Source: a virus. From it: a stretch of DNA of 57,208 bases. The stretch covers positions 1-57,208 of IMG/VR virus record IMGVR_UViG_3300022602_002877. One strand, 5' to 3'. Positions 1 through 57,208 of this stretch are shown here, piece by piece; positions within the stretch are counted from its first letter, which is position 1; every line of letters starts with the position of its first letter. The notes below the pieces were generated by a model. The model made no database searches and had not been told where the DNA came from. It saw only the letters and a list, made by a program, of their open reading frames with translations. Both the position numbers and the translations under genes were made by a program.

Positions 1-132
1 TATATATTGAGTAAAAACAATGTATACTACCGAGCAACTGATCCTGCTTTAATTGACATTTATAAGCATATTAATCTTAACAGAATTGACCAAATAGAAA
101 CATTTTTAGAGAGTATACTAATTGGTAACTAA
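1..132 (+). CDS. C-terminal end of an upstream gene (partial)
   Basis: Frame 1 is open from the first base to a TAA at 130-132 and encodes 43 residues ending LESILIGN. The start lies outside the window, and the fragment shows no recognisable motif. It overlaps the likely TTG start of clpX by 11 bases, the tight packing seen throughout the window, so it is probably cotranscribed with clpX. Function unknown. Confidence 0.6.
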   Translation, partial: YILSKNNVYYRATDPALIDIYKHINLNRIDQIETFLESILIGN

Positions 133-1357
133 AACACTTAATCATAATTGCGATTTTTGCGGTAAGAGTAAGGAAGAAGTTGAAAAACTTATAGTTGGGA
201 ATCAAAGTGCTATTTGTAACGACTGTGTTGAGTTGTGTGTAGGAATACTCAAAGACGAGCAAGTTAAACAGTTTCCTATTGAAAAACGAAGCCTTAATCC
301 TGCTATTCTAAAAGATTATCTTGACGAATACGTTATTGGTCAGGAAGATGCCAAAATTGCACTCAGTGTTGCTGTTAGCCAACATTTTAAACGTATCAAT
401 CATCCTAACAAAGAAATCAAGTTAGAAAAGACCAATGTGTTGTTGTTAGGTCCCACCGGTTGTGGCAAAACCATGTTGGCACGTAAGATTGCTGAGTTTT
501 TAGATTTACCATTTGCTATTTGTGATGCCACCGGCATCACAGAAGCCGGATATGTGGGAGAAGATGTAGAAAGCATATTGACACGGTTAATCAATGCCGC
601 CGATGGCGATGTAGAAAAGGCTGCACGTGGTATTGTTTACATTGACGAAATTGATAAGATCGCCCGTAAAGGCGAAAGTGTATCAATATCAAGAGATGTA
701 AGTGGAGAGGGTGTACAACAGGCCCTACTCAAAATGGTAGAAGGCAGTATTATGCGTATTCCTACTTCGGGCAAACGCAAACATCCCAATAGCGAAATGC
801 AGGAAATTGATACTTCTAGCATATTGTTTATTTGTGGTGGAGCATTTGTTGGACTTGAAAAGATCTTGTTGGATCGGATTGACAAAGGCAGTATTGGATT
901 TCATGCTTCAGTATCCAGTAAAAAAGAAGAATCTATATCATTACACGACATCACACCAAAAGACATTATCAAATATGGATTTATTCCTGAATTTGTTGGA
1001 CGCTTTGGACTTACAGTTAGTGTAGACGAATTAACAACTGAACAGTTGGTACAAGTACTTAAAGAACCCAAAAACAGTCTAATTAAACAATATCAATATA
1101 TTTTTGAACTGGATGGTATTGAGTTAGAGTTTAAGGATAGTGCGTTAACAAGTATAGCCGAACAGGCCAAAGAACTTAAAACAAACGCTCGTGGGCTCAA
1201 AAATATATTAGAAAAAACACTACTACCTTATCAATTTGATGCACAAAACCTAGTAGATAGAGGTTTAATTAAAATAGTAGTAAATAAAGAAACGGTAGAT
1301 GGAAAACCTGCCAAACTAATATTTGATGAAAAAGTAAACAATGAGTCGACAAAATAA
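122..1357 (+). CDS. clpX: ClpX, AAA+ unfoldase of the ClpXP protease
   Basis: ClpX unfolds tagged proteins and feeds them to ClpP. The 411 aa product is close to full bacterial length (about 420). It has the N-terminal C4 zinc domain (Cys10, 13, 32, 35), a Walker A GPTGCGKT at 110-117, the pore loop GYVG at 143-146, Walker B VYIDEID at 172-178, an RKH element at 219-221 and an IGF ClpP-docking loop at 258-260. The start is taken as TTG at 122, because GAGAG at 110-114 is a plausible ribosome site and no ATG precedes the zinc domain. It overlaps bS21 downstream by 17 bases. No clpP is visible here, so the protein presumably docks on host ClpP (inference from the intact IGF loop). Confidence 0.96.
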
Positions 1358-1580
1358 AGACAAGGTACGCGGATTAAAAGTTATAGTGGGCGACATGCCT
1401 ATTCAGACAGCGTTAAGAAAGTTCAAACAACGTGTAGACGATTCTGGTCTACTTGAAGAAGTAAAAGCACGTATGTTCTACGAGAAACCCACAACCGCTA
1501 GAAAACGTAAAGCAGGAGCCGCAAAGGCTCGCTGGAATAAGAAACTACGCGACCAAAGCCTACCCAAAAAAATGTATTGA
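1341..1580 (+). CDS. rpsU: Ribosomal protein bS21
   Basis: The 79 aa protein is a recognisable bS21. It has the ALRKFKQ helix, the LLEEVK segment and the hallmark FYEKPT at 46-51, followed by a very basic tail ([16 protein letters not shown]). bS21 sits at the 30S platform near the anti-Shine-Dalgarno helix and affects initiation. Family lengths are about 70 aa, so this copy is complete with a short N-terminal extension. It starts inside the end of clpX (17 base overlap), which implies translational coupling. Phage-encoded bS21 is known from marine and freshwater phages and is thought to replace or supplement host S21 on ribosomes; that role is inferred here. Confidence 0.92.
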
Positions 1581-1605
1581 CATAGTCCAGATATTCTGCT
1601 ATAAT
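1577..1605 (+). promoter_or_regulatory. Sigma70-type promoter for the exonuclease gene
   Basis: Perfect TTGACA (1577-1582) and TATAAT (1600-1605) separated by exactly 17 bases. The predicted start site near 1612 lies 16 bases before the ATG at 1628. The -35 box overlaps the last codons of rpsU. Confidence 0.85.
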
Positions 1606-1627
1606 ATAGTTTTATAGAAAGAATATC

Positions 1628-2158
1628 ATGGCAAAACATCTGATGGTAGATATGGAGACAATGGCAGTTACTCCAGATGCTGTTATTTTAACACTTGGCG
1701 CTGTCCATTTTAATCCTTGGGGAAATGGCTACGGTGATAAAATATACTTCCGTATCAGCATAGACGACCAAGATCAGTTGGGTAGATTTGTTGATCCTGC
1801 TACATTGGATTGGTGGGCAAAACAAGATCCTGCCATTATGGAAGAAGCATTTTCGGATCAAGATCGAATTCCATTAGAAGAAGCTATGGACCGTTTCCAT
1901 AAGTTTGCGTGGGGCTGTGATGCATTTTGGTCACACGGTGCCACATTTGATTTGGTCATGATTGAAAATCTACTACGCCAAATGGGCAGACCCTTGCCCT
2001 GGAACTATTGGCAACTTCGAGATACCCGCACATTGTTTGATTTGGGTTATGATCCAGATATGCCCACTGGCAGTAAACATGATGCCTTACAAGATGCTAT
2101 TAGACAAGCAGTTGGTGTCCAAAATATCTACGCAAAATTGAAAATTCGTCCAAAATGA
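1628..2158 (+). CDS. DEDD 3'-5' exonuclease, T4 DexA / Rv2179c-like
   Basis: The 176 aa protein has the arrangement of DexA/Rv2179c-type DEDD exonucleases: VDMET near the N-terminus (Asp8 and Glu10), then WWAKQDP, the SHGATFDLVMIENLL segment with an Asp, an RDTRTLFDLG helix, and a C-terminal KHDALQDA carrying the final metal-binding Asp. T4 DexA is a 3'-5' DNase; relatives act on RNA, so the substrate is not settled. It has its own promoter just upstream. A second promoter follows the gene, so it is probably monocistronic. Confidence 0.82.
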   Translation: MAKHLMVDMETMAVTPDAVILTLGAVHFNPWGNGYGDKIYFRISIDDQDQLGRFVDPATLDWWAKQDPAIMEEAFSDQDRIPLEEAMDRFHKFAWGCDAFWSHGATFDLVMIENLLRQMGRPLPWNYWQLRDTRTLFDLGYDPDMPTGSKHDALQDAIRQAVGVQNIYAKLKIRPK

Positions 2159-2159
2159 G

Positions 2160-2188
2160 TTGACAACTGGTTTTACCAATAGTATAAT
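2160..2188 (+). promoter_or_regulatory. Sigma70-type promoter for the ParB-like gene
   Basis: TTGACA at 2160-2165 and TATAAT at 2183-2188 with a 17 base spacer. The gene starts at 2248, leaving a leader of about 53 bases that includes AAAGGA before the ATG. Confidence 0.83.
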
Positions 2189-2247
2189 ATATACATAACT
2201 TAAAAAATTAAGTTATATTTTATTAATCAATACAAAAGGAAATACAA

Positions 2248-3369
2248 ATGATAAAGCGAATTTCGCGCTCACTGTCGGATGTTGCTAAAGAAATACTTCA
2301 GAAACTGAAAGATGAACACGGTGTAACAGACAAACAACTGGCACAATTAAAAAGTAGAGTTTTTAATTCAAACTACAGATTTCCGTATGGCGGAATAAAA
2401 GTTCCAGTATCTATTATATGGATTGACTACGAAGTACAACGAGATGTTATTATTAAAACACTGTTGTCTTTGTTACAAAAATGGGACAATCGTATTTGCC
2501 AACCTGCCGCTTGTAATACCTATCCAGATCTAGTCGAACTCATCAATGAAGCTAAACAGATTTTTAAGTTTAAAAAACTATTTGTATATGATGCTCAACA
2601 TCGTTGTGTAACATTGGCTATTCTTGGTTTTGAAGAAATTTATGTCACTGTTGTAGTTGACAATGATCCAAAATTTCCTAGTTACGCATTTCGTACCAGT
2701 AACAGTACAATTAAGAAAATTGGCAAGCCTGATTTTCATCGCAACAACCTACGCTTATACAAGTTAGGGGTTGAGGATGACGAAACCATTCCGGCGCACA
2801 ATTTACAGGCCCAGTTTGATCGGTTAGGCATTGATTTTGTTGAAAAGCCAGAAGTAATTCCAGCTTCAGAAAGACAAAAACATTACATGAGTCATTTTGA
2901 TTATGCCTATAAGCCTATGGCATCTGATAAAACTGGTAAGGTAGCCGGACAGATTCTTGAAGCAATTGTTAAAACATGGCCAAAGCAATCAAAGATTCAA
3001 AATGGTATTTACATTGGGTTATATCATATGAATACTGTGATTAATACACTTGGTAAAAAAATGCCAAGAGATTGGATGCGACAGGTGTGTCAAGGTGTTG
3101 CTAAATCTTTTCCAAATAGCGAACATGTTGAAGAATCAGCTAGTCGTCATTCTAAATGGGTCAGTCGTACCAATACATGGAATGTTCCTGAGTGTATGTT
3201 TAAGTTTATGCGTGAAGTTTATAAACTCAACGGAGGAGCATTATCTATTCCAAGTGATGGCTCTGATTTTGAATTATCTAAAGGGTTATGGGTTGATAGT
3301 ACTTTAATTCCTAATCATGCTGATTTATACAAGTCTCAATTGACAGGAGTAGATTATGAGTTTGCTTAA
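2248..3369 (+). CDS. ParB/DGQHR-like domain protein
   Basis: 373 aa. Residues around 110-140 read LFVYDAQHRCVTLAILG followed by a beta strand, which resembles the DGQHR/ParB-N nuclease-like fold (D-x-Q-H-R then a hydrophobic helix). The rest is not recognised. Such domains occur in plasmid partition, DNA-modification and phage proteins, some with NTPase or nuclease activity. The gene overlaps the next one by 14 bases, so the two are probably translated together and may act together. The domain call rests on the short motif only. Confidence 0.5.
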   Translation: MIKRISRSLSDVAKEILQKLKDEHGVTDKQLAQLKSRVFNSNYRFPYGGIKVPVSIIWIDYEVQRDVIIKTLLSLLQKWDNRICQPAACNTYPDLVELINEAKQIFKFKKLFVYDAQHRCVTLAILGFEEIYVTVVVDNDPKFPSYAFRTSNSTIKKIGKPDFHRNNLRLYKLGVEDDETIPAHNLQAQFDRLGIDFVEKPEVIPASERQKHYMSHFDYAYKPMASDKTGKVAGQILEAIVKTWPKQSKIQNGIYIGLYHMNTVINTLGKKMPRDWMRQVCQGVAKSFPNSEHVEESASRHSKWVSRTNTWNVPECMFKFMREVYKLNGGALSIPSDGSDFELSKGLWVDSTLIPNHADLYKSQLTGVDYEFA

Positions 3370-3922
3370 AGACGCAATAGAAGGGTTTGAAGAAATCAAT
3401 TATCGTCAGGTAATGGTAGAACGAAATGATGACTCATATCGCATCACTGAAGATTTTATCAAATCAGAAGTAGAACGATATGTGTTTATGTATCGTAATT
3501 TAACTGTTCTTGATCAACGGGCAAGACTTATAAGAGACGCAATTGATTTACTGTTGCGTCGAAGTCATAATTATATGATTGAAGGCAGTATCGGTTCACA
3601 TTATCGTCAGATAGGAGTAGAGCTAGATAACTGTATTTTTGAACACATGATTCCTCAAAGTCGTATTCGTGATTTATTAATTCAGGATCGAATTAGTATC
3701 CGTCAAGCCATGAATCCACCAACCTGTTTGATCAGTAAAGAAAATGATGTTTTATTGAGTAAAAGCGGATTTAACAATAAGACTCCAAGTTACTGGAATT
3801 TCTTTGATCGTTATACTAAGGTATTTGATGCTCGATACGAAACATTTAATGGACAGTCCATTGATGCTCCGCACGATTGGACATTAGAAAATCATTATAA
3901 CTTTTTTGGAGTGCCGGTTTAG
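3356..3922 (+). CDS. Unknown protein paired with the ParB-like gene, possible HNH fold
   Basis: 188 aa, not recognised overall. Its middle has a segment (CIFEHMIPQSRIRD, then NDVLL) that recalls the first His strand and the Asn position of HNH nucleases, but the third catalytic residue is not evident. It starts inside the preceding ParB-like gene. A DNA-binding or nuclease partner is possible but unproven. Confidence 0.4.
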   Translation: MSLLKDAIEGFEEINYRQVMVERNDDSYRITEDFIKSEVERYVFMYRNLTVLDQRARLIRDAIDLLLRRSHNYMIEGSIGSHYRQIGVELDNCIFEHMIPQSRIRDLLIQDRISIRQAMNPPTCLISKENDVLLSKSGFNNKTPSYWNFFDRYTKVFDARYETFNGQSIDAPHDWTLENHYNFFGVPV

Positions 3923-4345
3923 TTATTTGAACCAGCCTAGCTTCTCTCCGGCCGCTTTACGGCGGTCGGATTCTTCTCGACTACCGGGATAACGACTTGC
4001 CCAAATTAGTATAAGAGCAAAGAATATACTCATTCCAATAACTGCCTTGACATTATTTGTGGTAAAATAAACAATAATTAAACTACAATCCATACTTAAA
4101 AACATAGCCCATTTTGCTAGTTTAGGAAATACACGACCTTCACCCCAATTACGAATAACAGGTCCAAAGAGACGATGATTAATCATGTAATTATGAAAGC
4201 GTTCACTGCTTTTACTAAAACACCAAGTGGCTAAAAGTGCTGGAGTTGACCAAGGTAGCCCAGGCACTACTGTACCTAAATAGGCAACACCCAGAAATAG
4301 TATGCCTGCTGTAAACCAAAGTGCTTTTTTAATTTTATTGATCAT
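3923..4345 (-). CDS. ybaN: YbaN/DUF454 family inner-membrane protein
   Basis: 140 aa with three hydrophobic stretches. It carries the DUF454 signature: GVAYLGTVVPGLPWSTPALLA, then WCFSKSSERFH and NHRLFGPVIRNW. These match E. coli YbaN closely in order and spacing, and the length is normal (about 125-140). The cellular role of the family is unknown. It converges on the preceding gene with no intergenic gap, and has GAGGA upstream of its ATG. It is unusual as a phage gene and could change the infected cell's envelope (inference). Confidence 0.85.
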   Translation of the reverse strand: MINKIKKALWFTAGILFLGVAYLGTVVPGLPWSTPALLATWCFSKSSERFHNYMINHRLFGPVIRNWGEGRVFPKLAKWAMFLSMDCSLIIVYFTTNNVKAVIGMSIFFALILIWASRYPGSREESDRRKAAGEKLGWFK

Positions 4346-4375
4346 AATATCCTCGATAATATAAGTATTTATTGA

Positions 4376-4404
4376 TTGACAAAACCATAAAAATAATATA
4401 TAAT
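4376..4404 (+). promoter_or_regulatory. Sigma70-type promoter giving a leaderless mRNA
   Basis: TTGACA 4376-4381, a 17 base spacer, TATAAT 4399-4404. The ATG of the next gene begins at 4411, seven bases after the last base of the -10 box, so the expected transcription start coincides with the A of the start codon. There is no room for a Shine-Dalgarno site. Confidence 0.82.
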
Positions 4405-4410
4405 TGCAGT

Positions 4411-5187
4411 ATGAAAATAAATCTTGTATCAGATCTACACCTAGACATCAACAGTAATGTAACCTTACCCGGCGGTGAGGTACTAATTCTTGCTGGCGAT
4501 ATCTGCGAGTATCGTTCCTTAAGAAATCTCCCTGATATACAAAAATTTTTTAATGTTGAGTGTGCCAAGTACACCAAAGTGTTTTATGTGCTAGGCAATC
4601 ATGAACATTACCGACACTCATTGCATAAAACTTACAGCGACATGAAACAGTTGTTGCCTGCCAATGTTACGCTACTTGAAAATGAATTTGAGGAATACAA
4701 TGGCGTGGTATTTTTAGGTGCCACACTTTGGACTGATCTTAATCGAGGTGATCCTGTCACTGCTTGGCATCTTAAAAGCGCAATGAATGACTATAAGGTT
4801 ATTCAAAATTACTATCCTGAAAAAGGTCTGTACTACAAACTTACTCCTGAGTGGACTGCTGAGGTACATCAACAAACAGTGGAGTATTTTAAATCAGTAC
4901 TTGAACAAAATACACATAAGCCTGTGGTGCTGATTACACATCATGCTCCCAGTTTCATGAGTGTTAATGAAAAGTATAAACATGATACAACAATGAATGG
5001 CGGATATGCCAGTGAACTCAGCGAATTTATTTTAGATTATCCTAATATCAAATATGCTGTACATGGACACATGCATGATCCTGTTGATTACATGATTGGT
5101 AGTACTCGTGTGCTGTCTAATCCACGTGGTTACATTCCTTGGGAAAGTGGTAACGGATTTGAGTCTAACTTGGAGTTTGAAATATGA
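4411..5187 (+). CDS. Calcineurin-like metallophosphoesterase
   Basis: 258 aa. The metal-binding signature is complete: SDLHLD near residue 6, LAGDICEY, LGNHEHY, THHAP and GHMHD. These are the five blocks of the MPE superfamily, which hydrolyses phosphomono- or diesters. The substrate cannot be told. The start at 4411 (MKINLVSDLHL) is preferred over an ORF start 39 bases upstream because the promoter ends just before it, which also makes it a leaderless gene. It overlaps the next gene by 4 bases (ATGA). Confidence 0.85.
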   Translation: MKINLVSDLHLDINSNVTLPGGEVLILAGDICEYRSLRNLPDIQKFFNVECAKYTKVFYVLGNHEHYRHSLHKTYSDMKQLLPANVTLLENEFEEYNGVVFLGATLWTDLNRGDPVTAWHLKSAMNDYKVIQNYYPEKGLYYKLTPEWTAEVHQQTVEYFKSVLEQNTHKPVVLITHHAPSFMSVNEKYKHDTTMNGGYASELSEFILDYPNIKYAVHGHMHDPVDYMIGSTRVLSNPRGYIPWESGNGFESNLEFEI

Positions 5188-5903
5188 GTTTTAATATTAA
5201 GCCCAGTGTATTCATAGCAACCCCTATGTATGGAGGTCAATGTAATGGACATTACATGTGTTCTATCATTGCCTTCATACAGAAAATTACAGCCAAAGGT
5301 TGGACATTTGATTTTAGATTTATCTACAATGATGCTCTTATATCAAGGGCTAGAAATACCCTGGTACATGATTTTCTAAAATCAACTTGTTCACACCTAC
5401 TGTTCATTGATGGCGATATTGTGTTTGATGCTGATGATATCATACGCATGGTAGAAGCAAGACTAGATGTACTGTGTGGAGTGTATCCAAAGAAACATAT
5501 CTTCTGGGACAAGACAGTTGAAGCAGTAAAACGTGGAGTGCCTGTAGAAGGCCTATCTGAAGCCAGTGTTGAATTAGTTTACAATAAACTGTACGAGACC
5601 GACTCCATCACTGAAAAATCAATTGTAGAAGTACAGGATGGAGGAACCGGCTGTATGCTTATTAGGCGAAACGTCATTGAACAGTTGTCTAATCATGTGG
5701 AAACATTTTCCAGTGTAGAACATTCCTATGGAAATTATGGTGAACGCATTGGCGTTTATTTTGATACAGGTGTAGATAAAAGTATTGACAACTATCTTTC
5801 AGAAGATTATTTCTTTTGTAAGAAGTGGAAAGACATTGGCGGCAAGATATATATTGCTACCTGGGTCAAGCTCAAACACGTTGGGATGAACATATTTGGA
5901 TAA
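5184..5903 (+). CDS. GT-A glycosyltransferase-like protein
   Basis: 239 aa. The N-terminus VFIATPMYGG, the SRARNTLVHDF helix and the DGDI metal-type motif (LLFIDGDIVFDADDI) match the phage glycosyltransferase-like group also found at 53666-54385, which has WWVDSDMKF at the same position. It likely transfers a sugar to a phage or host component; donor and acceptor are unknown. It is coupled to the phosphoesterase by ATGA and overlaps the next small gene by 8 bases. Confidence 0.65.
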   Translation: MSFNIKPSVFIATPMYGGQCNGHYMCSIIAFIQKITAKGWTFDFRFIYNDALISRARNTLVHDFLKSTCSHLLFIDGDIVFDADDIIRMVEARLDVLCGVYPKKHIFWDKTVEAVKRGVPVEGLSEASVELVYNKLYETDSITEKSIVEVQDGGTGCMLIRRNVIEQLSNHVETFSSVEHSYGNYGERIGVYFDTGVDKSIDNYLSEDYFFCKKWKDIGGKIYIATWVKLKHVGMNIFG

Positions 5904-6171
5904 CCTGACCTCCCTGTATCGATTACACACCGAAGTAGGAACAGTATTAGGAAAAGCCTACTTTGTTGTAAAGCCAACTGGATGGCTTCACTATCATGAA
6001 CCATTAGAGTGGAATGATATGGTACAATGGTGTGTTGATACCTTGGGTCCTAGTGGTACTTCAGACCAGCCTGGCGCATGGAGTCCAGACCAACGTTGGT
6101 ATGTGAACAATGCTAGATTTTGGTTTAGAGATGAAGCAGATAGCACCATGTTTATTTTGAGGTTTTCATGA
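5896..6171 (+). CDS. Small protein family member A (WC...FILRFS)
   Basis: 91 aa, unknown function. It is one of eight paralogs in the window sharing a [VI]xWC element (Trp45-Cys46), often followed by GP, and a C-terminal strand-like F-x-[LY]-[RTK]-[WF] ending (FILRFS here). A TTG start at 5896 is assumed because there is no ATG upstream of the conserved core. It is followed by member B with an ATGA junction. Confidence 0.7.
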   Translation: MDNLTSLYRLHTEVGTVLGKAYFVVKPTGWLHYHEPLEWNDMVQWCVDTLGPSGTSDQPGAWSPDQRWYVNNARFWFRDEADSTMFILRFS

Positions 6172-6395
6172 CTGATATATTTGAACATTGGAAAACTCAA
6201 CGTTTTGTTGTTTCTAACGTTTCTACTGATGACCTCGATAGCCATATGGTAGTATTAACTGACGTACAATATTGGGTCAATAACTATGATGATTTAGTTG
6301 ATTGGTGTTGTAAATACGGTGGAGAAGTAAAGGGTATGACTGTGGATTTACCCAATGAGGCAACCATGACATTATTTTGTTTGAAGTGGGCATGA
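6168..6395 (+). CDS. Small protein family member B (WC...FCLKWA)
   Basis: 75 aa, unknown function. The shared core is VDWCCKYGG (Trp46-Cys47) and the ending is LFCLKWA. The ATG overlaps the stop of member A (ATGA), and its own stop overlaps the start of member C, so A, B and C form a translationally coupled tandem array. The N-termini differ strongly among paralogs while the core and the C-terminus are kept. Confidence 0.72.
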   Translation: MTDIFEHWKTQRFVVSNVSTDDLDSHMVVLTDVQYWVNNYDDLVDWCCKYGGEVKGMTVDLPNEATMTLFCLKWA

Positions 6396-6595
6396 TAGCG
6401 GCTGAAGTACATATAAAAAGTCTGGAAATCTCCAGGATGGTAGATTGGTGTTGTAAAAACATTGGCCCAGAAGCTGTCAGCAGAGACACAGTTGATAATG
6501 ATAGACCTTGGCATTGGAATATGAATTTTCGTGATGCAACCTTTTACTTTGCCCGTGGCCGAGATGCTACATGGTTTTCTTTAAGGTGGAGTTAA
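6392..6595 (+). CDS. Small protein family member C (WC...FSLRWS)
   Basis: 67 aa from the ATG at 6392 (ATGA overlap with member B), preferred to an in-frame TTG at 6377. The core is VDWCCKNIGPE (Trp19-Cys20), followed by WHWNM, FRDATFYF and the terminal FSLRWS. This is the shortest member and approximates the minimal conserved unit. Function unknown. Confidence 0.72.
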   Translation: MIAAEVHIKSLEISRMVDWCCKNIGPEAVSRDTVDNDRPWHWNMNFRDATFYFARGRDATWFSLRWS

Positions 6596-6598
6596 ATT

Positions 6599-6889
6599 AT
6601 GTTCAAGATACCTATCAGTGTACCTCATCCGCATTTTGATAACTCAATGATGCATAATCGTCAAGAGATTAAACGTGATCATATTCAGGATAAACATAAT
6701 CAAAAGGTACATGAATATTATCGAACAAAGAATCAGGATTGGCATAAAAAACGTATAATGATGAATGAGTTACATGAGTATCAAGATTATCTTGCTATTA
6801 ATCAATATTTGAATTTAAAGAAACATATTGAATATGGAAATTATAGATATAGTATTACGTTGGGAAATAATTTAGATGTTTATGTTTAA
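6599..6889 (+). CDS. Hypothetical His/Lys-rich small protein
   Basis: 96 aa, strongly charged and rich in His, Lys, Asn and Tyr (for example HDHIQ-type and DWHKKR stretches). It has no signal peptide or membrane segment. It is not recognised. It lies 3 bases after member C and overlaps the next gene, so it belongs to the same operon. Confidence 0.55.
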   Translation: MFKIPISVPHPHFDNSMMHNRQEIKRDHIQDKHNQKVHEYYRTKNQDWHKKRIMMNELHEYQDYLAINQYLNLKKHIEYGNYRYSITLGNNLDVYV

Positions 6890-7088
6890 TAAAGACAATA
6901 CAGATTGTTGGTGTGAAGCCTGTAGACCAAACAATCCGTTCGAAGGCGTTATGCGTATGATTGTCTGTGAAACCTGTGGCAACAAAAGATGTCCACATGC
7001 CACTGATCATCGCAATGCCTGCTCTGGTAGTAATGAGCCTGGTCAAAAAGGTAGCAGTTGGGAGAATTATAAAAATGGAAAAGTTTGA
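6876..7088 (+). CDS. Small Cys-rich putative zinc protein
   Basis: 70 aa with CWCEAC near the N-terminus, CETCGNKRCPHA in the middle and a later Cys-Ser-Gly. The paired CxxC elements with His suggest a zinc-binding knuckle. Such small zinc proteins are common in T4-like phages but usually uncharacterised. ATG at 6876 or 6882 could be used; both overlap the preceding gene. Confidence 0.6.
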   Translation: MFMFNKDNTDCWCEACRPNNPFEGVMRMIVCETCGNKRCPHATDHRNACSGSNEPGQKGSSWENYKNGKV

Positions 7089-7449
7089 ACAATTTTGTAA
7101 TAGATTTGATATGCGTGTTCGCTCAAGTAATCAACGACTGCGTAGGTTCAACAGACAATACATGGCAATAAATCCCTGGAGTGTGACTATTAGCGACGAT
7201 GCTCTTTATCAAGATATGTCTATGAACATAGAAGAAGTTGAATGTGTGGAAATATTGATGCCACGGGATAAGATTGAACAGATTGAATTTCTATTGGAAC
7301 ATTATGAAGCACAAGAAGAAAGATTGAAACAAGATCAATCACTACTGGCAGAATATAGAAATGAACAACGTGTTAGAAACGAGTATCCTACTGTTGATAA
7401 GGCCTATCAACAGTATCGTACATTATTAAATCTTTGTAAAGGAAAATAA
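7075..7449 (+). CDS. Hypothetical protein with a C-terminal coiled coil
   Basis: 124 aa from the ATG at 7075 (MEKFEQF), preferred over an upstream in-frame ATG whose extra 38 residues only shadow the preceding gene. The C-terminal half is Glu/Lys/Gln-rich with heptad-like spacing. Function unknown. Confidence 0.55.
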   Translation: MEKFEQFCNRFDMRVRSSNQRLRRFNRQYMAINPWSVTISDDALYQDMSMNIEEVECVEILMPRDKIEQIEFLLEHYEAQEERLKQDQSLLAEYRNEQRVRNEYPTVDKAYQQYRTLLNLCKGK

Positions 7450-7450
7450 A

Positions 7451-7639
7451 ATGAGAGTACAGTGTCACCTATGTAAATATAACTTTTCATCAAACTTTGA
7501 ATCTTATCAACTTTATGGGCAATGCCCATCCTGTGGAGCAGATGTAAAAAAATATAACCATCGCAAAAATCAGGTAGCAGTATTTTGTATTGTGTTTGCT
7601 CTAGTATGGATTATTTTAATTTTTACTGGTCAAGTATAA
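7451..7639 (+). CDS. Small zinc-ribbon membrane protein
   Basis: 62 aa. The N-terminal half has CHLC and CPSC pairs 17 residues apart (a zinc ribbon). The C-terminal half is a single hydrophobic helix (about 44-60, VAVFCIVFALVWIILIF). The ribbon would probably face the cytoplasm. Function unknown. Confidence 0.6.
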   Translation: MRVQCHLCKYNFSSNFESYQLYGQCPSCGADVKKYNHRKNQVAVFCIVFALVWIILIFTGQV

Positions 7640-7650
7640 TTTAAGTATCA

Positions 7651-7893
7651 ATGAAAAACAAACTGTCAGGTTGGCAGGTGGCTAGTATACCGCCACCTGT
7701 GAATGAAATTGTAAATGGTAAGTTTAGATATCAAGGCTGGCTACCTTGTATAAAATGGTGTGGGGAAACATTTGGAGGCGGTCTCGGGGCTACTGGGGCA
7801 TATGGACCAGGATGGCGGTTTGTAGGTGAAGGTGTGTTTGAGTTTAAGCATGAAAAAGATTTGGTATTATTTTTGCTTCGTTGGAGTGGTTAA
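7651..7893 (+). CDS. Small protein family member D (WC...FLLRWSG)
   Basis: 80 aa. The core is IKWCGETFGGG (Trp36-Cys37) and the ending LVLFLLRWSG. It has a Pro-rich N-terminus unlike the other members. Its TAA overlaps the ATG of member E (TAATG). Function unknown. Confidence 0.72.
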   Translation: MKNKLSGWQVASIPPPVNEIVNGKFRYQGWLPCIKWCGETFGGGLGATGAYGPGWRFVGEGVFEFKHEKDLVLFLLRWSG

Positions 7894-8114
7894 TGACAAA
7901 GACCAAAAAGTTTCTAGACTGGAAGGGTTTTCAAATAGCCGCAGACTCAAGAGATATTATGCTACCAGGTCATCTAGATTATGCTGTGTACAAATGGTGT
8001 GACGAAAATAAATTACAAGATGCCAGTATTTTTATTAAACTTGACGGACAAAGCATCTGGAGGATACCTGATGAAAAAGAACGAGTTTGGTTTAGATTAA
8101 GGTGGGATCCATGA
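7893..8114 (+). CDS. Small protein family member E (WC...FRLRWDP)
   Basis: 73 aa from ATG 7893 (TAATG overlap with member D), preferred over an in-frame TTG at 7881. The core is YKWCDEN (Trp35-Cys36) and the ending VWFRLRWDP. A gap of 80 bases with no gene follows before the next start. Function unknown. Confidence 0.72.
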   Translation: MTKTKKFLDWKGFQIAADSRDIMLPGHLDYAVYKWCDENKLQDASIFIKLDGQSIWRIPDEKERVWFRLRWDP

Positions 8115-8194
8115 CATACATGGAAAAGTCTACACCATGTTAATGCTGATGTGGAGCTAGGCATTTATAAATATTTGTTTACAGTAGGATTTAT

Positions 8195-8833
8195 ATGACT
8201 TTCCAAGAAAAAGGATTTGAAATTGTTAGAGGAGCCATAAGTCGGCAAACAGCAAAATTATTAAATCTTCAAATACGCATCATTATAGATCAAATGAATT
8301 ATTATTCTAAAATAAACAATACCGAATTAACCACCCAAGGCGATAGGATGGTTGACAATTGTTTATCGTGGTATGGTCTTGTATGTTTTGATTCTTTAAT
8401 GTTATTACTTCAAGATAAAGTAGAAGAAGTTACCAATAAAAAATTATATCCAACATATACATATTCAAGAATGTATTACACCGATAACATATTAAGAAAA
8501 CATAAAGATAGAGAAAGTTGTCAATATTCTGTTACAATAACAATTGATAGTCCAGATGAACCTTGGCCTATATACATAGAAGGGTATGACGGTAAGGTTA
8601 CTTCTGCTATACTAGAGCCCGGAGATATGTTAGTTTATCGAGGCGATCATTTAGCACATTGGAGAGAACCTTACAAAGGAACAGAACAACTACAGGCTTT
8701 CTGTCATTATGTTGATGTTGATGGACCTTTTAAACATCGTAAATGGGATAGTAGGCCAGTACTTGGAACTCCTACTACAGAAGAAGTTTCAAAAGAATAC
8801 AGTGGCGAGTGTGATTGGTTGGATGAAAAATGA
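8195..8833 (+). CDS. 2-oxoglutarate/Fe(II)-type oxygenase-like protein
   Basis: 212 aa. It shows the jelly-roll ligand pattern: His-x-Asp in RKHKDRES, then EPGDMLVYRGDHLAHWRE with a distal His, and a downstream Gln/Tyr strand. These fit the HxD...H facial triad. The family hydroxylates proteins, nucleobases or small molecules; the substrate is unknown. It overlaps the following nucleotidase gene by 4 bases. Confidence 0.65.
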   Translation: MTFQEKGFEIVRGAISRQTAKLLNLQIRIIIDQMNYYSKINNTELTTQGDRMVDNCLSWYGLVCFDSLMLLLQDKVEEVTNKKLYPTYTYSRMYYTDNILRKHKDRESCQYSVTITIDSPDEPWPIYIEGYDGKVTSAILEPGDMLVYRGDHLAHWREPYKGTEQLQAFCHYVDVDGPFKHRKWDSRPVLGTPTTEEVSKEYSGECDWLDEK

Positions 8834-9318
8834 TAATTTACTTAGACATGGATGACGTTGTTGCTGATTGGTTTGAATCAGCACAAAACTTTTTGGGACA
8901 GCGTTACGACAAATACAAAGAACGTATACCAGAATCAGACTGGAATCGTTTAAAATCTCATAGTCGTTTTTATAGACTTCTTCCATTAAAACCTGGTGCC
9001 AAAGAATTAGTTGCCTATTGCCGAAATCTTGTAGACCAAGGTCAAGCAAAAGAAATAAGATTTTTAACAGCCTTGCCTAGAAGTGATGACATGCCTTGGG
9101 CTGTGTATGATAAGGTAATGTGGGCACAAGAACACTTTCCAAACATTCCTGTATTCATTGGACCTTATAGTGATGACAAGTGGAAACATTGCGAGCCCGG
9201 CGATATACTAATTGACGATCGAACAGACAACTGTGCTCAATGGGAAAACGCCGGCGGACTAGCACATGTATATAGGAATTGGCCCGATTGTCTAGCATGG
9301 TTGGAAACCGTAATATAA
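8830..9318 (+). CDS. 5'(3')-deoxyribonucleotidase, HAD family
   Basis: 162 aa. HAD motif I is DMDDVVADW at residues 6-14, motif II is FLTALPRS near 75-82, a Lys precedes the last block, and the acidic motif is ILIDDRTDNC. This is the NT5C-type layout that dephosphorylates deoxynucleoside monophosphates. A phage would use it to balance dNMP pools. Coupled by ATGA to the oxygenase and by TAATG to member F. Confidence 0.82.
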   Translation: MIIYLDMDDVVADWFESAQNFLGQRYDKYKERIPESDWNRLKSHSRFYRLLPLKPGAKELVAYCRNLVDQGQAKEIRFLTALPRSDDMPWAVYDKVMWAQEHFPNIPVFIGPYSDDKWKHCEPGDILIDDRTDNCAQWENAGGLAHVYRNWPDCLAWLETVI

Positions 9319-9620
9319 TGGAATATATTAAAAGAAAATTAGACGCACGTTTTAAAGGTTACTCTGATTGGAAATATGTTATTTCACCAAAACGTGGGCA
9401 AACAATGGTCAGTCGCAGGCAGGATTTTTTACGTATAAGAGAATGGTGTTGGAACACATGGGGTCCAAGTAAAGAGATTGATTTTTGGTTAGATGATAAA
9501 AAAGTAGCAGAAGCGTTAGGTCAAAATGCCCATTGGGCTTGGCAAAATGACCTATATAATGCTAGAATATACTTACGTACAGACAAAGAACTCGCACAAT
9601 TTTACTTAACTTGGGCATGA
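9318..9620 (+). CDS. Small protein family member F (WC...FYLTWA)
   Basis: 100 aa from the ATG at 9318 (TAATG overlap). The core is REWCWNTWGP (Trp43-Cys44) and the ending LAQFYLTWA, with the YNARIYLR strand seen as NARFWFR in member A. Its N-terminal extension is basic. Function unknown. Confidence 0.7.
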   Translation: MEYIKRKLDARFKGYSDWKYVISPKRGQTMVSRRQDFLRIREWCWNTWGPSKEIDFWLDDKKVAEALGQNAHWAWQNDLYNARIYLRTDKELAQFYLTWA

Positions 9621-9898
9621 GAATACAACCCAATGAAACACTTGAACAATGGGCAGACCGTGTACAGAAATACGAACACGGTCACGCACTTATGCGTATT
9701 GCTCAAGGTGAAAATATAGAACTTGTGTTAGAAGATATGAGTCGTAGAATTGTGGATAAACTTAAACATCCTATTTTAGACGCATTAAGAAAATCAAGTG
9801 TAACTGATATTGATTTAGAGCAGTCCAAAAAATCTTATGAAGAAACATATCTAAAAAAAATATCTCCTAGAGCAGATCACGTTGAAAGCGATACATAA
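9617..9898 (+). CDS. Small protein resembling the GluTR dimerisation helix
   Basis: 93 aa from the ATG at 9617 (ATGA overlap). The middle segment (LEDMSRRIVDKLKHPILDAL) resembles the C-terminal dimerisation region of glutamyl-tRNA reductase (HemA), where a similar LTRRL-NKL-H pattern occurs. The catalytic and NADPH domains are absent, so no reductase activity is expected. Given the heme-degrading genes 4 kb away, a regulatory link to tetrapyrrole synthesis is conceivable but speculative. Confidence 0.45.
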   Translation: MRIQPNETLEQWADRVQKYEHGHALMRIAQGENIELVLEDMSRRIVDKLKHPILDALRKSSVTDIDLEQSKKSYEETYLKKISPRADHVESDT

Positions 9899-10839
9899 TG
9901 GCATTAAAACCTGTAAACTTACATTTAAATTCTGTAACCATAAGTGATATTGAAAATCACAAAAATATTACCACGGCAGAACTACGTAAAGATCTAGATA
10001 ATTTAAACAAGTTTGATGCCAGTACTAATGCCAACAACTTTGCCGGTAATCCATTTTTATATCATCACCAATTTAAAAATTTGTTAAAGTGCCGCAGAAA
10101 AGATGGAAAAACCATTTATGATATATATGCCGACTCAACGGCTTGGACCAAACTGGTAGAGTCTACAAAACAACGCAATAGAGGTGGACGTACTGCCGCT
10201 GGTAATATATTTGAGTGTTTTCGAATTAATTTGGGTAGTGTTGTTATGTTTAAAAGCACAACAGCCAAATATCTATACAAAAAATACAAAGCCACATCAG
10301 TATTAGATCCCACAGCCGGTTGGGGCGGGCGTATGTTAGGAGCATGGAGTTTAGGTATAAATTATACAGGTATTGATACCAATGTAGAAATGATTCCTGC
10401 TTATACTGATATGATGGCATTTTTAAATGCCGAAACAGGATTTGATAACTCATTGTTTGAAGTGGGTAATCCTGCTAAACTAAACATGATTTGGCAGAGT
10501 TGTTTAGATGTAGATTTTAGCCAAATTGAATATGATTTTGTACTAACTAGTCCGCCATATATTAATTTAGAAGTGTATGAGCACATGGAAGAATGGACTA
10601 GTGATCGAGCATTTTATGAAACATTTTTTATCCCACTGTGGAAAAAGTGCGTAGATAATATAAAACCCGGTGGCCACGTAGCATTTAATATTAGCCCAAA
10701 AATGTATAATGACGCTTTAAAGTATGGGCTAACACCCTGTGATGAAGAAGAAGATTTATTACAACAAATGGGACAGCGTTCAGATGCCCTTAAGAAAGGC
10801 AAAAAGAAACACGATAAAATTTATGTTTGGAAATGTTAA
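9898..10839 (+). CDS. DNA methyltransferase, amino-MTase with TSPPY motif
   Basis: 313 aa. The SAM-binding motif is DPTAGWGGRMLGAW (near 138-151), and the catalytic motif IV is TSPPY near 217-221, typical of N4-cytosine or N6-adenine methyltransferases. It shares one base with the previous gene. No partner restriction enzyme lies beside it, so it is probably a solitary phage methyltransferase used to protect or mark phage DNA. Base specificity cannot be read from the motif alone. Confidence 0.78.
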   Translation: MALKPVNLHLNSVTISDIENHKNITTAELRKDLDNLNKFDASTNANNFAGNPFLYHHQFKNLLKCRRKDGKTIYDIYADSTAWTKLVESTKQRNRGGRTAAGNIFECFRINLGSVVMFKSTTAKYLYKKYKATSVLDPTAGWGGRMLGAWSLGINYTGIDTNVEMIPAYTDMMAFLNAETGFDNSLFEVGNPAKLNMIWQSCLDVDFSQIEYDFVLTSPPYINLEVYEHMEEWTSDRAFYETFFIPLWKKCVDNIKPGGHVAFNISPKMYNDALKYGLTPCDEEEDLLQQMGQRSDALKKGKKKHDKIYVWKC

Positions 10840-10851
10840 TTTTTTAACCAT

Positions 10852-10880
10852 TTGACAAATATTTTTATTTCATCTATAAT
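10852..10880 (+). promoter_or_regulatory. Sigma70-type promoter for dnaK
   Basis: TTGACA 10852-10857, a 17 base spacer, TATAAT 10875-10880. The leader to the dnaK ATG (10961) is about 74 bases and contains GGAG close to the start. No sigma32-like box is evident, so expression appears constitutive or early rather than heat-controlled. Confidence 0.85.
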
Positions 10881-10960
10881 AAATACATACGTAATAGACC
10901 TAATGGCTACTACACCCGGACATAGAGTCCAAACAATCTTGCTTAACAAAGGAGAATATT

Positions 10961-12829
10961 ATGAGCAAAGTAATCGGTATTGACCTCGGAACCACCAATT
11001 CATGCGTGGCTGTTATCGAGAATGGAACCCCCAAAGTAATTGAAAATAGCGAAGGTGCTAGAACAACACCTAGTATTGTTGCCTATGCCAACGATGAAAT
11101 TTTAGTTGGTGCCAGTGCTAAACGCCAAGCAGTTACAAATCCTAAGAATACAATTTATGCGGCTAAACGTCTAATTGGACGCAAGTTTAAAGAAGAAGCC
11201 GTACAAAAAGATATAGACCTAATGCCCTACAAAATCATCGAGGCCAAAAACGGTGACGCATGGGTACAGGCAAACGGAGATAAATTAGCACCACCACAGA
11301 TCAGTGCCGAAGTTCTTCGTAAAATGAAAAAAACAGCAGAAGACTATTTAGGAGAAGAAGTAACACAGGCTGTTATTACTGTTCCTGCCTACTTCAACGA
11401 TAGTCAACGTCAGGCAACCAAAGACGCAGGTAAGATTGCTGGACTAGAAGTACTACGTATTATTAATGAACCAACTGCCGCCGCACTAGCATACGGCGTT
11501 GATAAACAAGATAAACAAGATCGTAAAATTGCGGTCTACGACTTAGGTGGTGGTACATTTGATGTAAGTATTATTGAAATTGCCAATGTTGATGGAGACA
11601 AGCAAATTGAAGTGCTGTCAACTAATGGAGATACATTTTTAGGTGGTGAAGACTTTGACCAACGCCTAATGGACTATCTAGTTGACACATTTATGAAAGA
11701 ACAAGGTGTTGACTTAACCAAAGATGTGTTGGCATTACAACGTCTAAAAGAAGCCGCAGAAAAGGCTAAGATTGAACTTTCAAGTTCATCACAAACAGAT
11801 GTTAACTTGCCTTATGTTACAGCAGATGCTACAGGCCCTAAGCACATGAACATCAAAATCACTCGTAGCAAACTAGAAGGCCTAGTTGACGAATTGATCC
11901 AACGCAGTATTGCTCCATGTAAAACTGCTATGTTAGATGCCGGTGTTACTGTAGATGACATTGATGAAGTTATCCTAGTGGGCGGTATGACACGTATGCC
12001 CAAGGTACAAGAAACAGTTGAACGCTTATTTGGCAAGGCTCCACGCAAGGATGTGAACCCAGATGAGTCAGTTGCTGTAGGTGCCGCTATTCAAGGTAGT
12101 GTATTGGCCGGAGATCGCAAAGATGTTCTATTATTAGACGTTACTCCATTGAGCCTAGGTATTGAAACAATGGGCGGTGTGATGGCCAAGTTGATTCAAA
12201 AGAATACAACTATTCCTACAAAGGCTAGTCAAACATTCAGTACCGCGGTTGATAATCAACCTGGTGTAACTGTTAAAGCATTCCAAGGCGAACGTGAACT
12301 TGTAAAATTCAACAAGTTGTTAGGTGAGTTTAGTTTGGAAGGTATTGATCCTGCTCCACGCGGCGTACCACAAATTGAAATTACATTTGATATTGATGCC
12401 AACGGTATTATGCATGTATCTGCCAAAGACAAAAGCACTGGCAAAGAAAACAAGATTGTTATCAAGAGTAGCAGTGGTCTAACAGACACTGAAATTCAAC
12501 AGATGATCAAAGATGCTGAACTCAATGCTGAGTCAGATAAAGAGGCTCGTGAATTAATCGAAATTAAAAATAATTCCGAAGCACATATTCACAGAGTTAG
12601 AAATGATATGAAATCTGCTTCAATTGCCGAAACAGAAAAATCAGCAATTAACAGTGCAATTGTTGATCTTGAAGAAGCAATTAAAACAGATGACAAAAAG
12701 GCTATTGCTGATAAACTAAGTGCGTTATTCAATGTTAGTAATGTACTTGAAGAAGCAAAAGCTCAAACCGAACAACAAGGATCAAATGATCCAAATGTTG
12801 TAGACGCTGAAGTTAAAGAAGCGTCTTAA
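10961..12829 (+). CDS. dnaK: DnaK, Hsp70 chaperone
   Basis: 622 aa, essentially full length (E. coli 638). It starts [13 protein letters not shown], contains [25 protein letters not shown] and [11 protein letters not shown] phosphate loops, an intact substrate-binding domain, and the NVVDAE C-terminal tail. It folds and protects proteins with DnaJ and GrpE, neither of which is in the window, so host co-chaperones are presumably used. Its promoter is nearly perfect and it is followed by hsp20, suggesting one transcription unit. Phage-encoded DnaK is uncommon. Confidence 0.97.
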
Positions 12830-12887
12830 TTGTAGTGCCAATAGGTGGGCTACAAAAAATTATCTTACTTTTTAAGGAGAAAATAAA

Positions 12888-13331
12888 ATGACACAATTAG
12901 TACGTTTTGACACAAATGCTCTAAATCAACTAAACAGAGCAATGGTAGGGTTTGATCGATTCTTTGATGACTTTGAGCATCGTTTCGCAAACCAAATACA
13001 AAATAATTATCCTCCACATAACATAGCCAAATATGATGAGGATACTTATGAAATTCAAATCGCAGTTTCTGGATTTGATAAAGATGAGCTTACAGTTGAA
13101 CTTGATCAAAATAATTTGATCATCAAAGGCGAGCATGTTGATAATCAATCAGATACACTAGAATACATACATCGTGGATTGGCCGCAAGAGATTTCACAA
13201 AATCTTTTGCTCTAGCCGAACACATTGAAGTTGGTGATGTACGTATCAAAAATGGTATTCTTTACATCCAACTAAAGCGTATTATTCCCGAGTCTTTAAA
13301 ACCACGTGTTTTAAAAATTAAGGCCGAATAA
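12888..13331 (+). CDS. Small heat-shock protein Hsp20/IbpA
   Basis: 147 aa. The alpha-crystallin domain runs from about residue 35 to 130, with YEIQIAVSGFDKDELTVEL, the NLIIKGE strand, FTKSFALAEHIEV and the GILYIQLKR strand. It binds unfolding proteins for later refolding by DnaK. A strong AAGGAG precedes the ATG. Hsp20 genes are well known in T4-like cyanophages. A hairpin terminator follows immediately, so dnaK-hsp20 forms a unit. Confidence 0.92.
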   Translation: MTQLVRFDTNALNQLNRAMVGFDRFFDDFEHRFANQIQNNYPPHNIAKYDEDTYEIQIAVSGFDKDELTVELDQNNLIIKGEHVDNQSDTLEYIHRGLAARDFTKSFALAEHIEVGDVRIKNGILYIQLKRIIPESLKPRVLKIKAE

Positions 13332-13335
13332 TCCT

Positions 13336-13351
13336 GGGGGCTTCGGCCCCC
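13336..13351 (+). terminator. UUCG-tetraloop hairpin after hsp20
   Basis: GGGGGC (13336-13341), loop TTCG, GCCCCC (13346-13351). Very stable stem, followed only by a short T-poor tail, so it may act as an mRNA 3' end stabiliser as well as a terminator. Confidence 0.7.
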
Positions 13352-13354
13352 TTC

Positions 13355-13362
13355 ATTAAATA
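13355..13362 (+). promoter_or_regulatory. T4-late-like box before clpS
   Basis: ATTAAATA, one mismatch from TATAAATA, followed by five bases and then the clpS ATG (13368). This spacing would place the transcription start on the ATG. There is no ribosome-binding site. Confidence 0.5.
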
Positions 13363-13367
13363 TCATT

Positions 13368-13673
13368 ATGACAATAGAAACCGTAGTTGAAAAGAAATCA
13401 GCGACACGTAGACTTATCAAGGAGCCTTCAAAGTATAAAGTCATTATATACAATGATGATCATACTCCTGTAGACTTTGTAATAGCTATGTTAGTGATGG
13501 TATTTAAATACTCTGAATCAGCAGCCCATGATTTAACACTTGCTGTACATAATAAAGGATCAGCAGTTGCTGGAGTTTATACGCATGAAGTTGCTGAACA
13601 AAAAGCACTCGACGCTACACAAATGGCTAGATCAAATGGATTTCCTTTGGTTTTAAAAGTCGAACCCGAGTGA
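13368..13673 (+). CDS. clpS: ClpS, N-end-rule adaptor
   Basis: 101 aa. It has YKVIIYNDDHTPVDFV, the ClpS hallmark (NDDxTPxxFV), then AVHNKGSAVAGVYTHEVAE with the His and Gly of the binding pocket. ClpS delivers N-degron proteins to ClpA, not ClpX, so this gene and the phage clpX target different host unfoldases. The length is normal (about 106). It is followed 8 bases later by heme oxygenase. The start has no Shine-Dalgarno. Confidence 0.92.
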   Translation: MTIETVVEKKSATRRLIKEPSKYKVIIYNDDHTPVDFVIAMLVMVFKYSESAAHDLTLAVHNKGSAVAGVYTHEVAEQKALDATQMARSNGFPLVLKVEPE

Positions 13674-13680
13674 GGAAGAA

Positions 13681-14217
13681 TTGAGTTTAAAAGAACTAAC
13701 AGCAGAAAAACACAAAGAAGCAGAAACAACTCCGTTTATGAAAGCGGTGTTTGCTCGCACACTACCACAAGACCTATGGGTTGATTGGACATATCAAAAA
13801 TGGCTATTTTACGGAGCAATTGAAGGTGCCGCAGGTGCTAATTTATTGCTAAATGATTTGCCAGATTTGCGTAGAACTTTTTATCTATATATGGATTATA
13901 AAGAAATGAATACTGAAAATAAACAGCATTCATTCCGTACTATAGTAATTGATTATTATAACTATCTAATCTCTATTGGTAAAGAACCAGACAAAATAAT
14001 AGCACATCTATATACATGGCACATGGGAGACATGTTTGGTGGACAAATGATTAAAAAAATTGTGCCTGGAAGTCATCGTAATTTAGAATTTAGCGATCCC
14101 ATGACTTTAATGACAAACATTCGTGCCAAATTAAATGACAATATGGCAGAAGAAGCAAACGTAGCCTTTGACTGGGCAATTCGTATGATGAGGGATTATG
14201 ACAGCAGTTTGGAATAA
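13681..14217 (+). CDS. hemO: Heme oxygenase
   Basis: Cleaves heme to biliverdin, Fe2+ and CO. The 178 aa protein starts LKELTAEKHKEAETTPFM, with His11 as the proximal heme ligand, and has the distal-helix motif HMGDMFGGQM (114-123), corresponding to GDLSGG of bacterial and plant enzymes. It is somewhat shorter than typical enzymes (about 200-240). The start is TTG at 13681 with AGGAAG upstream. Its end overlaps the bilin reductase gene by 20 bases, which ties the two reactions together. Confidence 0.87.
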   Translation: MSLKELTAEKHKEAETTPFMKAVFARTLPQDLWVDWTYQKWLFYGAIEGAAGANLLLNDLPDLRRTFYLYMDYKEMNTENKQHSFRTIVIDYYNYLISIGKEPDKIIAHLYTWHMGDMFGGQMIKKIVPGSHRNLEFSDPMTLMTNIRAKLNDNMAEEANVAFDWAIRMMRDYDSSLE

Positions 14218-14866
14218 AATTGAAGAACTTTCTGAGCACATAAAAACTCAGTTTGAAAACACCGGTTGGTCTCTAGAGGATTCGGTTGATGATTACGATT
14301 GGCAAAATTCTTTGTATCAAAGTCTTCGCTATCGTAGAGCACATCTACAGGTAATAGATCGTAGAGAAACTCATAAAGTTTATATATTACATGCCACAGT
14401 ATTTCCACACTATAATGATCCAAGTCCTATTTGGGGTTTTGATGCTGTATGTGGTGCTAATAAAATAACAGGTGCGTTTCATGATTTCAGTAATGCCGGC
14501 GACACTGATCATTATATGATGAAATGGTTTGCTGAAGAAGGTAAAAAATACGGATGGACAAAACCTAGGGATTTGCCAGATTGGGCCAAACATATATTCA
14601 GTAAAAATATGGTTGCCGCAGGTAACGTACAAGAAGGTCAAGAGCTAGAAGATTTATGTAAACTAACAAAAGACAGTCTAAATTATTATTTAAAAAATGT
14701 AGGAAATAGTCAACAAGACGTAGCTGATTATCATATGGCACAGAATCGTTACTGCTACTATCAAAAACAAAATCCGCATGTTGTACGTAGTATGGTTAAT
14801 ATGGGAGTAGAAGAACATACAATTCGTCAGTTTGTGAACACAATACAATATCCAGAAACAGCATAA
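14198..14866 (+). CDS. pcyX: Ferredoxin-dependent bilin reductase, PcyA/PcyX-like
   Basis: 222 aa, within the size of the FDBR family. The core LHATVFPHYNDPSPIWGFDAV matches PcyA (LHIVMFP...PIFGADLV). His65 and Asp82 are 17 residues apart, exactly the spacing of the PcyA catalytic pair His88/Asp105. It would reduce biliverdin made by the overlapping heme oxygenase, using reduced ferredoxin. A hemO-pcyX cassette, with PcyX making phycoerythrobilin, is known from uncultured oceanic viruses, and this pair fits it. The choice of PcyX over PcyA or PebS rests on context; the product is unproven. Confidence 0.75.
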   Translation: MTAVWNKIEELSEHIKTQFENTGWSLEDSVDDYDWQNSLYQSLRYRRAHLQVIDRRETHKVYILHATVFPHYNDPSPIWGFDAVCGANKITGAFHDFSNAGDTDHYMMKWFAEEGKKYGWTKPRDLPDWAKHIFSKNMVAAGNVQEGQELEDLCKLTKDSLNYYLKNVGNSQQDVADYHMAQNRYCYYQKQNPHVVRSMVNMGVEEHTIRQFVNTIQYPETA

Positions 14867-14876
14867 ATACCATATT

Positions 14877-16163
14877 ATGCGTATTAATGAATTGATAGAA
14901 TCACCGGCATCGGGCAGGGCCAAAAACAAAGCAACACGCTACAATACTGAAGTAGGGTTATTATGCGGACTTTGCGGTGTAGATCCTGCTACCTTTGATC
15001 CAAAGAATCCACAGAACAGTATTCCTTCGGATAAGTTAGAAAATGGAGGTGCTAAAGTATACAAAGACATTGTGACTTTTTTAGCACCTAACTTTGATCC
15101 TAAAGTATTTCAAGAGTGGGCCGCTAAGGCACCGTACTACATGTCCAAAGTTTCTGCTAAACTAGGACATGAGCCACAGGTATTTGCTTGGGCAGGTGGA
15201 CACAATTTTAATGTTGAAGGTGCGGCTGATATTGAATTTGTTGGAGAAGAAATACAAGGTATTAGTGTTAAAGCAGAAACAGGTATTACATTAAGAAACC
15301 TAACTCCTAAAGCATTAGGATTAACAGTAGAACGTGGCAATGATGTTTTCTTTCAATATGCAGCAGATGAATATCGCGCAATGAAGGCCGCTATATTTCA
15401 AAAGGTACTCGACCTAGCAAAAGCCGGCCCAGGCGAACAGATGTCATGGCATAGAGAAAGCCAAGACAAGTATTGGATCAAATACAATGCCCCTGCTGTA
15501 ACGCAACCTGCTGATCAGATAGGTAAAAATAAACCTGTTACTAAACCTCCAGTTGATACTAACACTCCACAAGTTGGACAGCCAATGGGACATGATCCCG
15601 AAGCAGTCAATGAAGATGCGGGAGCAGAAGGCACATGGACCTGTATGGGCAAATCCAGTTTTACAGGCACACGCCAACAAATCATGGCTGCTGTTGTTCC
15701 TAACAAAAAGTGGCACAGAGTATTTGGTGATTGGTTTCAATCAAACTACAGCACAGAACAACAATTGGCCAAGCCACTGTATAGTGCTGTATCAAACATG
15801 TTCAAAGACATTATGGTTGACCATCTAGCAAAAGATCGTCAACTTGATACTGTGTTGGCCATGGGACACAAACCATATTTTTATGTAAACGATGTCAACA
15901 TATTCTATGTACCATCAATTACAGAAGTCAGTGATTTGACCCTAAAGAATGTTTATTACGGTACTATCACAGACGAAGGCGATGTCAAAGAAGCTGAAGG
16001 AACAAGTCAAAAGTTTCAGGCCGAAATTGGCCGTCCTGAAAGCACAGAAAATGCTCGCATATTGATATATATTAGATATGCGAATGGCATGTTTGCCTGT
16101 AACCCAACTGTTAGGGTACAGGATTTAAAAAATCCGCAGTTTTTAGGTTGGGAAGAATTGTAA
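14877..16163 (+). CDS. Hypothetical protein, possible PD-(D/E)xK-type nuclease
   Basis: 428 aa, begins MRINELIES. Around residues 117-131 it reads AADIEFVGEEIQGISVKAE, an Asp strand followed by SVK, which would fit a PD-(D/E)xK nuclease core. A Pro/Asn-rich linker (about 205-240) separates this from a second domain. Nothing else is recognised. A CATAAATA box lies 15 bases upstream of the ATG. Confidence 0.4.
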   Translation: MRINELIESPASGRAKNKATRYNTEVGLLCGLCGVDPATFDPKNPQNSIPSDKLENGGAKVYKDIVTFLAPNFDPKVFQEWAAKAPYYMSKVSAKLGHEPQVFAWAGGHNFNVEGAADIEFVGEEIQGISVKAETGITLRNLTPKALGLTVERGNDVFFQYAADEYRAMKAAIFQKVLDLAKAGPGEQMSWHRESQDKYWIKYNAPAVTQPADQIGKNKPVTKPPVDTNTPQVGQPMGHDPEAVNEDAGAEGTWTCMGKSSFTGTRQQIMAAVVPNKKWHRVFGDWFQSNYSTEQQLAKPLYSAVSNMFKDIMVDHLAKDRQLDTVLAMGHKPYFYVNDVNIFYVPSITEVSDLTLKNVYYGTITDEGDVKEAEGTSQKFQAEIGRPESTENARILIYIRYANGMFACNPTVRVQDLKNPQFLGWEEL

Positions 16164-16168
16164 AATAT

Positions 16169-16324
16169 ATGAGTTGGTTTAGAAGAATCCCCAAATCTAA
16201 ATCACCAATACACCAGGTGCCACAGCGTACCAGCCCCACTTCGGAAAGGCTTCTAAAAGAAACCAAAGAAGAAACTAAACCAACGAAAATTCAAAAGAAA
16301 AATGGTCGTACAACATCTTTATAA
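16169..16324 (+). CDS. Small basic phage protein (MSWFRR type)
   Basis: 51 aa starting MSWFRRIPKSKSP and ending in a Lys/Thr-rich tail. I recognise the MSWFRR start with a mid-protein SERLLKE motif from small T4-like marine phage proteins of unknown function. It begins 5 bases after the previous stop. Confidence 0.6.
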   Translation: MSWFRRIPKSKSPIHQVPQRTSPTSERLLKETKEETKPTKIQKKNGRTTSL

Positions 16325-16376
16325 CATGTACTAGCAATGGCAGCAGGATAATGAATATTACATAAAAGACTGGTTA

Positions 16377-16475
16377 ATGTTTGTTGAAATGGTTGCTAAG
16401 GAACATAGTATTACAGAAGATGTTGTAATACGCGAATTACAAAAATATAGTTGGTTTTGTTGGCCTAAAGAATAA
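16377..16475 (+). CDS. Possible 32-aa peptide
   Basis: MFVEMVAKEH to FCWPKE. The frame is open upstream to a TAG, so the start is uncertain, and no ribosome site is clear. The Trp-rich end and acidic helix look protein-like. Low confidence. Confidence 0.3.
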   Translation: MFVEMVAKEHSITEDVVIRELQKYSWFCWPKE

Positions 16476-16497
16476 ATACTGTTTTAATGGAGTAGCT

Positions 16498-16794
16498 ATG
16501 CGTAACATTGCCGTAGCGTTCCTATTAGCCCTAACCAGTCTTGTAGTTGACGCCCAAATATATAAATCAGACAAACCAGTTGTTTGTAGCAGTTTAAAAA
16601 ATGTTATTGAGTATGTATCTAGTGAATACGACGAAATACCGTTTTGGCGAGGTTCTGACGAAACTTCTAAGTATATATTAATGGTTAATAATAAAACCAG
16701 TACATGGACCATGATACAATACAACAATGATCTAGCCTGTGTAGTAGGTGTTGGCGAAAATGCTAAATTAATTAATTTAGGAAAAATCATCTAA
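16498..16794 (+). CDS. Exported small protein
   Basis: 98 aa with a signal peptide (MRNIAVAFLLALTSLVVDA, cleavage predicted after residue 19) and two later Cys (Cys30 and Cys82) that could form a disulfide. TGGAG precedes the ATG. Periplasmic location is inferred; function unknown. It is the first of a run of exported proteins reaching to 20468. Confidence 0.65.
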   Translation: MRNIAVAFLLALTSLVVDAQIYKSDKPVVCSSLKNVIEYVSSEYDEIPFWRGSDETSKYILMVNNKTSTWTMIQYNNDLACVVGVGENAKLINLGKII

Positions 16795-16797
16795 CAA

Positions 16798-16841
16798 GGT
16801 GTAAATTTTCCCACACCTGCTGGTGTAAATTTTTTTACACC
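16798..16841 (+). terminator. Tandem GGTGT/ACACC hairpins
   Basis: Two adjacent stem-loops: GGTGT (16798-16802) with ACACC (16813-16817), and GGTGTAAA (16822-16829) with TTTACACC (16834-16841). The sequence GGTGTAAAT occurs again near 16880. The position between genes suggests termination or a binding site; a T-run lies within the second hairpin rather than after it. Confidence 0.5.
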
Positions 16842-16926
16842 GTAAAAAAAATAACAGCATAGTTTAACTCATGTAATGTGTGGTGTAAATAGTGTAGTAG
16901 AATCACTAGCTACAGGAGCAAAAAAC

Positions 16927-18153
16927 ATGATTAAAAAACTACTTGTTGGCCTTACTGCCGCAATAATATCCATAACGGCGTTCACCCAAACGTCCCCTAC
17001 TATAATTAACCAAAGTACCGCTTTAGGAGGTTATAGTTCTTCGTCTCTAGTTGACACTAACAGTACTTCTAATAGCGTAAGCACCGTTAACACAAATAAT
17101 GTTAATAGTGGTACCATTACCAATAATAATAATACCGCGTTAAGTGGTGGCACCACAAATGTTAACACCAACAACAATATACAGAGCGGAACCGTTACAA
17201 ATAACAATAATAATGTTAATACAATGGCTGGTTCTGTAACATACACAAATAACAATAACAATGTTCAAAGTGGTACAGTAACCAACAACAATAACAATAA
17301 TAATGTTATGAGTGGTAGTGTTACCTATACAAACAATAACGTACAAAGTGGTACAGTAACCAACAATAACAACAATAATTTGTCAGGATCTGTTACTTAC
17401 ACAAACAACAATAATAACGTAAGTACATCAACTAGTAATAACACCAACACTAATTATCAGTATGGGACAATGACTAATATTAATCAAAATACGTCCACTT
17501 CAACAAGTACCAATACTAATAATAACAACAATGTTAATACTGGCACAATGACATATAACAATAATAATGTCAATACTGGTACTATGACCAATAATAATAA
17601 CAATAACAATGTAAGTCAGAGTACGGCCACAAACAATAATAATAACGTCAATCAAACTACAGCCATTAACCAAAACATTCAAAGCGGTAGTATGACAAAT
17701 AACAATATTAACAGTAGTGACATTACCCAACGTGTTATCCAACCTCCGCCAACTGCGGTAGCACCTGCTATGATGTCAGGTGGTAACAATGACCTATGTA
17801 CAACTGGCACAAGTGGATCAGTACAAACACAGATCTTTGGCGTAAGCACAGGCGGCACAGTTCGCGATATGAATTGTGAAAGATTGAAACTAGCAGGACG
17901 TTTGTATGACATGGGAATGAAAGTAGCCGCAGTTGCTACACTATGTCAAGACCGTCGTGTTTTTGATGCTATGGCACAAGCCGGCACACCTTGCCCTTAT
18001 GAAGGCAAGATTGGTGTTCAAGCCAAAGCAGAGTGGGACGATAATCCAGACAAACTACCAAAACCTCAAGAGGCAAAAGAAGATGATACTAAGAAAAATA
18101 TTGGCCTTGGCGCTTTGCTTGGCATGGTTGTTTTTAAACTGTTCCACTTCTAA
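16927..18153 (+). CDS. Exported Asn-rich repeat protein with membrane anchor
   Basis: 408 aa from the ATG at 16927 (GGAG upstream), preferred over an earlier in-frame start because it opens on a signal peptide (MIKKLLVGLTAAIISITAF). Residues about 40-265 are imperfect 12-20 residue repeats of type NVQSGTVTNNNN and GSVTYTNNN. Such Asn/Thr/Ser repeats favour stacked beta structure as in curli-like or beta-solenoid proteins. The C-terminal region has four Cys (LCTTGT, MNCERL, LCQDRR, PCPYEG) and ends in a hydrophobic helix LGALLGMVVFKLFHF. A surface or virion-associated role is plausible; function unknown. Confidence 0.65.
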   Translation: MIKKLLVGLTAAIISITAFTQTSPTIINQSTALGGYSSSSLVDTNSTSNSVSTVNTNNVNSGTITNNNNTALSGGTTNVNTNNNIQSGTVTNNNNNVNTMAGSVTYTNNNNNVQSGTVTNNNNNNNVMSGSVTYTNNNVQSGTVTNNNNNNLSGSVTYTNNNNNVSTSTSNNTNTNYQYGTMTNINQNTSTSTSTNTNNNNNVNTGTMTYNNNNVNTGTMTNNNNNNNVSQSTATNNNNNVNQTTAINQNIQSGSMTNNNINSSDITQRVIQPPPTAVAPAMMSGGNNDLCTTGTSGSVQTQIFGVSTGGTVRDMNCERLKLAGRLYDMGMKVAAVATLCQDRRVFDAMAQAGTPCPYEGKIGVQAKAEWDDNPDKLPKPQEAKEDDTKKNIGLGALLGMVVFKLFHF

Positions 18154-19900
18154 AGCCCAAACTGTAGACCCTACTACTGGCGTTGTTTCTAGCACTGGCA
18201 ACTTGATTAGTCCAACCGGGTGGAACGGAATAACATATACCAACAATGCTGGAGTAAGTCAGTGCTGTTGGGGAGGTCCTGCACCTGCAATGAATCAGGA
18301 TACCAATACTATTCGATTTTCTTGGGGTTATAGTACCGCTTCGCAAATAATCGGCATTAACACAGCGTTGGCCAATGCTGGCTCTGGCATTAAACTCAAC
18401 GGTTACAATTATTCTTGGATCATCGACAACGAAGGCGCCACTCAAGGGACATTAACTGGCAACGTTAGTCTACAAGGTGCCAATGGACAAACTCTGGAAA
18501 GTTATAGTTATAATTATAACAATACTAATATCAATTTACAGACATTCTCAGGTACACAAAATTTTACCACCAGTTATGGTTTGTCATCTGTAAGCAGTCT
18601 TGATGTATCGTTTACTGGCAAAGACAATCGATTCTGGGCAGGATACTATGGACCGAGAGTGCGTGATGTCAATGTATCACTGAATTATACCAGTGCCCCT
18701 TCTTCGCCCGGTCCAGGCACTCCTACCACAACACCAACCGTTCCTACAACTACAAATTCGTCATCTAATAATGTAACAGTCAGTCAGACTGGTCAAGCCA
18801 CAGTAGCTACAAGTTTGACCACAGTGACTCCACCAACTGGCCAAACATCAAGTAATCCCACAATGACCAGTGTAACAACAGTTAATGTAGGTGGTGCTGA
18901 TGTGTCTAGTACAGGAACAGTTACCGCACAAGATAACGTACCTCAAGCAGTCAAAGATAGCCAAGCAAGTGCTACAACTTCGGCGCCTGCTACTACCACA
19001 CAATCGTCAACTACAGTAGTTACAGCAACAACTCCTTCTAATACACAACCAGGACAAACCAGTCCTAAGATAGGACCATCTGCTACTGCTTCACAAGCGT
19101 TAAAACAAGCACAAGCACGTGAACAAGCAACACAAAAAGCGGCAGTACAAAATGCTCAAGCAGTGGTCAGTGCGTCTACCGCACAATCACAAGAAACTGC
19201 CACTACCGCAATTGCTTCTATAAACGCAATGGCTATGTCTAATTCACAACCTACACAGTCATCAGCGGCTAGTTCGGTTGTCGTAGGAAATACGCCAGTT
19301 ACTCAAACAGTTGTTACTTCAACAAACACACAACAGGCACAAGTACAGATACAACAACCAACTGTTAATAATACATCATCTAATAAGAGTAATAGCAATA
19401 GTAGTGGATTCTTTGGGTTAACACCAATGAGCTCAGGTGGTTCTGGATTAGGGTTAACGGCATCAATACAACAAACACAACCTGTGACTATACAACAATA
19501 TACACCTATTGTAACTGCCAAGACTGACCGATCGTTAGATGTTGAAATACAATCAACTCCATTGGGATTTGGTGGCCTAGGTCGTCCGGGCAATCCATTA
19601 AATGATGTTATGATGGGTCGTGTTGAACTACAGAGTTCCACACAAGAACAGCGTACAGAAACAGTTAATAGGAATGTACAACCGAATGAATTGTCAGTGG
19701 GAGTTACACTAGAAGCAATGGCCGTACAGCCACGTGGATTTGAATCGTATAGTGTAGCATTAAAAGATGCGGCTTTTTATGAGCCCAAAGAAATTTATCG
19801 TAATCAAACAACAGTTGATAATGTTCAAGCATTACGACAAATGGCCAGTGATCGTGTATATCAACAGATGTTGGACATGCAATATAAAATAGGAGAATAA
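18083..19900 (+). CDS. Exported Ser/Thr/Gln-rich protein
   Basis: 605 aa from the ATG at 18083, which opens on a signal peptide (MILRKILALALCLAWLFL, lipobox-like LFLNC at its end). It lies 71 bases inside the preceding gene in another frame. An N-terminal folded domain (about 30-215, Gly/Asn/Tyr-rich, with a CCWGG element) precedes a long low-complexity Thr/Ser/Gln/Pro stretch and a C-terminal domain. The unusually long overlap and shared secretion signal suggest it works with the Asn-rich protein. Confidence 0.6.
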   Translation: MILRKILALALCLAWLFLNCSTSKAQTVDPTTGVVSSTGNLISPTGWNGITYTNNAGVSQCCWGGPAPAMNQDTNTIRFSWGYSTASQIIGINTALANAGSGIKLNGYNYSWIIDNEGATQGTLTGNVSLQGANGQTLESYSYNYNNTNINLQTFSGTQNFTTSYGLSSVSSLDVSFTGKDNRFWAGYYGPRVRDVNVSLNYTSAPSSPGPGTPTTTPTVPTTTNSSSNNVTVSQTGQATVATSLTTVTPPTGQTSSNPTMTSVTTVNVGGADVSSTGTVTAQDNVPQAVKDSQASATTSAPATTTQSSTTVVTATTPSNTQPGQTSPKIGPSATASQALKQAQAREQATQKAAVQNAQAVVSASTAQSQETATTAIASINAMAMSNSQPTQSSAASSVVVGNTPVTQTVVTSTNTQQAQVQIQQPTVNNTSSNKSNSNSSGFFGLTPMSSGGSGLGLTASIQQTQPVTIQQYTPIVTAKTDRSLDVEIQSTPLGFGGLGRPGNPLNDVMMGRVELQSSTQEQRTETVNRNVQPNELSVGVTLEAMAVQPRGFESYSVALKDAAFYEPKEIYRNQTTVDNVQALRQMASDRVYQQMLDMQYKIGE

Positions 19901-19901
19901 A

Positions 19902-20468
19902 ATGACAGAAGAAATCAAAAGCGTTGACGCAAAGATTGATGAGGCTGAAGCGGCAGTAAAAAAGTATGCCAGTAAAGATACTGTCATCAGTATCGGCGGG
20001 TATGAATTTACACCAGCAAAACTAATGGTAGCATTTACATTAGCTAGTTCATTGTTAGGTGGACTATATGGATGCTTTGAAGTGTACAAAGATTATATTG
20101 GTATGAAGAAAAAAATCGCCGAATATACTGCTCCAGATTTGAGTAGTTATGACAAGCGCCTAGCAGTTATTGAAGAAACACTAGGTAAGACCAATGACTA
20201 TACTCGTGATATTAAAAACGATCTTAAGAATGATATTCGCCGTAATGAAAGCATAACCGAAACCGTAGAGCGCAGTACTAAAGAAACAATGCGTTCAACA
20301 GATAGTGAAATTCGTGCTATGCGTAAAGATGTTCGTGATGATTTGGATAAAGTTCGTAGCGATATGGACCGATTAAAATCTGCTACAGATGCTAGATTAG
20401 AAAAACTCAACAGAGATGTTGATAGTAAAATACAAAAAGCCATCGATAATCCTCTAGCCAATAAATAA
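19902..20468 (+). CDS. Membrane protein with long coiled coil
   Basis: 188 aa. A hydrophobic helix at about 36-60 (LMVAFTLASSLLGGLYGCF) is followed by about 110 residues of charged heptads (IRRNESITETVERSTKETMR and similar). The long coil could bridge between membrane-bound partners. It follows the exported gene by 1 base and probably works with it. Confidence 0.6.
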   Translation: MTEEIKSVDAKIDEAEAAVKKYASKDTVISIGGYEFTPAKLMVAFTLASSLLGGLYGCFEVYKDYIGMKKKIAEYTAPDLSSYDKRLAVIEETLGKTNDYTRDIKNDLKNDIRRNESITETVERSTKETMRSTDSEIRAMRKDVRDDLDKVRSDMDRLKSATDARLEKLNRDVDSKIQKAIDNPLANK

Positions 20469-20488
20469 CTTTCCAGGAGGGTAACACC

Positions 20489-20620
20489 ATGAAAGTAAGA
20501 AAATTAATTTTAAAACTCAATAAGGCCGAAATGGAGCACAAACTCGATAAGGCCAAAAAGTTCTGGTTTAAACTTCTTAAGAAAAGTTTTAAACATAAAC
20601 ACACAGAAGCAGTTAGATAA
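20489..20620 (+). CDS. Small basic peptide
   Basis: 43 aa, Lys-rich amphipathic helix (MKVRKLILKLNKAE to HTEAVR). The start is set by a perfect AGGAGG at 20475-20480, the strongest ribosome site in the window, eight bases before the ATG. Function unknown; high expression is expected. Confidence 0.65.
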   Translation: MKVRKLILKLNKAEMEHKLDKAKKFWFKLLKKSFKHKHTEAVR

Positions 20621-20625
20621 CAGAG

Positions 20626-21309
20626 TTAACAGACAGAAAAGGCTTTTTTCAAGGCTATAGTTGCTAATCGTTTTTCAACCATGGCACGAGCCTTTTCTAG
20701 TCCATAGATTTCTTCTGCCGTTTTACCTTTACGGGCGTCACCTATTTTTTTGGCACCTTTCATTCCGTTTATTTTAGATTTAGCGGCATGCTCTGGAGAT
20801 TTCTTTTTACCCTTCATAGAATTAGATCGCTGTTTTTTTATTTTCTCGGCCTTTTCTAATCCGTATATTTCTTCGTAAGTTTTTCCTTTTGAGTTTAGCA
20901 CCGATGCGGCAACAGCTTTAGCTATAAGCTCTGGAGGACGAGTTTTACCATACATTCCGTTTAACTTACCAGGGCGAGCTTTGCCAGAACTTGCACCGGA
21001 GCCACCTTCGCCACCATCAGTCCTGTTATGTAGTATGCCTGTTCCTAAATCTTTTCGCCCATACCAGCGAATGTATCTGCGTTCTAATGCAAATGCTCCT
21101 ACCTCGGATAAACCTTGCTCCATAATAATTACACGGTTTACATCTTTAGGAGTATGGACTCCTTTATTATTGACTCGGTGATTCATCCATGCTCTGTATT
21201 CTTGACCTTTACCTATATAGTAAGGGGTTCCGTCTTTTCTTAAATAGGCATAGATATAAAATCCATTTACTGTAATATTCTTGTAACGGACTGTCTTATA
21301 AATACTCAT
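20626..21309 (-). CDS. GIY-YIG homing endonuclease, Seg type
   Basis: 227 aa. The GIY-YIG domain covers roughly residues 15-100 (FYIYAYLR, then PYYIGKG), with the conserved Arg and Glu positions ([19 protein letters not shown]). The C-terminal part has repeated DNA-binding modules of NUMOD3 type ([26 protein letters not shown]) and two copies of [12 protein letters not shown]. It would spread by cutting homing sites in related genomes. It lies antisense beside a truncated phosphoesterase gene. Confidence 0.85.
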
Positions 21310-21375
21310 GCTGACTGCTCCTCTAAGCGTTAGGGTAGTTGGATATTACCAGTATCGTGAACTACATCTTTATTT

Positions 21376-21651
21376 ATGTCAAAATATCCAAAAAAATATA
21401 GAACGATAGCAATCAGCGATGTACATCTCGGAACTAAAGATTGTAAGGCCGAAGCCCTTAACAATTTTCTTAAACATAACTCATGCGAAACGCTGTATCT
21501 TGTAGGAGATATTATTGATGCGTGGAAAATCCAACAAAACAAATTACGATGGAAGCAAAGCCACACTAATGTGGTTCGCAGGGTGCTTGGTCATGCTAAA
21601 CGTGGTACTAGGGTTGTGTACGTGGCTGGGAGATATTTAGAGACAATTTAA
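21376..21651 (+). pseudogene. Truncated LpxH-like metallophosphoesterase
   Basis: 91 aa. It opens with the LpxH-like pattern AISDVHLGTKDCKA, LYLVGDIIDAW and VVYVAG, then ends abruptly with RYLETI where intact enzymes continue GNHD and two further His blocks. Only two of the five metal-binding blocks remain, so catalysis is unlikely. The rest of the gene is not present downstream on either strand. Loss next to a homing endonuclease suggests a rearrangement there. Confidence 0.6.
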
Positions 21652-21667
21652 TCCCTATAAAATAATA

Positions 21668-21862
21668 TTAGGCGTAACTATCAATTATGGGTGTTGGCTT
21701 AATTGTTTTAATTGCTGATCCTTGATCATTAAACACTTTGATATGGTAAGCATCCGTTTGGTTATCAGCAAAACCTAATGCTTCTTCAATCTGTTCAAAC
21801 CAATAATCTAAAACTTCTAAACGACCATCTTTCCAGTTGTGTGTTCTAACTCTATGTTTCAT
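21668..21862 (-). CDS. Small conserved phage protein
   Basis: 64 aa (MKHRVRTHNWKDGRLEV). It has a LDYWFEQIEEALGFA helix followed by a strand (IKVFNDQG). It looks like a small T4-like phage protein with a WF-x4-EAL pattern, function unknown. GAGGTAA precedes the ATG. Confidence 0.55.
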   Translation of the reverse strand: MKHRVRTHNWKDGRLEVLDYWFEQIEEALGFADNQTDAYHIKVFNDQGSAIKTIKPTPIIDSYA

Positions 21863-21874
21863 AATATTACCTCT

Positions 21875-22924
21875 TTATTTAAAGTATTTATTCCATACTT
21901 TTACAGTAGAATTGGTATAGTGTGTAAGACTCCATTGGTTTGTCATTACATTAATTTTAGGCCAACTATAGGCAGAAATTAATTTTTCAATTATATCATT
22001 GCTTTCAGTAGGATCGGCAGCACATTGATGAACTATCCAAGGTATTTCTACACTACCTACAATGGGCACACCTTGACTAATTAAATCAGCGCCTACAATA
22101 TTAAATGTTTCACTAAAACTTACCTGTAAACCTATATCCATGGTTCCACATAATTCTAAAAACTCTTCTCTTGGACGCCATTGATGATTAATAAGTTGGT
22201 GTCCACTATCATTAAGATGTTCAAACAACCCTTTAAGATTATTAATAACAGGACTGCCGTTCATTTCAATACGACCTGCATTAACGTGAAAGTTTAGTTT
22301 CTTACCTAATTTTTCAGCAAATCCTACAGCGGCCACTGCTTGTAATAAATGATTCTTTAGTGGACGAATAGCTCCAAAACAACAAACATCAATTGTGTCT
22401 TTTTTCTTATCTAATTTTTTAGACTTATAATTTTGTGGATAATAGTTAGGTAGATATATAACACGTTCTTCAGTTTGTTTATCTGTCCACCGATTTTTAG
22501 CCTTTAAATATGTTCTTGTTTCACTCAACATACGTGGAGCATTACAGGCTATAACAAGATTGGGATATGTGCTGTAATCGCCAACCCAGTCCATTGCCAT
22601 TCCTTCCCCGGCCATAAATGGCATTTCTGAATGTAAACGAATAATCCAAGTTACATTAGGATGTAATCGACATAGTATATCAAACTTACTAGGTACTACC
22701 CAAAGTGCTTCAATAATAACATGAGTAGGATTATATGCCCGAACCTGTCGATCAATACAATTATTATCAATTGCCACAAATAAATTTGATTCAATGCCTT
22801 GATCGTTTAACATCTCATTCATAAAATTTGCTGAATTGTAGAGTCCTGTGCTCAATCCTACATGAGAGTGTAAAATAGCGTTATAATCTTCGCGTCTTTT
22901 TAATATGAATAATACTTTTGACAT
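21875..22924 (-). CDS. GT-B glycosyltransferase (GT4-like)
   Basis: 349 aa. The C-terminal half has the GT4 donor-binding layout: VCCFGAIRPLKNHLLQA, then FSETFNIVGADLISQGVPIVG, with the Glu in the E-x7-type motif. The N-terminal half opens KVLFILKRRE. It would transfer a sugar from a nucleotide donor; acceptor unknown. It begins the glycan island. Confidence 0.7.
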   Translation of the reverse strand: MSKVLFILKRREDYNAILHSHVGLSTGLYNSANFMNEMLNDQGIESNLFVAIDNNCIDRQVRAYNPTHVIIEALWVVPSKFDILCRLHPNVTWIIRLHSEMPFMAGEGMAMDWVGDYSTYPNLVIACNAPRMLSETRTYLKAKNRWTDKQTEERVIYLPNYYPQNYKSKKLDKKKDTIDVCCFGAIRPLKNHLLQAVAAVGFAEKLGKKLNFHVNAGRIEMNGSPVINNLKGLFEHLNDSGHQLINHQWRPREEFLELCGTMDIGLQVSFSETFNIVGADLISQGVPIVGSVEIPWIVHQCAADPTESNDIIEKLISAYSWPKINVMTNQWSLTHYTNSTVKVWNKYFK

Positions 22925-22997
22925 GATGCCGTGCCCTTTTAAGTTAGTATTTATTGGTAGTTCTGTTACAGTGATATTAAAATGAAGCTATAAATAC

Positions 22998-23026
22998 TTG
23001 ACTTTACACAACATATATATTACAAT
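22998..23026 (+). promoter_or_regulatory. Promoter for the D,D-peptidase gene (near-leaderless)
   Basis: TTGACT 22998-23003, a 17 base spacer, TACAAT 23021-23026. The ATG is at 23032, only 5 bases after the -10 box. A CTATAAATA late-like box at 22988-22996 lies directly upstream, so the gene may be read early and late. Confidence 0.65.
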
Positions 23027-23031
23027 AAAGA

Positions 23032-23739
23032 ATGAAAAAACTTTTCTTAGCACTACTATTTCTACACTCTGTTGCTTTTGGTACAACACTTACCGCCAAA
23101 TCCTGGTTAGTAGCAGACGGTGATGGTAATATTCTTCAAAGTGAAAATGCCAAAGAAGTTCGCAGTATAGCCAGTATTTCAAAGTTAATGACTGTTATGG
23201 TTGTACTCGATGCTCGTCAAGACCTGGATGAAAAAACAAAACCTTACTCTCGTAGAGAACTCATACAGTTGGCATTAATTAAAAGTGACAATTCAGCGGC
23301 CAAACGATTATGTGAATTATTTCCTGGCGGATACAATGAATGTGTATGGGCTATGAACAGTAAAGCATTAACGCTAGGCATGCGTGATACACACTTTATA
23401 GAACCAACTGGTTTAAGTGTGTTCAATGTAAGTACAGCAGAAGAATTAATTACACTGGTAAAAACAGCACAAAATTATTCAGAAATAAGAGAAGCCGCTA
23501 AAACTTCTGAAGTAAAAATTCGTACCAAAAAACACTGGACAGTATTTCATAACACCAATCCTGTTATAGGACATCGGTTTGAATTTATTGTTAGTAAGAC
23601 TGGATATATTCGTGCTAGCGGTGGTTGTATTGTTATGATGTTAGATACAGACCTAGGACGTAGAATTGTTGTATTGCTAGGTAGTAAGAATACACATACA
23701 CGTATACCAGAGGCTACATTTATTGCTGAAAGGTACTGA
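23032..23739 (+). CDS. D-alanyl-D-alanine carboxypeptidase/endopeptidase, S11 family
   Basis: 235 aa with a signal peptide (MKKLFLALLFLHSVAFG). The penicillin-binding triad is complete: SISK (48-51), SDN (85-87) and KTG (189-191). It is shorter than PBP7 (about 310) and lacks a C-terminal anchor, so it acts as a soluble periplasmic enzyme. It would trim or cut peptidoglycan cross-links; lysis, wall softening, or blocking rivals are possible roles. The next gene starts directly after its TGA. Confidence 0.85.
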   Translation: MKKLFLALLFLHSVAFGTTLTAKSWLVADGDGNILQSENAKEVRSIASISKLMTVMVVLDARQDLDEKTKPYSRRELIQLALIKSDNSAAKRLCELFPGGYNECVWAMNSKALTLGMRDTHFIEPTGLSVFNVSTAEELITLVKTAQNYSEIREAAKTSEVKIRTKKHWTVFHNTNPVIGHRFEFIVSKTGYIRASGGCIVMMLDTDLGRRIVVLLGSKNTHTRIPEATFIAERY

Positions 23740-24489
23740 GTGAAAATAGCAGTTCTTGTTCCAGGTTCTCCGAGATTTAGTAAAGAGTTTGATACATTAG
23801 TATCCCAATTAATTCCACACGAAGTAGACTGGTATTTTTATCTATGGAAAGAAACTCCAGGAGAAACTGATTCTTACGGAATGAAATTAGTAGCACCTAA
23901 TTGGAGAAACATTGATCCAAATTGGGCCTTGGAAAAAATACGTAGCAATTTACCTGCTCATCATCGTATTAAGGGATTTAAATTAGAAGATCAAAACTCA
24001 ATTGAAATTCCACATCTTGATCATCTTGTAGAAGTATATCCAGAACGAGCATGGCCTATGTTTTACAGTTTTTATCAAGTTGATTTGTTAAGACAAGAGA
24101 CTAAAGAAGAATACGATCTGGTTATACGTACAAGATGCGATATTGAAATACGCAATCAAATAAATTTTGAAGCACTTAAATTTCAATTAGCGTTTGAACC
24201 AGATTCAGTCTTTACAGCAGACAATAATAAATTTGGAAAATTTAATATTCTTATTAATGATTTTTTTGCTATTTCTTCAACAAAAAATATTGAAATTTAT
24301 TGCAATGCTGTAAATCATATTTTAGAATATAATAGGGAAGGACACATATTTCATCCCGAAACAGTTTTAGTATTACATCTAATAAAAAATAATTTACAAG
24401 TTTCTTATGTAAATTTTGATGTACATATAAGAAGTATGGGCTACGAAATAAATGGTGTATATCACTCTGATTTTGGTCAATGGGCTTGA
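23740..24489 (+). CDS. Glycosyltransferase-like protein, PRF family copy 1
   Basis: 249 aa with a GTG start next to the preceding stop. The N-terminus MKIAVLVPGSPRFSKEF, the VDWYFYLW strand and the YDLVIRTRCDIEI motif are shared with three other genes here (26924, 34165, 40784). The D-x-[DE] motif in RCDIE fits a GT-A metal site. The role is presumably glycan building; the substrate is unknown. Its 3' end overlaps the convergent GDPD gene by 13 bases. Confidence 0.6.
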   Translation: MKIAVLVPGSPRFSKEFDTLVSQLIPHEVDWYFYLWKETPGETDSYGMKLVAPNWRNIDPNWALEKIRSNLPAHHRIKGFKLEDQNSIEIPHLDHLVEVYPERAWPMFYSFYQVDLLRQETKEEYDLVIRTRCDIEIRNQINFEALKFQLAFEPDSVFTADNNKFGKFNILINDFFAISSTKNIEIYCNAVNHILEYNREGHIFHPETVLVLHLIKNNLQVSYVNFDVHIRSMGYEINGVYHSDFGQWA

Positions 24490-24938
24490 ATATAGGCACG
24501 TTCGACATCAAACACAAAGTCCGTACAAATTCCAAAACAATTCCAATTCATATTTTTAAATTCAGGATCCTTCCATTCTGGCAATACCTGAATACTATTT
24601 GAAGTAAGAGTCATATTAGGATACGTCCAAATATATCCCTGACTGGTTAGAGTGTATTCATCTGTGTTATGCCAGAAAAAATTCAATTTAGCATCAGCAC
24701 CCAACACATATAAAGCATCTATATTTTTGGCATGAATCCATAAACCAGGTTGTTCTAAAAATTCATAGTCGACTTCGTAATCTGGATTGTCATGTCCGAG
24801 CATCCATTTACCGTCAATATAACGTACATCAATTTCACAGTTGTATCCAAATTTAAGAGCCTGATTAATACGATCTGGACGATTTTCTAATTCTTTATCA
24901 GGACCTTTGAGAAGTCCCCTATGTGCTATAAGTTTCAT
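24477..24938 (-). CDS. Glycerophosphodiester phosphodiesterase-like protein
   Basis: 153 aa. It has the GDPD signature LIAHRG, ENRP, then CEIDVRYIDGKWMLGHD (Glu-x-Asp and His). Full GDPD enzymes are about 240-260 aa; this one keeps the N-terminal catalytic half and lacks the second barrel half. It might act on a glycan or teichoic-like phosphodiester; activity is uncertain. It overlaps the FkbM gene by 4 bases. Confidence 0.65.
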   Translation of the reverse strand: MKLIAHRGLLKGPDKELENRPDRINQALKFGYNCEIDVRYIDGKWMLGHDNPDYEVDYEFLEQPGLWIHAKNIDALYVLGADAKLNFFWHNTDEYTLTSQGYIWTYPNMTLTSNSIQVLPEWKDPEFKNMNWNCFGICTDFVFDVERAYIQAH

Positions 24939-25555
24939 GCTTTTTTAAAATGTAAATTAATTTCATTTGAATGTATGTCATTACTGTGTTCCACAACAAT
25001 AACAAATCCTTTAGAAGTTAAAAACTCAACCATTTCTGCTCTGGTATGATTTTCTTTATATAGCTTTACTGATTCGTCTCGAGCACATTCTACAACACCT
25101 TCTTGTATTAACGAGATATAGTCTCCCATGCCTTGTAATACCTTTAGATCACTTCCTTGTGTATCGCAATGAAAATAATCAATTTTATCAAATTGAATAG
25201 GATTTTCTTTGAACCAGGTATCTAATCTACGTACTGTAACTGTAATACTTCTGTTAAATTTAAAATCTGTCCTACCGGGCCATGTTTGATTTAAATTATC
25301 AGAAAAATTGTTAAGACTACTACAACCCCAATCGGCCTGATCTGCAATATTAAATTGTGCTGTACCATCAAAATCACTTAACGCAATCGGTTGTATTGAA
25401 TACCTATCAGCGTAAAATTTACTGCTGTCAGTTAAATGATTTATTAATTCGGGTGTCGGTTCAAATGCCCAACAATATATTCTAGGATCAATCCTAGTTT
25501 TTTCTAAACTGTCAGTACCCCAATTAGCACCAACATCAAATAATATATAATCCAT
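24935..25555 (-). CDS. FkbM-family methyltransferase
   Basis: 206 aa. The SAM motif is LFDVGANWGTDSLE, then AFEPTP, SDFDGTAQF, the VRRLDTWF motif and DYFHCDTQGSDLKVLQG, all in FkbM order. It would O-methylate a sugar or glycan. It is coupled to its neighbours on both sides. Confidence 0.8.
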   Translation of the reverse strand: MDYILFDVGANWGTDSLEKTRIDPRIYCWAFEPTPELINHLTDSSKFYADRYSIQPIALSDFDGTAQFNIADQADWGCSSLNNFSDNLNQTWPGRTDFKFNRSITVTVRRLDTWFKENPIQFDKIDYFHCDTQGSDLKVLQGMGDYISLIQEGVVECARDESVKLYKENHTRAEMVEFLTSKGFVIVVEHSNDIHSNEINLHFKKA

Positions 25556-25557
25556 TT

Positions 25558-26931
25558 TTATTCTTTATAATTCTTTAAGAAATTATCTAAATCTTCTGGA
25601 GTACCAATGCCCCACATTTGATTAATACGTTTTACTTTAATTTTTTTGCCATCTTCAATTGCTTGATTAAAAACAGGACATACATAAAATTCATTATTAA
25701 CACGAATGTTTTTAGCAATCATATCTTCTGCATATTTAACGTAATCACTACCATGCTTCCAATAATAAATTCCAACGGTGGCTTCGTTGCTGATAACTTT
25801 CTTTTCAGCAACCTCGCTTACAAATCCATTGTCGCCAACTCGAGCATAACTCCACTTAGGATGTGTCGCTTCAAATGTTAATATACCACCATCAATTTCG
25901 TCAGCGGTAAATGCGTACATACATTCATTACTGTTCCATTCTACGTATTGATCACTATTGGCCATAACTAAAGGAGCATCATTATTGATATAATCTTTTG
26001 CTAATAACGTAGAGCAAGCGGCACCTTCTGTAATACCATTTACTTGTACAATATCACATCCGGGAGCAATTAGGTTAAGAAGATATTTTAAATTATATTT
26101 TTCATAATGCTCTTGCTGAACAATAAAAATATAGTGTGCTTCTATGTTTAGATTTTCTACCACAACTTGTATCATTGGTTTACCATTCACTTCAATCAAT
26201 GGCTTTGGAAATGTATATCCTTGTTGAGCAAATCTGCTACCTGCTCCAGCCATAGGAACCAATACATTTAATTTACTATCTTTCCAAGGAATACTGTTTG
26301 TTGTCATATTTGAATTCATTTGTTGTAACCTCTTATTAATTTTATCCCATGTAACGTCATGTGAATCTTCTACCGCTAATAATACCGCTCCGCTGTCTAG
26401 TGCGCCTTGCCTGCCTATGTGACTGTCTTCTATGATTAATGTATTTTTTGGTAGAGCATTACAGGCTATCATACATTTCCAGTACATTTCTGGATAGGGT
26501 TTAGGATTTGTAACATCTTGATTACTTACATAATAATCAACATACTCCATTACTCCTATTTTCAATAGACTAAGTTTAACTGTTTCTCTAATACTGTTAC
26601 TGGCAATAGCAATTTGATAACCAAGATGTTTAAGATTAGAGAATATATCTACCAATTTATCATCTACTGGAAATTTTTTGATTAATTCAAAAGTAGCAAT
26701 TTGTTTACGTTGCCAAACCATGTCGTGATATTCAGTAGGTAAACCTTTTGATTCGCTTAATAGTTTTAATTTTTTAGTTGTGTTTAATCCATCGTAGATA
26801 GATAGATGTTCATCTCTACCAATTACATAACAGGGATCAATGCTTCGTAAGGCATCGTTTAAAGAATGATAGTGTAATTCTCTGCTTTCAATTAGTACAC
26901 CATCTAAGTCAAATATAATTAATTTATTCAT
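25558..26931 (-). CDS. HAD phosphatase fused to sugar nucleotidyltransferase
   Basis: 457 aa from the ATG at 26931. Residues 1-205 are a beta-phosphoglucomutase-like HAD domain (IIFDLDGVLIES, IASNS, NPKPYPEMY, IIEDSHIG). Residues about 225-457 are a sugar nucleotidyltransferase (LVPMAGAGSRF, FPKPLIEVNGKPMI, MANSDQYVEW). The fusion could dephosphorylate and activate a sugar phosphate in one polypeptide. The start at 26931 overlaps the previous gene by 8 bases. Confidence 0.78.
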   Translation of the reverse strand: MNKLIIFDLDGVLIESRELHYHSLNDALRSIDPCYVIGRDEHLSIYDGLNTTKKLKLLSESKGLPTEYHDMVWQRKQIATFELIKKFPVDDKLVDIFSNLKHLGYQIAIASNSIRETVKLSLLKIGVMEYVDYYVSNQDVTNPKPYPEMYWKCMIACNALPKNTLIIEDSHIGRQGALDSGAVLLAVEDSHDVTWDKINKRLQQMNSNMTTNSIPWKDSKLNVLVPMAGAGSRFAQQGYTFPKPLIEVNGKPMIQVVVENLNIEAHYIFIVQQEHYEKYNLKYLLNLIAPGCDIVQVNGITEGAACSTLLAKDYINNDAPLVMANSDQYVEWNSNECMYAFTADEIDGGILTFEATHPKWSYARVGDNGFVSEVAEKKVISNEATVGIYYWKHGSDYVKYAEDMIAKNIRVNNEFYVCPVFNQAIEDGKKIKVKRINQMWGIGTPEDLDNFLKNYKE

Positions 26932-27679
26932 CTGTTGGATCCTGCGCAATAGGTAATCCTATATGGTTGTCAGTAAATTTGGACCTACCGTAAGGTGCCA
27001 ATATTGATTTATAAGTTCCTACATCCATTTTTACTTTATTAACAGTAACTAAATGGTGTGTTAATAGATATTCCGATGCCCAATCATGACCATTATCTTC
27101 CCAATAAGAGCAAATATCAGGAATGTATTCATTCATATGATTTATTAAATCACAATAAATTTTCATTCCTTGTTTTGTACCTATTGCCAATTGATCGCAT
27201 ATTGGATACCAATTATATCCATGGCGAGGAAAACTTGGCATTACTAAGTCGTGATCTTTTAAATTTATTGTTTGAAGATCTAATGAATCTTCAAGTCTGC
27301 CATCGGGTCTAAATCTTATGTATATATCATAATCTTGATCAATTGAATCAAATGCCAATGATAAACTTTTCCACATTCCTAACCTACGTTCATAAAACCA
27401 ACGAATATTATGTTCTTTAGCAGGTTCATGATTTTTCTTAGCAGGTGGCAATTCGTAAGATGGAAAATCTATTAATTGTATTTTTGATAGATTATACTTT
27501 GGTTCAAGTATTTTTTCTATCTTACGTCTTGCTTCATCTTCGGATTGTGCCCAACTACTATTCCAAAAGGTCATGTAGAAGTCTGCTTGATCAACGTTAT
27601 ACATAGACAATTGCTTCATAAATTCTATGAAGGAGTATGTAAATCTAGGTTGTCCTCCGGTAATCAACGCAATTTTCAT
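26924..27679 (-). CDS. Glycosyltransferase-like protein, PRF family copy 2
   Basis: 251 aa. MKIALITGGQPRFTYSF at the start, ADFYMTFWN, and YDIYIRFRPDGRL in the place of the D-x-D motif of its paralogs. It is the most divergent of the four copies. It is coupled by ATGA to the methyltransferase gene upstream. Function inferred from family context only. Confidence 0.55.
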   Translation of the reverse strand: MKIALITGGQPRFTYSFIEFMKQLSMYNVDQADFYMTFWNSSWAQSEDEARRKIEKILEPKYNLSKIQLIDFPSYELPPAKKNHEPAKEHNIRWFYERRLGMWKSLSLAFDSIDQDYDIYIRFRPDGRLEDSLDLQTINLKDHDLVMPSFPRHGYNWYPICDQLAIGTKQGMKIYCDLINHMNEYIPDICSYWEDNGHDWASEYLLTHHLVTVNKVKMDVGTYKSILAPYGRSKFTDNHIGLPIAQDPTDE

Positions 27680-28239
27680 GGAACACTGATAAAGAAATGT
27701 ATTCCGTTAATCTCTCCCTGTACTCCTAGTATATCAAGAGCATCTCGAAATGCCCTTTGAATTTCAGGATCAAATGCATCATCACCGGTCATAAGTCCGC
27801 CTGAACGCATCTTAGGAAAATAATTTAATATATCTTTTTTAACTGCTTCGTAAGTATGATCTCCATCGATCATTATAAAATCAATACTGCCATCTTCATA
27901 ACGGCTAACAGCATCATCACTGGTCATTTGTATCAATGTATAATAATTTTCAACCGGCTTCATACGTTCACGAAATCCGTCAGCACTATATCCTACAAAC
28001 TCTTCAGGTTTTTCTATAGCAGAATCGGCATAATGACTCATTAAATCCATTGGATCTATGCATTCAAATTTAATATTCTTTTTGCTATTGGCAATTTCAA
28101 CTGCCATAAAAGCAGAACTGCGACCTTTAAATGATCCAATTTCTACAAATAAACTGTCCTCATCTGCCTGTTCTACTATGTCTTTGTAAATGTATTCATA
28201 GCTAAACCAGCCAGATATGTTTTGATAAAAATGTTCCAT
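27676..28239 (-). CDS. Class I SAM methyltransferase (family 24)
   Basis: 187 aa. LFVEIGSFKGRSSAFMA is the SAM motif, FECIDPMD the acidic strand and FIMIDGDHTYEAVKKDI the family-24 motif. It probably methylates a sugar in the island's product. Another class I methyltransferase with a related arrangement is at 32033. Confidence 0.72.
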   Translation of the reverse strand: MEHFYQNISGWFSYEYIYKDIVEQADEDSLFVEIGSFKGRSSAFMAVEIANSKKNIKFECIDPMDLMSHYADSAIEKPEEFVGYSADGFRERMKPVENYYTLIQMTSDDAVSRYEDGSIDFIMIDGDHTYEAVKKDILNYFPKMRSGGLMTGDDAFDPEIQRAFRDALDILGVQGEINGIHFFISVP

Positions 28240-28247
28240 TGTTTTCC

Positions 28248-29024
28248 TTAAAAGTATTGAATATTTAATCTGAAAGGATAGTTAACTTCTAACCTTTCGT
28301 GTTTTTCATTTTTACGTGTTTCAATCATCATTGTTTTACCCAATGCCAACGCAAGAGCACAAGGACTACTCATTGATGTTATAAACAATTCACTACCTTG
28401 AATAACTCGAGCCATTTCCATAAAATCTGGAGTTCGATAATGAGGGATGAACACTTTGAATGTTTCTTCAAACCATTGATGATCTTCATCCAATCCGATA
28501 AACACACCTTGTTCACTTAGTCCTCTGTCTATTAAGTTTTTCCAATTTGGACTTAATAATTGATTACCTTCTTGGTAGTGAGGAGCACGATACACTACAA
28601 TAGGCCTGCCTGGAAACTTACGAACTTCTCTACACTCCATGTAAGGATCAATTTGTAATTCTCTAAAATGATATTGTGTGTCTATTCCATTTGCCTTGGC
28701 GTGTTGATTAGAAAAGTTTCGAGGAAAGAAACCTGTTTCATGATGTAATGCAGCATCATCTAAATCGTGATCAACTTCTTCGCCGTTCCATTTTTCAAAA
28801 CTATTAATATATTTTTGATGTAACATAAACTCACGCATTACTTCATAATCATCCTCTGTCATACGACCCTTATGACGTCCTACGTCAGGCCATCCTAACT
28901 TTTCAAAGACCATTTGTTCTAAGTTATGTAATTTTAAATAGTAATCTCCGCCGCCTAAAATTTTAACAGCAACACAACTACTGAATACATCGCCTGTTGT
29001 ACCTGAATGTGAAAATGATTTCAT
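28248..29024 (-). CDS. Putative GT-B glycosyltransferase (GT9-like)
   Basis: 258 aa. The N-terminus FSHSGTTGDVFSSCVAVKIL resembles the GD-x-hydrophobic start of GT9 enzymes, and ELFITSMSSPCALALALGKTMMIE resembles their donor-binding block. It is short for the family. Moderate to low certainty about the exact family. Confidence 0.45.
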   Translation of the reverse strand: MKSFSHSGTTGDVFSSCVAVKILGGGDYYLKLHNLEQMVFEKLGWPDVGRHKGRMTEDDYEVMREFMLHQKYINSFEKWNGEEVDHDLDDAALHHETGFFPRNFSNQHAKANGIDTQYHFRELQIDPYMECREVRKFPGRPIVVYRAPHYQEGNQLLSPNWKNLIDRGLSEQGVFIGLDEDHQWFEETFKVFIPHYRTPDFMEMARVIQGSELFITSMSSPCALALALGKTMMIETRKNEKHERLEVNYPFRLNIQYF

Positions 29025-29025
29025 G

Positions 29026-29748
29026 TTATTTCTTTCTTGAATAAAAAACTACTTTGCCTGGTATTGGTGTATCTACCAATTCTATTGTAAATCCAACTTG
29101 TATTAGTAAACTAGCAAATTGTTGTTGTGTAAAATACCATAGATGTTCAATGTATTTCCAATGGTGATACCCTGCTGGATTGAAAAAATCTGGCAGATCA
29201 ATGATGGCAATACCTCCAGATTTTAGTATATCAAATACTTTATGTAATGCTGTCATTGGAGAAATCATATGTTCTACACTATCATGCATTGTAATAAAAT
29301 CATAGAAGTTATTTTGAAAATCTACTGTATCTAATGTACCTCTAATTGTAACACTATCATCACCAATATTGCTACCAGGTTCTAATCCTGTACAATCAAT
29401 ACCTTGGGCAATCGCTTCATGAACAAACGCACTATTACTGCTACCAACATCTAAACCAATCATACCAGGTTTAACATATTCTTGATATTGTTTTAATCTA
29501 AGTTCGGCAACTTTTCTATCATGATCATATCTATCTTGATAATTAATAACGCCTTTGACTTTCATATAGTCTACGTGATATTCTTTTTCATAGAATCCAT
29601 AATATTTTGCCTCGTCCCAATTATATAATTGTGCGTGAAGAACTCCGCAAGACTTACAGCCGCCTACTTCTATATTGTGTAGAGTCTCTAATTCAAAAGA
29701 GTCAGTTGCTCCACATACACATTGTTTAATTAAATTATCTTGTATCAT
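29026..29748 (-). CDS. SAM methyltransferase with N-terminal zinc ribbon
   Basis: 240 aa. The N-terminal CVCGAT and CKSCG pairs form a zinc ribbon as in sugar C-methyltransferases. The SAM domain has GLDVGSSNSAFVHEA, HDSVEHM and GGIAIIDLPD. Related enzymes methylate nucleotide sugars. It is coupled to the GT17 gene by a 4 base overlap. Confidence 0.75.
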   Translation of the reverse strand: MIQDNLIKQCVCGATDSFELETLHNIEVGGCKSCGVLHAQLYNWDEAKYYGFYEKEYHVDYMKVKGVINYQDRYDHDRKVAELRLKQYQEYVKPGMIGLDVGSSNSAFVHEAIAQGIDCTGLEPGSNIGDDSVTIRGTLDTVDFQNNFYDFITMHDSVEHMISPMTALHKVFDILKSGGIAIIDLPDFFNPAGYHHWKYIEHLWYFTQQQFASLLIQVGFTIELVDTPIPGKVVFYSRKK

Positions 29749-30584
29749 TCTCTATATAAATCCGTTACATGAAATACTGCGTCTGGAACAATCATATGTT
29801 GCCACTTGTCTAAGTTCTCTGTTATACATTTTGGGAAGTAATCATCAACTTTTACAATTTCAAAACGTTCAGAGTTAGCAAGACCGTTATGTCCGCACTT
29901 GTTTTGTACCATCCAATTGATATTGTGTTTGGCAATCAAATCTGCTCTGTCTGTTTCTGTATGAGCAAAGTTCTGAATCTTTTTAATAGCATTTGTATCA
30001 TCACCGAAGTAGGTAAAATGCCAGCCACCGTGATCAACAAATACAGTATCTTCTGGGCGTGGATTCCAAGGGAAAGTGTATTCACGTTCCATTTGTCCAT
30101 TTGTGTATACACGACCACGTGTTACCATAATATTTGGTTGCTTTGATATTTCGTATATCTTCATATAATTGATTTTATACTGAAACATTGGAATACAAAG
30201 TATGTAACGATTCCAGTCATTTTCATCTGTTTTGATCATTTCGATCATTTCAGCACGAGGAATTTCATCTAGATCGCTGGTAATAATTATATCATCTGGT
30301 TGAAGATCTTCGATGCCTTTGCTTAATGAAAAGCGTTGGTACTTTTCTCGTACCCAACTATCTTGTGTTTCAGGAAAATCATCAACCTGTACACGTTTAA
30401 TTTTATCAGCATAAGGTTTAAATCTTTCCCAGTTGTCTAATAAAATATAGTCTTTGGGTTTACCACTGTGACTCATATTTGCTTCCGCAATTACAAAGTG
30501 ATCAACTGTATCCCATAGTTCTTGTAGTCTAAACTCAAGTACATCAAGTTCATTGAAGAACGTAAAACAATCATAAACTTTCAT
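29745..30584 (-). CDS. Family 17 glycosyltransferase
   Basis: 279 aa. Strong GT17 signature: KVYDCFTFFNELDVLEFRL, FVIAEANMSHSGKPK, WVREKYQR and DIIITSDLDEIPR. GT17 includes beta-1,4-N-acetylglucosaminyltransferases; the acceptor here is unknown. The length is normal for bacterial and viral members. Confidence 0.88.
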   Translation of the reverse strand: MKVYDCFTFFNELDVLEFRLQELWDTVDHFVIAEANMSHSGKPKDYILLDNWERFKPYADKIKRVQVDDFPETQDSWVREKYQRFSLSKGIEDLQPDDIIITSDLDEIPRAEMIEMIKTDENDWNRYILCIPMFQYKINYMKIYEISKQPNIMVTRGRVYTNGQMEREYTFPWNPRPEDTVFVDHGGWHFTYFGDDTNAIKKIQNFAHTETDRADLIAKHNINWMVQNKCGHNGLANSERFEIVKVDDYFPKCITENLDKWQHMIVPDAVFHVTDLYRE

Positions 30585-30593
30585 TATTTTCCT

Positions 30594-32033
30594 TTATAAA
30601 CCTAGTTGTTGTATATAGTGATTCATCAATTGAATCCTAGTTGGATTTGGTAACGCAGGGAAATGTATTACAAAATCTCCAGGTTGCCATTGTCCACTTT
30701 CACCTAGTTGATCAATTCCCTCTACCTGATAAATGTTATAATCATAACTGTTCATTGTACGTTGTGTAACAACTTTGATTATGTCTCTATACTTAATAAA
30801 AAAATCTGCCATTGGTTGTTGATCTGGCCATTTGTTATCTTTGTACTCTTTATGCCCAATGTATAACATAAACTTTAACCATCCTCGGCCTTGTTCTGTA
30901 TTCCTAACAATAAAACATCCACCGTTAACTGTTGCTACGTCTGTAGTTACAATAACGTGATAGTCATTGTCAACGATATCTTCAAGACGAATATCATAGT
31001 TTGTAATAAGAGCATCGTTGTCTAACCACCAACACCATTCTAAATCTGGGTTGGCTTCAAATAGATCTAACATTAAAATAAACTTTTCAAACTGAATACT
31101 AACAGGATCTGTAAAGTTATCTGTTTTACAAAACGCACCATATCCGTGTTTTTCAGCATACCGTTCTTTAATGGGCCAAGACACTTCACCTAGGTCTTTG
31201 TGACTTTCATTGTACATACTAATAATAGCAAACTGTGTAGAGTCTTCGGTTTGCCAAAGTTTAGGTACGCTATCCCATAATTCATTTATATCAATGTAAG
31301 GATCCTTTCCAGATTCATCCATGATATGAAATGCCAATCCGGGAATAGGACTAAACAATGACACATCATCTTTTATCCAAACTTGATTTATACTTTTATT
31401 TTCAACCCAATCAGCTTTTTGTTTTGTTAATGTTACTACATCTTGAAAGTGATTGCGATATTTTGTGTATATTTTTTTAGATGCTAGGCAAGTATATGTG
31501 GTATGCTGTACGCTTCTGTAATGTCTGGTTGGACCTAACAATAGATAACTGGGATAGATATCCATTTTGTAACGCCAAATATCATCATGCGGATTGACAG
31601 CAACCATTTTGCCAGTGATTTTTTCAAAAGCGTCAACTGTATCCAACATGTCTTGTATGGCTTCTGGATAATGTAGGTAGTCATCTTCGATGTGATACCA
31701 AAGATCAGTTGCTTCTTTTTCCACAAGATCGTATACACAATCCATTGTATGGCCATTGCCTGTGCCATTTGTTACAGGGACAAATTCAGCAGGGAAGCGA
31801 CAACGACTTACAATTTGTTTGATGTCTTCGACTGCGTCTGGTGTACTATGATCGTCTAAAACAACTAATTTTATTGTATGACCTTTTACTTGATTAATAG
31901 AATTTACAAGACTACTTAGACAAGTATTGGTTAATTGATGTTTAGGTACTTTAATATAACGCCCGGAACCAGTATCATTGACCATATTAACCGACGTACA
32001 GGTACGAGATATGATTAATAAATTCCGACCCAT
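30594..32033 (-). CDS. Bifunctional glycosyltransferase, GT2-like + GT34-like
   Basis: 479 aa. The N-terminal half (1-230) is GT2-like (KLVVLDDHSTPDAV, YHIEDDYLHYPEA). The C-terminal half (about 265-479) is GT34-like: IKERYAEKHGY, WCWWLDNDALI (DxD region), VNGGCFIVRN, WPDQQPMADFF and GDFVIHFPAL. Two transferases in one chain imply two successive sugar additions. It shares one base with the next methyltransferase gene. Confidence 0.75.
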   Translation of the reverse strand: MGRNLLIISRTCTSVNMVNDTGSGRYIKVPKHQLTNTCLSSLVNSINQVKGHTIKLVVLDDHSTPDAVEDIKQIVSRCRFPAEFVPVTNGTGNGHTMDCVYDLVEKEATDLWYHIEDDYLHYPEAIQDMLDTVDAFEKITGKMVAVNPHDDIWRYKMDIYPSYLLLGPTRHYRSVQHTTYTCLASKKIYTKYRNHFQDVVTLTKQKADWVENKSINQVWIKDDVSLFSPIPGLAFHIMDESGKDPYIDINELWDSVPKLWQTEDSTQFAIISMYNESHKDLGEVSWPIKERYAEKHGYGAFCKTDNFTDPVSIQFEKFILMLDLFEANPDLEWCWWLDNDALITNYDIRLEDIVDNDYHVIVTTDVATVNGGCFIVRNTEQGRGWLKFMLYIGHKEYKDNKWPDQQPMADFFIKYRDIIKVVTQRTMNSYDYNIYQVEGIDQLGESGQWQPGDFVIHFPALPNPTRIQLMNHYIQQLGL

Positions 32034-32755
32034 TATTTTTTACTCACCAAAGCGATTAAGTATCCATCATGCCAGTCACTGTATTGATGCGACACAACAG
32101 GATGTCCATCGCCAATGTACGTAGAAATTTCAATTTTAGAAAGTACTGTATGTCCAACATGAGCTAGTGCTTCTTCTGTACCCCTGCGTACAATTTCCCA
32201 ATTGTAATCATCAACAATAAGTACATATTGGTCATCAAGTGCTTCTTGTACAAGCTCAATACCATCATATTGATCTTTTTCAAAGTGAGGACCATCGAAC
32301 ATATAGATATTATATTTGCCTATACTGCTATAGTCAACTGCTCTAAAATCACTTTCGATAAACTTAAAATCAACATCTGGTGTTATTACCCGATTAATAT
32401 TACCCATAAACTGTTCTTTTGGCCCACCAAACTCACTCCAATTATCAATACAGGTCGCTTTAACTTTGTTTCCCCAGATTGCCGAACAGGCAGTACTTCC
32501 GGCATGACTACCAATTTCCAAATAACGTGCGTCTGGAGTGGTAGCAACCAAATTATTAATAAAATAACGATACTTTTTTCCACTCATACCTTCCATGTAT
32601 CTAATCCAATCTGGAAGTTTATGATCCATTGCTAACGCGGCTAACCAAGCGTTTGTTATCAATTCTGCTTCGGGACTAGTCCAGTCACCGTATAAATTAA
32701 TTGCTGTTTCTTCTTTATTGATTACGTCTCTTATAATTGTGGGCGTTCTACTCAT
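32033..32755 (-). CDS. Class I SAM methyltransferase
   Basis: 240 aa. YLEIGSHAGSTACSA is the SAM motif, ATCIDNW the acidic strand, NIYMFDGPHFEKDQ and LIVDDYNW follow. It is the first gene of the minus-strand run. GAAGGAAC before the ATG and a TTTAAATA box further upstream could drive the island. Confidence 0.72.
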   Translation of the reverse strand: MSRTPTIIRDVINKEETAINLYGDWTSPEAELITNAWLAALAMDHKLPDWIRYMEGMSGKKYRYFINNLVATTPDARYLEIGSHAGSTACSAIWGNKVKATCIDNWSEFGGPKEQFMGNINRVITPDVDFKFIESDFRAVDYSSIGKYNIYMFDGPHFEKDQYDGIELVQEALDDQYVLIVDDYNWEIVRRGTEEALAHVGHTVLSKIEISTYIGDGHPVVSHQYSDWHDGYLIALVSKK

Positions 32756-32889
32756 TGACTATGTTCCTTCATAATAGTAGTATATTTAAACACACAACAG
32801 AGACGAAGTCAAGTATTTGAATGATTTAATTTATAGGAAAAATCTATAGACGCCATTAAAAAATATTCAGGTAAAACCTATTAAACTGC

Positions 32890-32918
32890 TTGATTTCATT
32901 ATTAAATACTATTACAAT
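32890..32918 (+). promoter_or_regulatory. Promoter for rubrerythrin operon
   Basis: TTGATT 32890-32895, a 17 base spacer, TACAAT 32913-32918. The ATG at 32943 is preceded by AAAGGAGAC. Part of a 187 base divergent intergenic region otherwise without features. Confidence 0.7.
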
Positions 32919-32942
32919 AAATTTTTAACAAAGGAGACACAC

Positions 32943-33392
32943 ATGTCAGTTACATTGGCAAATTTAGGAAGTGCGCTAGCCGGCGAGAGCCAAGCACACG
33001 TTAAGTATAGATACTTCGCAAAGATTGCTCGCGAGGAAGGATTCGAAGATGTTGCTAAACATTTCGAACACACCGCAGATCAAGAATTGCTACACGCATG
33101 GGGTCATTTGGAATTACTAATCGGTAAGCCAACGACCAAAGAATGTTTGGAAAAAGCCATCGAAGGTGAAACATACGAGTTCACAGAGATGTACCCACAG
33201 TTCCAATCGATTGCTATCAGCGAAGGCGAATTGGAAGCCGCTAAAGAAGCTGCAAGCCAAATTGAAGAAAGCAAAGAACATGCCGCACAATTTGCCGCAG
33301 TTCTAGCCAAAGCAGAGAAACGTTTCAATGCTCTTAAGAAAGTTGAAGAACGTCACGCAAAAGCATATCAAGCAGTATTGGAGGCACTATAA
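32943..33392 (+). CDS. Rubrerythrin, diiron domain only
   Basis: 149 aa four-helix bundle with the diiron ligands in AGESQAHVKYRYF, EHTADQELLHAWGH, EGETYEFTEMY and EERHAKAYQ (ExxH pattern). It reduces peroxide using electrons from rubredoxin. Classical rubrerythrins carry a C-terminal rubredoxin domain; here that domain is a separate gene overlapping by one base. Signs of gene fission or of a two-gene system. Confidence 0.88.
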   Translation: MSVTLANLGSALAGESQAHVKYRYFAKIAREEGFEDVAKHFEHTADQELLHAWGHLELLIGKPTTKECLEKAIEGETYEFTEMYPQFQSIAISEGELEAAKEAASQIEESKEHAAQFAAVLAKAEKRFNALKKVEERHAKAYQAVLEAL

Positions 33393-33526
33393 TGAAACCA
33401 GAACATGTATGCGTAGTATGTGGACATGTCCACGATGAAGAAAAAGAAGGTGTATGGGAAAATTTACCAGAGGACTTTACTTGTCCAGAATGTGGAGTCG
33501 GTAAAGACGAATATGAAGTTCTTTAA
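33392..33526 (+). CDS. Rubredoxin-like protein
   Basis: 44 aa with the two FeS4 knuckles CVVCG (7-11) and CPECGVGKDEY (34-44). It is slightly short for rubredoxin (about 52). It starts in the stop of rubrerythrin (TAATG) and overlaps the following gene the same way. It presumably supplies electrons to the diiron protein. Confidence 0.85.
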   Translation: MKPEHVCVVCGHVHDEEKEGVWENLPEDFTCPECGVGKDEYEVL

Positions 33527-34164
33527 TGAAATATAATAGAAACATTGAACATGTTTTTTCAACTCCCTTATTTGGCACATCATTTGATAATTTAGAAATT
33601 TTCAATAAATGTGCTGACGCTGTTCTTAACCTGTTATCAGAAGAACAGCGTCAGGGATTGTCCATAACTGGAAGTACTGCCACAGATGATAACCTTAATA
33701 CCTTGGCAGAATTTCAAGATTTAGTCAAGTTAATTGATAAAGAAATTGAATTTTTATTTGAAGAACATTTAGGATTAGATAAAAATGATACTCACATGAC
33801 TTGTATGTGGAGTAACATTCAGACAAGGAGAAGCAAACACATTATGCATTCTCATCCTAATGCTTTTTATTCAGGTGTTGTATATCTTGCCATTCCTGCT
33901 GGAAAGGAACATATTGCTGGTGATATAGTGTTTTTAGATCCTCGTTTAGGAAACCTTACACACGCGGTTGATTATAAAAAATCTAATTCGTTATCAGACC
34001 ATACAATATCTATAAATCCACATACTGGAATGTTAATACTTTTTCCAGGCTGGCTTCAACACTGTACAGACATCTGTATGTTAGACGAAGGCGAGTATAG
34101 AATTTCGTTGAGTTTTAATTACATCCTAGACAAGTGTAATAAACCAACGCAAAAATTAAATTGA
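33526..34164 (+). CDS. 2OG-Fe(II) oxygenase-like protein (TIGR02466 type)
   Basis: 212 aa. FSTPLFGTSF start, MHSHPNAFYSGVVYL, GDIVFLDPR, HTGMLILFPGWLQHCT and YRISLSFNY give the His...His...Arg pattern of the TIGR02466 group common in T4-like marine phages. Substrate unknown. Coupled to rubredoxin by TAATG; it abuts the convergent gene. Confidence 0.75.
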   Translation: MKYNRNIEHVFSTPLFGTSFDNLEIFNKCADAVLNLLSEEQRQGLSITGSTATDDNLNTLAEFQDLVKLIDKEIEFLFEEHLGLDKNDTHMTCMWSNIQTRRSKHIMHSHPNAFYSGVVYLAIPAGKEHIAGDIVFLDPRLGNLTHAVDYKKSNSLSDHTISINPHTGMLILFPGWLQHCTDICMLDEGEYRISLSFNYILDKCNKPTQKLN

Positions 34165-34902
34165 TCAACTAGATCGTACAATATTTTCACCAGTTAAAAA
34201 CTCACCTATGTTTTCAAAAAAATTAGAATCAGAGACAGTAATACCGTTAGTAGTTAAATGATGTCCAATAAACACATTTTCATGTGGCATTGATACTGAT
34301 TCATAATACAAATCCCAATTGTCTACAAGAGTACCATAGGTATTCATTACCGATGATAGCCCAATAACAGTTCTTGGATTCACAGGAATTCCGTCTGTTG
34401 TTGGGCTATACCTTGGAGACATTGGAACAATTATGTTAGATGTTGTTAGTTGTTGAACAATATCAGCGAAGTCTATAGTACCGTTTAGATCAACATCACC
34501 TCTTATTTGTACAACAACATCATACGCACCATTTGCGGTTTCGTATTGTTGTCTAATATCATTTACCTGTTTGATTCCTGAAAACATGGTCCACAAAGAT
34601 AATGGTGGCGGTCCAAAAATAACATAGGTGCTTGTTGTATAAGCAGACGTAGATACTGGTGGTGTTACAACAGACAGGTGAGCAATGTTACTGTTTGGTG
34701 GTAACATGGCAGTTAATCGAGTTCTTATCTGTTCAATATCAGTTGGCCAGTCGCTTGCTATCCTAAATTCGTCTGCGTGTGTGGTATTCCATAAATGAAA
34801 AAACCAATCTATTTGATCATAGTTTTTTAATATAGAACAACTTGTGGTAAAACATTCACTGTCAAATCTTGGATGTCCGGATATTTGTATAGCAACTTTC
34901 AT
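34165..34902 (-). CDS. Glycosyltransferase-like protein, PRF family copy 3
   Basis: 245 aa. MKVAIQISGHPRFDSE, QIDWFFHLWNTTHADEFR, WPTDIEQIRTRL and YDVVVQIRGDVDL align with copy 4 at 40784 over the whole length. Its start lies five bases after a TATAAATA box, so the mRNA is likely leaderless and late. Confidence 0.6.
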   Translation of the reverse strand: MKVAIQISGHPRFDSECFTTSCSILKNYDQIDWFFHLWNTTHADEFRIASDWPTDIEQIRTRLTAMLPPNSNIAHLSVVTPPVSTSAYTTSTYVIFGPPPLSLWTMFSGIKQVNDIRQQYETANGAYDVVVQIRGDVDLNGTIDFADIVQQLTTSNIIVPMSPRYSPTTDGIPVNPRTVIGLSSVMNTYGTLVDNWDLYYESVSMPHENVFIGHHLTTNGITVSDSNFFENIGEFLTGENIVRSS

Positions 34903-34906
34903 AGTA

Positions 34907-36040
34907 CTATTTATATAGCCCTAGATTTGTAAAGTTTTGATAGAAAGCATTTACACCCCAGGATCCGTAATCTTGAGAATAATTGTCCCCGTGTTTATAT
35001 TCTTTAGACATTTCTATCATTTGTACGAACTTGGGGTTTGATCGTGCCTTCTCAAAATTAATACGGCCACGTTCTACAGCCATATTCCAAAAATCTGTAT
35101 CGTAAACTGACCCGGCATAGTAATGTAACATTATGACATTTTCTATTTCTTTTAATAAATCAGTGTACTCTTGATTTACCTGTTCTACAGTTTTAGCACC
35201 AGTCCAAAGATCAAATGCCCTGCGTTGTATACCATCCATGGTTGATATTGATGTTGCTTCTAGAGGTTCTAGAAAGAAACTGGCGTTGCCATTGTAGGCA
35301 ATCCTATCTGTAAAGTTCTGTTGTCGGTAATAGTTTTTGAATGTAAATGCGTTTGTGGTAGTGCTAGGAGTTAAATTGTACTGTTCAAATATGTTTTTTA
35401 TATCTTGTTGTACTTCTTCTAGAGTGTTGATGGTATTGTTATACATGTACCCAATACTGCATCTATTCTGTAACGGAATACCAAATACCCAACCGTAGGG
35501 TCTAGCAATGGTAAGCGTGTGTTGAAATTGTGGATAGTCCCAAAAGCATTGATTTACATACACAGAGTTAACAGGAATAGAATCCAACAAGTTATATTCT
35601 GTGTAGTCACTAGGTCGGCCCGAACAGTCCATGACAAAATCAGAGTCAACTTGATCAGCGGTGACATTCTTTTCAACAATTTTTATCCTAGATTCAGATG
35701 ATAATTTATCTAAAATGTATTTTTGTAATCCAAGAGCATTAAAATGATAACCAGCATGTGGTGGCATGAATCCGTGGAAGAAGTCATGCCCATCGCCCCA
35801 TCCAGATTTCAATATCCCATGTTTCATGGTGCCGTTAATTTTTTCTAGATCTTGATGATAGAAACCTAAATTGGCCTGTAGTGCTCTGGGCATTACAAGA
35901 TTAGAGCCTTCGCCCACTGCCTGTGGAGGAATAGCAGGATCGTAGTACCAGGTTATTTCGCAATCACTATAACGAAAAAAATGTGTTACTGCTAGACTAC
36001 CGGCTGTGCCATTTCCTATAATTGCTATTTGTGCTGTCAT
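34907..36040 (-). CDS. Tryptophan-halogenase-like flavoprotein
   Basis: 377 aa from the ATG at 36040. The dinucleotide motif is IAIIGNGTAGSLA, followed by AVGEGSNLVMPRAL (halogenase GVGE-type loop) and GWVFGIPL in place of the usual W-x-W-x-I-P, with the second Trp changed to Phe. EPLEATSISTMDG matches the family C-terminal block. It is shorter than PrnA-like enzymes (about 500-540). A flavin reductase is not visible here. It may halogenate a small molecule or protein residue. Confidence 0.7.
   Translation of the reverse strand: MTAQIAIIGNGTAGSLAVTHFFRYSDCEITWYYDPAIPPQAVGEGSNLVMPRALQANLGFYHQDLEKINGTMKHGILKSGWGDGHDFFHGFMPPHAGYHFNALGLQKYILDKLSSESRIKIVEKNVTADQVDSDFVMDCSGRPSDYTEYNLLDSIPVNSVYVNQCFWDYPQFQHTLTIARPYGWVFGIPLQNRCSIGYMYNNTINTLEEVQQDIKNIFEQYNLTPSTTTNAFTFKNYYRQQNFTDRIAYNGNASFFLEPLEATSISTMDGIQRRAFDLWTGAKTVEQVNQEYTDLLKEIENVIMLHYYAGSVYDTDFWNMAVERGRINFEKARSNPKFVQMIEMSKEYKHGDNYSQDYGSWGVNAFYQNFTNLGLYK
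34908..34915 (-). promoter_or_regulatory. T4-late-like promoter, leaderless
   Basis: TATAAATA on the minus strand, five bases (GTACT) before the ATG of the gene at 34165-34902. It lies in the last codons of the halogenase-like gene. Confidence 0.6.
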
Positions 36041-36045
36041 AGCGA

Positions 36046-36053
36046 TATTTATA
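36046..36053 (-). promoter_or_regulatory. T4-late-like promoter, leaderless
   Basis: CTATAAATA on the minus strand (36046-36054), five bases (TCGCT) before the ATG at 36040. It supports the choice of that start. Confidence 0.62.
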
Positions 36054-36088
36054 GGGCAAGTTTGGTGTTGTAAAAAAACAACAAGTAG

Positions 36089-36117
36089 TTGACAACCATC
36101 ATAAATAAACATACAAT
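36089..36117 (+). promoter_or_regulatory. Tandem promoter 1
   Basis: TTGACA 36089-36094, 17 bases, TACAAT 36112-36117. First of two tandem promoters before the tRNA region. Confidence 0.75.
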
Positions 36118-36162
36118 TAATCTACGTTGTTAATTAATTTGATAAATAAATTAAAGAAGAGG

Positions 36163-36191
36163 TTGACAACAACCAAAAAGTATTGTACAAT
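36163..36191 (+). promoter_or_regulatory. Tandem promoter 2
   Basis: TTGACA 36163-36168, 17 bases, TACAAT 36186-36191. It drives the gene at 36220. Confidence 0.75.
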
Positions 36192-36219
36192 TAGTATATA
36201 AAGGAAAAAGAGAAATCAA

Positions 36220-36423
36220 ATGTACCAGAGATCATTACGTTCATTAGACACATTGGCTAAAGTAGCCAAGCCGTCCTGCGAGCAAAAATCATCAAAGTAT
36301 TACAACTACGAAGGTAGTTTTGATTTCGGCAGAACAATTGTTCAACATAATCTGGCCGCGATTAGTGTAGATACAAATCGTACACCAGAAATGTTACCCA
36401 GGGTCCAGGAGACCGCAGTGTAA
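36220..36423 (+). CDS. Hypothetical protein
   Basis: 67 aa, no recognised domain (MYQRSLRSLDTLAKVAKPSC). It has two strong promoters and its own terminator, so it is a monocistronic and probably well-expressed gene. Function unknown. Confidence 0.5.
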   Translation: MYQRSLRSLDTLAKVAKPSCEQKSSKYYNYEGSFDFGRTIVQHNLAAISVDTNRTPEMLPRVQETAV

Positions 36424-36448
36424 ATTAAACAACACTCAAACTCCAAGG

Positions 36449-36478
36449 ACCCTAGGACTAAAAACCCTAGGGTTTTTT
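36449..36478 (+). terminator. Intrinsic terminator
   Basis: ACCCTAGG (36449-36456) and CCTAGGGT (36466-36473) form a stem followed by six T. It ends the 67-aa gene transcript. Confidence 0.85.
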
Positions 36479-36496
36479 GTTTTGTAGGAAAGGAAA

Positions 36497-36658
36497 ATGA
36501 AAATAGACAATAACAAATTACGACAGGCTGAGTGGTATAAGAAACATGTCCTAACTCCAGAACAGCGTGAAAAACTGTTTAAGGAAAAGTTTGAACGTGC
36601 TTTACAATACTGTGAGGCTATAAAAAAGAAAGAAAAGCCACTTGAAAGAGTGGCCTAG
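36497..36658 (+). CDS. Small charged protein
   Basis: 53 aa (MKIDNNKLRQAEWYKKH to LERVA), with a LTPEQREKLFKEKFE helix. GGAAAGG precedes the ATG. Function unknown. Confidence 0.5.
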   Translation: MKIDNNKLRQAEWYKKHVLTPEQREKLFKEKFERALQYCEAIKKKEKPLERVA

Positions 36659-36666
36659 TACAGCAA

Positions 36667-36704
36667 AGATGTAGGTTAGGAAACGAGGTCCTGAGAACAC
36701 ATCT
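36667..36704 (+). ncRNA. Stem-loop RNA i (tRNA region)
   Basis: AGATGT (36667-36672) pairs with ACATCT (36699-36704). Inside, GTT pairs with AAC and AGGA (3678-81 of the block, 36678-36681) pairs with TCCT (36689-36692) around a 7-base loop, leaving a 3-base GAG bulge. In all about 13 pairs. No T-run follows, so it is not a terminator. Not recognised. Confidence 0.5.
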
Positions 36705-36736
36705 ATAAACAAAGTTCCAAACGGGCGGCGGCGAGG

Positions 36737-36829
36737 ATGGCTTATCTTCTTGTAGATAAAAAAATTCGTCGTATTAAAGCATACTGGCAGAGTGAACATT
36801 GGGATCTAATCCCTGCTGACGGTGACTAA
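36737..36829 (+). CDS. Doubtful 30-aa ORF
   Basis: MAYLLVDKKIRRIKAYWQ and 12 more residues. GCGAG precedes the ATG. It overlaps half of stem-loop RNA ii, so either the RNA or the peptide may be the functional product. Kept only as a possibility. Confidence 0.2.
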   Translation: MAYLLVDKKIRRIKAYWQSEHWDLIPADGD

Positions 36830-36863
36830 ACTAGGTGCGTCCCCAGAGCAGTATGCTTTAATA
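36772..36863 (+). ncRNA. Stem-loop RNA ii, three-way junction
   Basis: A perfect 15-pair stem joins TATTAAAGCATACTG (36772-36786) to 36849-36863. Inside are two arms: GCAG/CTGC carrying the hairpin GGGAT-CTA-ATCCC (36801-36813), and GACG (36818-36821)/CGTC (36838-36841). The 92-base element sits between RNA i and RNA iii. No known family recognised. Confidence 0.6.
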
Positions 36864-36864
36864 C

Positions 36865-36918
36865 ACACTCTCTACCTCCGCAACTTGACTAGCGGTTGAC
36901 AGCATAGCGAGAGAGTGT
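36865..36918 (+). ncRNA. Stem-loop RNA iii
   Basis: ACACTCTCT (36865-36873) pairs with AGAGAGTGT (36910-36918), nine perfect pairs; CCGC (36878-36881) pairs with GCGG (36892-36895) inside. It ends three bases before tRNA-Tyr and begins one base after RNA ii. Confidence 0.55.
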
Positions 36919-36921
36919 TTT

Positions 36922-37007
36922 GGATGTGTAGGAAAATTGGTAACCCCATCGGACTGTAAATCCGACGCCTTGCGGCATTGTTGGTTCAAGTCCAACCTCA
37001 TCCACCA
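36922..37007 (+). tRNA. tRNA-Tyr (GTA)
   Basis: Type II tRNA with anticodon loop ACTGTAAA region, long variable arm (GCCTTGCGGC), T arm TTGG-TTCAAGT-CCAA, CCA encoded. One acceptor mismatch at pair 6. Confidence 0.9.
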
Positions 37008-37052
37008 AGTTTTATTAAAGGAGAGTCCTATGGACGGTGACAAGAAGATGAT

Positions 37053-37129
37053 GCGGGTATAACTCAGCGGTTAGAGTATCGGCCTTTTAAGCCGAGAGTC
37101 GTAGGGTTCGAATCCCACTGCCCGCACCA
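37053..37129 (+). tRNA. tRNA-Lys (TTT)
   Basis: Acceptor GCGGGTA-type pairing with 3' CCCGC, anticodon loop CTTTTAA, T loop TTCGAAT, CCA encoded. Its ACCA tail is also the start of stem-loop RNA iv. Confidence 0.92.
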
Positions 37130-37203
37130 TATAAAAACACACTGGCTGATTCGTTGCTGGATTTATACCCGGCTTCTTCAAGGTTAGTGTGTTTCTATAT
37201 GGT
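37126..37203 (+). ncRNA. Stem-loop RNA iv, pairing with the tRNA-Lys tail
   Basis: 37126-37143 pairs with 37186-37203 in an 18-pair stem with a single A-C mismatch. The first four bases are the ACCA end of tRNA-Lys. Inside, GCTGG pairs with CCGGC across a short loop (about 37155-37173). It may control processing of the tRNA 3' end (inference). Confidence 0.55.
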
Positions 37204-37272
37204 ATAAAAAATATATCATAGTAATAAATGTAACAAATAGTAACGATCTGCGATTTTAATAGATGTCGTGTA

Positions 37273-37278
37273 TATAAT
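37273..37278 (+). promoter_or_regulatory. -10 box of a leaderless gene
   Basis: TATAAT with six bases to the ATG at 37285. The expected -35 position (37250-37255) is poorly conserved. Confidence 0.5.
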
Positions 37279-37284
37279 TTATAC

Positions 37285-37566
37285 ATGAAATACACAATAT
37301 TACTATCAATTGTACTTACAGCATGTGGTGGAGGCGAAAGTGTTAACGCACCAGTAACCACCGGATGTGTTAGTACTATCGTTTCTGAATTAGCCTCAAT
37401 GGCCAGTCCACAGTTTGTAGGTTATGGTTTGCCCGATAGCACTACGTTTTATCCAGTACAAAATGGAGAACATCAAGTAGTGTATGTCTTTGAATCTATA
37501 CACAAACAGTTAACATTCGTTTGGACTGATCAAGGCATGTGTTTAGAAACAGCAGTATCTATATAA
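37285..37566 (+). CDS. Small lipoprotein
   Basis: 93 aa. Very short signal peptide with lipobox LTAC (residues 11-14), followed by GGGES, which would be lipid-anchored at Cys14. The mature domain has two Cys (in TTGC and MCLETA). Possible superinfection-exclusion or surface lipoprotein; not recognised. It ends one base before tRNA-Ala. Confidence 0.65.
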   Translation: MKYTILLSIVLTACGGGESVNAPVTTGCVSTIVSELASMASPQFVGYGLPDSTTFYPVQNGEHQVVYVFESIHKQLTFVWTDQGMCLETAVSI

Positions 37567-37567
37567 T

Positions 37568-37641
37568 GGGGGATTAGTTAAATGGGATAACGGTAGCTTT
37601 GCAAGCTTCAATTAAGAGTTCGATTCTCTTATCCTCCACCA
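37568..37641 (+). tRNA. tRNA-Ala (TGC)
   Basis: Acceptor GGGGGAT/ATCCTCC with one G-T pair, anticodon loop TTTGCAA, T loop TTCGATT, CCA encoded. Confidence 0.9.
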
Positions 37642-37658
37642 AATATTTAAAACAGTAT

Positions 37659-37687
37659 TTGACAACTGTATAAGTATTGTTTATAAT
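37659..37687 (+). promoter_or_regulatory. Sigma70-type promoter before the tRNA-Pro-like fragment
   Basis: TTGACA 37659-37664, 17 bases, TATAAT 37682-37687. Expected start near 37694, three bases before the tRNA-Pro-like sequence. Confidence 0.8.
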
Positions 37688-37696
37688 AATTTTAAT

Positions 37697-37780
37697 CTCC
37701 GTGTGGCGTAATCTGGTAGCGAAGTAAACTATTTGGGCGTATTAGTTTGAAACCGAACTAAATACAATAGAACCCAAATA
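37697..37780 (+). other. tRNA-Pro-like 5' fragment followed by a hairpin leader
   Basis: 37697-37720 reads like the 5' half of a proline tRNA (acceptor CTCCGTG, then the D arm GGCGTAATCTGGTAGCG) and reaches TTTGGG, the Pro anticodon loop. No matching 3' half follows. Instead TATTTGGG (37730-37737) pairs with CCCAAATA (37773-37780), with an inner stem GTATT-AGTT/AACT-A-AATAC. The hairpin ends two bases before the endonuclease ATG and may limit its translation. Confidence 0.45.
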
Positions 37781-37782
37781 TT

Positions 37783-38436
37783 ATGAACTACGCAAAACTA
37801 TACAATCAAATTATTGAGAATAGATTAAACAATCCTTATGATGGATATACTGAAAAACATCATATTGTTCCAATAAGTCTTGGTGGATCTGACTCTAAAG
37901 ATAATTTAGTAAGGCTTACCGCCAGGGAACATTTTATATGTCATTGGATATTAGTTAAGATGTATAAAGGTAATAAGAATTCATATTACAAGATGCTAAA
38001 AGCATTTAACATGATGTGTAATTCAATATCCAACAAACAAGAAAGGTATAGAGCTTGTTCGAGGATATTTTCAGTTTACCGGGAGGATATGAGTAAGGCA
38101 ATGAGTGCTTTACAAGTTGGTGAAAATAATTCCCAAGCAGGAACAATGTGGATTTGTAATTTAGAGACTAAAGAAAATAAAAAAGTACTTAATGGACAAA
38201 TACCAAATGGATGGATAGCTGGTAGAAATAAATGGAAGGTACCTGCTACTCGTCCTAAAAAAATAGTTAAAGAAAAAGTATCTAAAAAATACTTACACGG
38301 TTATGAAGTTTTGGTAGACAATGTATCTTACAACTCGATTTCGCAGGCCGCCGATTCTATAGGAATTGGGCACGAAACAGCAAGAATGAGGTTTAAGAGT
38401 GATAGCTTTCCAGAATACATAATTATATCTCGGTGA
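37783..38436 (+). CDS. HNH homing endonuclease
   Basis: 217 aa. HNH core: EKHHIVPISLGGSDSKDNLV, then LTAREHFICHWIL, the usual phage homing layout. The C-terminus contains a modular DNA-binding helix region (VSYNSISQAADSIGIGHETA). Its last three codons lie within the acceptor stem of tRNA-Pro. It has no Shine-Dalgarno, and a hairpin covers the start region. Confidence 0.85.
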   Translation: MNYAKLYNQIIENRLNNPYDGYTEKHHIVPISLGGSDSKDNLVRLTAREHFICHWILVKMYKGNKNSYYKMLKAFNMMCNSISNKQERYRACSRIFSVYREDMSKAMSALQVGENNSQAGTMWICNLETKENKKVLNGQIPNGWIAGRNKWKVPATRPKKIVKEKVSKKYLHGYEVLVDNVSYNSISQAADSIGIGHETARMRFKSDSFPEYIIISR

Positions 38437-38503
38437 GGTGTTGATGGCGACATACGTGGTTTGGGACCATGAGTGGTAGATTCGAGCTCTACCACCGAGA
38501 CCA
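38429..38503 (+). tRNA. tRNA-Pro (TGG)
   Basis: Acceptor CTCGGTG/CACCGAG perfect, anticodon arm CGTGG-TTTGGGA-CCATG, T arm GTAGA-TTCGAGC-TCTAC, CCA encoded. The first 8 bases overlap the end of the HNH gene, which shows that gene and tRNA have been fitted together. Confidence 0.9.
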
Positions 38504-38506
38504 ATT

Positions 38507-38541
38507 TGGAGTATAAGGTTCGAATCCTTGTACTCCGACCA
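38507..38541 (+). ncRNA. tRNA minihelix (acceptor + T arm + CCA)
   Basis: TGGAGTA (7) + TAAGG (5) + T loop TTCGAAT (7) + CCTTG (5) + TACTCCG (7) + ACCA. All 12 pairs form (two are G-T wobbles), exactly a tRNA top half with no D or anticodon arm. It lies 3 bases after tRNA-Pro and 6 before tRNA-fMet. Confidence 0.7.
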
Positions 38542-38547
38542 ATTTAC

Positions 38548-38622
38548 CGCAGGGTGTAGCAGAGGTAGCTAGTCAGTCTCATAAGCTGAAGGTCGGTGGT
38601 TCGAGTCCATCCCCTGCAACCA
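38548..38622 (+). tRNA. Initiator tRNA-fMet (CAT)
   Basis: Initiator features: an unpaired C1-A72 in CGCAGGG/CCCTGCA and an A11-T24 pair in the D stem. Anticodon loop CTCATAA, CCA encoded. The anticodon stem lacks the usual three G-C pairs (TCAGT/GCTGA). Confidence 0.82.
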
Positions 38623-38625
38623 TTG

Positions 38626-38701
38626 GCCCTTTTAGCTCATTTGGTAGAGCAACGCACTTGTAATGCGTAGGTGGTCAGTTCGAATCCGACAAAGGGCACC
38701 A
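38626..38701 (+). tRNA. tRNA-Thr (TGT)
   Basis: Acceptor GCCCTTT/AAAGGGC, anticodon loop CTTGTAA, T loop TTCGAAT, CCA encoded. Confidence 0.93.
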
Positions 38702-38723
38702 AATTTTTTTGAGGAAAATATAA

Positions 38724-38996
38724 ATGAGTCAAGTTAGAGCAAGTCATATTTTAGTGCCAACATTGGCACAAGCGGTTAATATACAAGAACAAATAAATTC
38801 TGGTACTGATTTCGGTGCTATGGCAAGAGCACATAGCAAATGTCCAAGTGGTCAGAATGGTGGCGACTTGGGTATGTTTGGTCGTGGCATGATGGTCAAA
38901 CCATTTGAGGATGCTGCATTTGGTTCTGAAGTCGGTGCCGTTGTTGGCCCAGTTCAAACACAATTTGGCTATCATTTAATCAAGCGCACAGCATAA
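38724..38996 (+). CDS. ppiC: Parvulin-type peptidyl-prolyl isomerase
   Basis: 90 aa, single PpiC domain: RASHILVPT, FGAMARAHSKCPSG, GGDLGMFGRGMMVKPFEDAAF and GPVQTQFGYHLIK cover the whole fold. No signal peptide, so it acts in the cytoplasm on proline bonds. It extends the set of phage folding helpers (DnaK, Hsp20). GAGGA precedes the ATG. tRNAs lie on both sides. Confidence 0.9.
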   Translation: MSQVRASHILVPTLAQAVNIQEQINSGTDFGAMARAHSKCPSGQNGGDLGMFGRGMMVKPFEDAAFGSEVGAVVGPVQTQFGYHLIKRTA

Positions 38997-38997
38997 C

Positions 38998-39074
38998 AGC
39001 CTGTTAACTCAGTTGGTCAGAGTACCATCTTGATAAGGTGGGAGTCCTTGGTTCAAGTCCAAGACAGGCTACCA
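38998..39074 (+). tRNA. tRNA-Ile (GAT)
   Basis: Acceptor AGCCTGT/ACAGGCT, anticodon arm CCATC-TTGATAA-GGTGG, T loop TTCAAGT, CCA encoded. It begins 2 bases after ppiC. Confidence 0.92.
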
Positions 39075-39081
39075 AAATTAT

Positions 39082-39157
39082 TCTCCAGTAGCTCAGTTGG
39101 TAGAGCACTTGACTGTTAATCAAGTTGTCGGTGGATCGTACCCACCCTGGGGAGCCA
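39082..39157 (+). tRNA. tRNA-Asn (GTT)
   Basis: Acceptor TCTCCAG/CTGGGGA, anticodon loop CTGTTAA, GCCA end. The T loop is ATCGTAC, so the usual T54 is A, an uncommon change. Confidence 0.88.
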
Positions 39158-39175
39158 ATATTATAAAGGTTCACA

Positions 39176-39910
39176 ATGTACAACGATAAAGAAGAATATT
39201 ATGATTTCATGGTCAAGCATAATCATTTTTTCTGTACAGAAACTTTAAACGATCTAAATCCAACAAGCGTGATAGCTCTTAATCCTGATCAGGATTGGGA
39301 TCAGATTTATCAAGAATATACTGAAAATAAAATAGTTGTTATTGATAATTTTTTTGATCCCAACTGTGCGTTGAGGTTAAGAAACTTTATGTTGTATCTT
39401 AACAACAGGCAAGATATCTACAATGATTATGCCGCTGTAAATTTTTCAATGTCCTTAAGTCAAAGATATATTTGGTTTAGTTTGTTGACCAATATTGTCA
39501 ATGAATCAAAGAATAATCTAAAGTGTTTACACAATAAAACATTTCAACGAGCATGGGCGTTTATATACGACAATATTTCAAATGGTGTAAACATTCATGC
39601 TGATCCTGCCGCTGTAAATATAAACTGTTGGGTAACACCCGAAGAGTGTTTAGATTTAGAAACAGGCAACAACGGATTAGACATTTGGAAAATATATCCA
39701 CCAGAGGATTGGGAACACAAAGATTATAACGGCAATGCTGTTAAGTCTTTAAAATTCATAGAAGAAAATTCAGCGTCACGATTATCTTTTGAATATCGAT
39801 TTAATCGTGCCATCATGTTTGATTCAAAATTTTTTCATAAAACACAACCTGTAGTAGCCAAGCCAGGTTATGAAAATCGCAGAATCAATTATACATTTTT
39901 ATATAGATAA
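39176..39910 (+). CDS. 2OG-Fe(II) oxygenase-like protein
   Basis: 244 aa. HADPAAVNINCWVTPEEC supplies His-x-Asp, then MFDSKFFHKTQPV the distal His, and ENRRINYTFLY the Arg. It resembles the oxygenase-like genes at 8195, 33526 and 50146. Substrate unknown. It lies between tRNAs. Confidence 0.68.
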   Translation: MYNDKEEYYDFMVKHNHFFCTETLNDLNPTSVIALNPDQDWDQIYQEYTENKIVVIDNFFDPNCALRLRNFMLYLNNRQDIYNDYAAVNFSMSLSQRYIWFSLLTNIVNESKNNLKCLHNKTFQRAWAFIYDNISNGVNIHADPAAVNINCWVTPEECLDLETGNNGLDIWKIYPPEDWEHKDYNGNAVKSLKFIEENSASRLSFEYRFNRAIMFDSKFFHKTQPVVAKPGYENRRINYTFLYR

Positions 39911-39911
39911 C

Positions 39912-39985
39912 GCCTCGTTCGTCTAATGGTAGGGCCGCGTCTTTACACGGCGCAGACGGCAGTTCGATTCTGTCACGAGGTACCA
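39912..39985 (+). tRNA. tRNA-Val (TAC)
   Basis: Acceptor GCCTCGT/ACGAGGT with G-T at pair 1, anticodon arm GCGTC-TTTACAC-GGCGC, T arm GGCAG-TTCGATT-CTGTC, CCA encoded. Confidence 0.88.
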
Positions 39986-39989
39986 ATAC

Positions 39990-40064
39990 GGAGTCGTTAG
40001 TTTAGTGGTAAAACCGCGGGTTGTGATTCCGCTATCACGGGTTCGATTCCCGTACTTCTCCCCA
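39990..40064 (+). tRNA. tRNA-His (GTG)
   Basis: The G-1 identity base is encoded and faces C73; anticodon loop TTGTGAT, D stem GTTT/AAAC, CCA encoded. Two acceptor mismatches (T-T and C-T at pairs 4 and 5). Confidence 0.82.
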
Positions 40065-40070
40065 AACACG

Positions 40071-40108
40071 CTCTCTAAGCCTAGTCATAGACAGCTCAAA
40101 CCAGAGAG
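40071..40108 (+). ncRNA. Stem-loop RNA v
   Basis: CTCTCT (40071-40076) pairs with AGAGAG (40103-40108); inside, AGC pairs with GCT and CTA with TAG around GTCA, with a 3-base ACA bulge. The plan (6-pair base, 3-base bulge on the 3' side) resembles RNA i. Confidence 0.45.
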
Positions 40109-40117
40109 TTTCTTAAT

Positions 40118-40193
40118 ACCAACTTAGCTGATGTGGTCATAGCGGTCGCCTGAAGAGTGATGGAATGTGGTTCGATTCCACAAGTTGGTACCA
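40118..40193 (+). tRNA. tRNA-Phe (GAA)
   Basis: Acceptor ACCAACT/AGTTGGT perfect, anticodon loop CTGAAGA, T loop TTCGATT, CCA encoded. Confidence 0.88.
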
Positions 40194-40199
40194 AAATTT

Positions 40200-40207
40200 G
40201 ATAAATA
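40200..40207 (+). promoter_or_regulatory. T4-late-like box, leaderless
   Basis: GATAAATA followed by five bases (GCTGT) and the ATG at 40213. Confidence 0.5.
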
Positions 40208-40212
40208 GCTGT

Positions 40213-40452
40213 ATGAATATACTTAATCTAATTAATTTGGACATAGACATAAACCCTATTATGTACACAGCAGGTACAGTCTTTATAGCATTAGGTGCCT
40301 TAGTTCTAATATTTGGCGTTCTAGGAGGCCTGGCTTTTTGGATTTATACATTGGCGTTAACTAACCAATGGCCATTTGCAATTTTTATGACTGGTATTAG
40401 TCTTATTATAATAGGCTATATTTTACACGCTATTTTCCGCAAGAGAAAATAA
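40213..40452 (+). CDS. Two-helix membrane protein
   Basis: 79 aa from ATG 40213. Two hydrophobic segments (TVFIALGALVLIFGVLGGLAF and IFMTGISLIIIGYIL) separated by a short loop, and a basic tail FRKRK that should stay in the cytoplasm. Size and layout would suit a holin or an exclusion protein, but nothing proves either. Confidence 0.55.
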   Translation: MNILNLINLDIDINPIMYTAGTVFIALGALVLIFGVLGGLAFWIYTLALTNQWPFAIFMTGISLIIIGYILHAIFRKRK

Positions 40453-40454
40453 AA

Positions 40455-40670
40455 TCAATCAGTTCTTATTTGACTCAACGTCAATACAACAAAGTTATCA
40501 TCAACTTTATCTGAAGAAAAAGAGTCTATAAATTCTGTCGGTATCTTAGGATACGACATGACAAAATCTAAAGCTGATGTATATGAAAATACAGCTTTGT
40601 ATTTTTCAGTTGAAAGCTGATCATACAAATAGTGTATTGCGTTTTCAGTATCATCATATCTATCTCTCAT
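40455..40670 (-). CDS. Hypothetical protein
   Basis: 71 aa, acidic, unrecognised (MRDRYDDTENAIHYLYDQL). A GTTAAATA late-like box lies four bases before its ATG, again with no ribosome site. Confidence 0.45.
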   Translation of the reverse strand: MRDRYDDTENAIHYLYDQLSTEKYKAVFSYTSALDFVMSYPKIPTEFIDSFSSDKVDDNFVVLTLSQIRTD

Positions 40671-40688
40671 ACTGTATTTAACAGTTTT

Positions 40689-40779
40689 GGAGGGTTAATT
40701 AGCCTGGGGCTAACCCTGTCTTGAAAACAGGAGGTGTTTGAAATATAGCATGGAGTTCGATTCTACCAGCCCTCCTCCA
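40689..40779 (+). tRNA. tRNA-Ser (TGA)
   Basis: Type II, 91 bases. Acceptor GGAGGGT/GCCCTCC, anticodon arm CCTGT-CTTGAAA-ACAGG, long variable arm, CCA encoded. Discriminator base is T rather than the usual G. Confidence 0.85.
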
Positions 40780-40783
40780 ATAA

Positions 40784-41548
40784 CTAATCGTTCCAGCGTC
40801 CGTAATTAACAACAGTATCTGGATCATATGGAGTTCTAAGAGTGCCATCGTTTTTATAATAACGCATAGCACAGGTAAAATTGGTCATCGGTGTTTGAAT
40901 TCCATTTTGTTGTAAATGGTATCCAAGAACAGTTTCACCGTGAAATAACATTCCTTGTTTGGTGTATTCCTCAAGTCTTAGGTACGCCTGAGCATATATA
41001 CTCATTGTCAAAGGTAATCCTATAGCAAATAGGTCGTTTATAGCAAAACCTAAACCTTGTCTATGATTAGTAGGTGTTAAAACCATATTAGGATTTCGTA
41101 ATAATGTTTGATGTATTAAGCGCATGTCCAATGGTTCAAATATACCGACATCGCCCCTTGCTCTGATTACAAGATCATATGGCTCGTGATCAAGCTCGTA
41201 TTCTTCTCTGATATTATTAACAGCAAAGATGCCATAATACATGGTCCAAATGTTTTTATCAACACTCCATTGTGTTGTATTATACTTAATAGTTGGGTTG
41301 TATTCAGGAGCCTCTTGTATAGAAAGGTGAACTATATGGTTGCGTTCAGGCAATCTTCTCTGTATACTATTACGTACTGAGTCAATATCAGTAGGCCAGT
41401 TAGGCGGGATACGAACATCGTCTTGGTGAGTGGCTTCCCAGAACATGAAAAACCAATCTACTTGATCGTAGTTTTGTAAACTTTCTAGGAGATGATCAAA
41501 TTCTTTTGTGAATCGGGGGAAGCCTGATATAAGTACTGCAACTTTCAT
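40784..41548 (-). CDS. Glycosyltransferase-like protein, PRF family copy 4
   Basis: 254 aa. MKVAVLISGFPRFTKEF, QVDWFFMFWEATHQDDVR, WPTDIDSVRN and YDLVIRARGDVGIF; close to copy 3. HGETVLGYHL matches HPETVLVLHL of copy 1. An ATTAAATA box lies 5 bases before the ATG. Confidence 0.6.
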   Translation of the reverse strand: MKVAVLISGFPRFTKEFDHLLESLQNYDQVDWFFMFWEATHQDDVRIPPNWPTDIDSVRNSIQRRLPERNHIVHLSIQEAPEYNPTIKYNTTQWSVDKNIWTMYYGIFAVNNIREEYELDHEPYDLVIRARGDVGIFEPLDMRLIHQTLLRNPNMVLTPTNHRQGLGFAINDLFAIGLPLTMSIYAQAYLRLEEYTKQGMLFHGETVLGYHLQQNGIQTPMTNFTCAMRYYKNDGTLRTPYDPDTVVNYGRWND

Positions 41549-41553
41549 GTTGT

Positions 41554-41561
41554 TATTTAAT
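41554..41561 (-). promoter_or_regulatory. T4-late-like box, leaderless
   Basis: ATTAAATA on the minus strand followed by five bases (ACAAC) and the ATG of PRF copy 4. Confidence 0.5.
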
Positions 41562-41573
41562 ATTTAAAAAATT

Positions 41574-41659
41574 GCGAGTATGACGGAATAGGTAGACGTA
41601 ATGGACTTAAAATCCATCGGGCATTGCCCGTCCCGGTTCGACCCCGGGTACTCGCACCA
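41574..41659 (+). tRNA. tRNA-Leu (TAA)
   Basis: Type II. Acceptor GCGAGTA/TACTCGC, anticodon loop CTTAAAA, long variable arm CGGGCATTGCCCG, T loop TTCGACC, CCA encoded. Confidence 0.93.
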
Positions 41660-41663
41660 ATTT

Positions 41664-42404
41664 TTAGAATGGGGCATTGGTTGAATAAGTAATGGTACCA
41701 GTCACCGGTACGTTACCATAATAACCAGATCCGTCCAACAAAGGTGTTGCAGTATAAGTATTCAACAATAATTCAATTTGGTTAGATGCAATTCCTCCTA
41801 TAGGATATGCGCTACTTTGAGTAGCAGGCAATGGGCCAGTAGGTGGTGTAAATGTTACACCGTATGGATAAACTGCTGTCATAGCAAATCTGAAATTACT
41901 GACGTTAAAATTTCCGCCAGCACCCAGTTGAAACGGTGTTCCAGAATTATAATTGGTAGTACCAGATATTGCTGATTGTGCAACTACTACTCCATCTACA
42001 TATATGTAAAAAGTACCGGCAATTTTACAAAAAGCAATGTGATGCCAGGCATTAGTTGAAGGATTATTAAATGCAAGATCTACTTGTGGAGTTGAGCCGT
42101 CACTGGCGTAAGTTCTGAATCCCATTGTAGAACCTGTTACGGGCCAAAATATATATTCGTTACTAATATTGTTCCATTTGCCAAAATAGCTGTCAGTATT
42201 GTGAAATGAACTAAAATAAAAGAAACCTTCAAAGGTCCATTGGTTTCCAGGAGTTACACTCATTCTATTACTGTCGGTAATATAAACATAGCCGGTACCG
42301 TTTGAAAACTGTAAACTACTATTTGGGCCTGGAGGCCATGGTCCGTATCCACCTAGGTTGATGCCACCGCCTATACTGATTCCTGGTCCTATTGAAATTG
42401 ACAT
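41664..42404 (-). CDS. LamG/concanavalin-like lectin protein
   Basis: 246 aa. A Gly/Pro-rich start (ISIGPGISIGGGINLGGYGPWPPGP) precedes a LamG-like jelly roll: SLQFSNGTGYVYI, QWTFEGFFYF, AWHHIAFCKIAGTFYIYVDGVVVAQS. Such domains bind glycans and occur on phage fibres and adhesins. Probably a virion decoration or host-binding protein. AAGGA precedes the ATG. Confidence 0.72.
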   Translation of the reverse strand: MSISIGPGISIGGGINLGGYGPWPPGPNSSLQFSNGTGYVYITDSNRMSVTPGNQWTFEGFFYFSSFHNTDSYFGKWNNISNEYIFWPVTGSTMGFRTYASDGSTPQVDLAFNNPSTNAWHHIAFCKIAGTFYIYVDGVVVAQSAISGTTNYNSGTPFQLGAGGNFNVSNFRFAMTAVYPYGVTFTPPTGPLPATQSSAYPIGGIASNQIELLLNTYTATPLLDGSGYYGNVPVTGTITYSTNAPF

Positions 42405-42438
42405 GTTGCGATTCCTTTTAGATATTTATTATAAAAAT

Positions 42439-42518
42439 GCCCTGGTAGACAAATTGGCAAAGTCGTCTCTCTCAAAAGGAGAAATTTATTGCGGGTTCAA
42501 CTCCTGCCCAGGGTACCA
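42439..42518 (+). tRNA. tRNA with CAA anticodon (Leu), short variable arm
   Basis: Acceptor GCCCTGG/CCAGGGT, anticodon arm TCTCT-CTCAAAA-GGAGA giving CAA, T arm GCGGG-TTCAACT-CCTGC, CCA encoded. The variable region is only 8 bases, whereas leucine tRNAs normally have a long one. Confidence 0.65.
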
Positions 42519-42522
42519 AATA

Positions 42523-42597
42523 CTGGCCATAGTTCAATGGATAGAACAGTAGCCTTCTAAGCTATCAATCTAGGTTCGATTCCTAGTGGCCGGACCA
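42523..42597 (+). tRNA. tRNA-Arg (TCT)
   Basis: Acceptor CTGGCCA/TGGCCGG, anticodon arm GTAGC-CTTCTAA-GCTAT, T loop TTCGATT, CCA encoded. Confidence 0.9.
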
Positions 42598-42620
42598 CTG
42601 TTGTATTTTTACAACACCGG

Positions 42621-42649
42621 TTGACAATTGATCAAACATCAGTTATAAT
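42621..42649 (+). promoter_or_regulatory. Sigma70-type promoter inside the tRNA array
   Basis: TTGACA 42621-42626, 17 bases, TATAAT 42644-42649. It starts the run tRNA-Leu, RNA vi, tRNA-Asp, tRNA-Glu. Confidence 0.85.
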
Positions 42650-42709
42650 ATGTACATACGTTAAGAAATTAACTGTGTTCTTTAAAAAAGTAAAGTTAAA
42701 AAATTAAAT

Positions 42710-42794
42710 GCCCCTTTGGTGGAATTGGTAGACACGCATGGTTTAGGCCCATGTGCTTTACAGCATGAGAGTTCGAGTCTCTTGGGGGGCACCA
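42710..42794 (+). tRNA. tRNA-Leu (TAG)
   Basis: Type II. Acceptor GCCCCTT/GGGGGGC with two T-G pairs, anticodon loop TTTAGGC, variable arm, T loop TTCGAGT, CCA encoded. Confidence 0.88.
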
Positions 42795-42960
42795 TTAATT
42801 GATAGTATTCACCGGGTATCGTTATAGGACGCTATAACTAGGGGGCTGGTAGGGCCATCTTCCAGTCCTGATATAACCGTGGCAATGGCTTAGGACTTCT
42901 TAGCGGAAGACTCCAAAATTTGCTCAGTCCCGTAGGGCTGTTGAGTATTATCAATTAATG
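42793..42960 (+). ncRNA. Stem-loop RNA vi, large multi-arm RNA
   Basis: A 19-pair closing stem (42793-42811 with 42942-42960, two G-T pairs) starts in the CA of the preceding tRNA's CCA. Inside are GTTATAG-GACG-CTATAAC (42821-42838), CTGG/CCAG, CTTC/GAAG and CAG-CCC/GGGCTG hairpins. A 168-base folded RNA with no open frame; family not recognised. Confidence 0.65.
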
Positions 42961-42971
42961 GAAAATAAGTT

Positions 42972-43046
42972 GGTCTCATAGTATAATGGTGAGTATAGCG
43001 GCTTGTCACGCCGTTGATAGGAGTTCGATTCTCCTTGGGACCGCCA
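42972..43046 (+). tRNA. tRNA-Asp (GTC)
   Basis: Acceptor GGTCTCA/TGGGACC, anticodon loop TTGTCAC, T loop TTCGATT, GCCA end encoded. Confidence 0.93.
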
Positions 43047-43052
43047 AGTTTT

Positions 43053-43128
43053 GTCCCGTTCGTCTAGAGGCCTAGGACATCACCCTTTCACGGTGAGTAC
43101 ACCAGTTCGAATCTGGTACGGGACGCCA
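43053..43128 (+). tRNA. tRNA-Glu (TTC)
   Basis: Acceptor GTCCCGT/ACGGGAC, anticodon loop CTTTCAC, T loop TTCGAAT, GCCA end encoded. Confidence 0.93.
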
Positions 43129-43133
43129 TATTA

Positions 43134-43195
43134 AAACGCATTAGGCAACATCGGCTCGGTCCGAATAGTAAGATAGCCTAGCTCCTAATGTGTTT
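43134..43195 (+). ncRNA. Stem-loop RNA vii
   Basis: AAACGCATTAGG (43134-43145) pairs over 12 positions with 43184-43195 (one G-T). Inside, TCGG (43151-43154) pairs with CCGA (43161-43164). GGC and GCC segments could form an alternative or tertiary pairing. No T-run follows. Confidence 0.55.
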
Positions 43196-43202
43196 CAAAT
43201 TA

Positions 43203-43231
43203 TTGTTGTTATTACATAATTGTGTTATAAT
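43203..43231 (+). promoter_or_regulatory. Putative promoter
   Basis: TTGTTG 43203-43208, 17 bases, TATAAT 43226-43231. It precedes the gene at 43252. Confidence 0.55.
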
Positions 43232-43251
43232 TAATACAACAGGAATCAATC

Positions 43252-43800
43252 ATGGAAATAAAAAGAATACTAACATCTTGTAATCATGAAATTACAGTTA
43301 TAGATAACTTATTCAATTTCCTCGAGATTGAATCATTCTATCTATTTGCTTCAAAGTTAAATTATAATTTTCTTTCAGTAAGGAATGGGAATTATTTTGA
43401 TTGTCGTTTAAATGAACAACATGAATTAGAATTTAATTTTAATAATAACCAAAGTTTAAGAGAAGAATTTTTATTTTTAGATGAATATGAAAATTACGAA
43501 TCTCATATTGAAGCAATTATACCAGGCAGTCGTTTACACAAACAAGTAGGTATAAATTTAATAACAACAGTTACAGAACAAAATAAAACCATACTGTATC
43601 ACGTTAACAAAACATGGGATAGCAATTACGGTGGTGAATTTTTATTTGCCAACCTTCTCGGAGAAACCGAAGTTGCAGTTGAATATCATCCAGGACGTAT
43701 AATTATATTAGATAGTATACTTCCATTTAGACAAGCGTATTCTGCTCATCATTCAGAGCCTAAATATGTTTATCATTGTAAGTATAGAAAAAGAAGATAA
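43252..43800 (+). CDS. Degenerate 2OG-oxygenase-like protein
   Basis: 182 aa. The NKTWDSNYGGEFLFAN and YHPGRIIILDSILPFRQAYSAHH segments follow the prolyl-hydroxylase jelly-roll order (Trp..GG strand, then P-x-R-I-hydrophobic strand with His). The first His-x-Asp ligand is not clear, so activity is doubtful. tRNA-Gly begins on the next base. Confidence 0.45.
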   Translation: MEIKRILTSCNHEITVIDNLFNFLEIESFYLFASKLNYNFLSVRNGNYFDCRLNEQHELEFNFNNNQSLREEFLFLDEYENYESHIEAIIPGSRLHKQVGINLITTVTEQNKTILYHVNKTWDSNYGGEFLFANLLGETEVAVEYHPGRIIILDSILPFRQAYSAHHSEPKYVYHCKYRKRR

Positions 43801-43874
43801 GCGGGATTGGTGAAGTGGTATCTCGAGACCTTGCCAAGGTTTAGTGACGAGTTCGATTCTCGTATCCCGCTCCA
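43801..43874 (+). tRNA. tRNA-Gly (GCC)
   Basis: Acceptor GCGGGAT/ATCCCGC, anticodon loop TTGCCAA, T loop TTCGATT, TCCA end encoded. Confidence 0.93.
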
Positions 43875-43879
43875 ATTGT

Positions 43880-43957
43880 TGGGGATTCGCCAAGTTGGTT
43901 AAGGCACTGGATTTTGATTCCAGCATTTCCTAGGTTCGAGTCCTAGATCCCCAGCCA
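43880..43957 (+). tRNA. tRNA-Gln (TTG)
   Basis: Acceptor TGGGGAT/ATCCCCA, anticodon loop TTTTGAT, T loop TTCGAGT, GCCA end encoded. Confidence 0.92.
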
Positions 43958-43962
43958 AATAT

Positions 43963-44038
43963 AGAAGTGTAGCATAGCGGCTAATGCGCCACCTTCATGC
44001 GGTGTTCACCGTCGGTTCGAGTCCGACCACTTCTACCA
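43963..44038 (+). tRNA. tRNA with CAT anticodon (elongator Met or Ile2)
   Basis: Acceptor AGAAGTG/CACTTCT, D stem GCAT/ATGC, anticodon loop TTCATGC, CCA encoded. G37 instead of A37 is unusual for a CAT tRNA. It lacks initiator features. Confidence 0.82.
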
Positions 44039-44043
44039 AGTAG

Positions 44044-44120
44044 GCATTGGTACCAGAGCGGCTAATGGCGCGGATTGCAAATCCGTTGATTCGTGAGTTC
44101 GAGTCTCACCCAATGCTCCA
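44044..44120 (+). tRNA. tRNA-Cys (GCA)
   Basis: Acceptor GCATTGG/CCAATGC perfect, anticodon loop TTGCAAA, T loop TTCGAGT, TCCA end encoded. Confidence 0.92.
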
Positions 44121-44134
44121 TGTAAGGATAATAT

Positions 44135-44770
44135 ATGAGGATAGCAATAGCGTTAACAGGTGTTAGTCAAGGTCAAGGAGTTGGTACAGCAGGTGCCGAC
44201 CGTAACTGGACATTGACCAAAGACAGTGTTAAAGCCAATGTGATTGACTGTTTTAAAGATACCAATACTGTTAGTACATACCTAACAACCTATTCACACA
44301 GTACAATCAACGAACTGGTTGAATTTTATAAGCCTAACAAAACTGTGATGATTCCATACGAAGGTAGTCATCCAAGAATTACCAGACTTCACGGTATGAC
44401 AGAACTGTTATACGAAGATGTAGATTTTATTATTTTAACAAGGTTTGATATCAATTTTTATCATCCTATAAATACCTACAACTGGGATTATAATAAGTTT
44501 AATTTTGTCTTTAGAGAAATTGAACCGTATTGGTCATTACATTTATTTGTTGGTGATTGTTTGTTTGGATTTCCTAAAAGATACTTGACCACATTTATAG
44601 AAAGTATACGTAGAGAACATTCGGCTCCTTATAGGAATCAACTAGACCTACATCCTGTATACAGACATGTAAGTGATTTTATAAGTGATAGCGAAATAAA
44701 CTTTTTACACCAAGGTTGTTACAATAGCAATGGCATTGACAATCCTTTTTATAGTCTAGTTCGCGCATAA
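44135..44770 (+). CDS. Glycosyltransferase-like hypothetical protein
   Basis: 211 aa. It begins MRIAIALTGVSQG and has VDFIILTRFDINFY where the PRF family has D-L-V-I-R-x-R-x-D, so it may be a distant relative of those GT-A-like proteins. Substrate unknown. It sits inside the tRNA array; AAGGAT lies before the ATG. Confidence 0.45.
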   Translation: MRIAIALTGVSQGQGVGTAGADRNWTLTKDSVKANVIDCFKDTNTVSTYLTTYSHSTINELVEFYKPNKTVMIPYEGSHPRITRLHGMTELLYEDVDFIILTRFDINFYHPINTYNWDYNKFNFVFREIEPYWSLHLFVGDCLFGFPKRYLTTFIESIRREHSAPYRNQLDLHPVYRHVSDFISDSEINFLHQGCYNSNGIDNPFYSLVRA

Positions 44771-44826
44771 TTTTGAAATATATAAAAATATAGGATGGTC
44801 CAAAGGTGGACTCCCTCGTAAAAAAT

Positions 44827-44902
44827 GTCCCGGTAGCTCAATTGGCAGAGCAGTGCGCTCCAAACGCAAAGGCTGGAGGTTCAACTCCTTCCCGGGATGC
44901 CA
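44827..44902 (+). tRNA. tRNA-Trp (CCA)
   Basis: Acceptor GTCCCGG/CCGGGAT, anticodon loop CTCCAAA, T loop TTCAACT, GCCA end encoded. Confidence 0.92.
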
Positions 44903-44913
44903 AACAATATAGG

Positions 44914-44959
44914 CCCCACCCTCTGATGAGCATAGCTGTACGATGGGGTTATCTTTTTT
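44914..44959 (+). terminator. Hairpin with T-run before tRNA-Arg
   Basis: CCCCA (44914-44918) pairs with TGGGG (44944-44948), followed by TTATC and six T (44954-44959). The T-run ends exactly where tRNA-Arg(TCG) begins, so partial termination or a processing signal is possible. Confidence 0.45.
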
Positions 44960-45036
44960 CGGTCCTTAGCTCAGCTGGATAGAGTCCTGGTCTTCGAAAC
45001 CAGTTGTCGGCGGTTCGAATCCGTCAGGGCCGGCCA
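44960..45036 (+). tRNA. tRNA-Arg (TCG)
   Basis: Acceptor CGGTCCT/AGGGCCG, anticodon arm CTGGT-CTTCGAA-ACCAG, T loop TTCGAAT, GCCA end encoded. Confidence 0.92.
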
Positions 45037-45043
45037 TTTTTAG

Positions 45044-45072
45044 TTGACATATGGTAAAACCTTTGCTATAAT
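45044..45072 (+). promoter_or_regulatory. Sigma70-type promoter, leaderless
   Basis: TTGACA 45044-45049, 17 bases, TATAAT 45067-45072; ATG at 45079 with the same six-base gap seen at 4411 and 51627. Confidence 0.82.
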
Positions 45073-45078
45073 CGTAGT

Positions 45079-45306
45079 ATGTATCAAGTAATCAAGCAAG
45101 AAGAAATTAAAACGTTTCCATCACTTAATGAAGCAATGGAATACGCAAAATCAATAAATGAATTTGTTACCATAACAGGCAACGGATTTGAAGTAGTAGG
45201 ACTGTTTGGAGTTGATTCAATCAAAGATGGTATATGCCCCGATGGCGTTGCTTATGATTGGAACAAGAAAAGCAGAATTGGACGAGTAAAGAAAGAGAGG
45301 ATATAA
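45079..45306 (+). CDS. Hypothetical protein from a leaderless mRNA
   Basis: 75 aa (MYQVIKQEEIKTFPSLNEAMEYAKS). It has a helix-strand N-terminal pattern, function unknown. Its TAA overlaps the ATG of the kinase gene (TAATG). Confidence 0.6.
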   Translation: MYQVIKQEEIKTFPSLNEAMEYAKSINEFVTITGNGFEVVGLFGVDSIKDGICPDGVAYDWNKKSRIGRVKKERI

Positions 45307-45770
45307 TGCCAAAATGTTATCAATTGATCGGGGTGCCAGGTTCGGGTAAAAGCACATGGGCTCGTGTTCAAGATTGGTTTAATGATTGTGTTTATATTTC
45401 TACAGATAAATTTGTAGATGCCGAAGCAGAACGACAAGGTAAAACCTATACTGAAATATTTGACAAATATATGCCACGAGCAGTGGAGTTGATGTCAGCA
45501 GAGGTTATTATTGCTCGTGAAAAAGAGTTAGATATAATTTGGGATCAAACTAGTACAACTGTAAAGAGTCGGTTGAAAAAGTTTAATATGCTTCCTGACT
45601 ATGAACATATTGCTGTGGTATTCCGAACTCCGGAACCAACAGAACTTAAACGCAGACTCGTAAGTCGCCCAGGTAAAGTTATCCCTAAACATGTAATAGA
45701 TTCGATGATTGAAAATCGGGAGACCCCTACACTGGAAGAAGGATTTACAGAAATTTGGTACGCACAATGA
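45306..45770 (+). CDS. P-loop kinase of T4 Pnk type
   Basis: 154 aa from the ATG at 45306. Walker A GVPGSGKST at residues 9-17, STDKFVDAEAERQG, then a DQTSTTVKSR element and ELKRRLVSR resemble the kinase half of T4 polynucleotide kinase. The phosphatase half is missing. In T4, Pnk repairs tRNAs cut by host anticodon nucleases; beside this tRNA array the same role is plausible. Confidence 0.72.
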   Translation: MPKCYQLIGVPGSGKSTWARVQDWFNDCVYISTDKFVDAEAERQGKTYTEIFDKYMPRAVELMSAEVIIAREKELDIIWDQTSTTVKSRLKKFNMLPDYEHIAVVFRTPEPTELKRRLVSRPGKVIPKHVIDSMIENRETPTLEEGFTEIWYAQ

Positions 45771-45796
45771 AGTTAGGAAATTTGTAGGAGCATAAA

Positions 45797-46351
45797 ATGA
45801 CAATATGGGTAACCAGTGACCTACATTTTGGTCATACAAACATTATGAAATTTTGTCCAGTAACAAGGGCAAGATTTCGAAATGATGTTGCCTACATGAC
45901 TGAAGCCATGGTAAAGGAATGGAACGATTTGATCGCTCCAGAGGATACCACTTACATCTTAGGTGATGTGGCATTCATGTCAGGTAGCGAAGCAGGACGA
46001 ACAGTAAATCGTTTAAATGGCAGAAAAATTTTAATCGAAGGCAATCACGATCGTAAAGCATTGTTAGACGCAACATTCCGCGGTGCGTTTGATGAAATAC
46101 ACCGGTATTTGGACATCACATATGATGGTACAAAAGTTGTGATGTTCCACTTTCCGATTTTGGAATGGGATCAAATGCATCGAGGTGCTGTTCATTTGTT
46201 TGGACATGTACATGGTAAGACAAGTGGTTTAGAACGATTCCGTGCCCGAGATGTTGGAATGGATGCCACAGGCGTGATTGCTGTCAGTATGGAAGATATT
46301 GTCAAGGACGCTCTTAAAGGCGAAATTAAAACACATCATCCTAACCTATGA
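45797..46351 (+). CDS. Metallophosphoesterase
   Basis: 184 aa. TSDLHFGH, ILGDVAF, IEGNHD, MFHFPI and LFGHVHG give all five blocks of the MPE superfamily, in the small phage/bacterial subgroup. Probably a phosphodiesterase or protein/nucleotide phosphatase. GGAG precedes the ATG. Coupled by ATGA to a small ORF. Confidence 0.85.
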   Translation: MTIWVTSDLHFGHTNIMKFCPVTRARFRNDVAYMTEAMVKEWNDLIAPEDTTYILGDVAFMSGSEAGRTVNRLNGRKILIEGNHDRKALLDATFRGAFDEIHRYLDITYDGTKVVMFHFPILEWDQMHRGAVHLFGHVHGKTSGLERFRARDVGMDATGVIAVSMEDIVKDALKGEIKTHHPNL

Positions 46352-46464
46352 TTTACATCACAAACAAATTTCAATCAATCCGACTGCCCAATGACCCGGG
46401 CATGTTGGAATGGTTGATAGAAAATTATCCTAATTCAGAATATCACATTGTGGAAATTGTATGA
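46348..46464 (+). CDS. 38-aa peptide
   Basis: MIYITNKFQSIRLPNDPGML and 18 more residues. ATGA junctions on both sides make a coupled gene likely. Function unknown. Confidence 0.5.
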   Translation: MIYITNKFQSIRLPNDPGMLEWLIENYPNSEYHIVEIV

Positions 46465-46685
46465 ATACACAAATTAAAGAACTAGTAAAAAAGTCTGGTA
46501 CCGATTCAAGTGGTAAGTGGATGAGCATAGATAATGCTGAAAAGTTTGCCGAGTTGATTGTTCGGGAATGTGGTAAGGTTATTGTGAATGGTGGATACAG
46601 GAATCCTGCATTTGGCGAGAAGCATCCGCTAACACCGCCAGAGATTGCTACAATGATTAAAGAACATTTCGGAGTTGAAGAATGA
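46461..46685 (+). CDS. Small phage protein
   Basis: 74 aa; MSIDNAEKFAELIVREC is a pattern common in phage proteins of unknown function. Coupled by ATGA at both ends. Confidence 0.6.
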   Translation: MNTQIKELVKKSGTDSSGKWMSIDNAEKFAELIVRECGKVIVNGGYRNPAFGEKHPLTPPEIATMIKEHFGVEE

Positions 46686-46852
46686 CCCCAGCACAACAAA
46701 GATTATGGAAGGAAGCCGGGCAGTTAGCCTATAAGGAAACTTCCGAAATAAATGAAGGCAAATTTGATGATTTGTTTTACAGAGTGGCACTTGATTATTA
46801 TAGTATACTGTTAACAAATTATATTAAAAATCCGTTCGGAATTAAAGAATGA
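46682..46852 (+). CDS. 56-aa protein
   Basis: MTPAQQRLWKEAGQLAYK start, mostly helical and acidic. ATGA overlap upstream and a 4-base overlap downstream. Unknown function. Confidence 0.5.
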   Translation: MTPAQQRLWKEAGQLAYKETSEINEGKFDDLFYRVALDYYSILLTNYIKNPFGIKE

Positions 46853-47046
46853 AAGACGAAAGCCATTTACCAGTCAGTGAACAGAGTCTTGTATTCCGTT
46901 TACGCAAGCGAGCCGAAATACGTAGACAAATTCCCGGACGTCGAAGTGTGGAGGAAGGTGCCAGGGATCGCATTGCTGACCTGTTAGAAGAAGCGGCAGA
47001 TGAAATTGAACAATTAAATTCCAAGTTGAAAGACCTTGACAAATAA
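46849..47046 (+). CDS. Small charged protein
   Basis: 65 aa with an Arg-rich middle (RLRKRAEIRRQIPGRRS) and a C-terminal acidic helix (IADLLEEAADEIEQL). Unknown function. Followed by a TATAAT-like box just before tRNA-Ser. Confidence 0.55.
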   Translation: MKDESHLPVSEQSLVFRLRKRAEIRRQIPGRRSVEEGARDRIADLLEEAADEIEQLNSKLKDLDK

Positions 47047-47072
47047 TTGATATAAGTATATTATAATAATTT

Positions 47073-47164
47073 AGTGAGTTGGATGAGAGGTTTAAATCGG
47101 CACCCTGCTAAGGTGTTGTTCGTAGAAATACGGGCCGTGGGTTCAAATCCCACACTCACTGCCA
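47073..47164 (+). tRNA. tRNA-Ser (GCT)
   Basis: Type II, acceptor AGTGAGT/ACTCACT, anticodon loop CTGCTAA, long variable arm, T arm GTGGG-TTCAAAT-CCCAC, GCCA end. TATAAT at 47062-47067 just upstream suggests its own promoter. Confidence 0.92.
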
Positions 47165-47173
47165 AGATAGTTA

Positions 47174-47194
47174 GGAGATTAGCAATCTCCGCCA
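47174..47194 (+). ncRNA. Acceptor microhelix with CCA
   Basis: GGAGATT (47174-47180), loop AGC, AATCTCC (47184-47190), then G and CCA. Seven perfect pairs plus discriminator and CCA, with no T, D or anticodon arms. It lies between tRNA-Ser and tRNA-Gly. Confidence 0.6.
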
Positions 47195-47200
47195 ATATAA

Positions 47201-47278
47201 GCGGGTGAAGTGTTTGTGGTTACACATCAGTCTTCCAAACTGAAATAGATTGGGGTTCGACTCCCCCCTCCCGCTCCA
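47201..47278 (+). tRNA. tRNA-Gly (TCC)
   Basis: Acceptor GCGGGTG/CTCCCGC with one T-T mismatch, D stem GTGT/ACAC, anticodon loop CTTCCAA, T loop TTCGACT, TCCA end encoded. Confidence 0.9.
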
Positions 47279-47294
47279 TAACATAAGGATCGGT

Positions 47295-47462
47295 ATGACA
47301 GAAGAAAAGAAATTTAAGAATCCGTTTGTGGAGGCCGCTAAAAAGGCTGCCGCTAATCCTAAAGTACCCGGCTCTAGAACAGCCCCAGTACAAAATGCTA
47401 AAATGCATAGTCAGGTTCAATTGAACAAACCAACAAGTAAAAAAGCAGGAAGAGGTAGATAA
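47295..47462 (+). CDS. Small basic protein
   Basis: 55 aa from the ATG at 47295 (MTEEKKFKNPFVEAAKKAAA), Lys/Ala-rich and basic at the C-terminus (SKKAGRGR). AAGGAT precedes the ATG. Unknown function; may bind nucleic acid. Confidence 0.55.
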   Translation: MTEEKKFKNPFVEAAKKAAANPKVPGSRTAPVQNAKMHSQVQLNKPTSKKAGRGR

Positions 47463-47463
47463 C

Positions 47464-47616
47464 ATGGCAGATAATAAAAAAGATACATCAACACAGGCTC
47501 GTGCTCTAGTAGGAGTTTGGACCAAACAAGAAAAACGTTCACATGCTTTTTCTGAAATAAGACGTTTAAGAAAACAAACCGCTTTAATGCTTAAAGCCGC
47601 AAGATACGCAAGATGA
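47464..47616 (+). CDS. Small basic protein
   Basis: 50 aa (MADNKKDTSTQARALVGVW). The C-terminal half is a basic helix (RRLRKQTALMLKAARYAR). It overlaps the deaminase start by 4 bases. Unknown function. Confidence 0.55.
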   Translation: MADNKKDTSTQARALVGVWTKQEKRSHAFSEIRRLRKQTALMLKAARYAR

Positions 47617-48149
47617 AAGACAAGTTAGTTTCAGCATACATGGCCACAGCAAAAGTATTTGCTGAGCTCAGTCATGCTCGCAGATTACACGTCGGTGCCA
47701 TCATTGTTAAGAATAATCGCATTATATCAATTGGATATAACGGTATGCCAGCAGGATGGGATAACAACTGCGAGGATGTTGAATGGATGCCTAGTGAAGG
47801 ACTGATAGGATTATCAGTACAGGAAATCTTAGATCGCTGGCCTTTAGAAGGCGAACTAGTTGACGAGGACGGAAACGGAATGCCTTGGCGTTATCGTTTA
47901 ATAACCAAACCAGAAGTACTTCATGCTGAGACCAATGCTATCGCAAAATTAGCCATGTCAAACGAATCAGGTGAAAACAGCGATATGTTTATTACCCATG
48001 CTCCTTGTATGGAGTGTGCTAAATTAATTTTCCAATCTGGAATTAAAAGAATCTTCTATACTGAAAACTATAGAGATGAAAGTGGCGTTGACTTTCTTAC
48101 CAAGTCTGGCGTCAATGTTGTACATTTAGAAAATCAAGGAAACCAATGA
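47613..48149 (+). CDS. dCMP deaminase
   Basis: 178 aa. Zinc site: HAETNA with the catalytic Glu, then APCMECAK with the two Cys. The N-terminal RRLHVGAIIVKNNRIISIGYNG and the length match T4-type dCMP deaminase. It makes dUMP for thymidylate synthesis. Coupled to the omega-like gene by ATGA. Confidence 0.85.
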   Translation: MKDKLVSAYMATAKVFAELSHARRLHVGAIIVKNNRIISIGYNGMPAGWDNNCEDVEWMPSEGLIGLSVQEILDRWPLEGELVDEDGNGMPWRYRLITKPEVLHAETNAIAKLAMSNESGENSDMFITHAPCMECAKLIFQSGIKRIFYTENYRDESGVDFLTKSGVNVVHLENQGNQ

Positions 48150-48367
48150 AAGTAAAATTATCACGTGCTCTAGATCTCGATGTTGAAAAATGCGTTGAGC
48201 AGGCTGGCGGCAATAGATTTAACCTAGTGCTTATTGCTACACAACGCATGAGAGAATTAAGAAATCAAACTCGCTCAAGCGGAAAATACATCGGTTCAAT
48301 GACTCCATTATTAGATATTCAAGAGGGCAAAGTTGATCCAGTTAAATATCTAAAACGAGTAAAATGA
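48146..48367 (+). CDS. rpoZ: RNA polymerase omega-subunit-like protein
   Basis: 73 aa. VEKCVEQAGGNRFNLVLIATQRMRELRN matches the conserved N-terminal core of omega (GNRFDLVLVAARRARQ in E. coli), and LLDIQEGKVDP matches the later ALREIEEG block. Omega wraps the beta-prime C-terminus and helps assembly. A phage copy might enter host RNA polymerase in place of the host subunit. It overlaps genes on both sides by 4 bases. Confidence 0.72.
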   Translation: MKVKLSRALDLDVEKCVEQAGGNRFNLVLIATQRMRELRNQTRSSGKYIGSMTPLLDIQEGKVDPVKYLKRVK

Positions 48368-49386
48368 CAACGTTACATATTTTATCTAGTGCTGATAGTC
48401 CGGTTAATATCAATAACCGAATAGATCCATTTAGTATTGCGGCAATTAAGTTTATACGCTACATGTCGCAATACGGATGGAACTGTATTCATTACGGAAT
48501 AGACGGAACTGAGGTTCCTTGTGAAATGGTACAGTGTTTAGACTACGTGGTCGAAGACCGTGGTACAAACATACAGAAATTTAATCAAAAAGCAGGGCAA
48601 GAAATTGCTCTCAGAAAACAGCCAGGAGACATGATTGTATGTTTCTTTGGTCATGAAAATAAAGGTGCCTGTGAAGCCAATCCAGACCTTATGGCAGTAG
48701 AACCCAGTATCGGATATGATACCAAAGCGGTCTTTGCCCCTTATCGTGCCTTTGTCAGTTACGCACAAATGCACATGTTCTACGGTGAACGTGGTATGCT
48801 GATGAGCCCTAGTTGGTTTGACGCAGTTATACAAAATGCTATCACCTCTTCAGAATTTGAATTCCAAAACATCAAACAAGATTACTTTTTATACTTTGGT
48901 CGAGTTATTGAGGCCAAAGGTATTCATCTGGCCATTCAGGCCACAGCACATGCTGGAAAAAAATTAATTGTTGCCGGTCCAGGACGATTACAGGATATCG
49001 GATATGATTCAATACCCGATCATGTTGAAGTGGTAGGATTGTGTGATGCCACTCAGCGTAAAGAGTTGATGAAGAACGCCAAGGCCATTATGGGACTTAC
49101 CTACTATGTTGAGCCTTTTGGTAATATGGTAGCAGAAGGATATATGGCAGGAACTCCAGCCATTACTACAGACTGGGGCGGATTTGCCGAAACTGTCATA
49201 CCAGGTGTAACAGGATTTCGCTGTAGAGAATTTAGAGATGTGTTACATGCTATAGAAAATATCGATTCAATTGATCCTAAAGACTGTAGGAAACACGCAA
49301 TGAAAAATTATGATGATGAAGTAGTACATCCATTGTTTGACCAATACTTTACAAAATTAAAAGAATACGATTTTTATAGAAAATGA
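48364..49386 (+). CDS. GT4 family glycosyltransferase
   Basis: 340 aa. FLYFGRVIEAKGIHLAIQA, LIVAGPG and YVEPFGNMVAEGYMAGTPAITTDWGG are the donor-binding blocks of GT4. The N-terminal domain is unlike the copy at 21875. Acceptor unknown. Coupled to neighbours by ATGA junctions. Confidence 0.82.
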   Translation: MTTLHILSSADSPVNINNRIDPFSIAAIKFIRYMSQYGWNCIHYGIDGTEVPCEMVQCLDYVVEDRGTNIQKFNQKAGQEIALRKQPGDMIVCFFGHENKGACEANPDLMAVEPSIGYDTKAVFAPYRAFVSYAQMHMFYGERGMLMSPSWFDAVIQNAITSSEFEFQNIKQDYFLYFGRVIEAKGIHLAIQATAHAGKKLIVAGPGRLQDIGYDSIPDHVEVVGLCDATQRKELMKNAKAIMGLTYYVEPFGNMVAEGYMAGTPAITTDWGGFAETVIPGVTGFRCREFRDVLHAIENIDSIDPKDCRKHAMKNYDDEVVHPLFDQYFTKLKEYDFYRK

Positions 49387-50144
49387 AAAAAGCATTTATT
49401 ATAACCAGTGCCATTGAAGTTGATAATAGCAAGGCATTAACTTACAGTAAGACTCGTAGTTATTTTTCTAACGAAGAACGACTGCGACAAACAATTGCTA
49501 CTATAGCATCGGTTGATCAGGCTACCGATGATGATACAACCATGTATCTTTTGGACATAAGCGATAACTGGCAACAGTACAGAGATCTACTTGGATATCA
49601 AATAAATTTAAAATTTATCAGTGCTAAGGAACAATTTCCTGAAATTTATGATAGAGTTAGATCACATCCTCAAAAAAGTCACTGTGAATGTTTATTGTTG
49701 GCAACGTTTATGAATGCCTATAAAGATGAATTGAGCGAACACGATTTTCAATTTAAATTTTCTGGACGTTATATCTTGGATAGAAGTTTTGATAAATCTT
49801 TGTTCAATGAATCTTCAAGAGGCAAAATATTTTATAAAAGACCTTTAAAACACGACTGGCAAGAGTGGTGGGGTTACTCTATGGTGGATCGTAGGCTACA
49901 ACAGAATGACAATACCCTACATCAATACTGCTCAGTATTGTTTGGGTGGAGTAAAGAATATCAATCCAAATATTTAGATTTTTTTAATTCTGTTGCTCTT
50001 ATGTTGTCACAACCGGCACTACATCATTATGATGTAGAAACATTAGGTTATTATTTGACACGGGCCTATGAATCTGATATTATCGAAACCGACTGGCGTG
50101 TCAACGGATGGTTAGGTCCAGACGGACGATTTGTAAGGTATTGA
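49383..50144 (+). CDS. Glycosyltransferase-island hypothetical protein
   Basis: 253 aa. MKKAFIITSAIEVDN, then TMYLLDISDNW and FQFKFSGRYIL. It is translated together with the GT4 gene. Possibly a GT-A-like transferase, but no firm motif. Confidence 0.45.
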   Translation: MKKAFIITSAIEVDNSKALTYSKTRSYFSNEERLRQTIATIASVDQATDDDTTMYLLDISDNWQQYRDLLGYQINLKFISAKEQFPEIYDRVRSHPQKSHCECLLLATFMNAYKDELSEHDFQFKFSGRYILDRSFDKSLFNESSRGKIFYKRPLKHDWQEWWGYSMVDRRLQQNDNTLHQYCSVLFGWSKEYQSKYLDFFNSVALMLSQPALHHYDVETLGYYLTRAYESDIIETDWRVNGWLGPDGRFVRY

Positions 50145-50145
50145 T

Positions 50146-50694
50146 ATGAGATTAAATTTGTTGATCATAGATGATTTTTATGTAAACCCTGATCAGGTTA
50201 GAAACTTTGCTCTGACTCAAGATTTTTCTGTAAAAGGAAATTATCCAGGAGCAAGAACCAAATCTTTTTGGTCTGATGATATCAAACAGGCCATCGAACA
50301 CTACATGCAGTTTGCTGGAAAAATAACAAACTCGTTTGATGAATCTGGATACACAGGGGCATTTCAAATAGCAACCGCCAATGATAGAACCTGGATACAC
50401 AGCGACACCAATAACATGTGGGCAGGAGTTTGTTATCTTACTCCCGACGCTCCCTATACTGGCGGTACTGGATTGTTTAGACACAAAGCCACCGGAGAAC
50501 ATACCAGAATAACGCACGATCACGAGGGATATGATTACACAAAATACGACCTATTTGATCGTATTGGTAACAAATACAATAGACTTGTAATTTATAGATC
50601 TGATTTATTTCACGCAAGTTTGGATTATTTTGGAGATAATTTACACAATGGTAGATTATTCCAAACATTTTTCTTTGATACAGAACGGTTTTAG
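50146..50694 (+). CDS. 2OG-Fe(II) oxygenase-like protein
   Basis: 182 aa. WIHSDTNNMWAGVCYLTPDAP gives His-x-Asp, TGGTGLFRHK the Gly turn, LVIYRSDLFHAS the distal His and HNGRLFQTFFF the Arg. It looks like an intact jelly-roll oxygenase. The tRNA-like RNA begins on the next base. Confidence 0.7.
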   Translation: MRLNLLIIDDFYVNPDQVRNFALTQDFSVKGNYPGARTKSFWSDDIKQAIEHYMQFAGKITNSFDESGYTGAFQIATANDRTWIHSDTNNMWAGVCYLTPDAPYTGGTGLFRHKATGEHTRITHDHEGYDYTKYDLFDRIGNKYNRLVIYRSDLFHASLDYFGDNLHNGRLFQTFFFDTERF

Positions 50695-50784
50695 GCGATC
50701 GTAAGCAAATTGGCAGAGCTCCGAAAGGGATGGGCCGAGTCTTAGACACCGGTTTTGTAGGTTCGAATCCTACCGATCGCACCA
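50695..50784 (+). ncRNA. tRNA-like RNA without a normal anticodon arm
   Basis: Acceptor GCGATCG/CGATCGC, T arm GTAGG-TTCGAAT-CCTAC and ACCA are perfect. The middle is aberrant: AGC/GCT with a D-like loop containing TTGG, then TCC-GAAA-GGG, then GGCCG/CGGTT with a 12-base loop holding GTC-TTA-GAC. No 7-base anticodon loop can be drawn on a 5-pair stem. If CTTAGAC were the loop the anticodon would be TAG. Confidence 0.55.
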
Positions 50785-50785
50785 A

Positions 50786-50814
50786 TTGACTACTCCATTA
50801 ACTACTGTTATAAT
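50786..50814 (+). promoter_or_regulatory. Sigma70-type promoter
   Basis: TTGACT 50786-50791, 17 bases, TATAAT 50809-50814. The gene starts at 50861 with AGGAG upstream. Confidence 0.78.
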
Positions 50815-50860
50815 AGTGTAACACTACAGGAAATAAATAATGTTGCACTAGGAGTTATCT

Positions 50861-51595
50861 ATGCCTAACCGAAAGCCTAAATTTGATTGGTCTTTATTAG
50901 ACAAATACAGCCTTTACGCTTATTTTCGCGAGTTAGCCCCGGATATTGTCAATACTCCACTTACTCCAGCTCAATTTCACGCTGTAATTTCAAAACATAT
51001 AAAACGTTATCTACCGGTTAGAATAGCCAAACATTACGATCCAAAAGTAGATAGTGGATGGGTATATGTAGGCGGAACTTATTACAGTGACCTTGATAAA
51101 AATAAACAAAAATGTATCGAATTACAATTTGTTTATAATACATCTGATAAAAAAATAACCTATAGTAAACTCAGATTTAATCGCATGTGCTACATAATGG
51201 TCGATGTTATACTACATGAACTGATTCACATGAGACAGTACCGTAGACGTAAATTTAAATATCTACCAGATTATGCCAGCACAGCAGAAAAAACTGAACA
51301 AAGACAAGAGCAAAGTTATTTAGGATGTTCAGATGAAATAGATGCTTATGCTTTTAATATAGCCTGCGAGTTATTACGTAAGTTCAAAGATGATCAAACC
51401 ACCGTAGAAAAATATCTAAGTCGTAGATATACCAATAAAAAAGTAGCATCGCATAGTTTGAGATCATATCTTAAAGCATTTAATTGGGATCACGATCATA
51501 AGATAATTAAAAGACTCAAAAGCAAAACCATTAGATATCTTCCTAATGCCATATCTGGCAAACCTTACCGTAATAAAGACTGGATAAGTCGTTGA
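50861..51595 (+). CDS. Zinc metallopeptidase-like protein
   Basis: 244 aa. VILHELIHMRQY supplies the HExxH motif (about 125-129), and a later CSDEIDAYAFNIACELL supplies a candidate third Glu ligand. The family (SprT-like or other zincin) cannot be decided. It has its own promoter. Confidence 0.65.
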   Translation: MPNRKPKFDWSLLDKYSLYAYFRELAPDIVNTPLTPAQFHAVISKHIKRYLPVRIAKHYDPKVDSGWVYVGGTYYSDLDKNKQKCIELQFVYNTSDKKITYSKLRFNRMCYIMVDVILHELIHMRQYRRRKFKYLPDYASTAEKTEQRQEQSYLGCSDEIDAYAFNIACELLRKFKDDQTTVEKYLSRRYTNKKVASHSLRSYLKAFNWDHDHKIIKRLKSKTIRYLPNAISGKPYRNKDWISR

Positions 51596-51620
51596 CATTT
51601 AAATAACACTATGCCATAAT
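51592..51620 (+). promoter_or_regulatory. Sigma70-type promoter, leaderless
   Basis: TTGACA 51592-51597, 17 bases, CATAAT 51615-51620, six bases, ATG at 51627. The -35 overlaps the preceding stop codon region. Confidence 0.75.
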
Positions 51621-51626
51621 AGTGTA

Positions 51627-51860
51627 ATGACTTATACCATTCGTCCCTCCACTATTCACACCATTAGACCAGGTGATCAGCATTTTCAAATTCAAGATGG
51701 ATTAACTATTGTTTCAAGAGCAGGATTTGAAATTAGTCGACGATGCCCAGAAAACTATCGAGATTTGATTCAGGAATGTATCGGGCATGGTTGGCTTAAA
51801 CCTGTAGCCTATATAACAGAAAGAGAAATGATTTTTTTAGGATTAACAAATGACAACTAA
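51627..51860 (+). CDS. Hypothetical protein from a leaderless mRNA
   Basis: 77 aa (MTYTIRPSTIHTIRPGDQHF). Unknown; it overlaps the dehydrogenase start by 11 bases, so the dehydrogenase is probably read from the same leaderless transcript. Confidence 0.6.
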   Translation: MTYTIRPSTIHTIRPGDQHFQIQDGLTIVSRAGFEISRRCPENYRDLIQECIGHGWLKPVAYITEREMIFLGLTNDN

Positions 51861-52776
51861 TGTAAACATACAAGGATTAACAGCCGCACAAATTTCCAAT
51901 TTAGTTAACCCTTCTAATACCATGCAGATGCCAGGAACACTAGGCGGAGCAACATACAATTGGGCATCAACAGCCGAAGCAACAGTAGGTATTATAGGAC
52001 TAGGATTTGTTGGCAATGCTATTCGAGAAGCAATGGATTCATCATTATGTAATTTAAAATTAGTTGACAGCAATCCAAAAAGAGGAACACACTCTTATAA
52101 TGATTTAGAAAATTGTGATGGAGTATTTGTATGTGTGCCTACTCCACAAGATGATGATGGTACTTGCGATACCAGTATCTTAGAAGACATCCTAGATAAA
52201 TTATCACGTATAAATTATCACGGTGTTATCATTAGTAAGTGTACAGCACCGCCGGATGTGTACGAACAATTAAATTTAAAATATCCCAATCTTGTTCATG
52301 CTCCTGAATTCCTAACTGCGGCCAATGCTGTGGCTGATTATGCCAACGGTTCGTTTGCTATCATTGGTGGCCGTGTTATGGCATATAAACGTGAAGCAGA
52401 ACGTTTGATTAGAATAGGACAGCGAGATCTATCATCTGTGTCATATTGTTCAATTGGTGAGGCCAGTTTGGCCAAATATGCTATCAATTGTTTTATGAGT
52501 ACCAAAGTTATTTTTATGAATGAACTTAAACAACTGGCAGACAAGTGTAATTTAGATTATAATAAAATTGCCACTATGATAAAGGCAGACAAACGTATTG
52601 GTAACAGTCATATGCAGGTTCCAGGACCCGATGGACATTATGGATTCGGCGGAGCATGTTTTCCTAAAGATACATCGGCACTATTAAAATTTTCTGAACA
52701 ACAGGGCATACCATTAAATGTTTTGGATGCCGCGGTTAAGAAAAATACCATACTACGCTTGACAGATTCTAAATAA
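51850..52776 (+). CDS. UDP-glucose/GDP-mannose dehydrogenase family protein
   Basis: 308 aa. VGIIGLGFVGNAIREAM (NAD binding) at about 46-62, FVCVPTPQDDDGTCD, HAPEFLTA, SLAKYAINCFMSTKVIFMNEL and GHYGFGGACFPKDTSAL with the catalytic Cys. It has an extra 45-residue N-terminal segment and lacks the C-terminal UDP-binding domain of full-length enzymes (about 390-440). It would oxidise a nucleotide sugar to a uronate; activity is uncertain because of the missing domain. Confidence 0.8.
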   Translation: MTTNVNIQGLTAAQISNLVNPSNTMQMPGTLGGATYNWASTAEATVGIIGLGFVGNAIREAMDSSLCNLKLVDSNPKRGTHSYNDLENCDGVFVCVPTPQDDDGTCDTSILEDILDKLSRINYHGVIISKCTAPPDVYEQLNLKYPNLVHAPEFLTAANAVADYANGSFAIIGGRVMAYKREAERLIRIGQRDLSSVSYCSIGEASLAKYAINCFMSTKVIFMNELKQLADKCNLDYNKIATMIKADKRIGNSHMQVPGPDGHYGFGGACFPKDTSALLKFSEQQGIPLNVLDAAVKKNTILRLTDSK

Positions 52777-52827
52777 TATCGTAAACTAAACAAATGGCAA
52801 TCCCCTGCCTTAACATCGGAGAATAAC

Positions 52828-53577
52828 TTGAAGAAGAAAAAAGAAACTGCGTTAGACGCAATGGCCGGAGACGGCGGCTACGAAGAATCAACGCTAGCAG
52901 ATGTATTACGTTTTAAAATGCGGCGTGATGGTAAAAGGTTTTGGGCCAATGACAACATCAGTGAATATGTAGATAGCCCTGCTATTAGAAAACAATTAAT
53001 CGAAGAAGCAACTGAGGCATTTGAACAAGTACTAAAGACTCTGTTAATTGATACAGAAACAGATCCTAGTAGTAAAGGTACTGCCAAGAGATTGGCAAAA
53101 ATGTATATTAATGAAGTAATGAGTGGAAGATATGATTCAGCACCAGACGCAACAGCATTTCCAAATGATTCAGAGGACCGCTACCAAGGTATGTTGGTTG
53201 TGCGCAGTGAGCTTCGTAGTATGTGTAGCCATCATCACCAACCCGTATCTGGTGTTGCTTATATTGGTATTATTGCCGCACAAAAACTTATCGGACTCAG
53301 CAAGTACAGCCGAATCGCACAATGGTGCGCCAGACGAGGTACTCTCCAGGAGGAGCTTTGTAATGAGATTGCTAAAGAAATAGGCAAGGCCACAGGCGCA
53401 GAAGATATTGGTGTATATATGCAAATGACACACGGATGTTGTGAAAATAGAGGTATTATGGCACACTCTAGTTTAACACAAACAACAGTATTAAAGGGTT
53501 CTTTTAATACAGATGGTAATACAAAGAAAGAGTTTTTTGATAATATTAAACTACAACAAGAATTTGCGCCACGATGA
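52828..53577 (+). CDS. folE: GTP cyclohydrolase I
   Basis: 249 aa, TTG start with CGGAG seven bases upstream. The core includes MCSHHHQPVSGVAYIG (zinc Cys and His), QTTHGCCENRG-type THGCCENRG (third ligand) and KLIGLSKYSRI. There is an N-terminal extension of about 50 residues. It makes dihydroneopterin triphosphate, the entry to folate and to 7-deazaguanine pathways. Other que/fol genes are not in the window, so the end product is open. Confidence 0.88.
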   Translation: MKKKKETALDAMAGDGGYEESTLADVLRFKMRRDGKRFWANDNISEYVDSPAIRKQLIEEATEAFEQVLKTLLIDTETDPSSKGTAKRLAKMYINEVMSGRYDSAPDATAFPNDSEDRYQGMLVVRSELRSMCSHHHQPVSGVAYIGIIAAQKLIGLSKYSRIAQWCARRGTLQEELCNEIAKEIGKATGAEDIGVYMQMTHGCCENRGIMAHSSLTQTTVLKGSFNTDGNTKKEFFDNIKLQQEFAPR

Positions 53578-53617
53578 TAAAACACATTAAATACGTACAG
53601 ATTGGGCAAATAAGTTC

Positions 53618-53646
53618 TTGCTCACACAGATTTTTTCAGCTATAAT
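53618..53646 (+). promoter_or_regulatory. Putative promoter
   Basis: TTGCTC 53618-53623, 17 bases, TATAAT 53641-53646; the gene starts at 53666 with AAAGGAT upstream. Confidence 0.6.
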
Positions 53647-53665
53647 AAACATACAAAGGATAATA

Positions 53666-54385
53666 ATGAAAAACAAAGGTAAATTAAATATTCCAAGCCG
53701 ACAACAAGTGGCTCAACGTCCAGCACCACAAATTGGACAATCTGCTCAACAATCAGATAACCGACCAAGTGTTATGGTAGCTGTTCCGGCAATGGAAATG
53801 GTTAATGCTGAGTTTGCTCAACATTTGGCCATGGCAACTGCTAACATGGTAGCCAATGGTATTAAAGTTAATTGTGCGTTTAATATCGGTAGTGTTATTA
53901 CCATCGCTAGACGCAACCTAGTTGACATTTTCCTTAAAAGTGATTTTAGTCATATCTGGTGGGTTGATAGCGATATGAAGTTTCCAATTGATGCTCCTAT
54001 TCGTTTGTTAAAACGTAACAAGCATATTGTTGGTGCTAACTATCGTAGACGTCGTTTCCCTAATCCTAACTTTACAGGTATGAGTGGTACTGCTGGACAA
54101 TTTACAGAATTCCAAACAACGGCAAATAGTCCAGCAATGGAATTAATCGATGTATTACCACATGGACTAGTAATGGTTAAACGTGAAGTTTATGAAAAAG
54201 TACCACAACCACATTACTTACAAGAATACATTCCAGAATTAAAATTGGAAATTGGTGAAGACATTTATTTCTGTCAACAGGCACAAAAGACAGGATACGA
54301 AGTTTGGTGTGATCAAGAGCTCAGCAGAGAAACATCACATATTGGTATTTTCCACTTTAACTATGATTTGAGCGTTCCAAAATAA
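53666..54385 (+). CDS. GT-A glycosyltransferase-like protein
   Basis: 239 aa from the ATG at 53666. After a Gln-rich start, VMVAVPAMEMVNAEF, SVITIARRNLVDIFLKS and WWVDSDMKFPIDAPI mark the same phage group as 5184-5903. EIGEDIYFCQQAQKTGYEVWCD holds an acidic pair and a Cys. Substrate unknown. Confidence 0.65.
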   Translation: MKNKGKLNIPSRQQVAQRPAPQIGQSAQQSDNRPSVMVAVPAMEMVNAEFAQHLAMATANMVANGIKVNCAFNIGSVITIARRNLVDIFLKSDFSHIWWVDSDMKFPIDAPIRLLKRNKHIVGANYRRRRFPNPNFTGMSGTAGQFTEFQTTANSPAMELIDVLPHGLVMVKREVYEKVPQPHYLQEYIPELKLEIGEDIYFCQQAQKTGYEVWCDQELSRETSHIGIFHFNYDLSVPK

Positions 54386-54396
54386 AGGCAACAAGT

Positions 54397-54567
54397 ATGT
54401 ACGAGTTAATAGAAATTCGCAAGGCACGTAATGGCGTAATTGTTACGTTGCGGAGCGATGATGACGAAGATCAAGAATATGTTTACGATACTGATCGTAA
54501 AGCAATTAAATTTGTAAAGGATCTTCTTGAATCTAAAACTCGAGAAGTACAAGCACAAAATCTATGA
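54397..54567 (+). CDS. 56-aa protein
   Basis: MYELIEIRKARNGVIVTLRS and an acidic stretch (DDDEDQEY). ATGA overlap with the next gene. Unknown function. Confidence 0.5.
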   Translation: MYELIEIRKARNGVIVTLRSDDDEDQEYVYDTDRKAIKFVKDLLESKTREVQAQNL

Positions 54568-55013
54568 ATATTAAAAAATCCTATAAAGTAGGCGATAACG
54601 TGTGGATCTACGGAATCACACGTAATCAAAACAAATTAACCAAAGGTACAGTTATCAAGATACTCGATCTATCTGAGTTAGATTTCAATGATGAACCTTA
54701 TTATTTGATCAAAGTGCCTACTTCTATTGAGCCATTACTTGAAATAAGGACATGGCATACAATGAGTCAAGACAGCGAAGGGCCTGTAGGTTCAATGCGT
54801 GATCTAACAGATATCGATGCTACATTAAAAATGTTAAGTCAAACTGGGCTTAACTACGATGAAGAACATGACCCATTGGAGCCAACGCCAGAACAAATTC
54901 ATGCCGCTTTAGAAAAATCTAAAACCGACAAAGAACATGCGCCATTGGTTTATAAAGAAAACAAACCTAAACGCAGAACATTTGCCAAAAGAAAATCAAA
55001 GAATGAAGCCTGA
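54564..55013 (+). CDS. Hypothetical protein with SH3/KOW-like start
   Basis: 149 aa. The N-terminal YKVGDNVWIYGI and KGTVIKILDL resemble a small beta barrel; a basic tail KPKRRTFAKRKSK follows. It overlaps member G by 11 bases. Unknown function. Confidence 0.45.
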   Translation: MNIKKSYKVGDNVWIYGITRNQNKLTKGTVIKILDLSELDFNDEPYYLIKVPTSIEPLLEIRTWHTMSQDSEGPVGSMRDLTDIDATLKMLSQTGLNYDEEHDPLEPTPEQIHAALEKSKTDKEHAPLVYKENKPKRRTFAKRKSKNEA

Positions 55014-55332
55014 GCCTTGGTTAAGCATGGTTCAAGGACTTGTCCAGAACTATGATGAATTAAAAGATATTATGGAAAATGGACATAAAGTAATTCCAGA
55101 GTTGGACTTTATTCGTACAGGATGGAGAATAACCTTAAAAGAAGATTTTGATAAATCCTCAGATTACGCTGTCATGGAATATGATAATCTTGATAAACGA
55201 GTTGAATGGGCTTGTGAACAATTAGAATCTTGGCCTGATTGTAATCGTACTGCTTGGGACATGTGGGTATTTAAAAATAAATCAGACGCTGAAAAATTTA
55301 TCACAATGTATTACCTATCATGGGAACAGTGA
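55003..55332 (+). CDS. Small protein family member G (WAC...YLSWEQ)
   Basis: 109 aa from the ATG at 55003. The core is VEWACEQLESWP (Trp69, Cys71), and the ending FITMYYLSWEQ. It is 45 kb from members A-F but keeps the same layout. Overlaps member H by 13 bases. Confidence 0.62.
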   Translation: MKPEPWLSMVQGLVQNYDELKDIMENGHKVIPELDFIRTGWRITLKEDFDKSSDYAVMEYDNLDKRVEWACEQLESWPDCNRTAWDMWVFKNKSDAEKFITMYYLSWEQ

Positions 55333-55634
55333 AATATCAGTTGATTGAGAAGAATGGTATTCAAGAAGTTAAAGAATACCATAAAATAGTTGTATACCAG
55401 TTCAAAATAGGTGACGTAGAAGACCCAGATTTATATGCAGCGGAACCTTTATTAAAATGGCAAGAAAGTGATCCTGGTAAATTTGTAATGGAACATGCTG
55501 TTGAGAAACCCAAATGGCATAGAAATACTAATTTTGATATATTTGGCTATCGATATGTTGTTATAGCAGAATTAGAAAAGAAAAAACTTTCAGAATTTTA
55601 TATGAGATGGGGAAAACCAAATGGAAATAATTAG
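55320..55634 (+). CDS. Small protein family member H (KW...FYMRW)
   Basis: 104 aa. The core is LLKWQESDPGKF (the Cys is replaced by Gln), with a KPKWHRN element and the ending SEFYMRWGKP. It is the most divergent member. The next gene begins inside its end. Confidence 0.55.
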   Translation: MGTVKYQLIEKNGIQEVKEYHKIVVYQFKIGDVEDPDLYAAEPLLKWQESDPGKFVMEHAVEKPKWHRNTNFDIFGYRYVVIAELEKKKLSEFYMRWGKPNGNN

Positions 55635-55857
55635 ACACAATAACACCTGTCTTATTAGATCAGCAAAAAGTTCACAATTTGTAGAAGCCGAGGTTGCTGA
55701 TTTTTCTGAAAAGAAAATACTCAATGTGGTATTAAATAAAAGTGTAAAAATAAACATGAAGTGGAATGGTAAATTTTACGAAGGGCGCGGAGCAGGAATG
55801 GATTTCCAGAGTGATGGTCCGAAGGTAATAAAAACACAAACAAGCATTAGAGGTTAA
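55621..55857 (+). CDS. Small beta-rich protein
   Basis: 78 aa; strand-rich (KILNVVLNKSVKINMKWNG) with a YEGRGAGMDFQSDGP end, reminiscent of a PilZ-like or small beta barrel. Unknown function. Confidence 0.45.
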   Translation: MEIIRHNNTCLIRSAKSSQFVEAEVADFSEKKILNVVLNKSVKINMKWNGKFYEGRGAGMDFQSDGPKVIKTQTSIRG

Positions 55858-55858
55858 A

Positions 55859-56221
55859 ATGAATCCATTTAGAGATCAAGAAAAATTCATGAAGGCATGC
55901 GATCAAACTGTTGACAAGTTTAATGAAAAACAGTACAATATGTACTGTGAATTAATTGCAGAAGAATTTTCAGAATTAAATTCTGCGGTTACTCAGGGAG
56001 ATAAAGTAGAGCAACTAGATGCGTTAATTGATATTTTAGTTGTCACTATTGGTGCTATCCACAGTGGGGGATTTGATGCCGAGGGTGCTTGGAAAGAAGT
56101 TATGAGTACCAACTTTGCCAAAATTGATAAAGAAACAGGTAAGGTTCGTAAACGTGAAGATGGTAAAGTATTAAAGCCCGTAGGATGGACTCCTCCGAAT
56201 TTAAAACAATTTGTTCAATAA
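55859..56221 (+). CDS. MazG-like nucleotide pyrophosphohydrolase
   Basis: 120 aa. ELIAEEFSELNSAV (ExxEE-type metal site) followed 25 residues later by EQLDALIDILVVTIGA (ExxD) gives the MazG/PRA-PH four-helix motif. It may cleave dNTPs or ppGpp-like nucleotides; phage MazG homologs are common in marine T4-like phages. Confidence 0.72.
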   Translation: MNPFRDQEKFMKACDQTVDKFNEKQYNMYCELIAEEFSELNSAVTQGDKVEQLDALIDILVVTIGAIHSGGFDAEGAWKEVMSTNFAKIDKETGKVRKREDGKVLKPVGWTPPNLKQFVQ

Positions 56222-56232
56222 AAAGGAAAAAT

Positions 56233-56601
56233 ATGTTAGTAACAAAATCAAAATTTAAAACAGATGATATCGTAAGTATCAAATTAACAACTGGAGAAGA
56301 AGTTGTAGGAAAATATATTAGCGAGGATGACAACTCTATTGATTTAGATAAGCCATATCGTTTAATGCAATACAATGATGGGTTTGCCTTTGTTCCAATG
56401 ATGGTTACCACAGATCCAGATTTGCCACATACATTGTTTAAACCTGCTGTTATCGTAATTACAGCCACATTTCAAGAAGTTAAAGATCAATACTTTGCTC
56501 GTTTGGCTACTATTCCAAAGAAAGAAGTTTCAAAGACAAAGACAGCAGACTCAGTTGGTCCTTCTGCAACAAAGACAAAAACAACAAAATCAAAAAAATA
56601 A
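56233..56601 (+). CDS. Sm-like small protein
   Basis: 122 aa from the ATG at 56233. VSIKLTTGEEVVGKYISEDDNSIDLDKPYRL has the Sm1-type strand pattern (hydrophobic-x-L-x-x-G-x-x-V-x-G). A Lys/Thr-rich tail follows. Might bind RNA; unproven. AAAGG precedes the ATG. Confidence 0.5.
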   Translation: MLVTKSKFKTDDIVSIKLTTGEEVVGKYISEDDNSIDLDKPYRLMQYNDGFAFVPMMVTTDPDLPHTLFKPAVIVITATFQEVKDQYFARLATIPKKEVSKTKTADSVGPSATKTKTTKSKK

Positions 56602-56604
56602 ATC

Positions 56605-57208
56605 ATGAAAAATTATTGGAGTTGTACAAAATTTGCTGACTGGATTCGTGGAACTGAAAAGTTATCTTCGGCTACCAGCGAAGAGTGGGACCAATGGCGT
56701 ACCACTGCGCAAATGCGACACAACTTCCGATATTGGCTGGCCGAAGAAGCATTAGATGCTATTCAAAATTTTGTATACTACCCTACGGATAAATTAAATG
56801 ATATTAGATACTATATCAACAACAGATTTGTTTCTCGTTCTCATAGCCTTACCGCTCATCCCCGGGATATTAAACCTGGCAGCTGGTCGGACGTGGGGAA
56901 CCGTTTTCTGCCTTGCTTATTCAATGAGCTGGTTGATTTTGTTGAGATAGAACAAGCATGGAACTACTGCATGTGGAATGATGAGGAACGTAAAAAATAC
57001 AATGTTCCTTGGTGGCGCAGTGGTTGGTTGCGTTGGCGTACATGGCGTTGTCCCGAAGCCGGACTGGCTTATTTGACCTGGGCTAGTGGTCTTGTTGTTG
57101 ACAAAGACATGGGTGCTTCTCCCGATGAAAAAGGATATGGCGAACCAACTTATCAGGCCAAGGCCGCAAAGGAAATTATTGAGCTTTACACCTGGTGGAC
57201 CACTACAT
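56605..57208 (+). CDS. Trp-rich phage protein (partial, 3' end beyond window)
   Basis: 201 residues to the window edge, open frame. It starts MKNYWSCTKFADWIRG and is strongly Trp-rich (WWRSGWLRWRTWR). It resembles hypothetical proteins of T4-like marine phages. Function unknown. Confidence 0.65.
   Translation, partial: MKNYWSCTKFADWIRGTEKLSSATSEEWDQWRTTAQMRHNFRYWLAEEALDAIQNFVYYPTDKLNDIRYYINNRFVSRSHSLTAHPRDIKPGSWSDVGNRFLPCLFNELVDFVEIEQAWNYCMWNDEERKKYNVPWWRSGWLRWRTWRCPEAGLAYLTWASGLVVDKDMGASPDEKGYGEPTYQAKAAKEIIELYTWWTTT

Follow-up and report, generated by a model that had tools for sequence, protein, structure and literature searches.

A phage heme oxygenase-bilin reductase cassette with a PcyA-like reductase that has lost its product-setting glutamate

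The ferredoxin-dependent bilin reductase (FDBR) encoded next to a heme oxygenase in the phage DNA analyzed here is a PcyA-like phage enzyme that has lost its glutamate at the position of PcyA Glu76. The whole stretch, hereafter the window, has 57,208 bases and corresponds to bases 1 to 57208 of the 90,668-base IMG/VR record IMGVR_UViG_3300022602_002877. We see about an even chance that the two genes form an active pair leading from heme via biliverdin to a bilin, in which the reductase, probably unable to reduce the 18-vinyl group, would make an A-ring-reduced bilin of the phytochromobilin type or PEB, and not PCB. The hemO-FDBR cassette is not new: such pairs have been published for marine phages and, together with alaS, for freshwater phages (PMC11480375), and they are very common in aquatic phages. 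What is new here is that the product-setting acid has been lost naturally, that the cassette is mosaic and that it lies in a conserved clpS/hsp20 context.

The DNA comes from a tailed phage, as is confirmed by its tail-fibre proteins and by a clamp loader of the T4 type. The best match of the clamp loader is to the large phage PA5oct and its relatives (56%), a kinship which suggests that the record is a portion of a large phage genome and which says nothing on the host. Interspersed with open reading frames between positions 36922 and 47278 are 25 tRNA genes, for all amino acids except proline; the "full tRNA set" of the first-pass annotation is thus one amino acid short, no proline tRNA being found in the window or in the remainder of the record. 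ClpX is encoded at positions 122 to 1357 (NCBIfam equivalog score above the cut-off), alongside ClpS in the record. A DUF454 family protein at 3923 to 4345, on the minus strand, occurs too in the cassette regions of two other contigs (L254 and L229), and a 425-residue protein with long Asn-rich repeats, to which no family match was assigned, lies at 16876 to 18153. Methyltransferases, glycosyltransferases and a HAD/nucleotidyltransferase fusion encoded on the minus strand at 24477 to 32755 resemble a surface-sugar pathway. A tryptophan-halogenase-like flavoprotein (34907 to 36112) is found near a 2OG-Fe(II) oxygenase (33526 to 34164) and a rubrerythrin-like protein (32943 to 33392).

The hemO gene (13681 to 14217, plus strand) starts with TTG where its relatives have ATG, and it encodes 178 residues. 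Its product combines the profile, proximal His, GDxxGG motif and fold of the HO-1/HmuO type: it scores 59.3 bits against Pfam Heme_oxygenase (PF01126; cut-off 23), matches HmuO among PDB sequences (6.7e-10), and its AlphaFold model (pLDDT 95) has a fold matching HmuO, HO-1 and HO-2. By alignment with His20 of HmuO, the proximal heme ligand is His11 (codon at 13711 to 13713), and the distal-helix motif GDMFGG (residues 116 to 121; 14026 to 14043) stands opposite GDLSGG of HmuO. Across 42 phage HemO homologues, His11, Gly116, Asp117, Gly120 and Gly121 never change while Met118-Phe119 vary, so that the two features picked out by the first-pass annotation hold, these two residues excepted. The protein is predicted to cleave heme to biliverdin IXalpha; vHemO of phage CB_2 is active (PMC11480375).

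As had been noticed before, the reading frame of the FDBR (14198 to 14866, plus strand) overlaps that of hemO by 20 bases (14198 to 14217), and this overlap recurs in relatives. The FDBR gene starts with ATG and encodes 222 residues. Its product has both a family profile score above the cut-off (Pfam Fe_bilin_red, PF05996; 54.1 versus 31 bits) and the FDBR fold. The best PDB sequence match is PcyX (5OWG, 6e-47), and the AlphaFold model (pLDDT 93) matches PcyA E76Q (3i95) with a Z of 24.0 and PcyX (5owg) with a Z of 22.6. His65 (codon at 14390 to 14392) and Asp82 (14441 to 14443), 17 residues apart, align with His88 and Asp105, the PcyA catalytic pair with which they had been equated, and are invariant in 48 aligned sequences; the pair is common to PcyA and PcyX and hence does not distinguish them. 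Nearly all residues conserved in the clade are retained. Between this FDBR and its nearest relatives, differences at second codon positions are well below those at third positions, which indicates that the gene is under continuing constraint.

What separates PcyA from PcyX is the position held by Glu76 in the former and Asp55 in the latter (PMC10151467, PMC11480375). It was located in PcyX by an offset of 8 between the sequence and structure matches, residue 63 of the 5OWG chain being number 55 of the entry. In the window FDBR it is Gln51 (codon CAG, 14348 to 14350), neither Asp nor Glu. Among 104 distinct viral FDBRs, a tally that leaves out cyanophage PcyA and the references, the position holds Glu in 64, Asp in 21, Ser in 13, Asn in 4, and His and Gln in one each. 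The only Gln is that of the window, and the only His (codon CAC) belongs to its closest FDBR relative, L095 (69% identity), with which it also has Ile53, Thr157 and Gln217 in common, at positions where the Glu-bearing clade is otherwise near-uniform. The scan gave no FDBR closer than L095 that would extend this Gln/His subclade, and a search for further contigs of this phage, with which to confirm the CAG codon, found none. Ser or Asn occupies the position in the FDBRs of L033, L034, L035, L043 and L206 to L215; the published work consulted gives no product for such variants.

Maximum-likelihood FDBR trees, one of them of 98 rows, were run with and without the Glu76 column; they do not include the alphaproteobacterial branch of PcyA. 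In both trees, the phage FDBRs form three groups: a Glu clade, a clade with Asp to which PcyX and Mosig belong, and a group with Ser or Asn (the Ser/Asn group). The window FDBR is sister to L095 (support 100/98, and 98/98 with the site masked) and is nested in the Glu clade, also when the site is masked (100/99 for the 45-row set). The glutamate was thus probably lost in an ancestor shared with L095. Phylogeny against PcyA, PebS and PcyX, the check proposed by the first-pass annotation, places the protein within the FDBRs, in the phage Glu clade. Its filing as a hemO-pcyX pair finds no support, since grouping with PcyX was rejected (p-AU 0.00019; 0.00011 with L095 included) and Gln51 stands in place of Asp55. 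Assignment to PebS was also discarded: PebS lies on a far outside branch, and the window FDBR has His65 where PebS of P-RSM6 has Asn. Compared with PcyA, it has the His88/Asp105 pair and lacks an equivalent of Glu76. In one genome-contig scan, the only bacterial relatives were a cyanobacterial PcyA and an FDBR fragment with a stop in the match on a Bacteroidetes MAG contig (L141, CANHDN010000108.1), which may stem from a phage and have been binned with the MAG; plasmids gave no match.

The enzyme might nonetheless function as a canonical PcyX, forming PEB from biliverdin in a four-electron reduction via 15,16-dihydrobiliverdin, if Gln51 replaces Asp55 or if Asp55 is dispensable. PcyX is its highest PDB sequence match, the arrangement with hemO is that of marine phages, and PEB can be made with other residues at the site (pre-3, PMC10151467); against this, the protein falls outside the PcyX clade and lacks the PcyX-specific Asp55, and we regard such a function as possible but improbable. 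The marine hemO-pcyX cassette (PcyX_EBK42635, 5OWG; Mosig) resembles ours in the overlapping order of hemO then FDBR, the PcyA-like fold and the His/Asp pair. However, PcyX_EBK42635 and Mosig carry Asp55 and belong to a different clade, the Mosig FDBR is 39% identical to that of the window, and the neighbours in Mosig are 2OG-Fe(II) oxygenases and a ferrochelatase instead of clpS, hsp20 and dnaK.

Our preferred reading is an auxiliary metabolic cassette in which HemO would split the heme of the host into biliverdin IXalpha, iron and CO. The overlapping FDBR would reduce the biliverdin, taking electrons from a ferredoxin-type donor of the host. This FDBR belongs to the phage PcyA-like (AX) clade but has diverged: it has lost the carboxylate proton donor to the 18-vinyl group (Glu76 to Gln51), lacks the PcyX Asp and retains the His/Asp pair. 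It would reduce the A-ring and then either stop, with a phytochromobilin-like product, or proceed to PEB; PCB would not be made efficiently. Motifs, predicted folds and relatives all argue for the heme-to-biliverdin-to-bilin route on phage enzymes put forward in the first-pass annotation. The product is predicted from known enzymes: reduction of the 18-vinyl group depends on Glu76, and phytochromobilin and PEB are made by pre-PcyA enzymes, which lack this residue (PMC10151467, PMC13193486). Pre-PcyA proteins (Rockwell et al. 2023, PMC10151467) thus work without Glu76; unlike the window FDBR, which retains His65, they also lack His88. PcyA E76Q (3i95) has Gln at the same position and is the top structural match, tied with the wild type (Z 24.0 versus 23.9), but it is laboratory-made and only about 21% identical to the window FDBR. 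Hagiwara et al., in J Biol Chem 2010, reportedly found that this variant drops exo-vinyl reduction and retains A-ring reduction.

PCB synthesis of the PcyA type could have been retained despite Gln51, as would be expected from the Glu clade mates. The FDBR of phage CB_2, without Asp55, makes PCB, while PcyX makes PEB (PMC11480375). Nesting in the Glu clade and the retention of His65, Asp82 and nearly all clade-conserved residues favor PCB, but Glu76 is regarded as the first proton donor and as essential for the PcyA reaction (PMC9800206), and it is described as particular to PcyA (PMC10151467), so that we consider this outcome unlikely. Compared by its published description, the freshwater hemO-pcyA-(alaS) cassette of the CB_2 type (Wegner et al. 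2024, PMC11480375) is similar in pairing a phage hemO with a PcyA/X-type reductase devoid of Asp55, and differs from that of the window, which has Gln at the Glu76 position. No alaS match was found in the record, itself a fragment; 5-aminolevulinate synthase genes are present in contigs related to the window. Since the acid at the Glu76/Asp55 site is lost, the product cannot be read from known enzymes, and FDBR regiospecificity is in general not reliably predictable from sequence (PMC13193486). Our prediction of an A-ring-reduced bilin hinges on a single residue seen in a single metagenome contig, and compensating residues elsewhere in the protein could restore PCB or PEB formation.

The electron donor likely comes from the host, as no match to the 2Fe-2S ferredoxin family was found in the record or in 18 relatives. 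The record has no match to the phytochrome PHY or phycobiliprotein families; phycobilisome matches in relatives are below threshold, lie within very long open frames and look like chance. For the phage, the likeliest benefit would be heme or iron turnover, or else a chromophore supplied to a photoreceptor of the host.

In IMG/VR, a profile-type scan retrieved at least 595 contigs encoding FDBR relatives. The hemO relatives found are nearly always followed by the FDBR gene, usually with an overlap of 8 to 26 bases, and the recurrence of this order across IMG/VR excludes chance. Among deposited phages, both proteins were matched only by Pelagibacter phage Mosig, the PcyA genes of cyanophages being distant. 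The window cassette is mosaic. Its hemO shares 84% identity with the hemO of L062, next to which it also falls in the tree (95/92), while the FDBRs of the two are 58% identical; a forced grouping of hemO with that of L095 was rejected (p 0.0009), as was one that joined the FDBR to the L062 group (p 2e-8). The different nearest kin of the two genes, both strongly supported, show that one gene was exchanged between related phages.

The same contrast in identity could suggest that heme breakdown is the useful reaction, for iron release or heme removal, and that the FDBR is a mere biliverdin sink or is decaying. The record does contain iron-using genes (the 2OG-Fe(II) oxygenase and the rubrerythrin-like protein), and the bilin acceptor families looked for were not found. 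Yet the FDBR keeps all invariant residues, is under constraint and follows hemO in nearly all relatives, and mosaicism explains the contrast, which makes this explanation quite doubtful. Finally, Gln51 is highly unlikely to be an assembly or sequencing error for Glu, even though CAG is known from one contig and differs by one base from the GAG of 22 relatives, because the sister sequence L095, from a separate dataset, likewise lacks Glu and has the three other distinctive residues in common with the window.

Upstream of hemO on the same strand, family matches identified the three neighbours named by the first-pass annotation: dnaK (10961 to 12829; PF00012 and NCBIfam DnaK equivalog), hsp20 (12888 to 13331; PF00011) and clpS (13368 to 13673; PF02617, 97.9 bits). 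Only 7 bases separate the clpS stop from the start of hemO, and this gap together with the hemO/FDBR overlap suggests that clpS, hemO and the FDBR gene may be translationally coupled. Of 97 distinct loci that extend far enough, 60 have clpS upstream in the same orientation and 60 likewise have hsp20; dnaK is upstream in 11 of 30. The order hsp20-clpS-hemO-FDBR, often with dnaK just upstream, is found in the window (10961 to 14866) and in L002 to L017, L031, L033 to L035, L039 and L254, and is conserved in one large phage lineage. The clpS/hsp20 association spans most of the Glu clade and the Ser/Asn group and is absent from others. A universal link between hemO and clpS was discarded: ClpS occurs in 19 of 19 contigs of one set, mostly of this lineage, but went undetected in 18 other contigs with the cassette and in 5 cyanophages. 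The "broad genomic context" proposed earlier is therefore real, as a property of one phage lineage. Deposited phages rarely encode ClpS, which at the sensitivity used turned up in 8 of 50,697 records. These counts do not prove a functional link, since the contigs share ancestry.

In both Salmonella and chloroplasts, GluTR/HemA is among the substrates of Clp, and in chloroplasts it is bound by ClpS1 (PMC7966870). A joint role of clpS, hsp20, hemO and the FDBR gene in heme control is offered as a hypothesis only. We found no report of the combination of phage, ClpS, Hsp20 and bilin in the open literature, which does not mean that none exists. A fuller proposal is a long shot, in which the naturally Glu76-less FDBRs of the window and L095 would be phage two-electron A-ring reductases of the phytochromobilin synthase type, and hsp20-clpS-hemO-FDBR would be a heme-control module whose phage ClpS would also direct the Clp protease of the host in its action on the heme pathway.

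Bilin synthesis by phages has been termed enigmatic (PMC11480375), and our findings bear on the question of why phages make bilins when their hosts may lack phycobilisomes. The linkage with clpS and hsp20 in one large lineage, of which we found no mention in the published reports consulted, provides a lead on function. Phage enzymes vary at a largely product-setting position (Glu, Asp, Ser and Asn, and here Gln or His), in patterns that track the tree. These natural site variants constitute a ready panel with which to test how the product changed and whether phages require a particular bilin.
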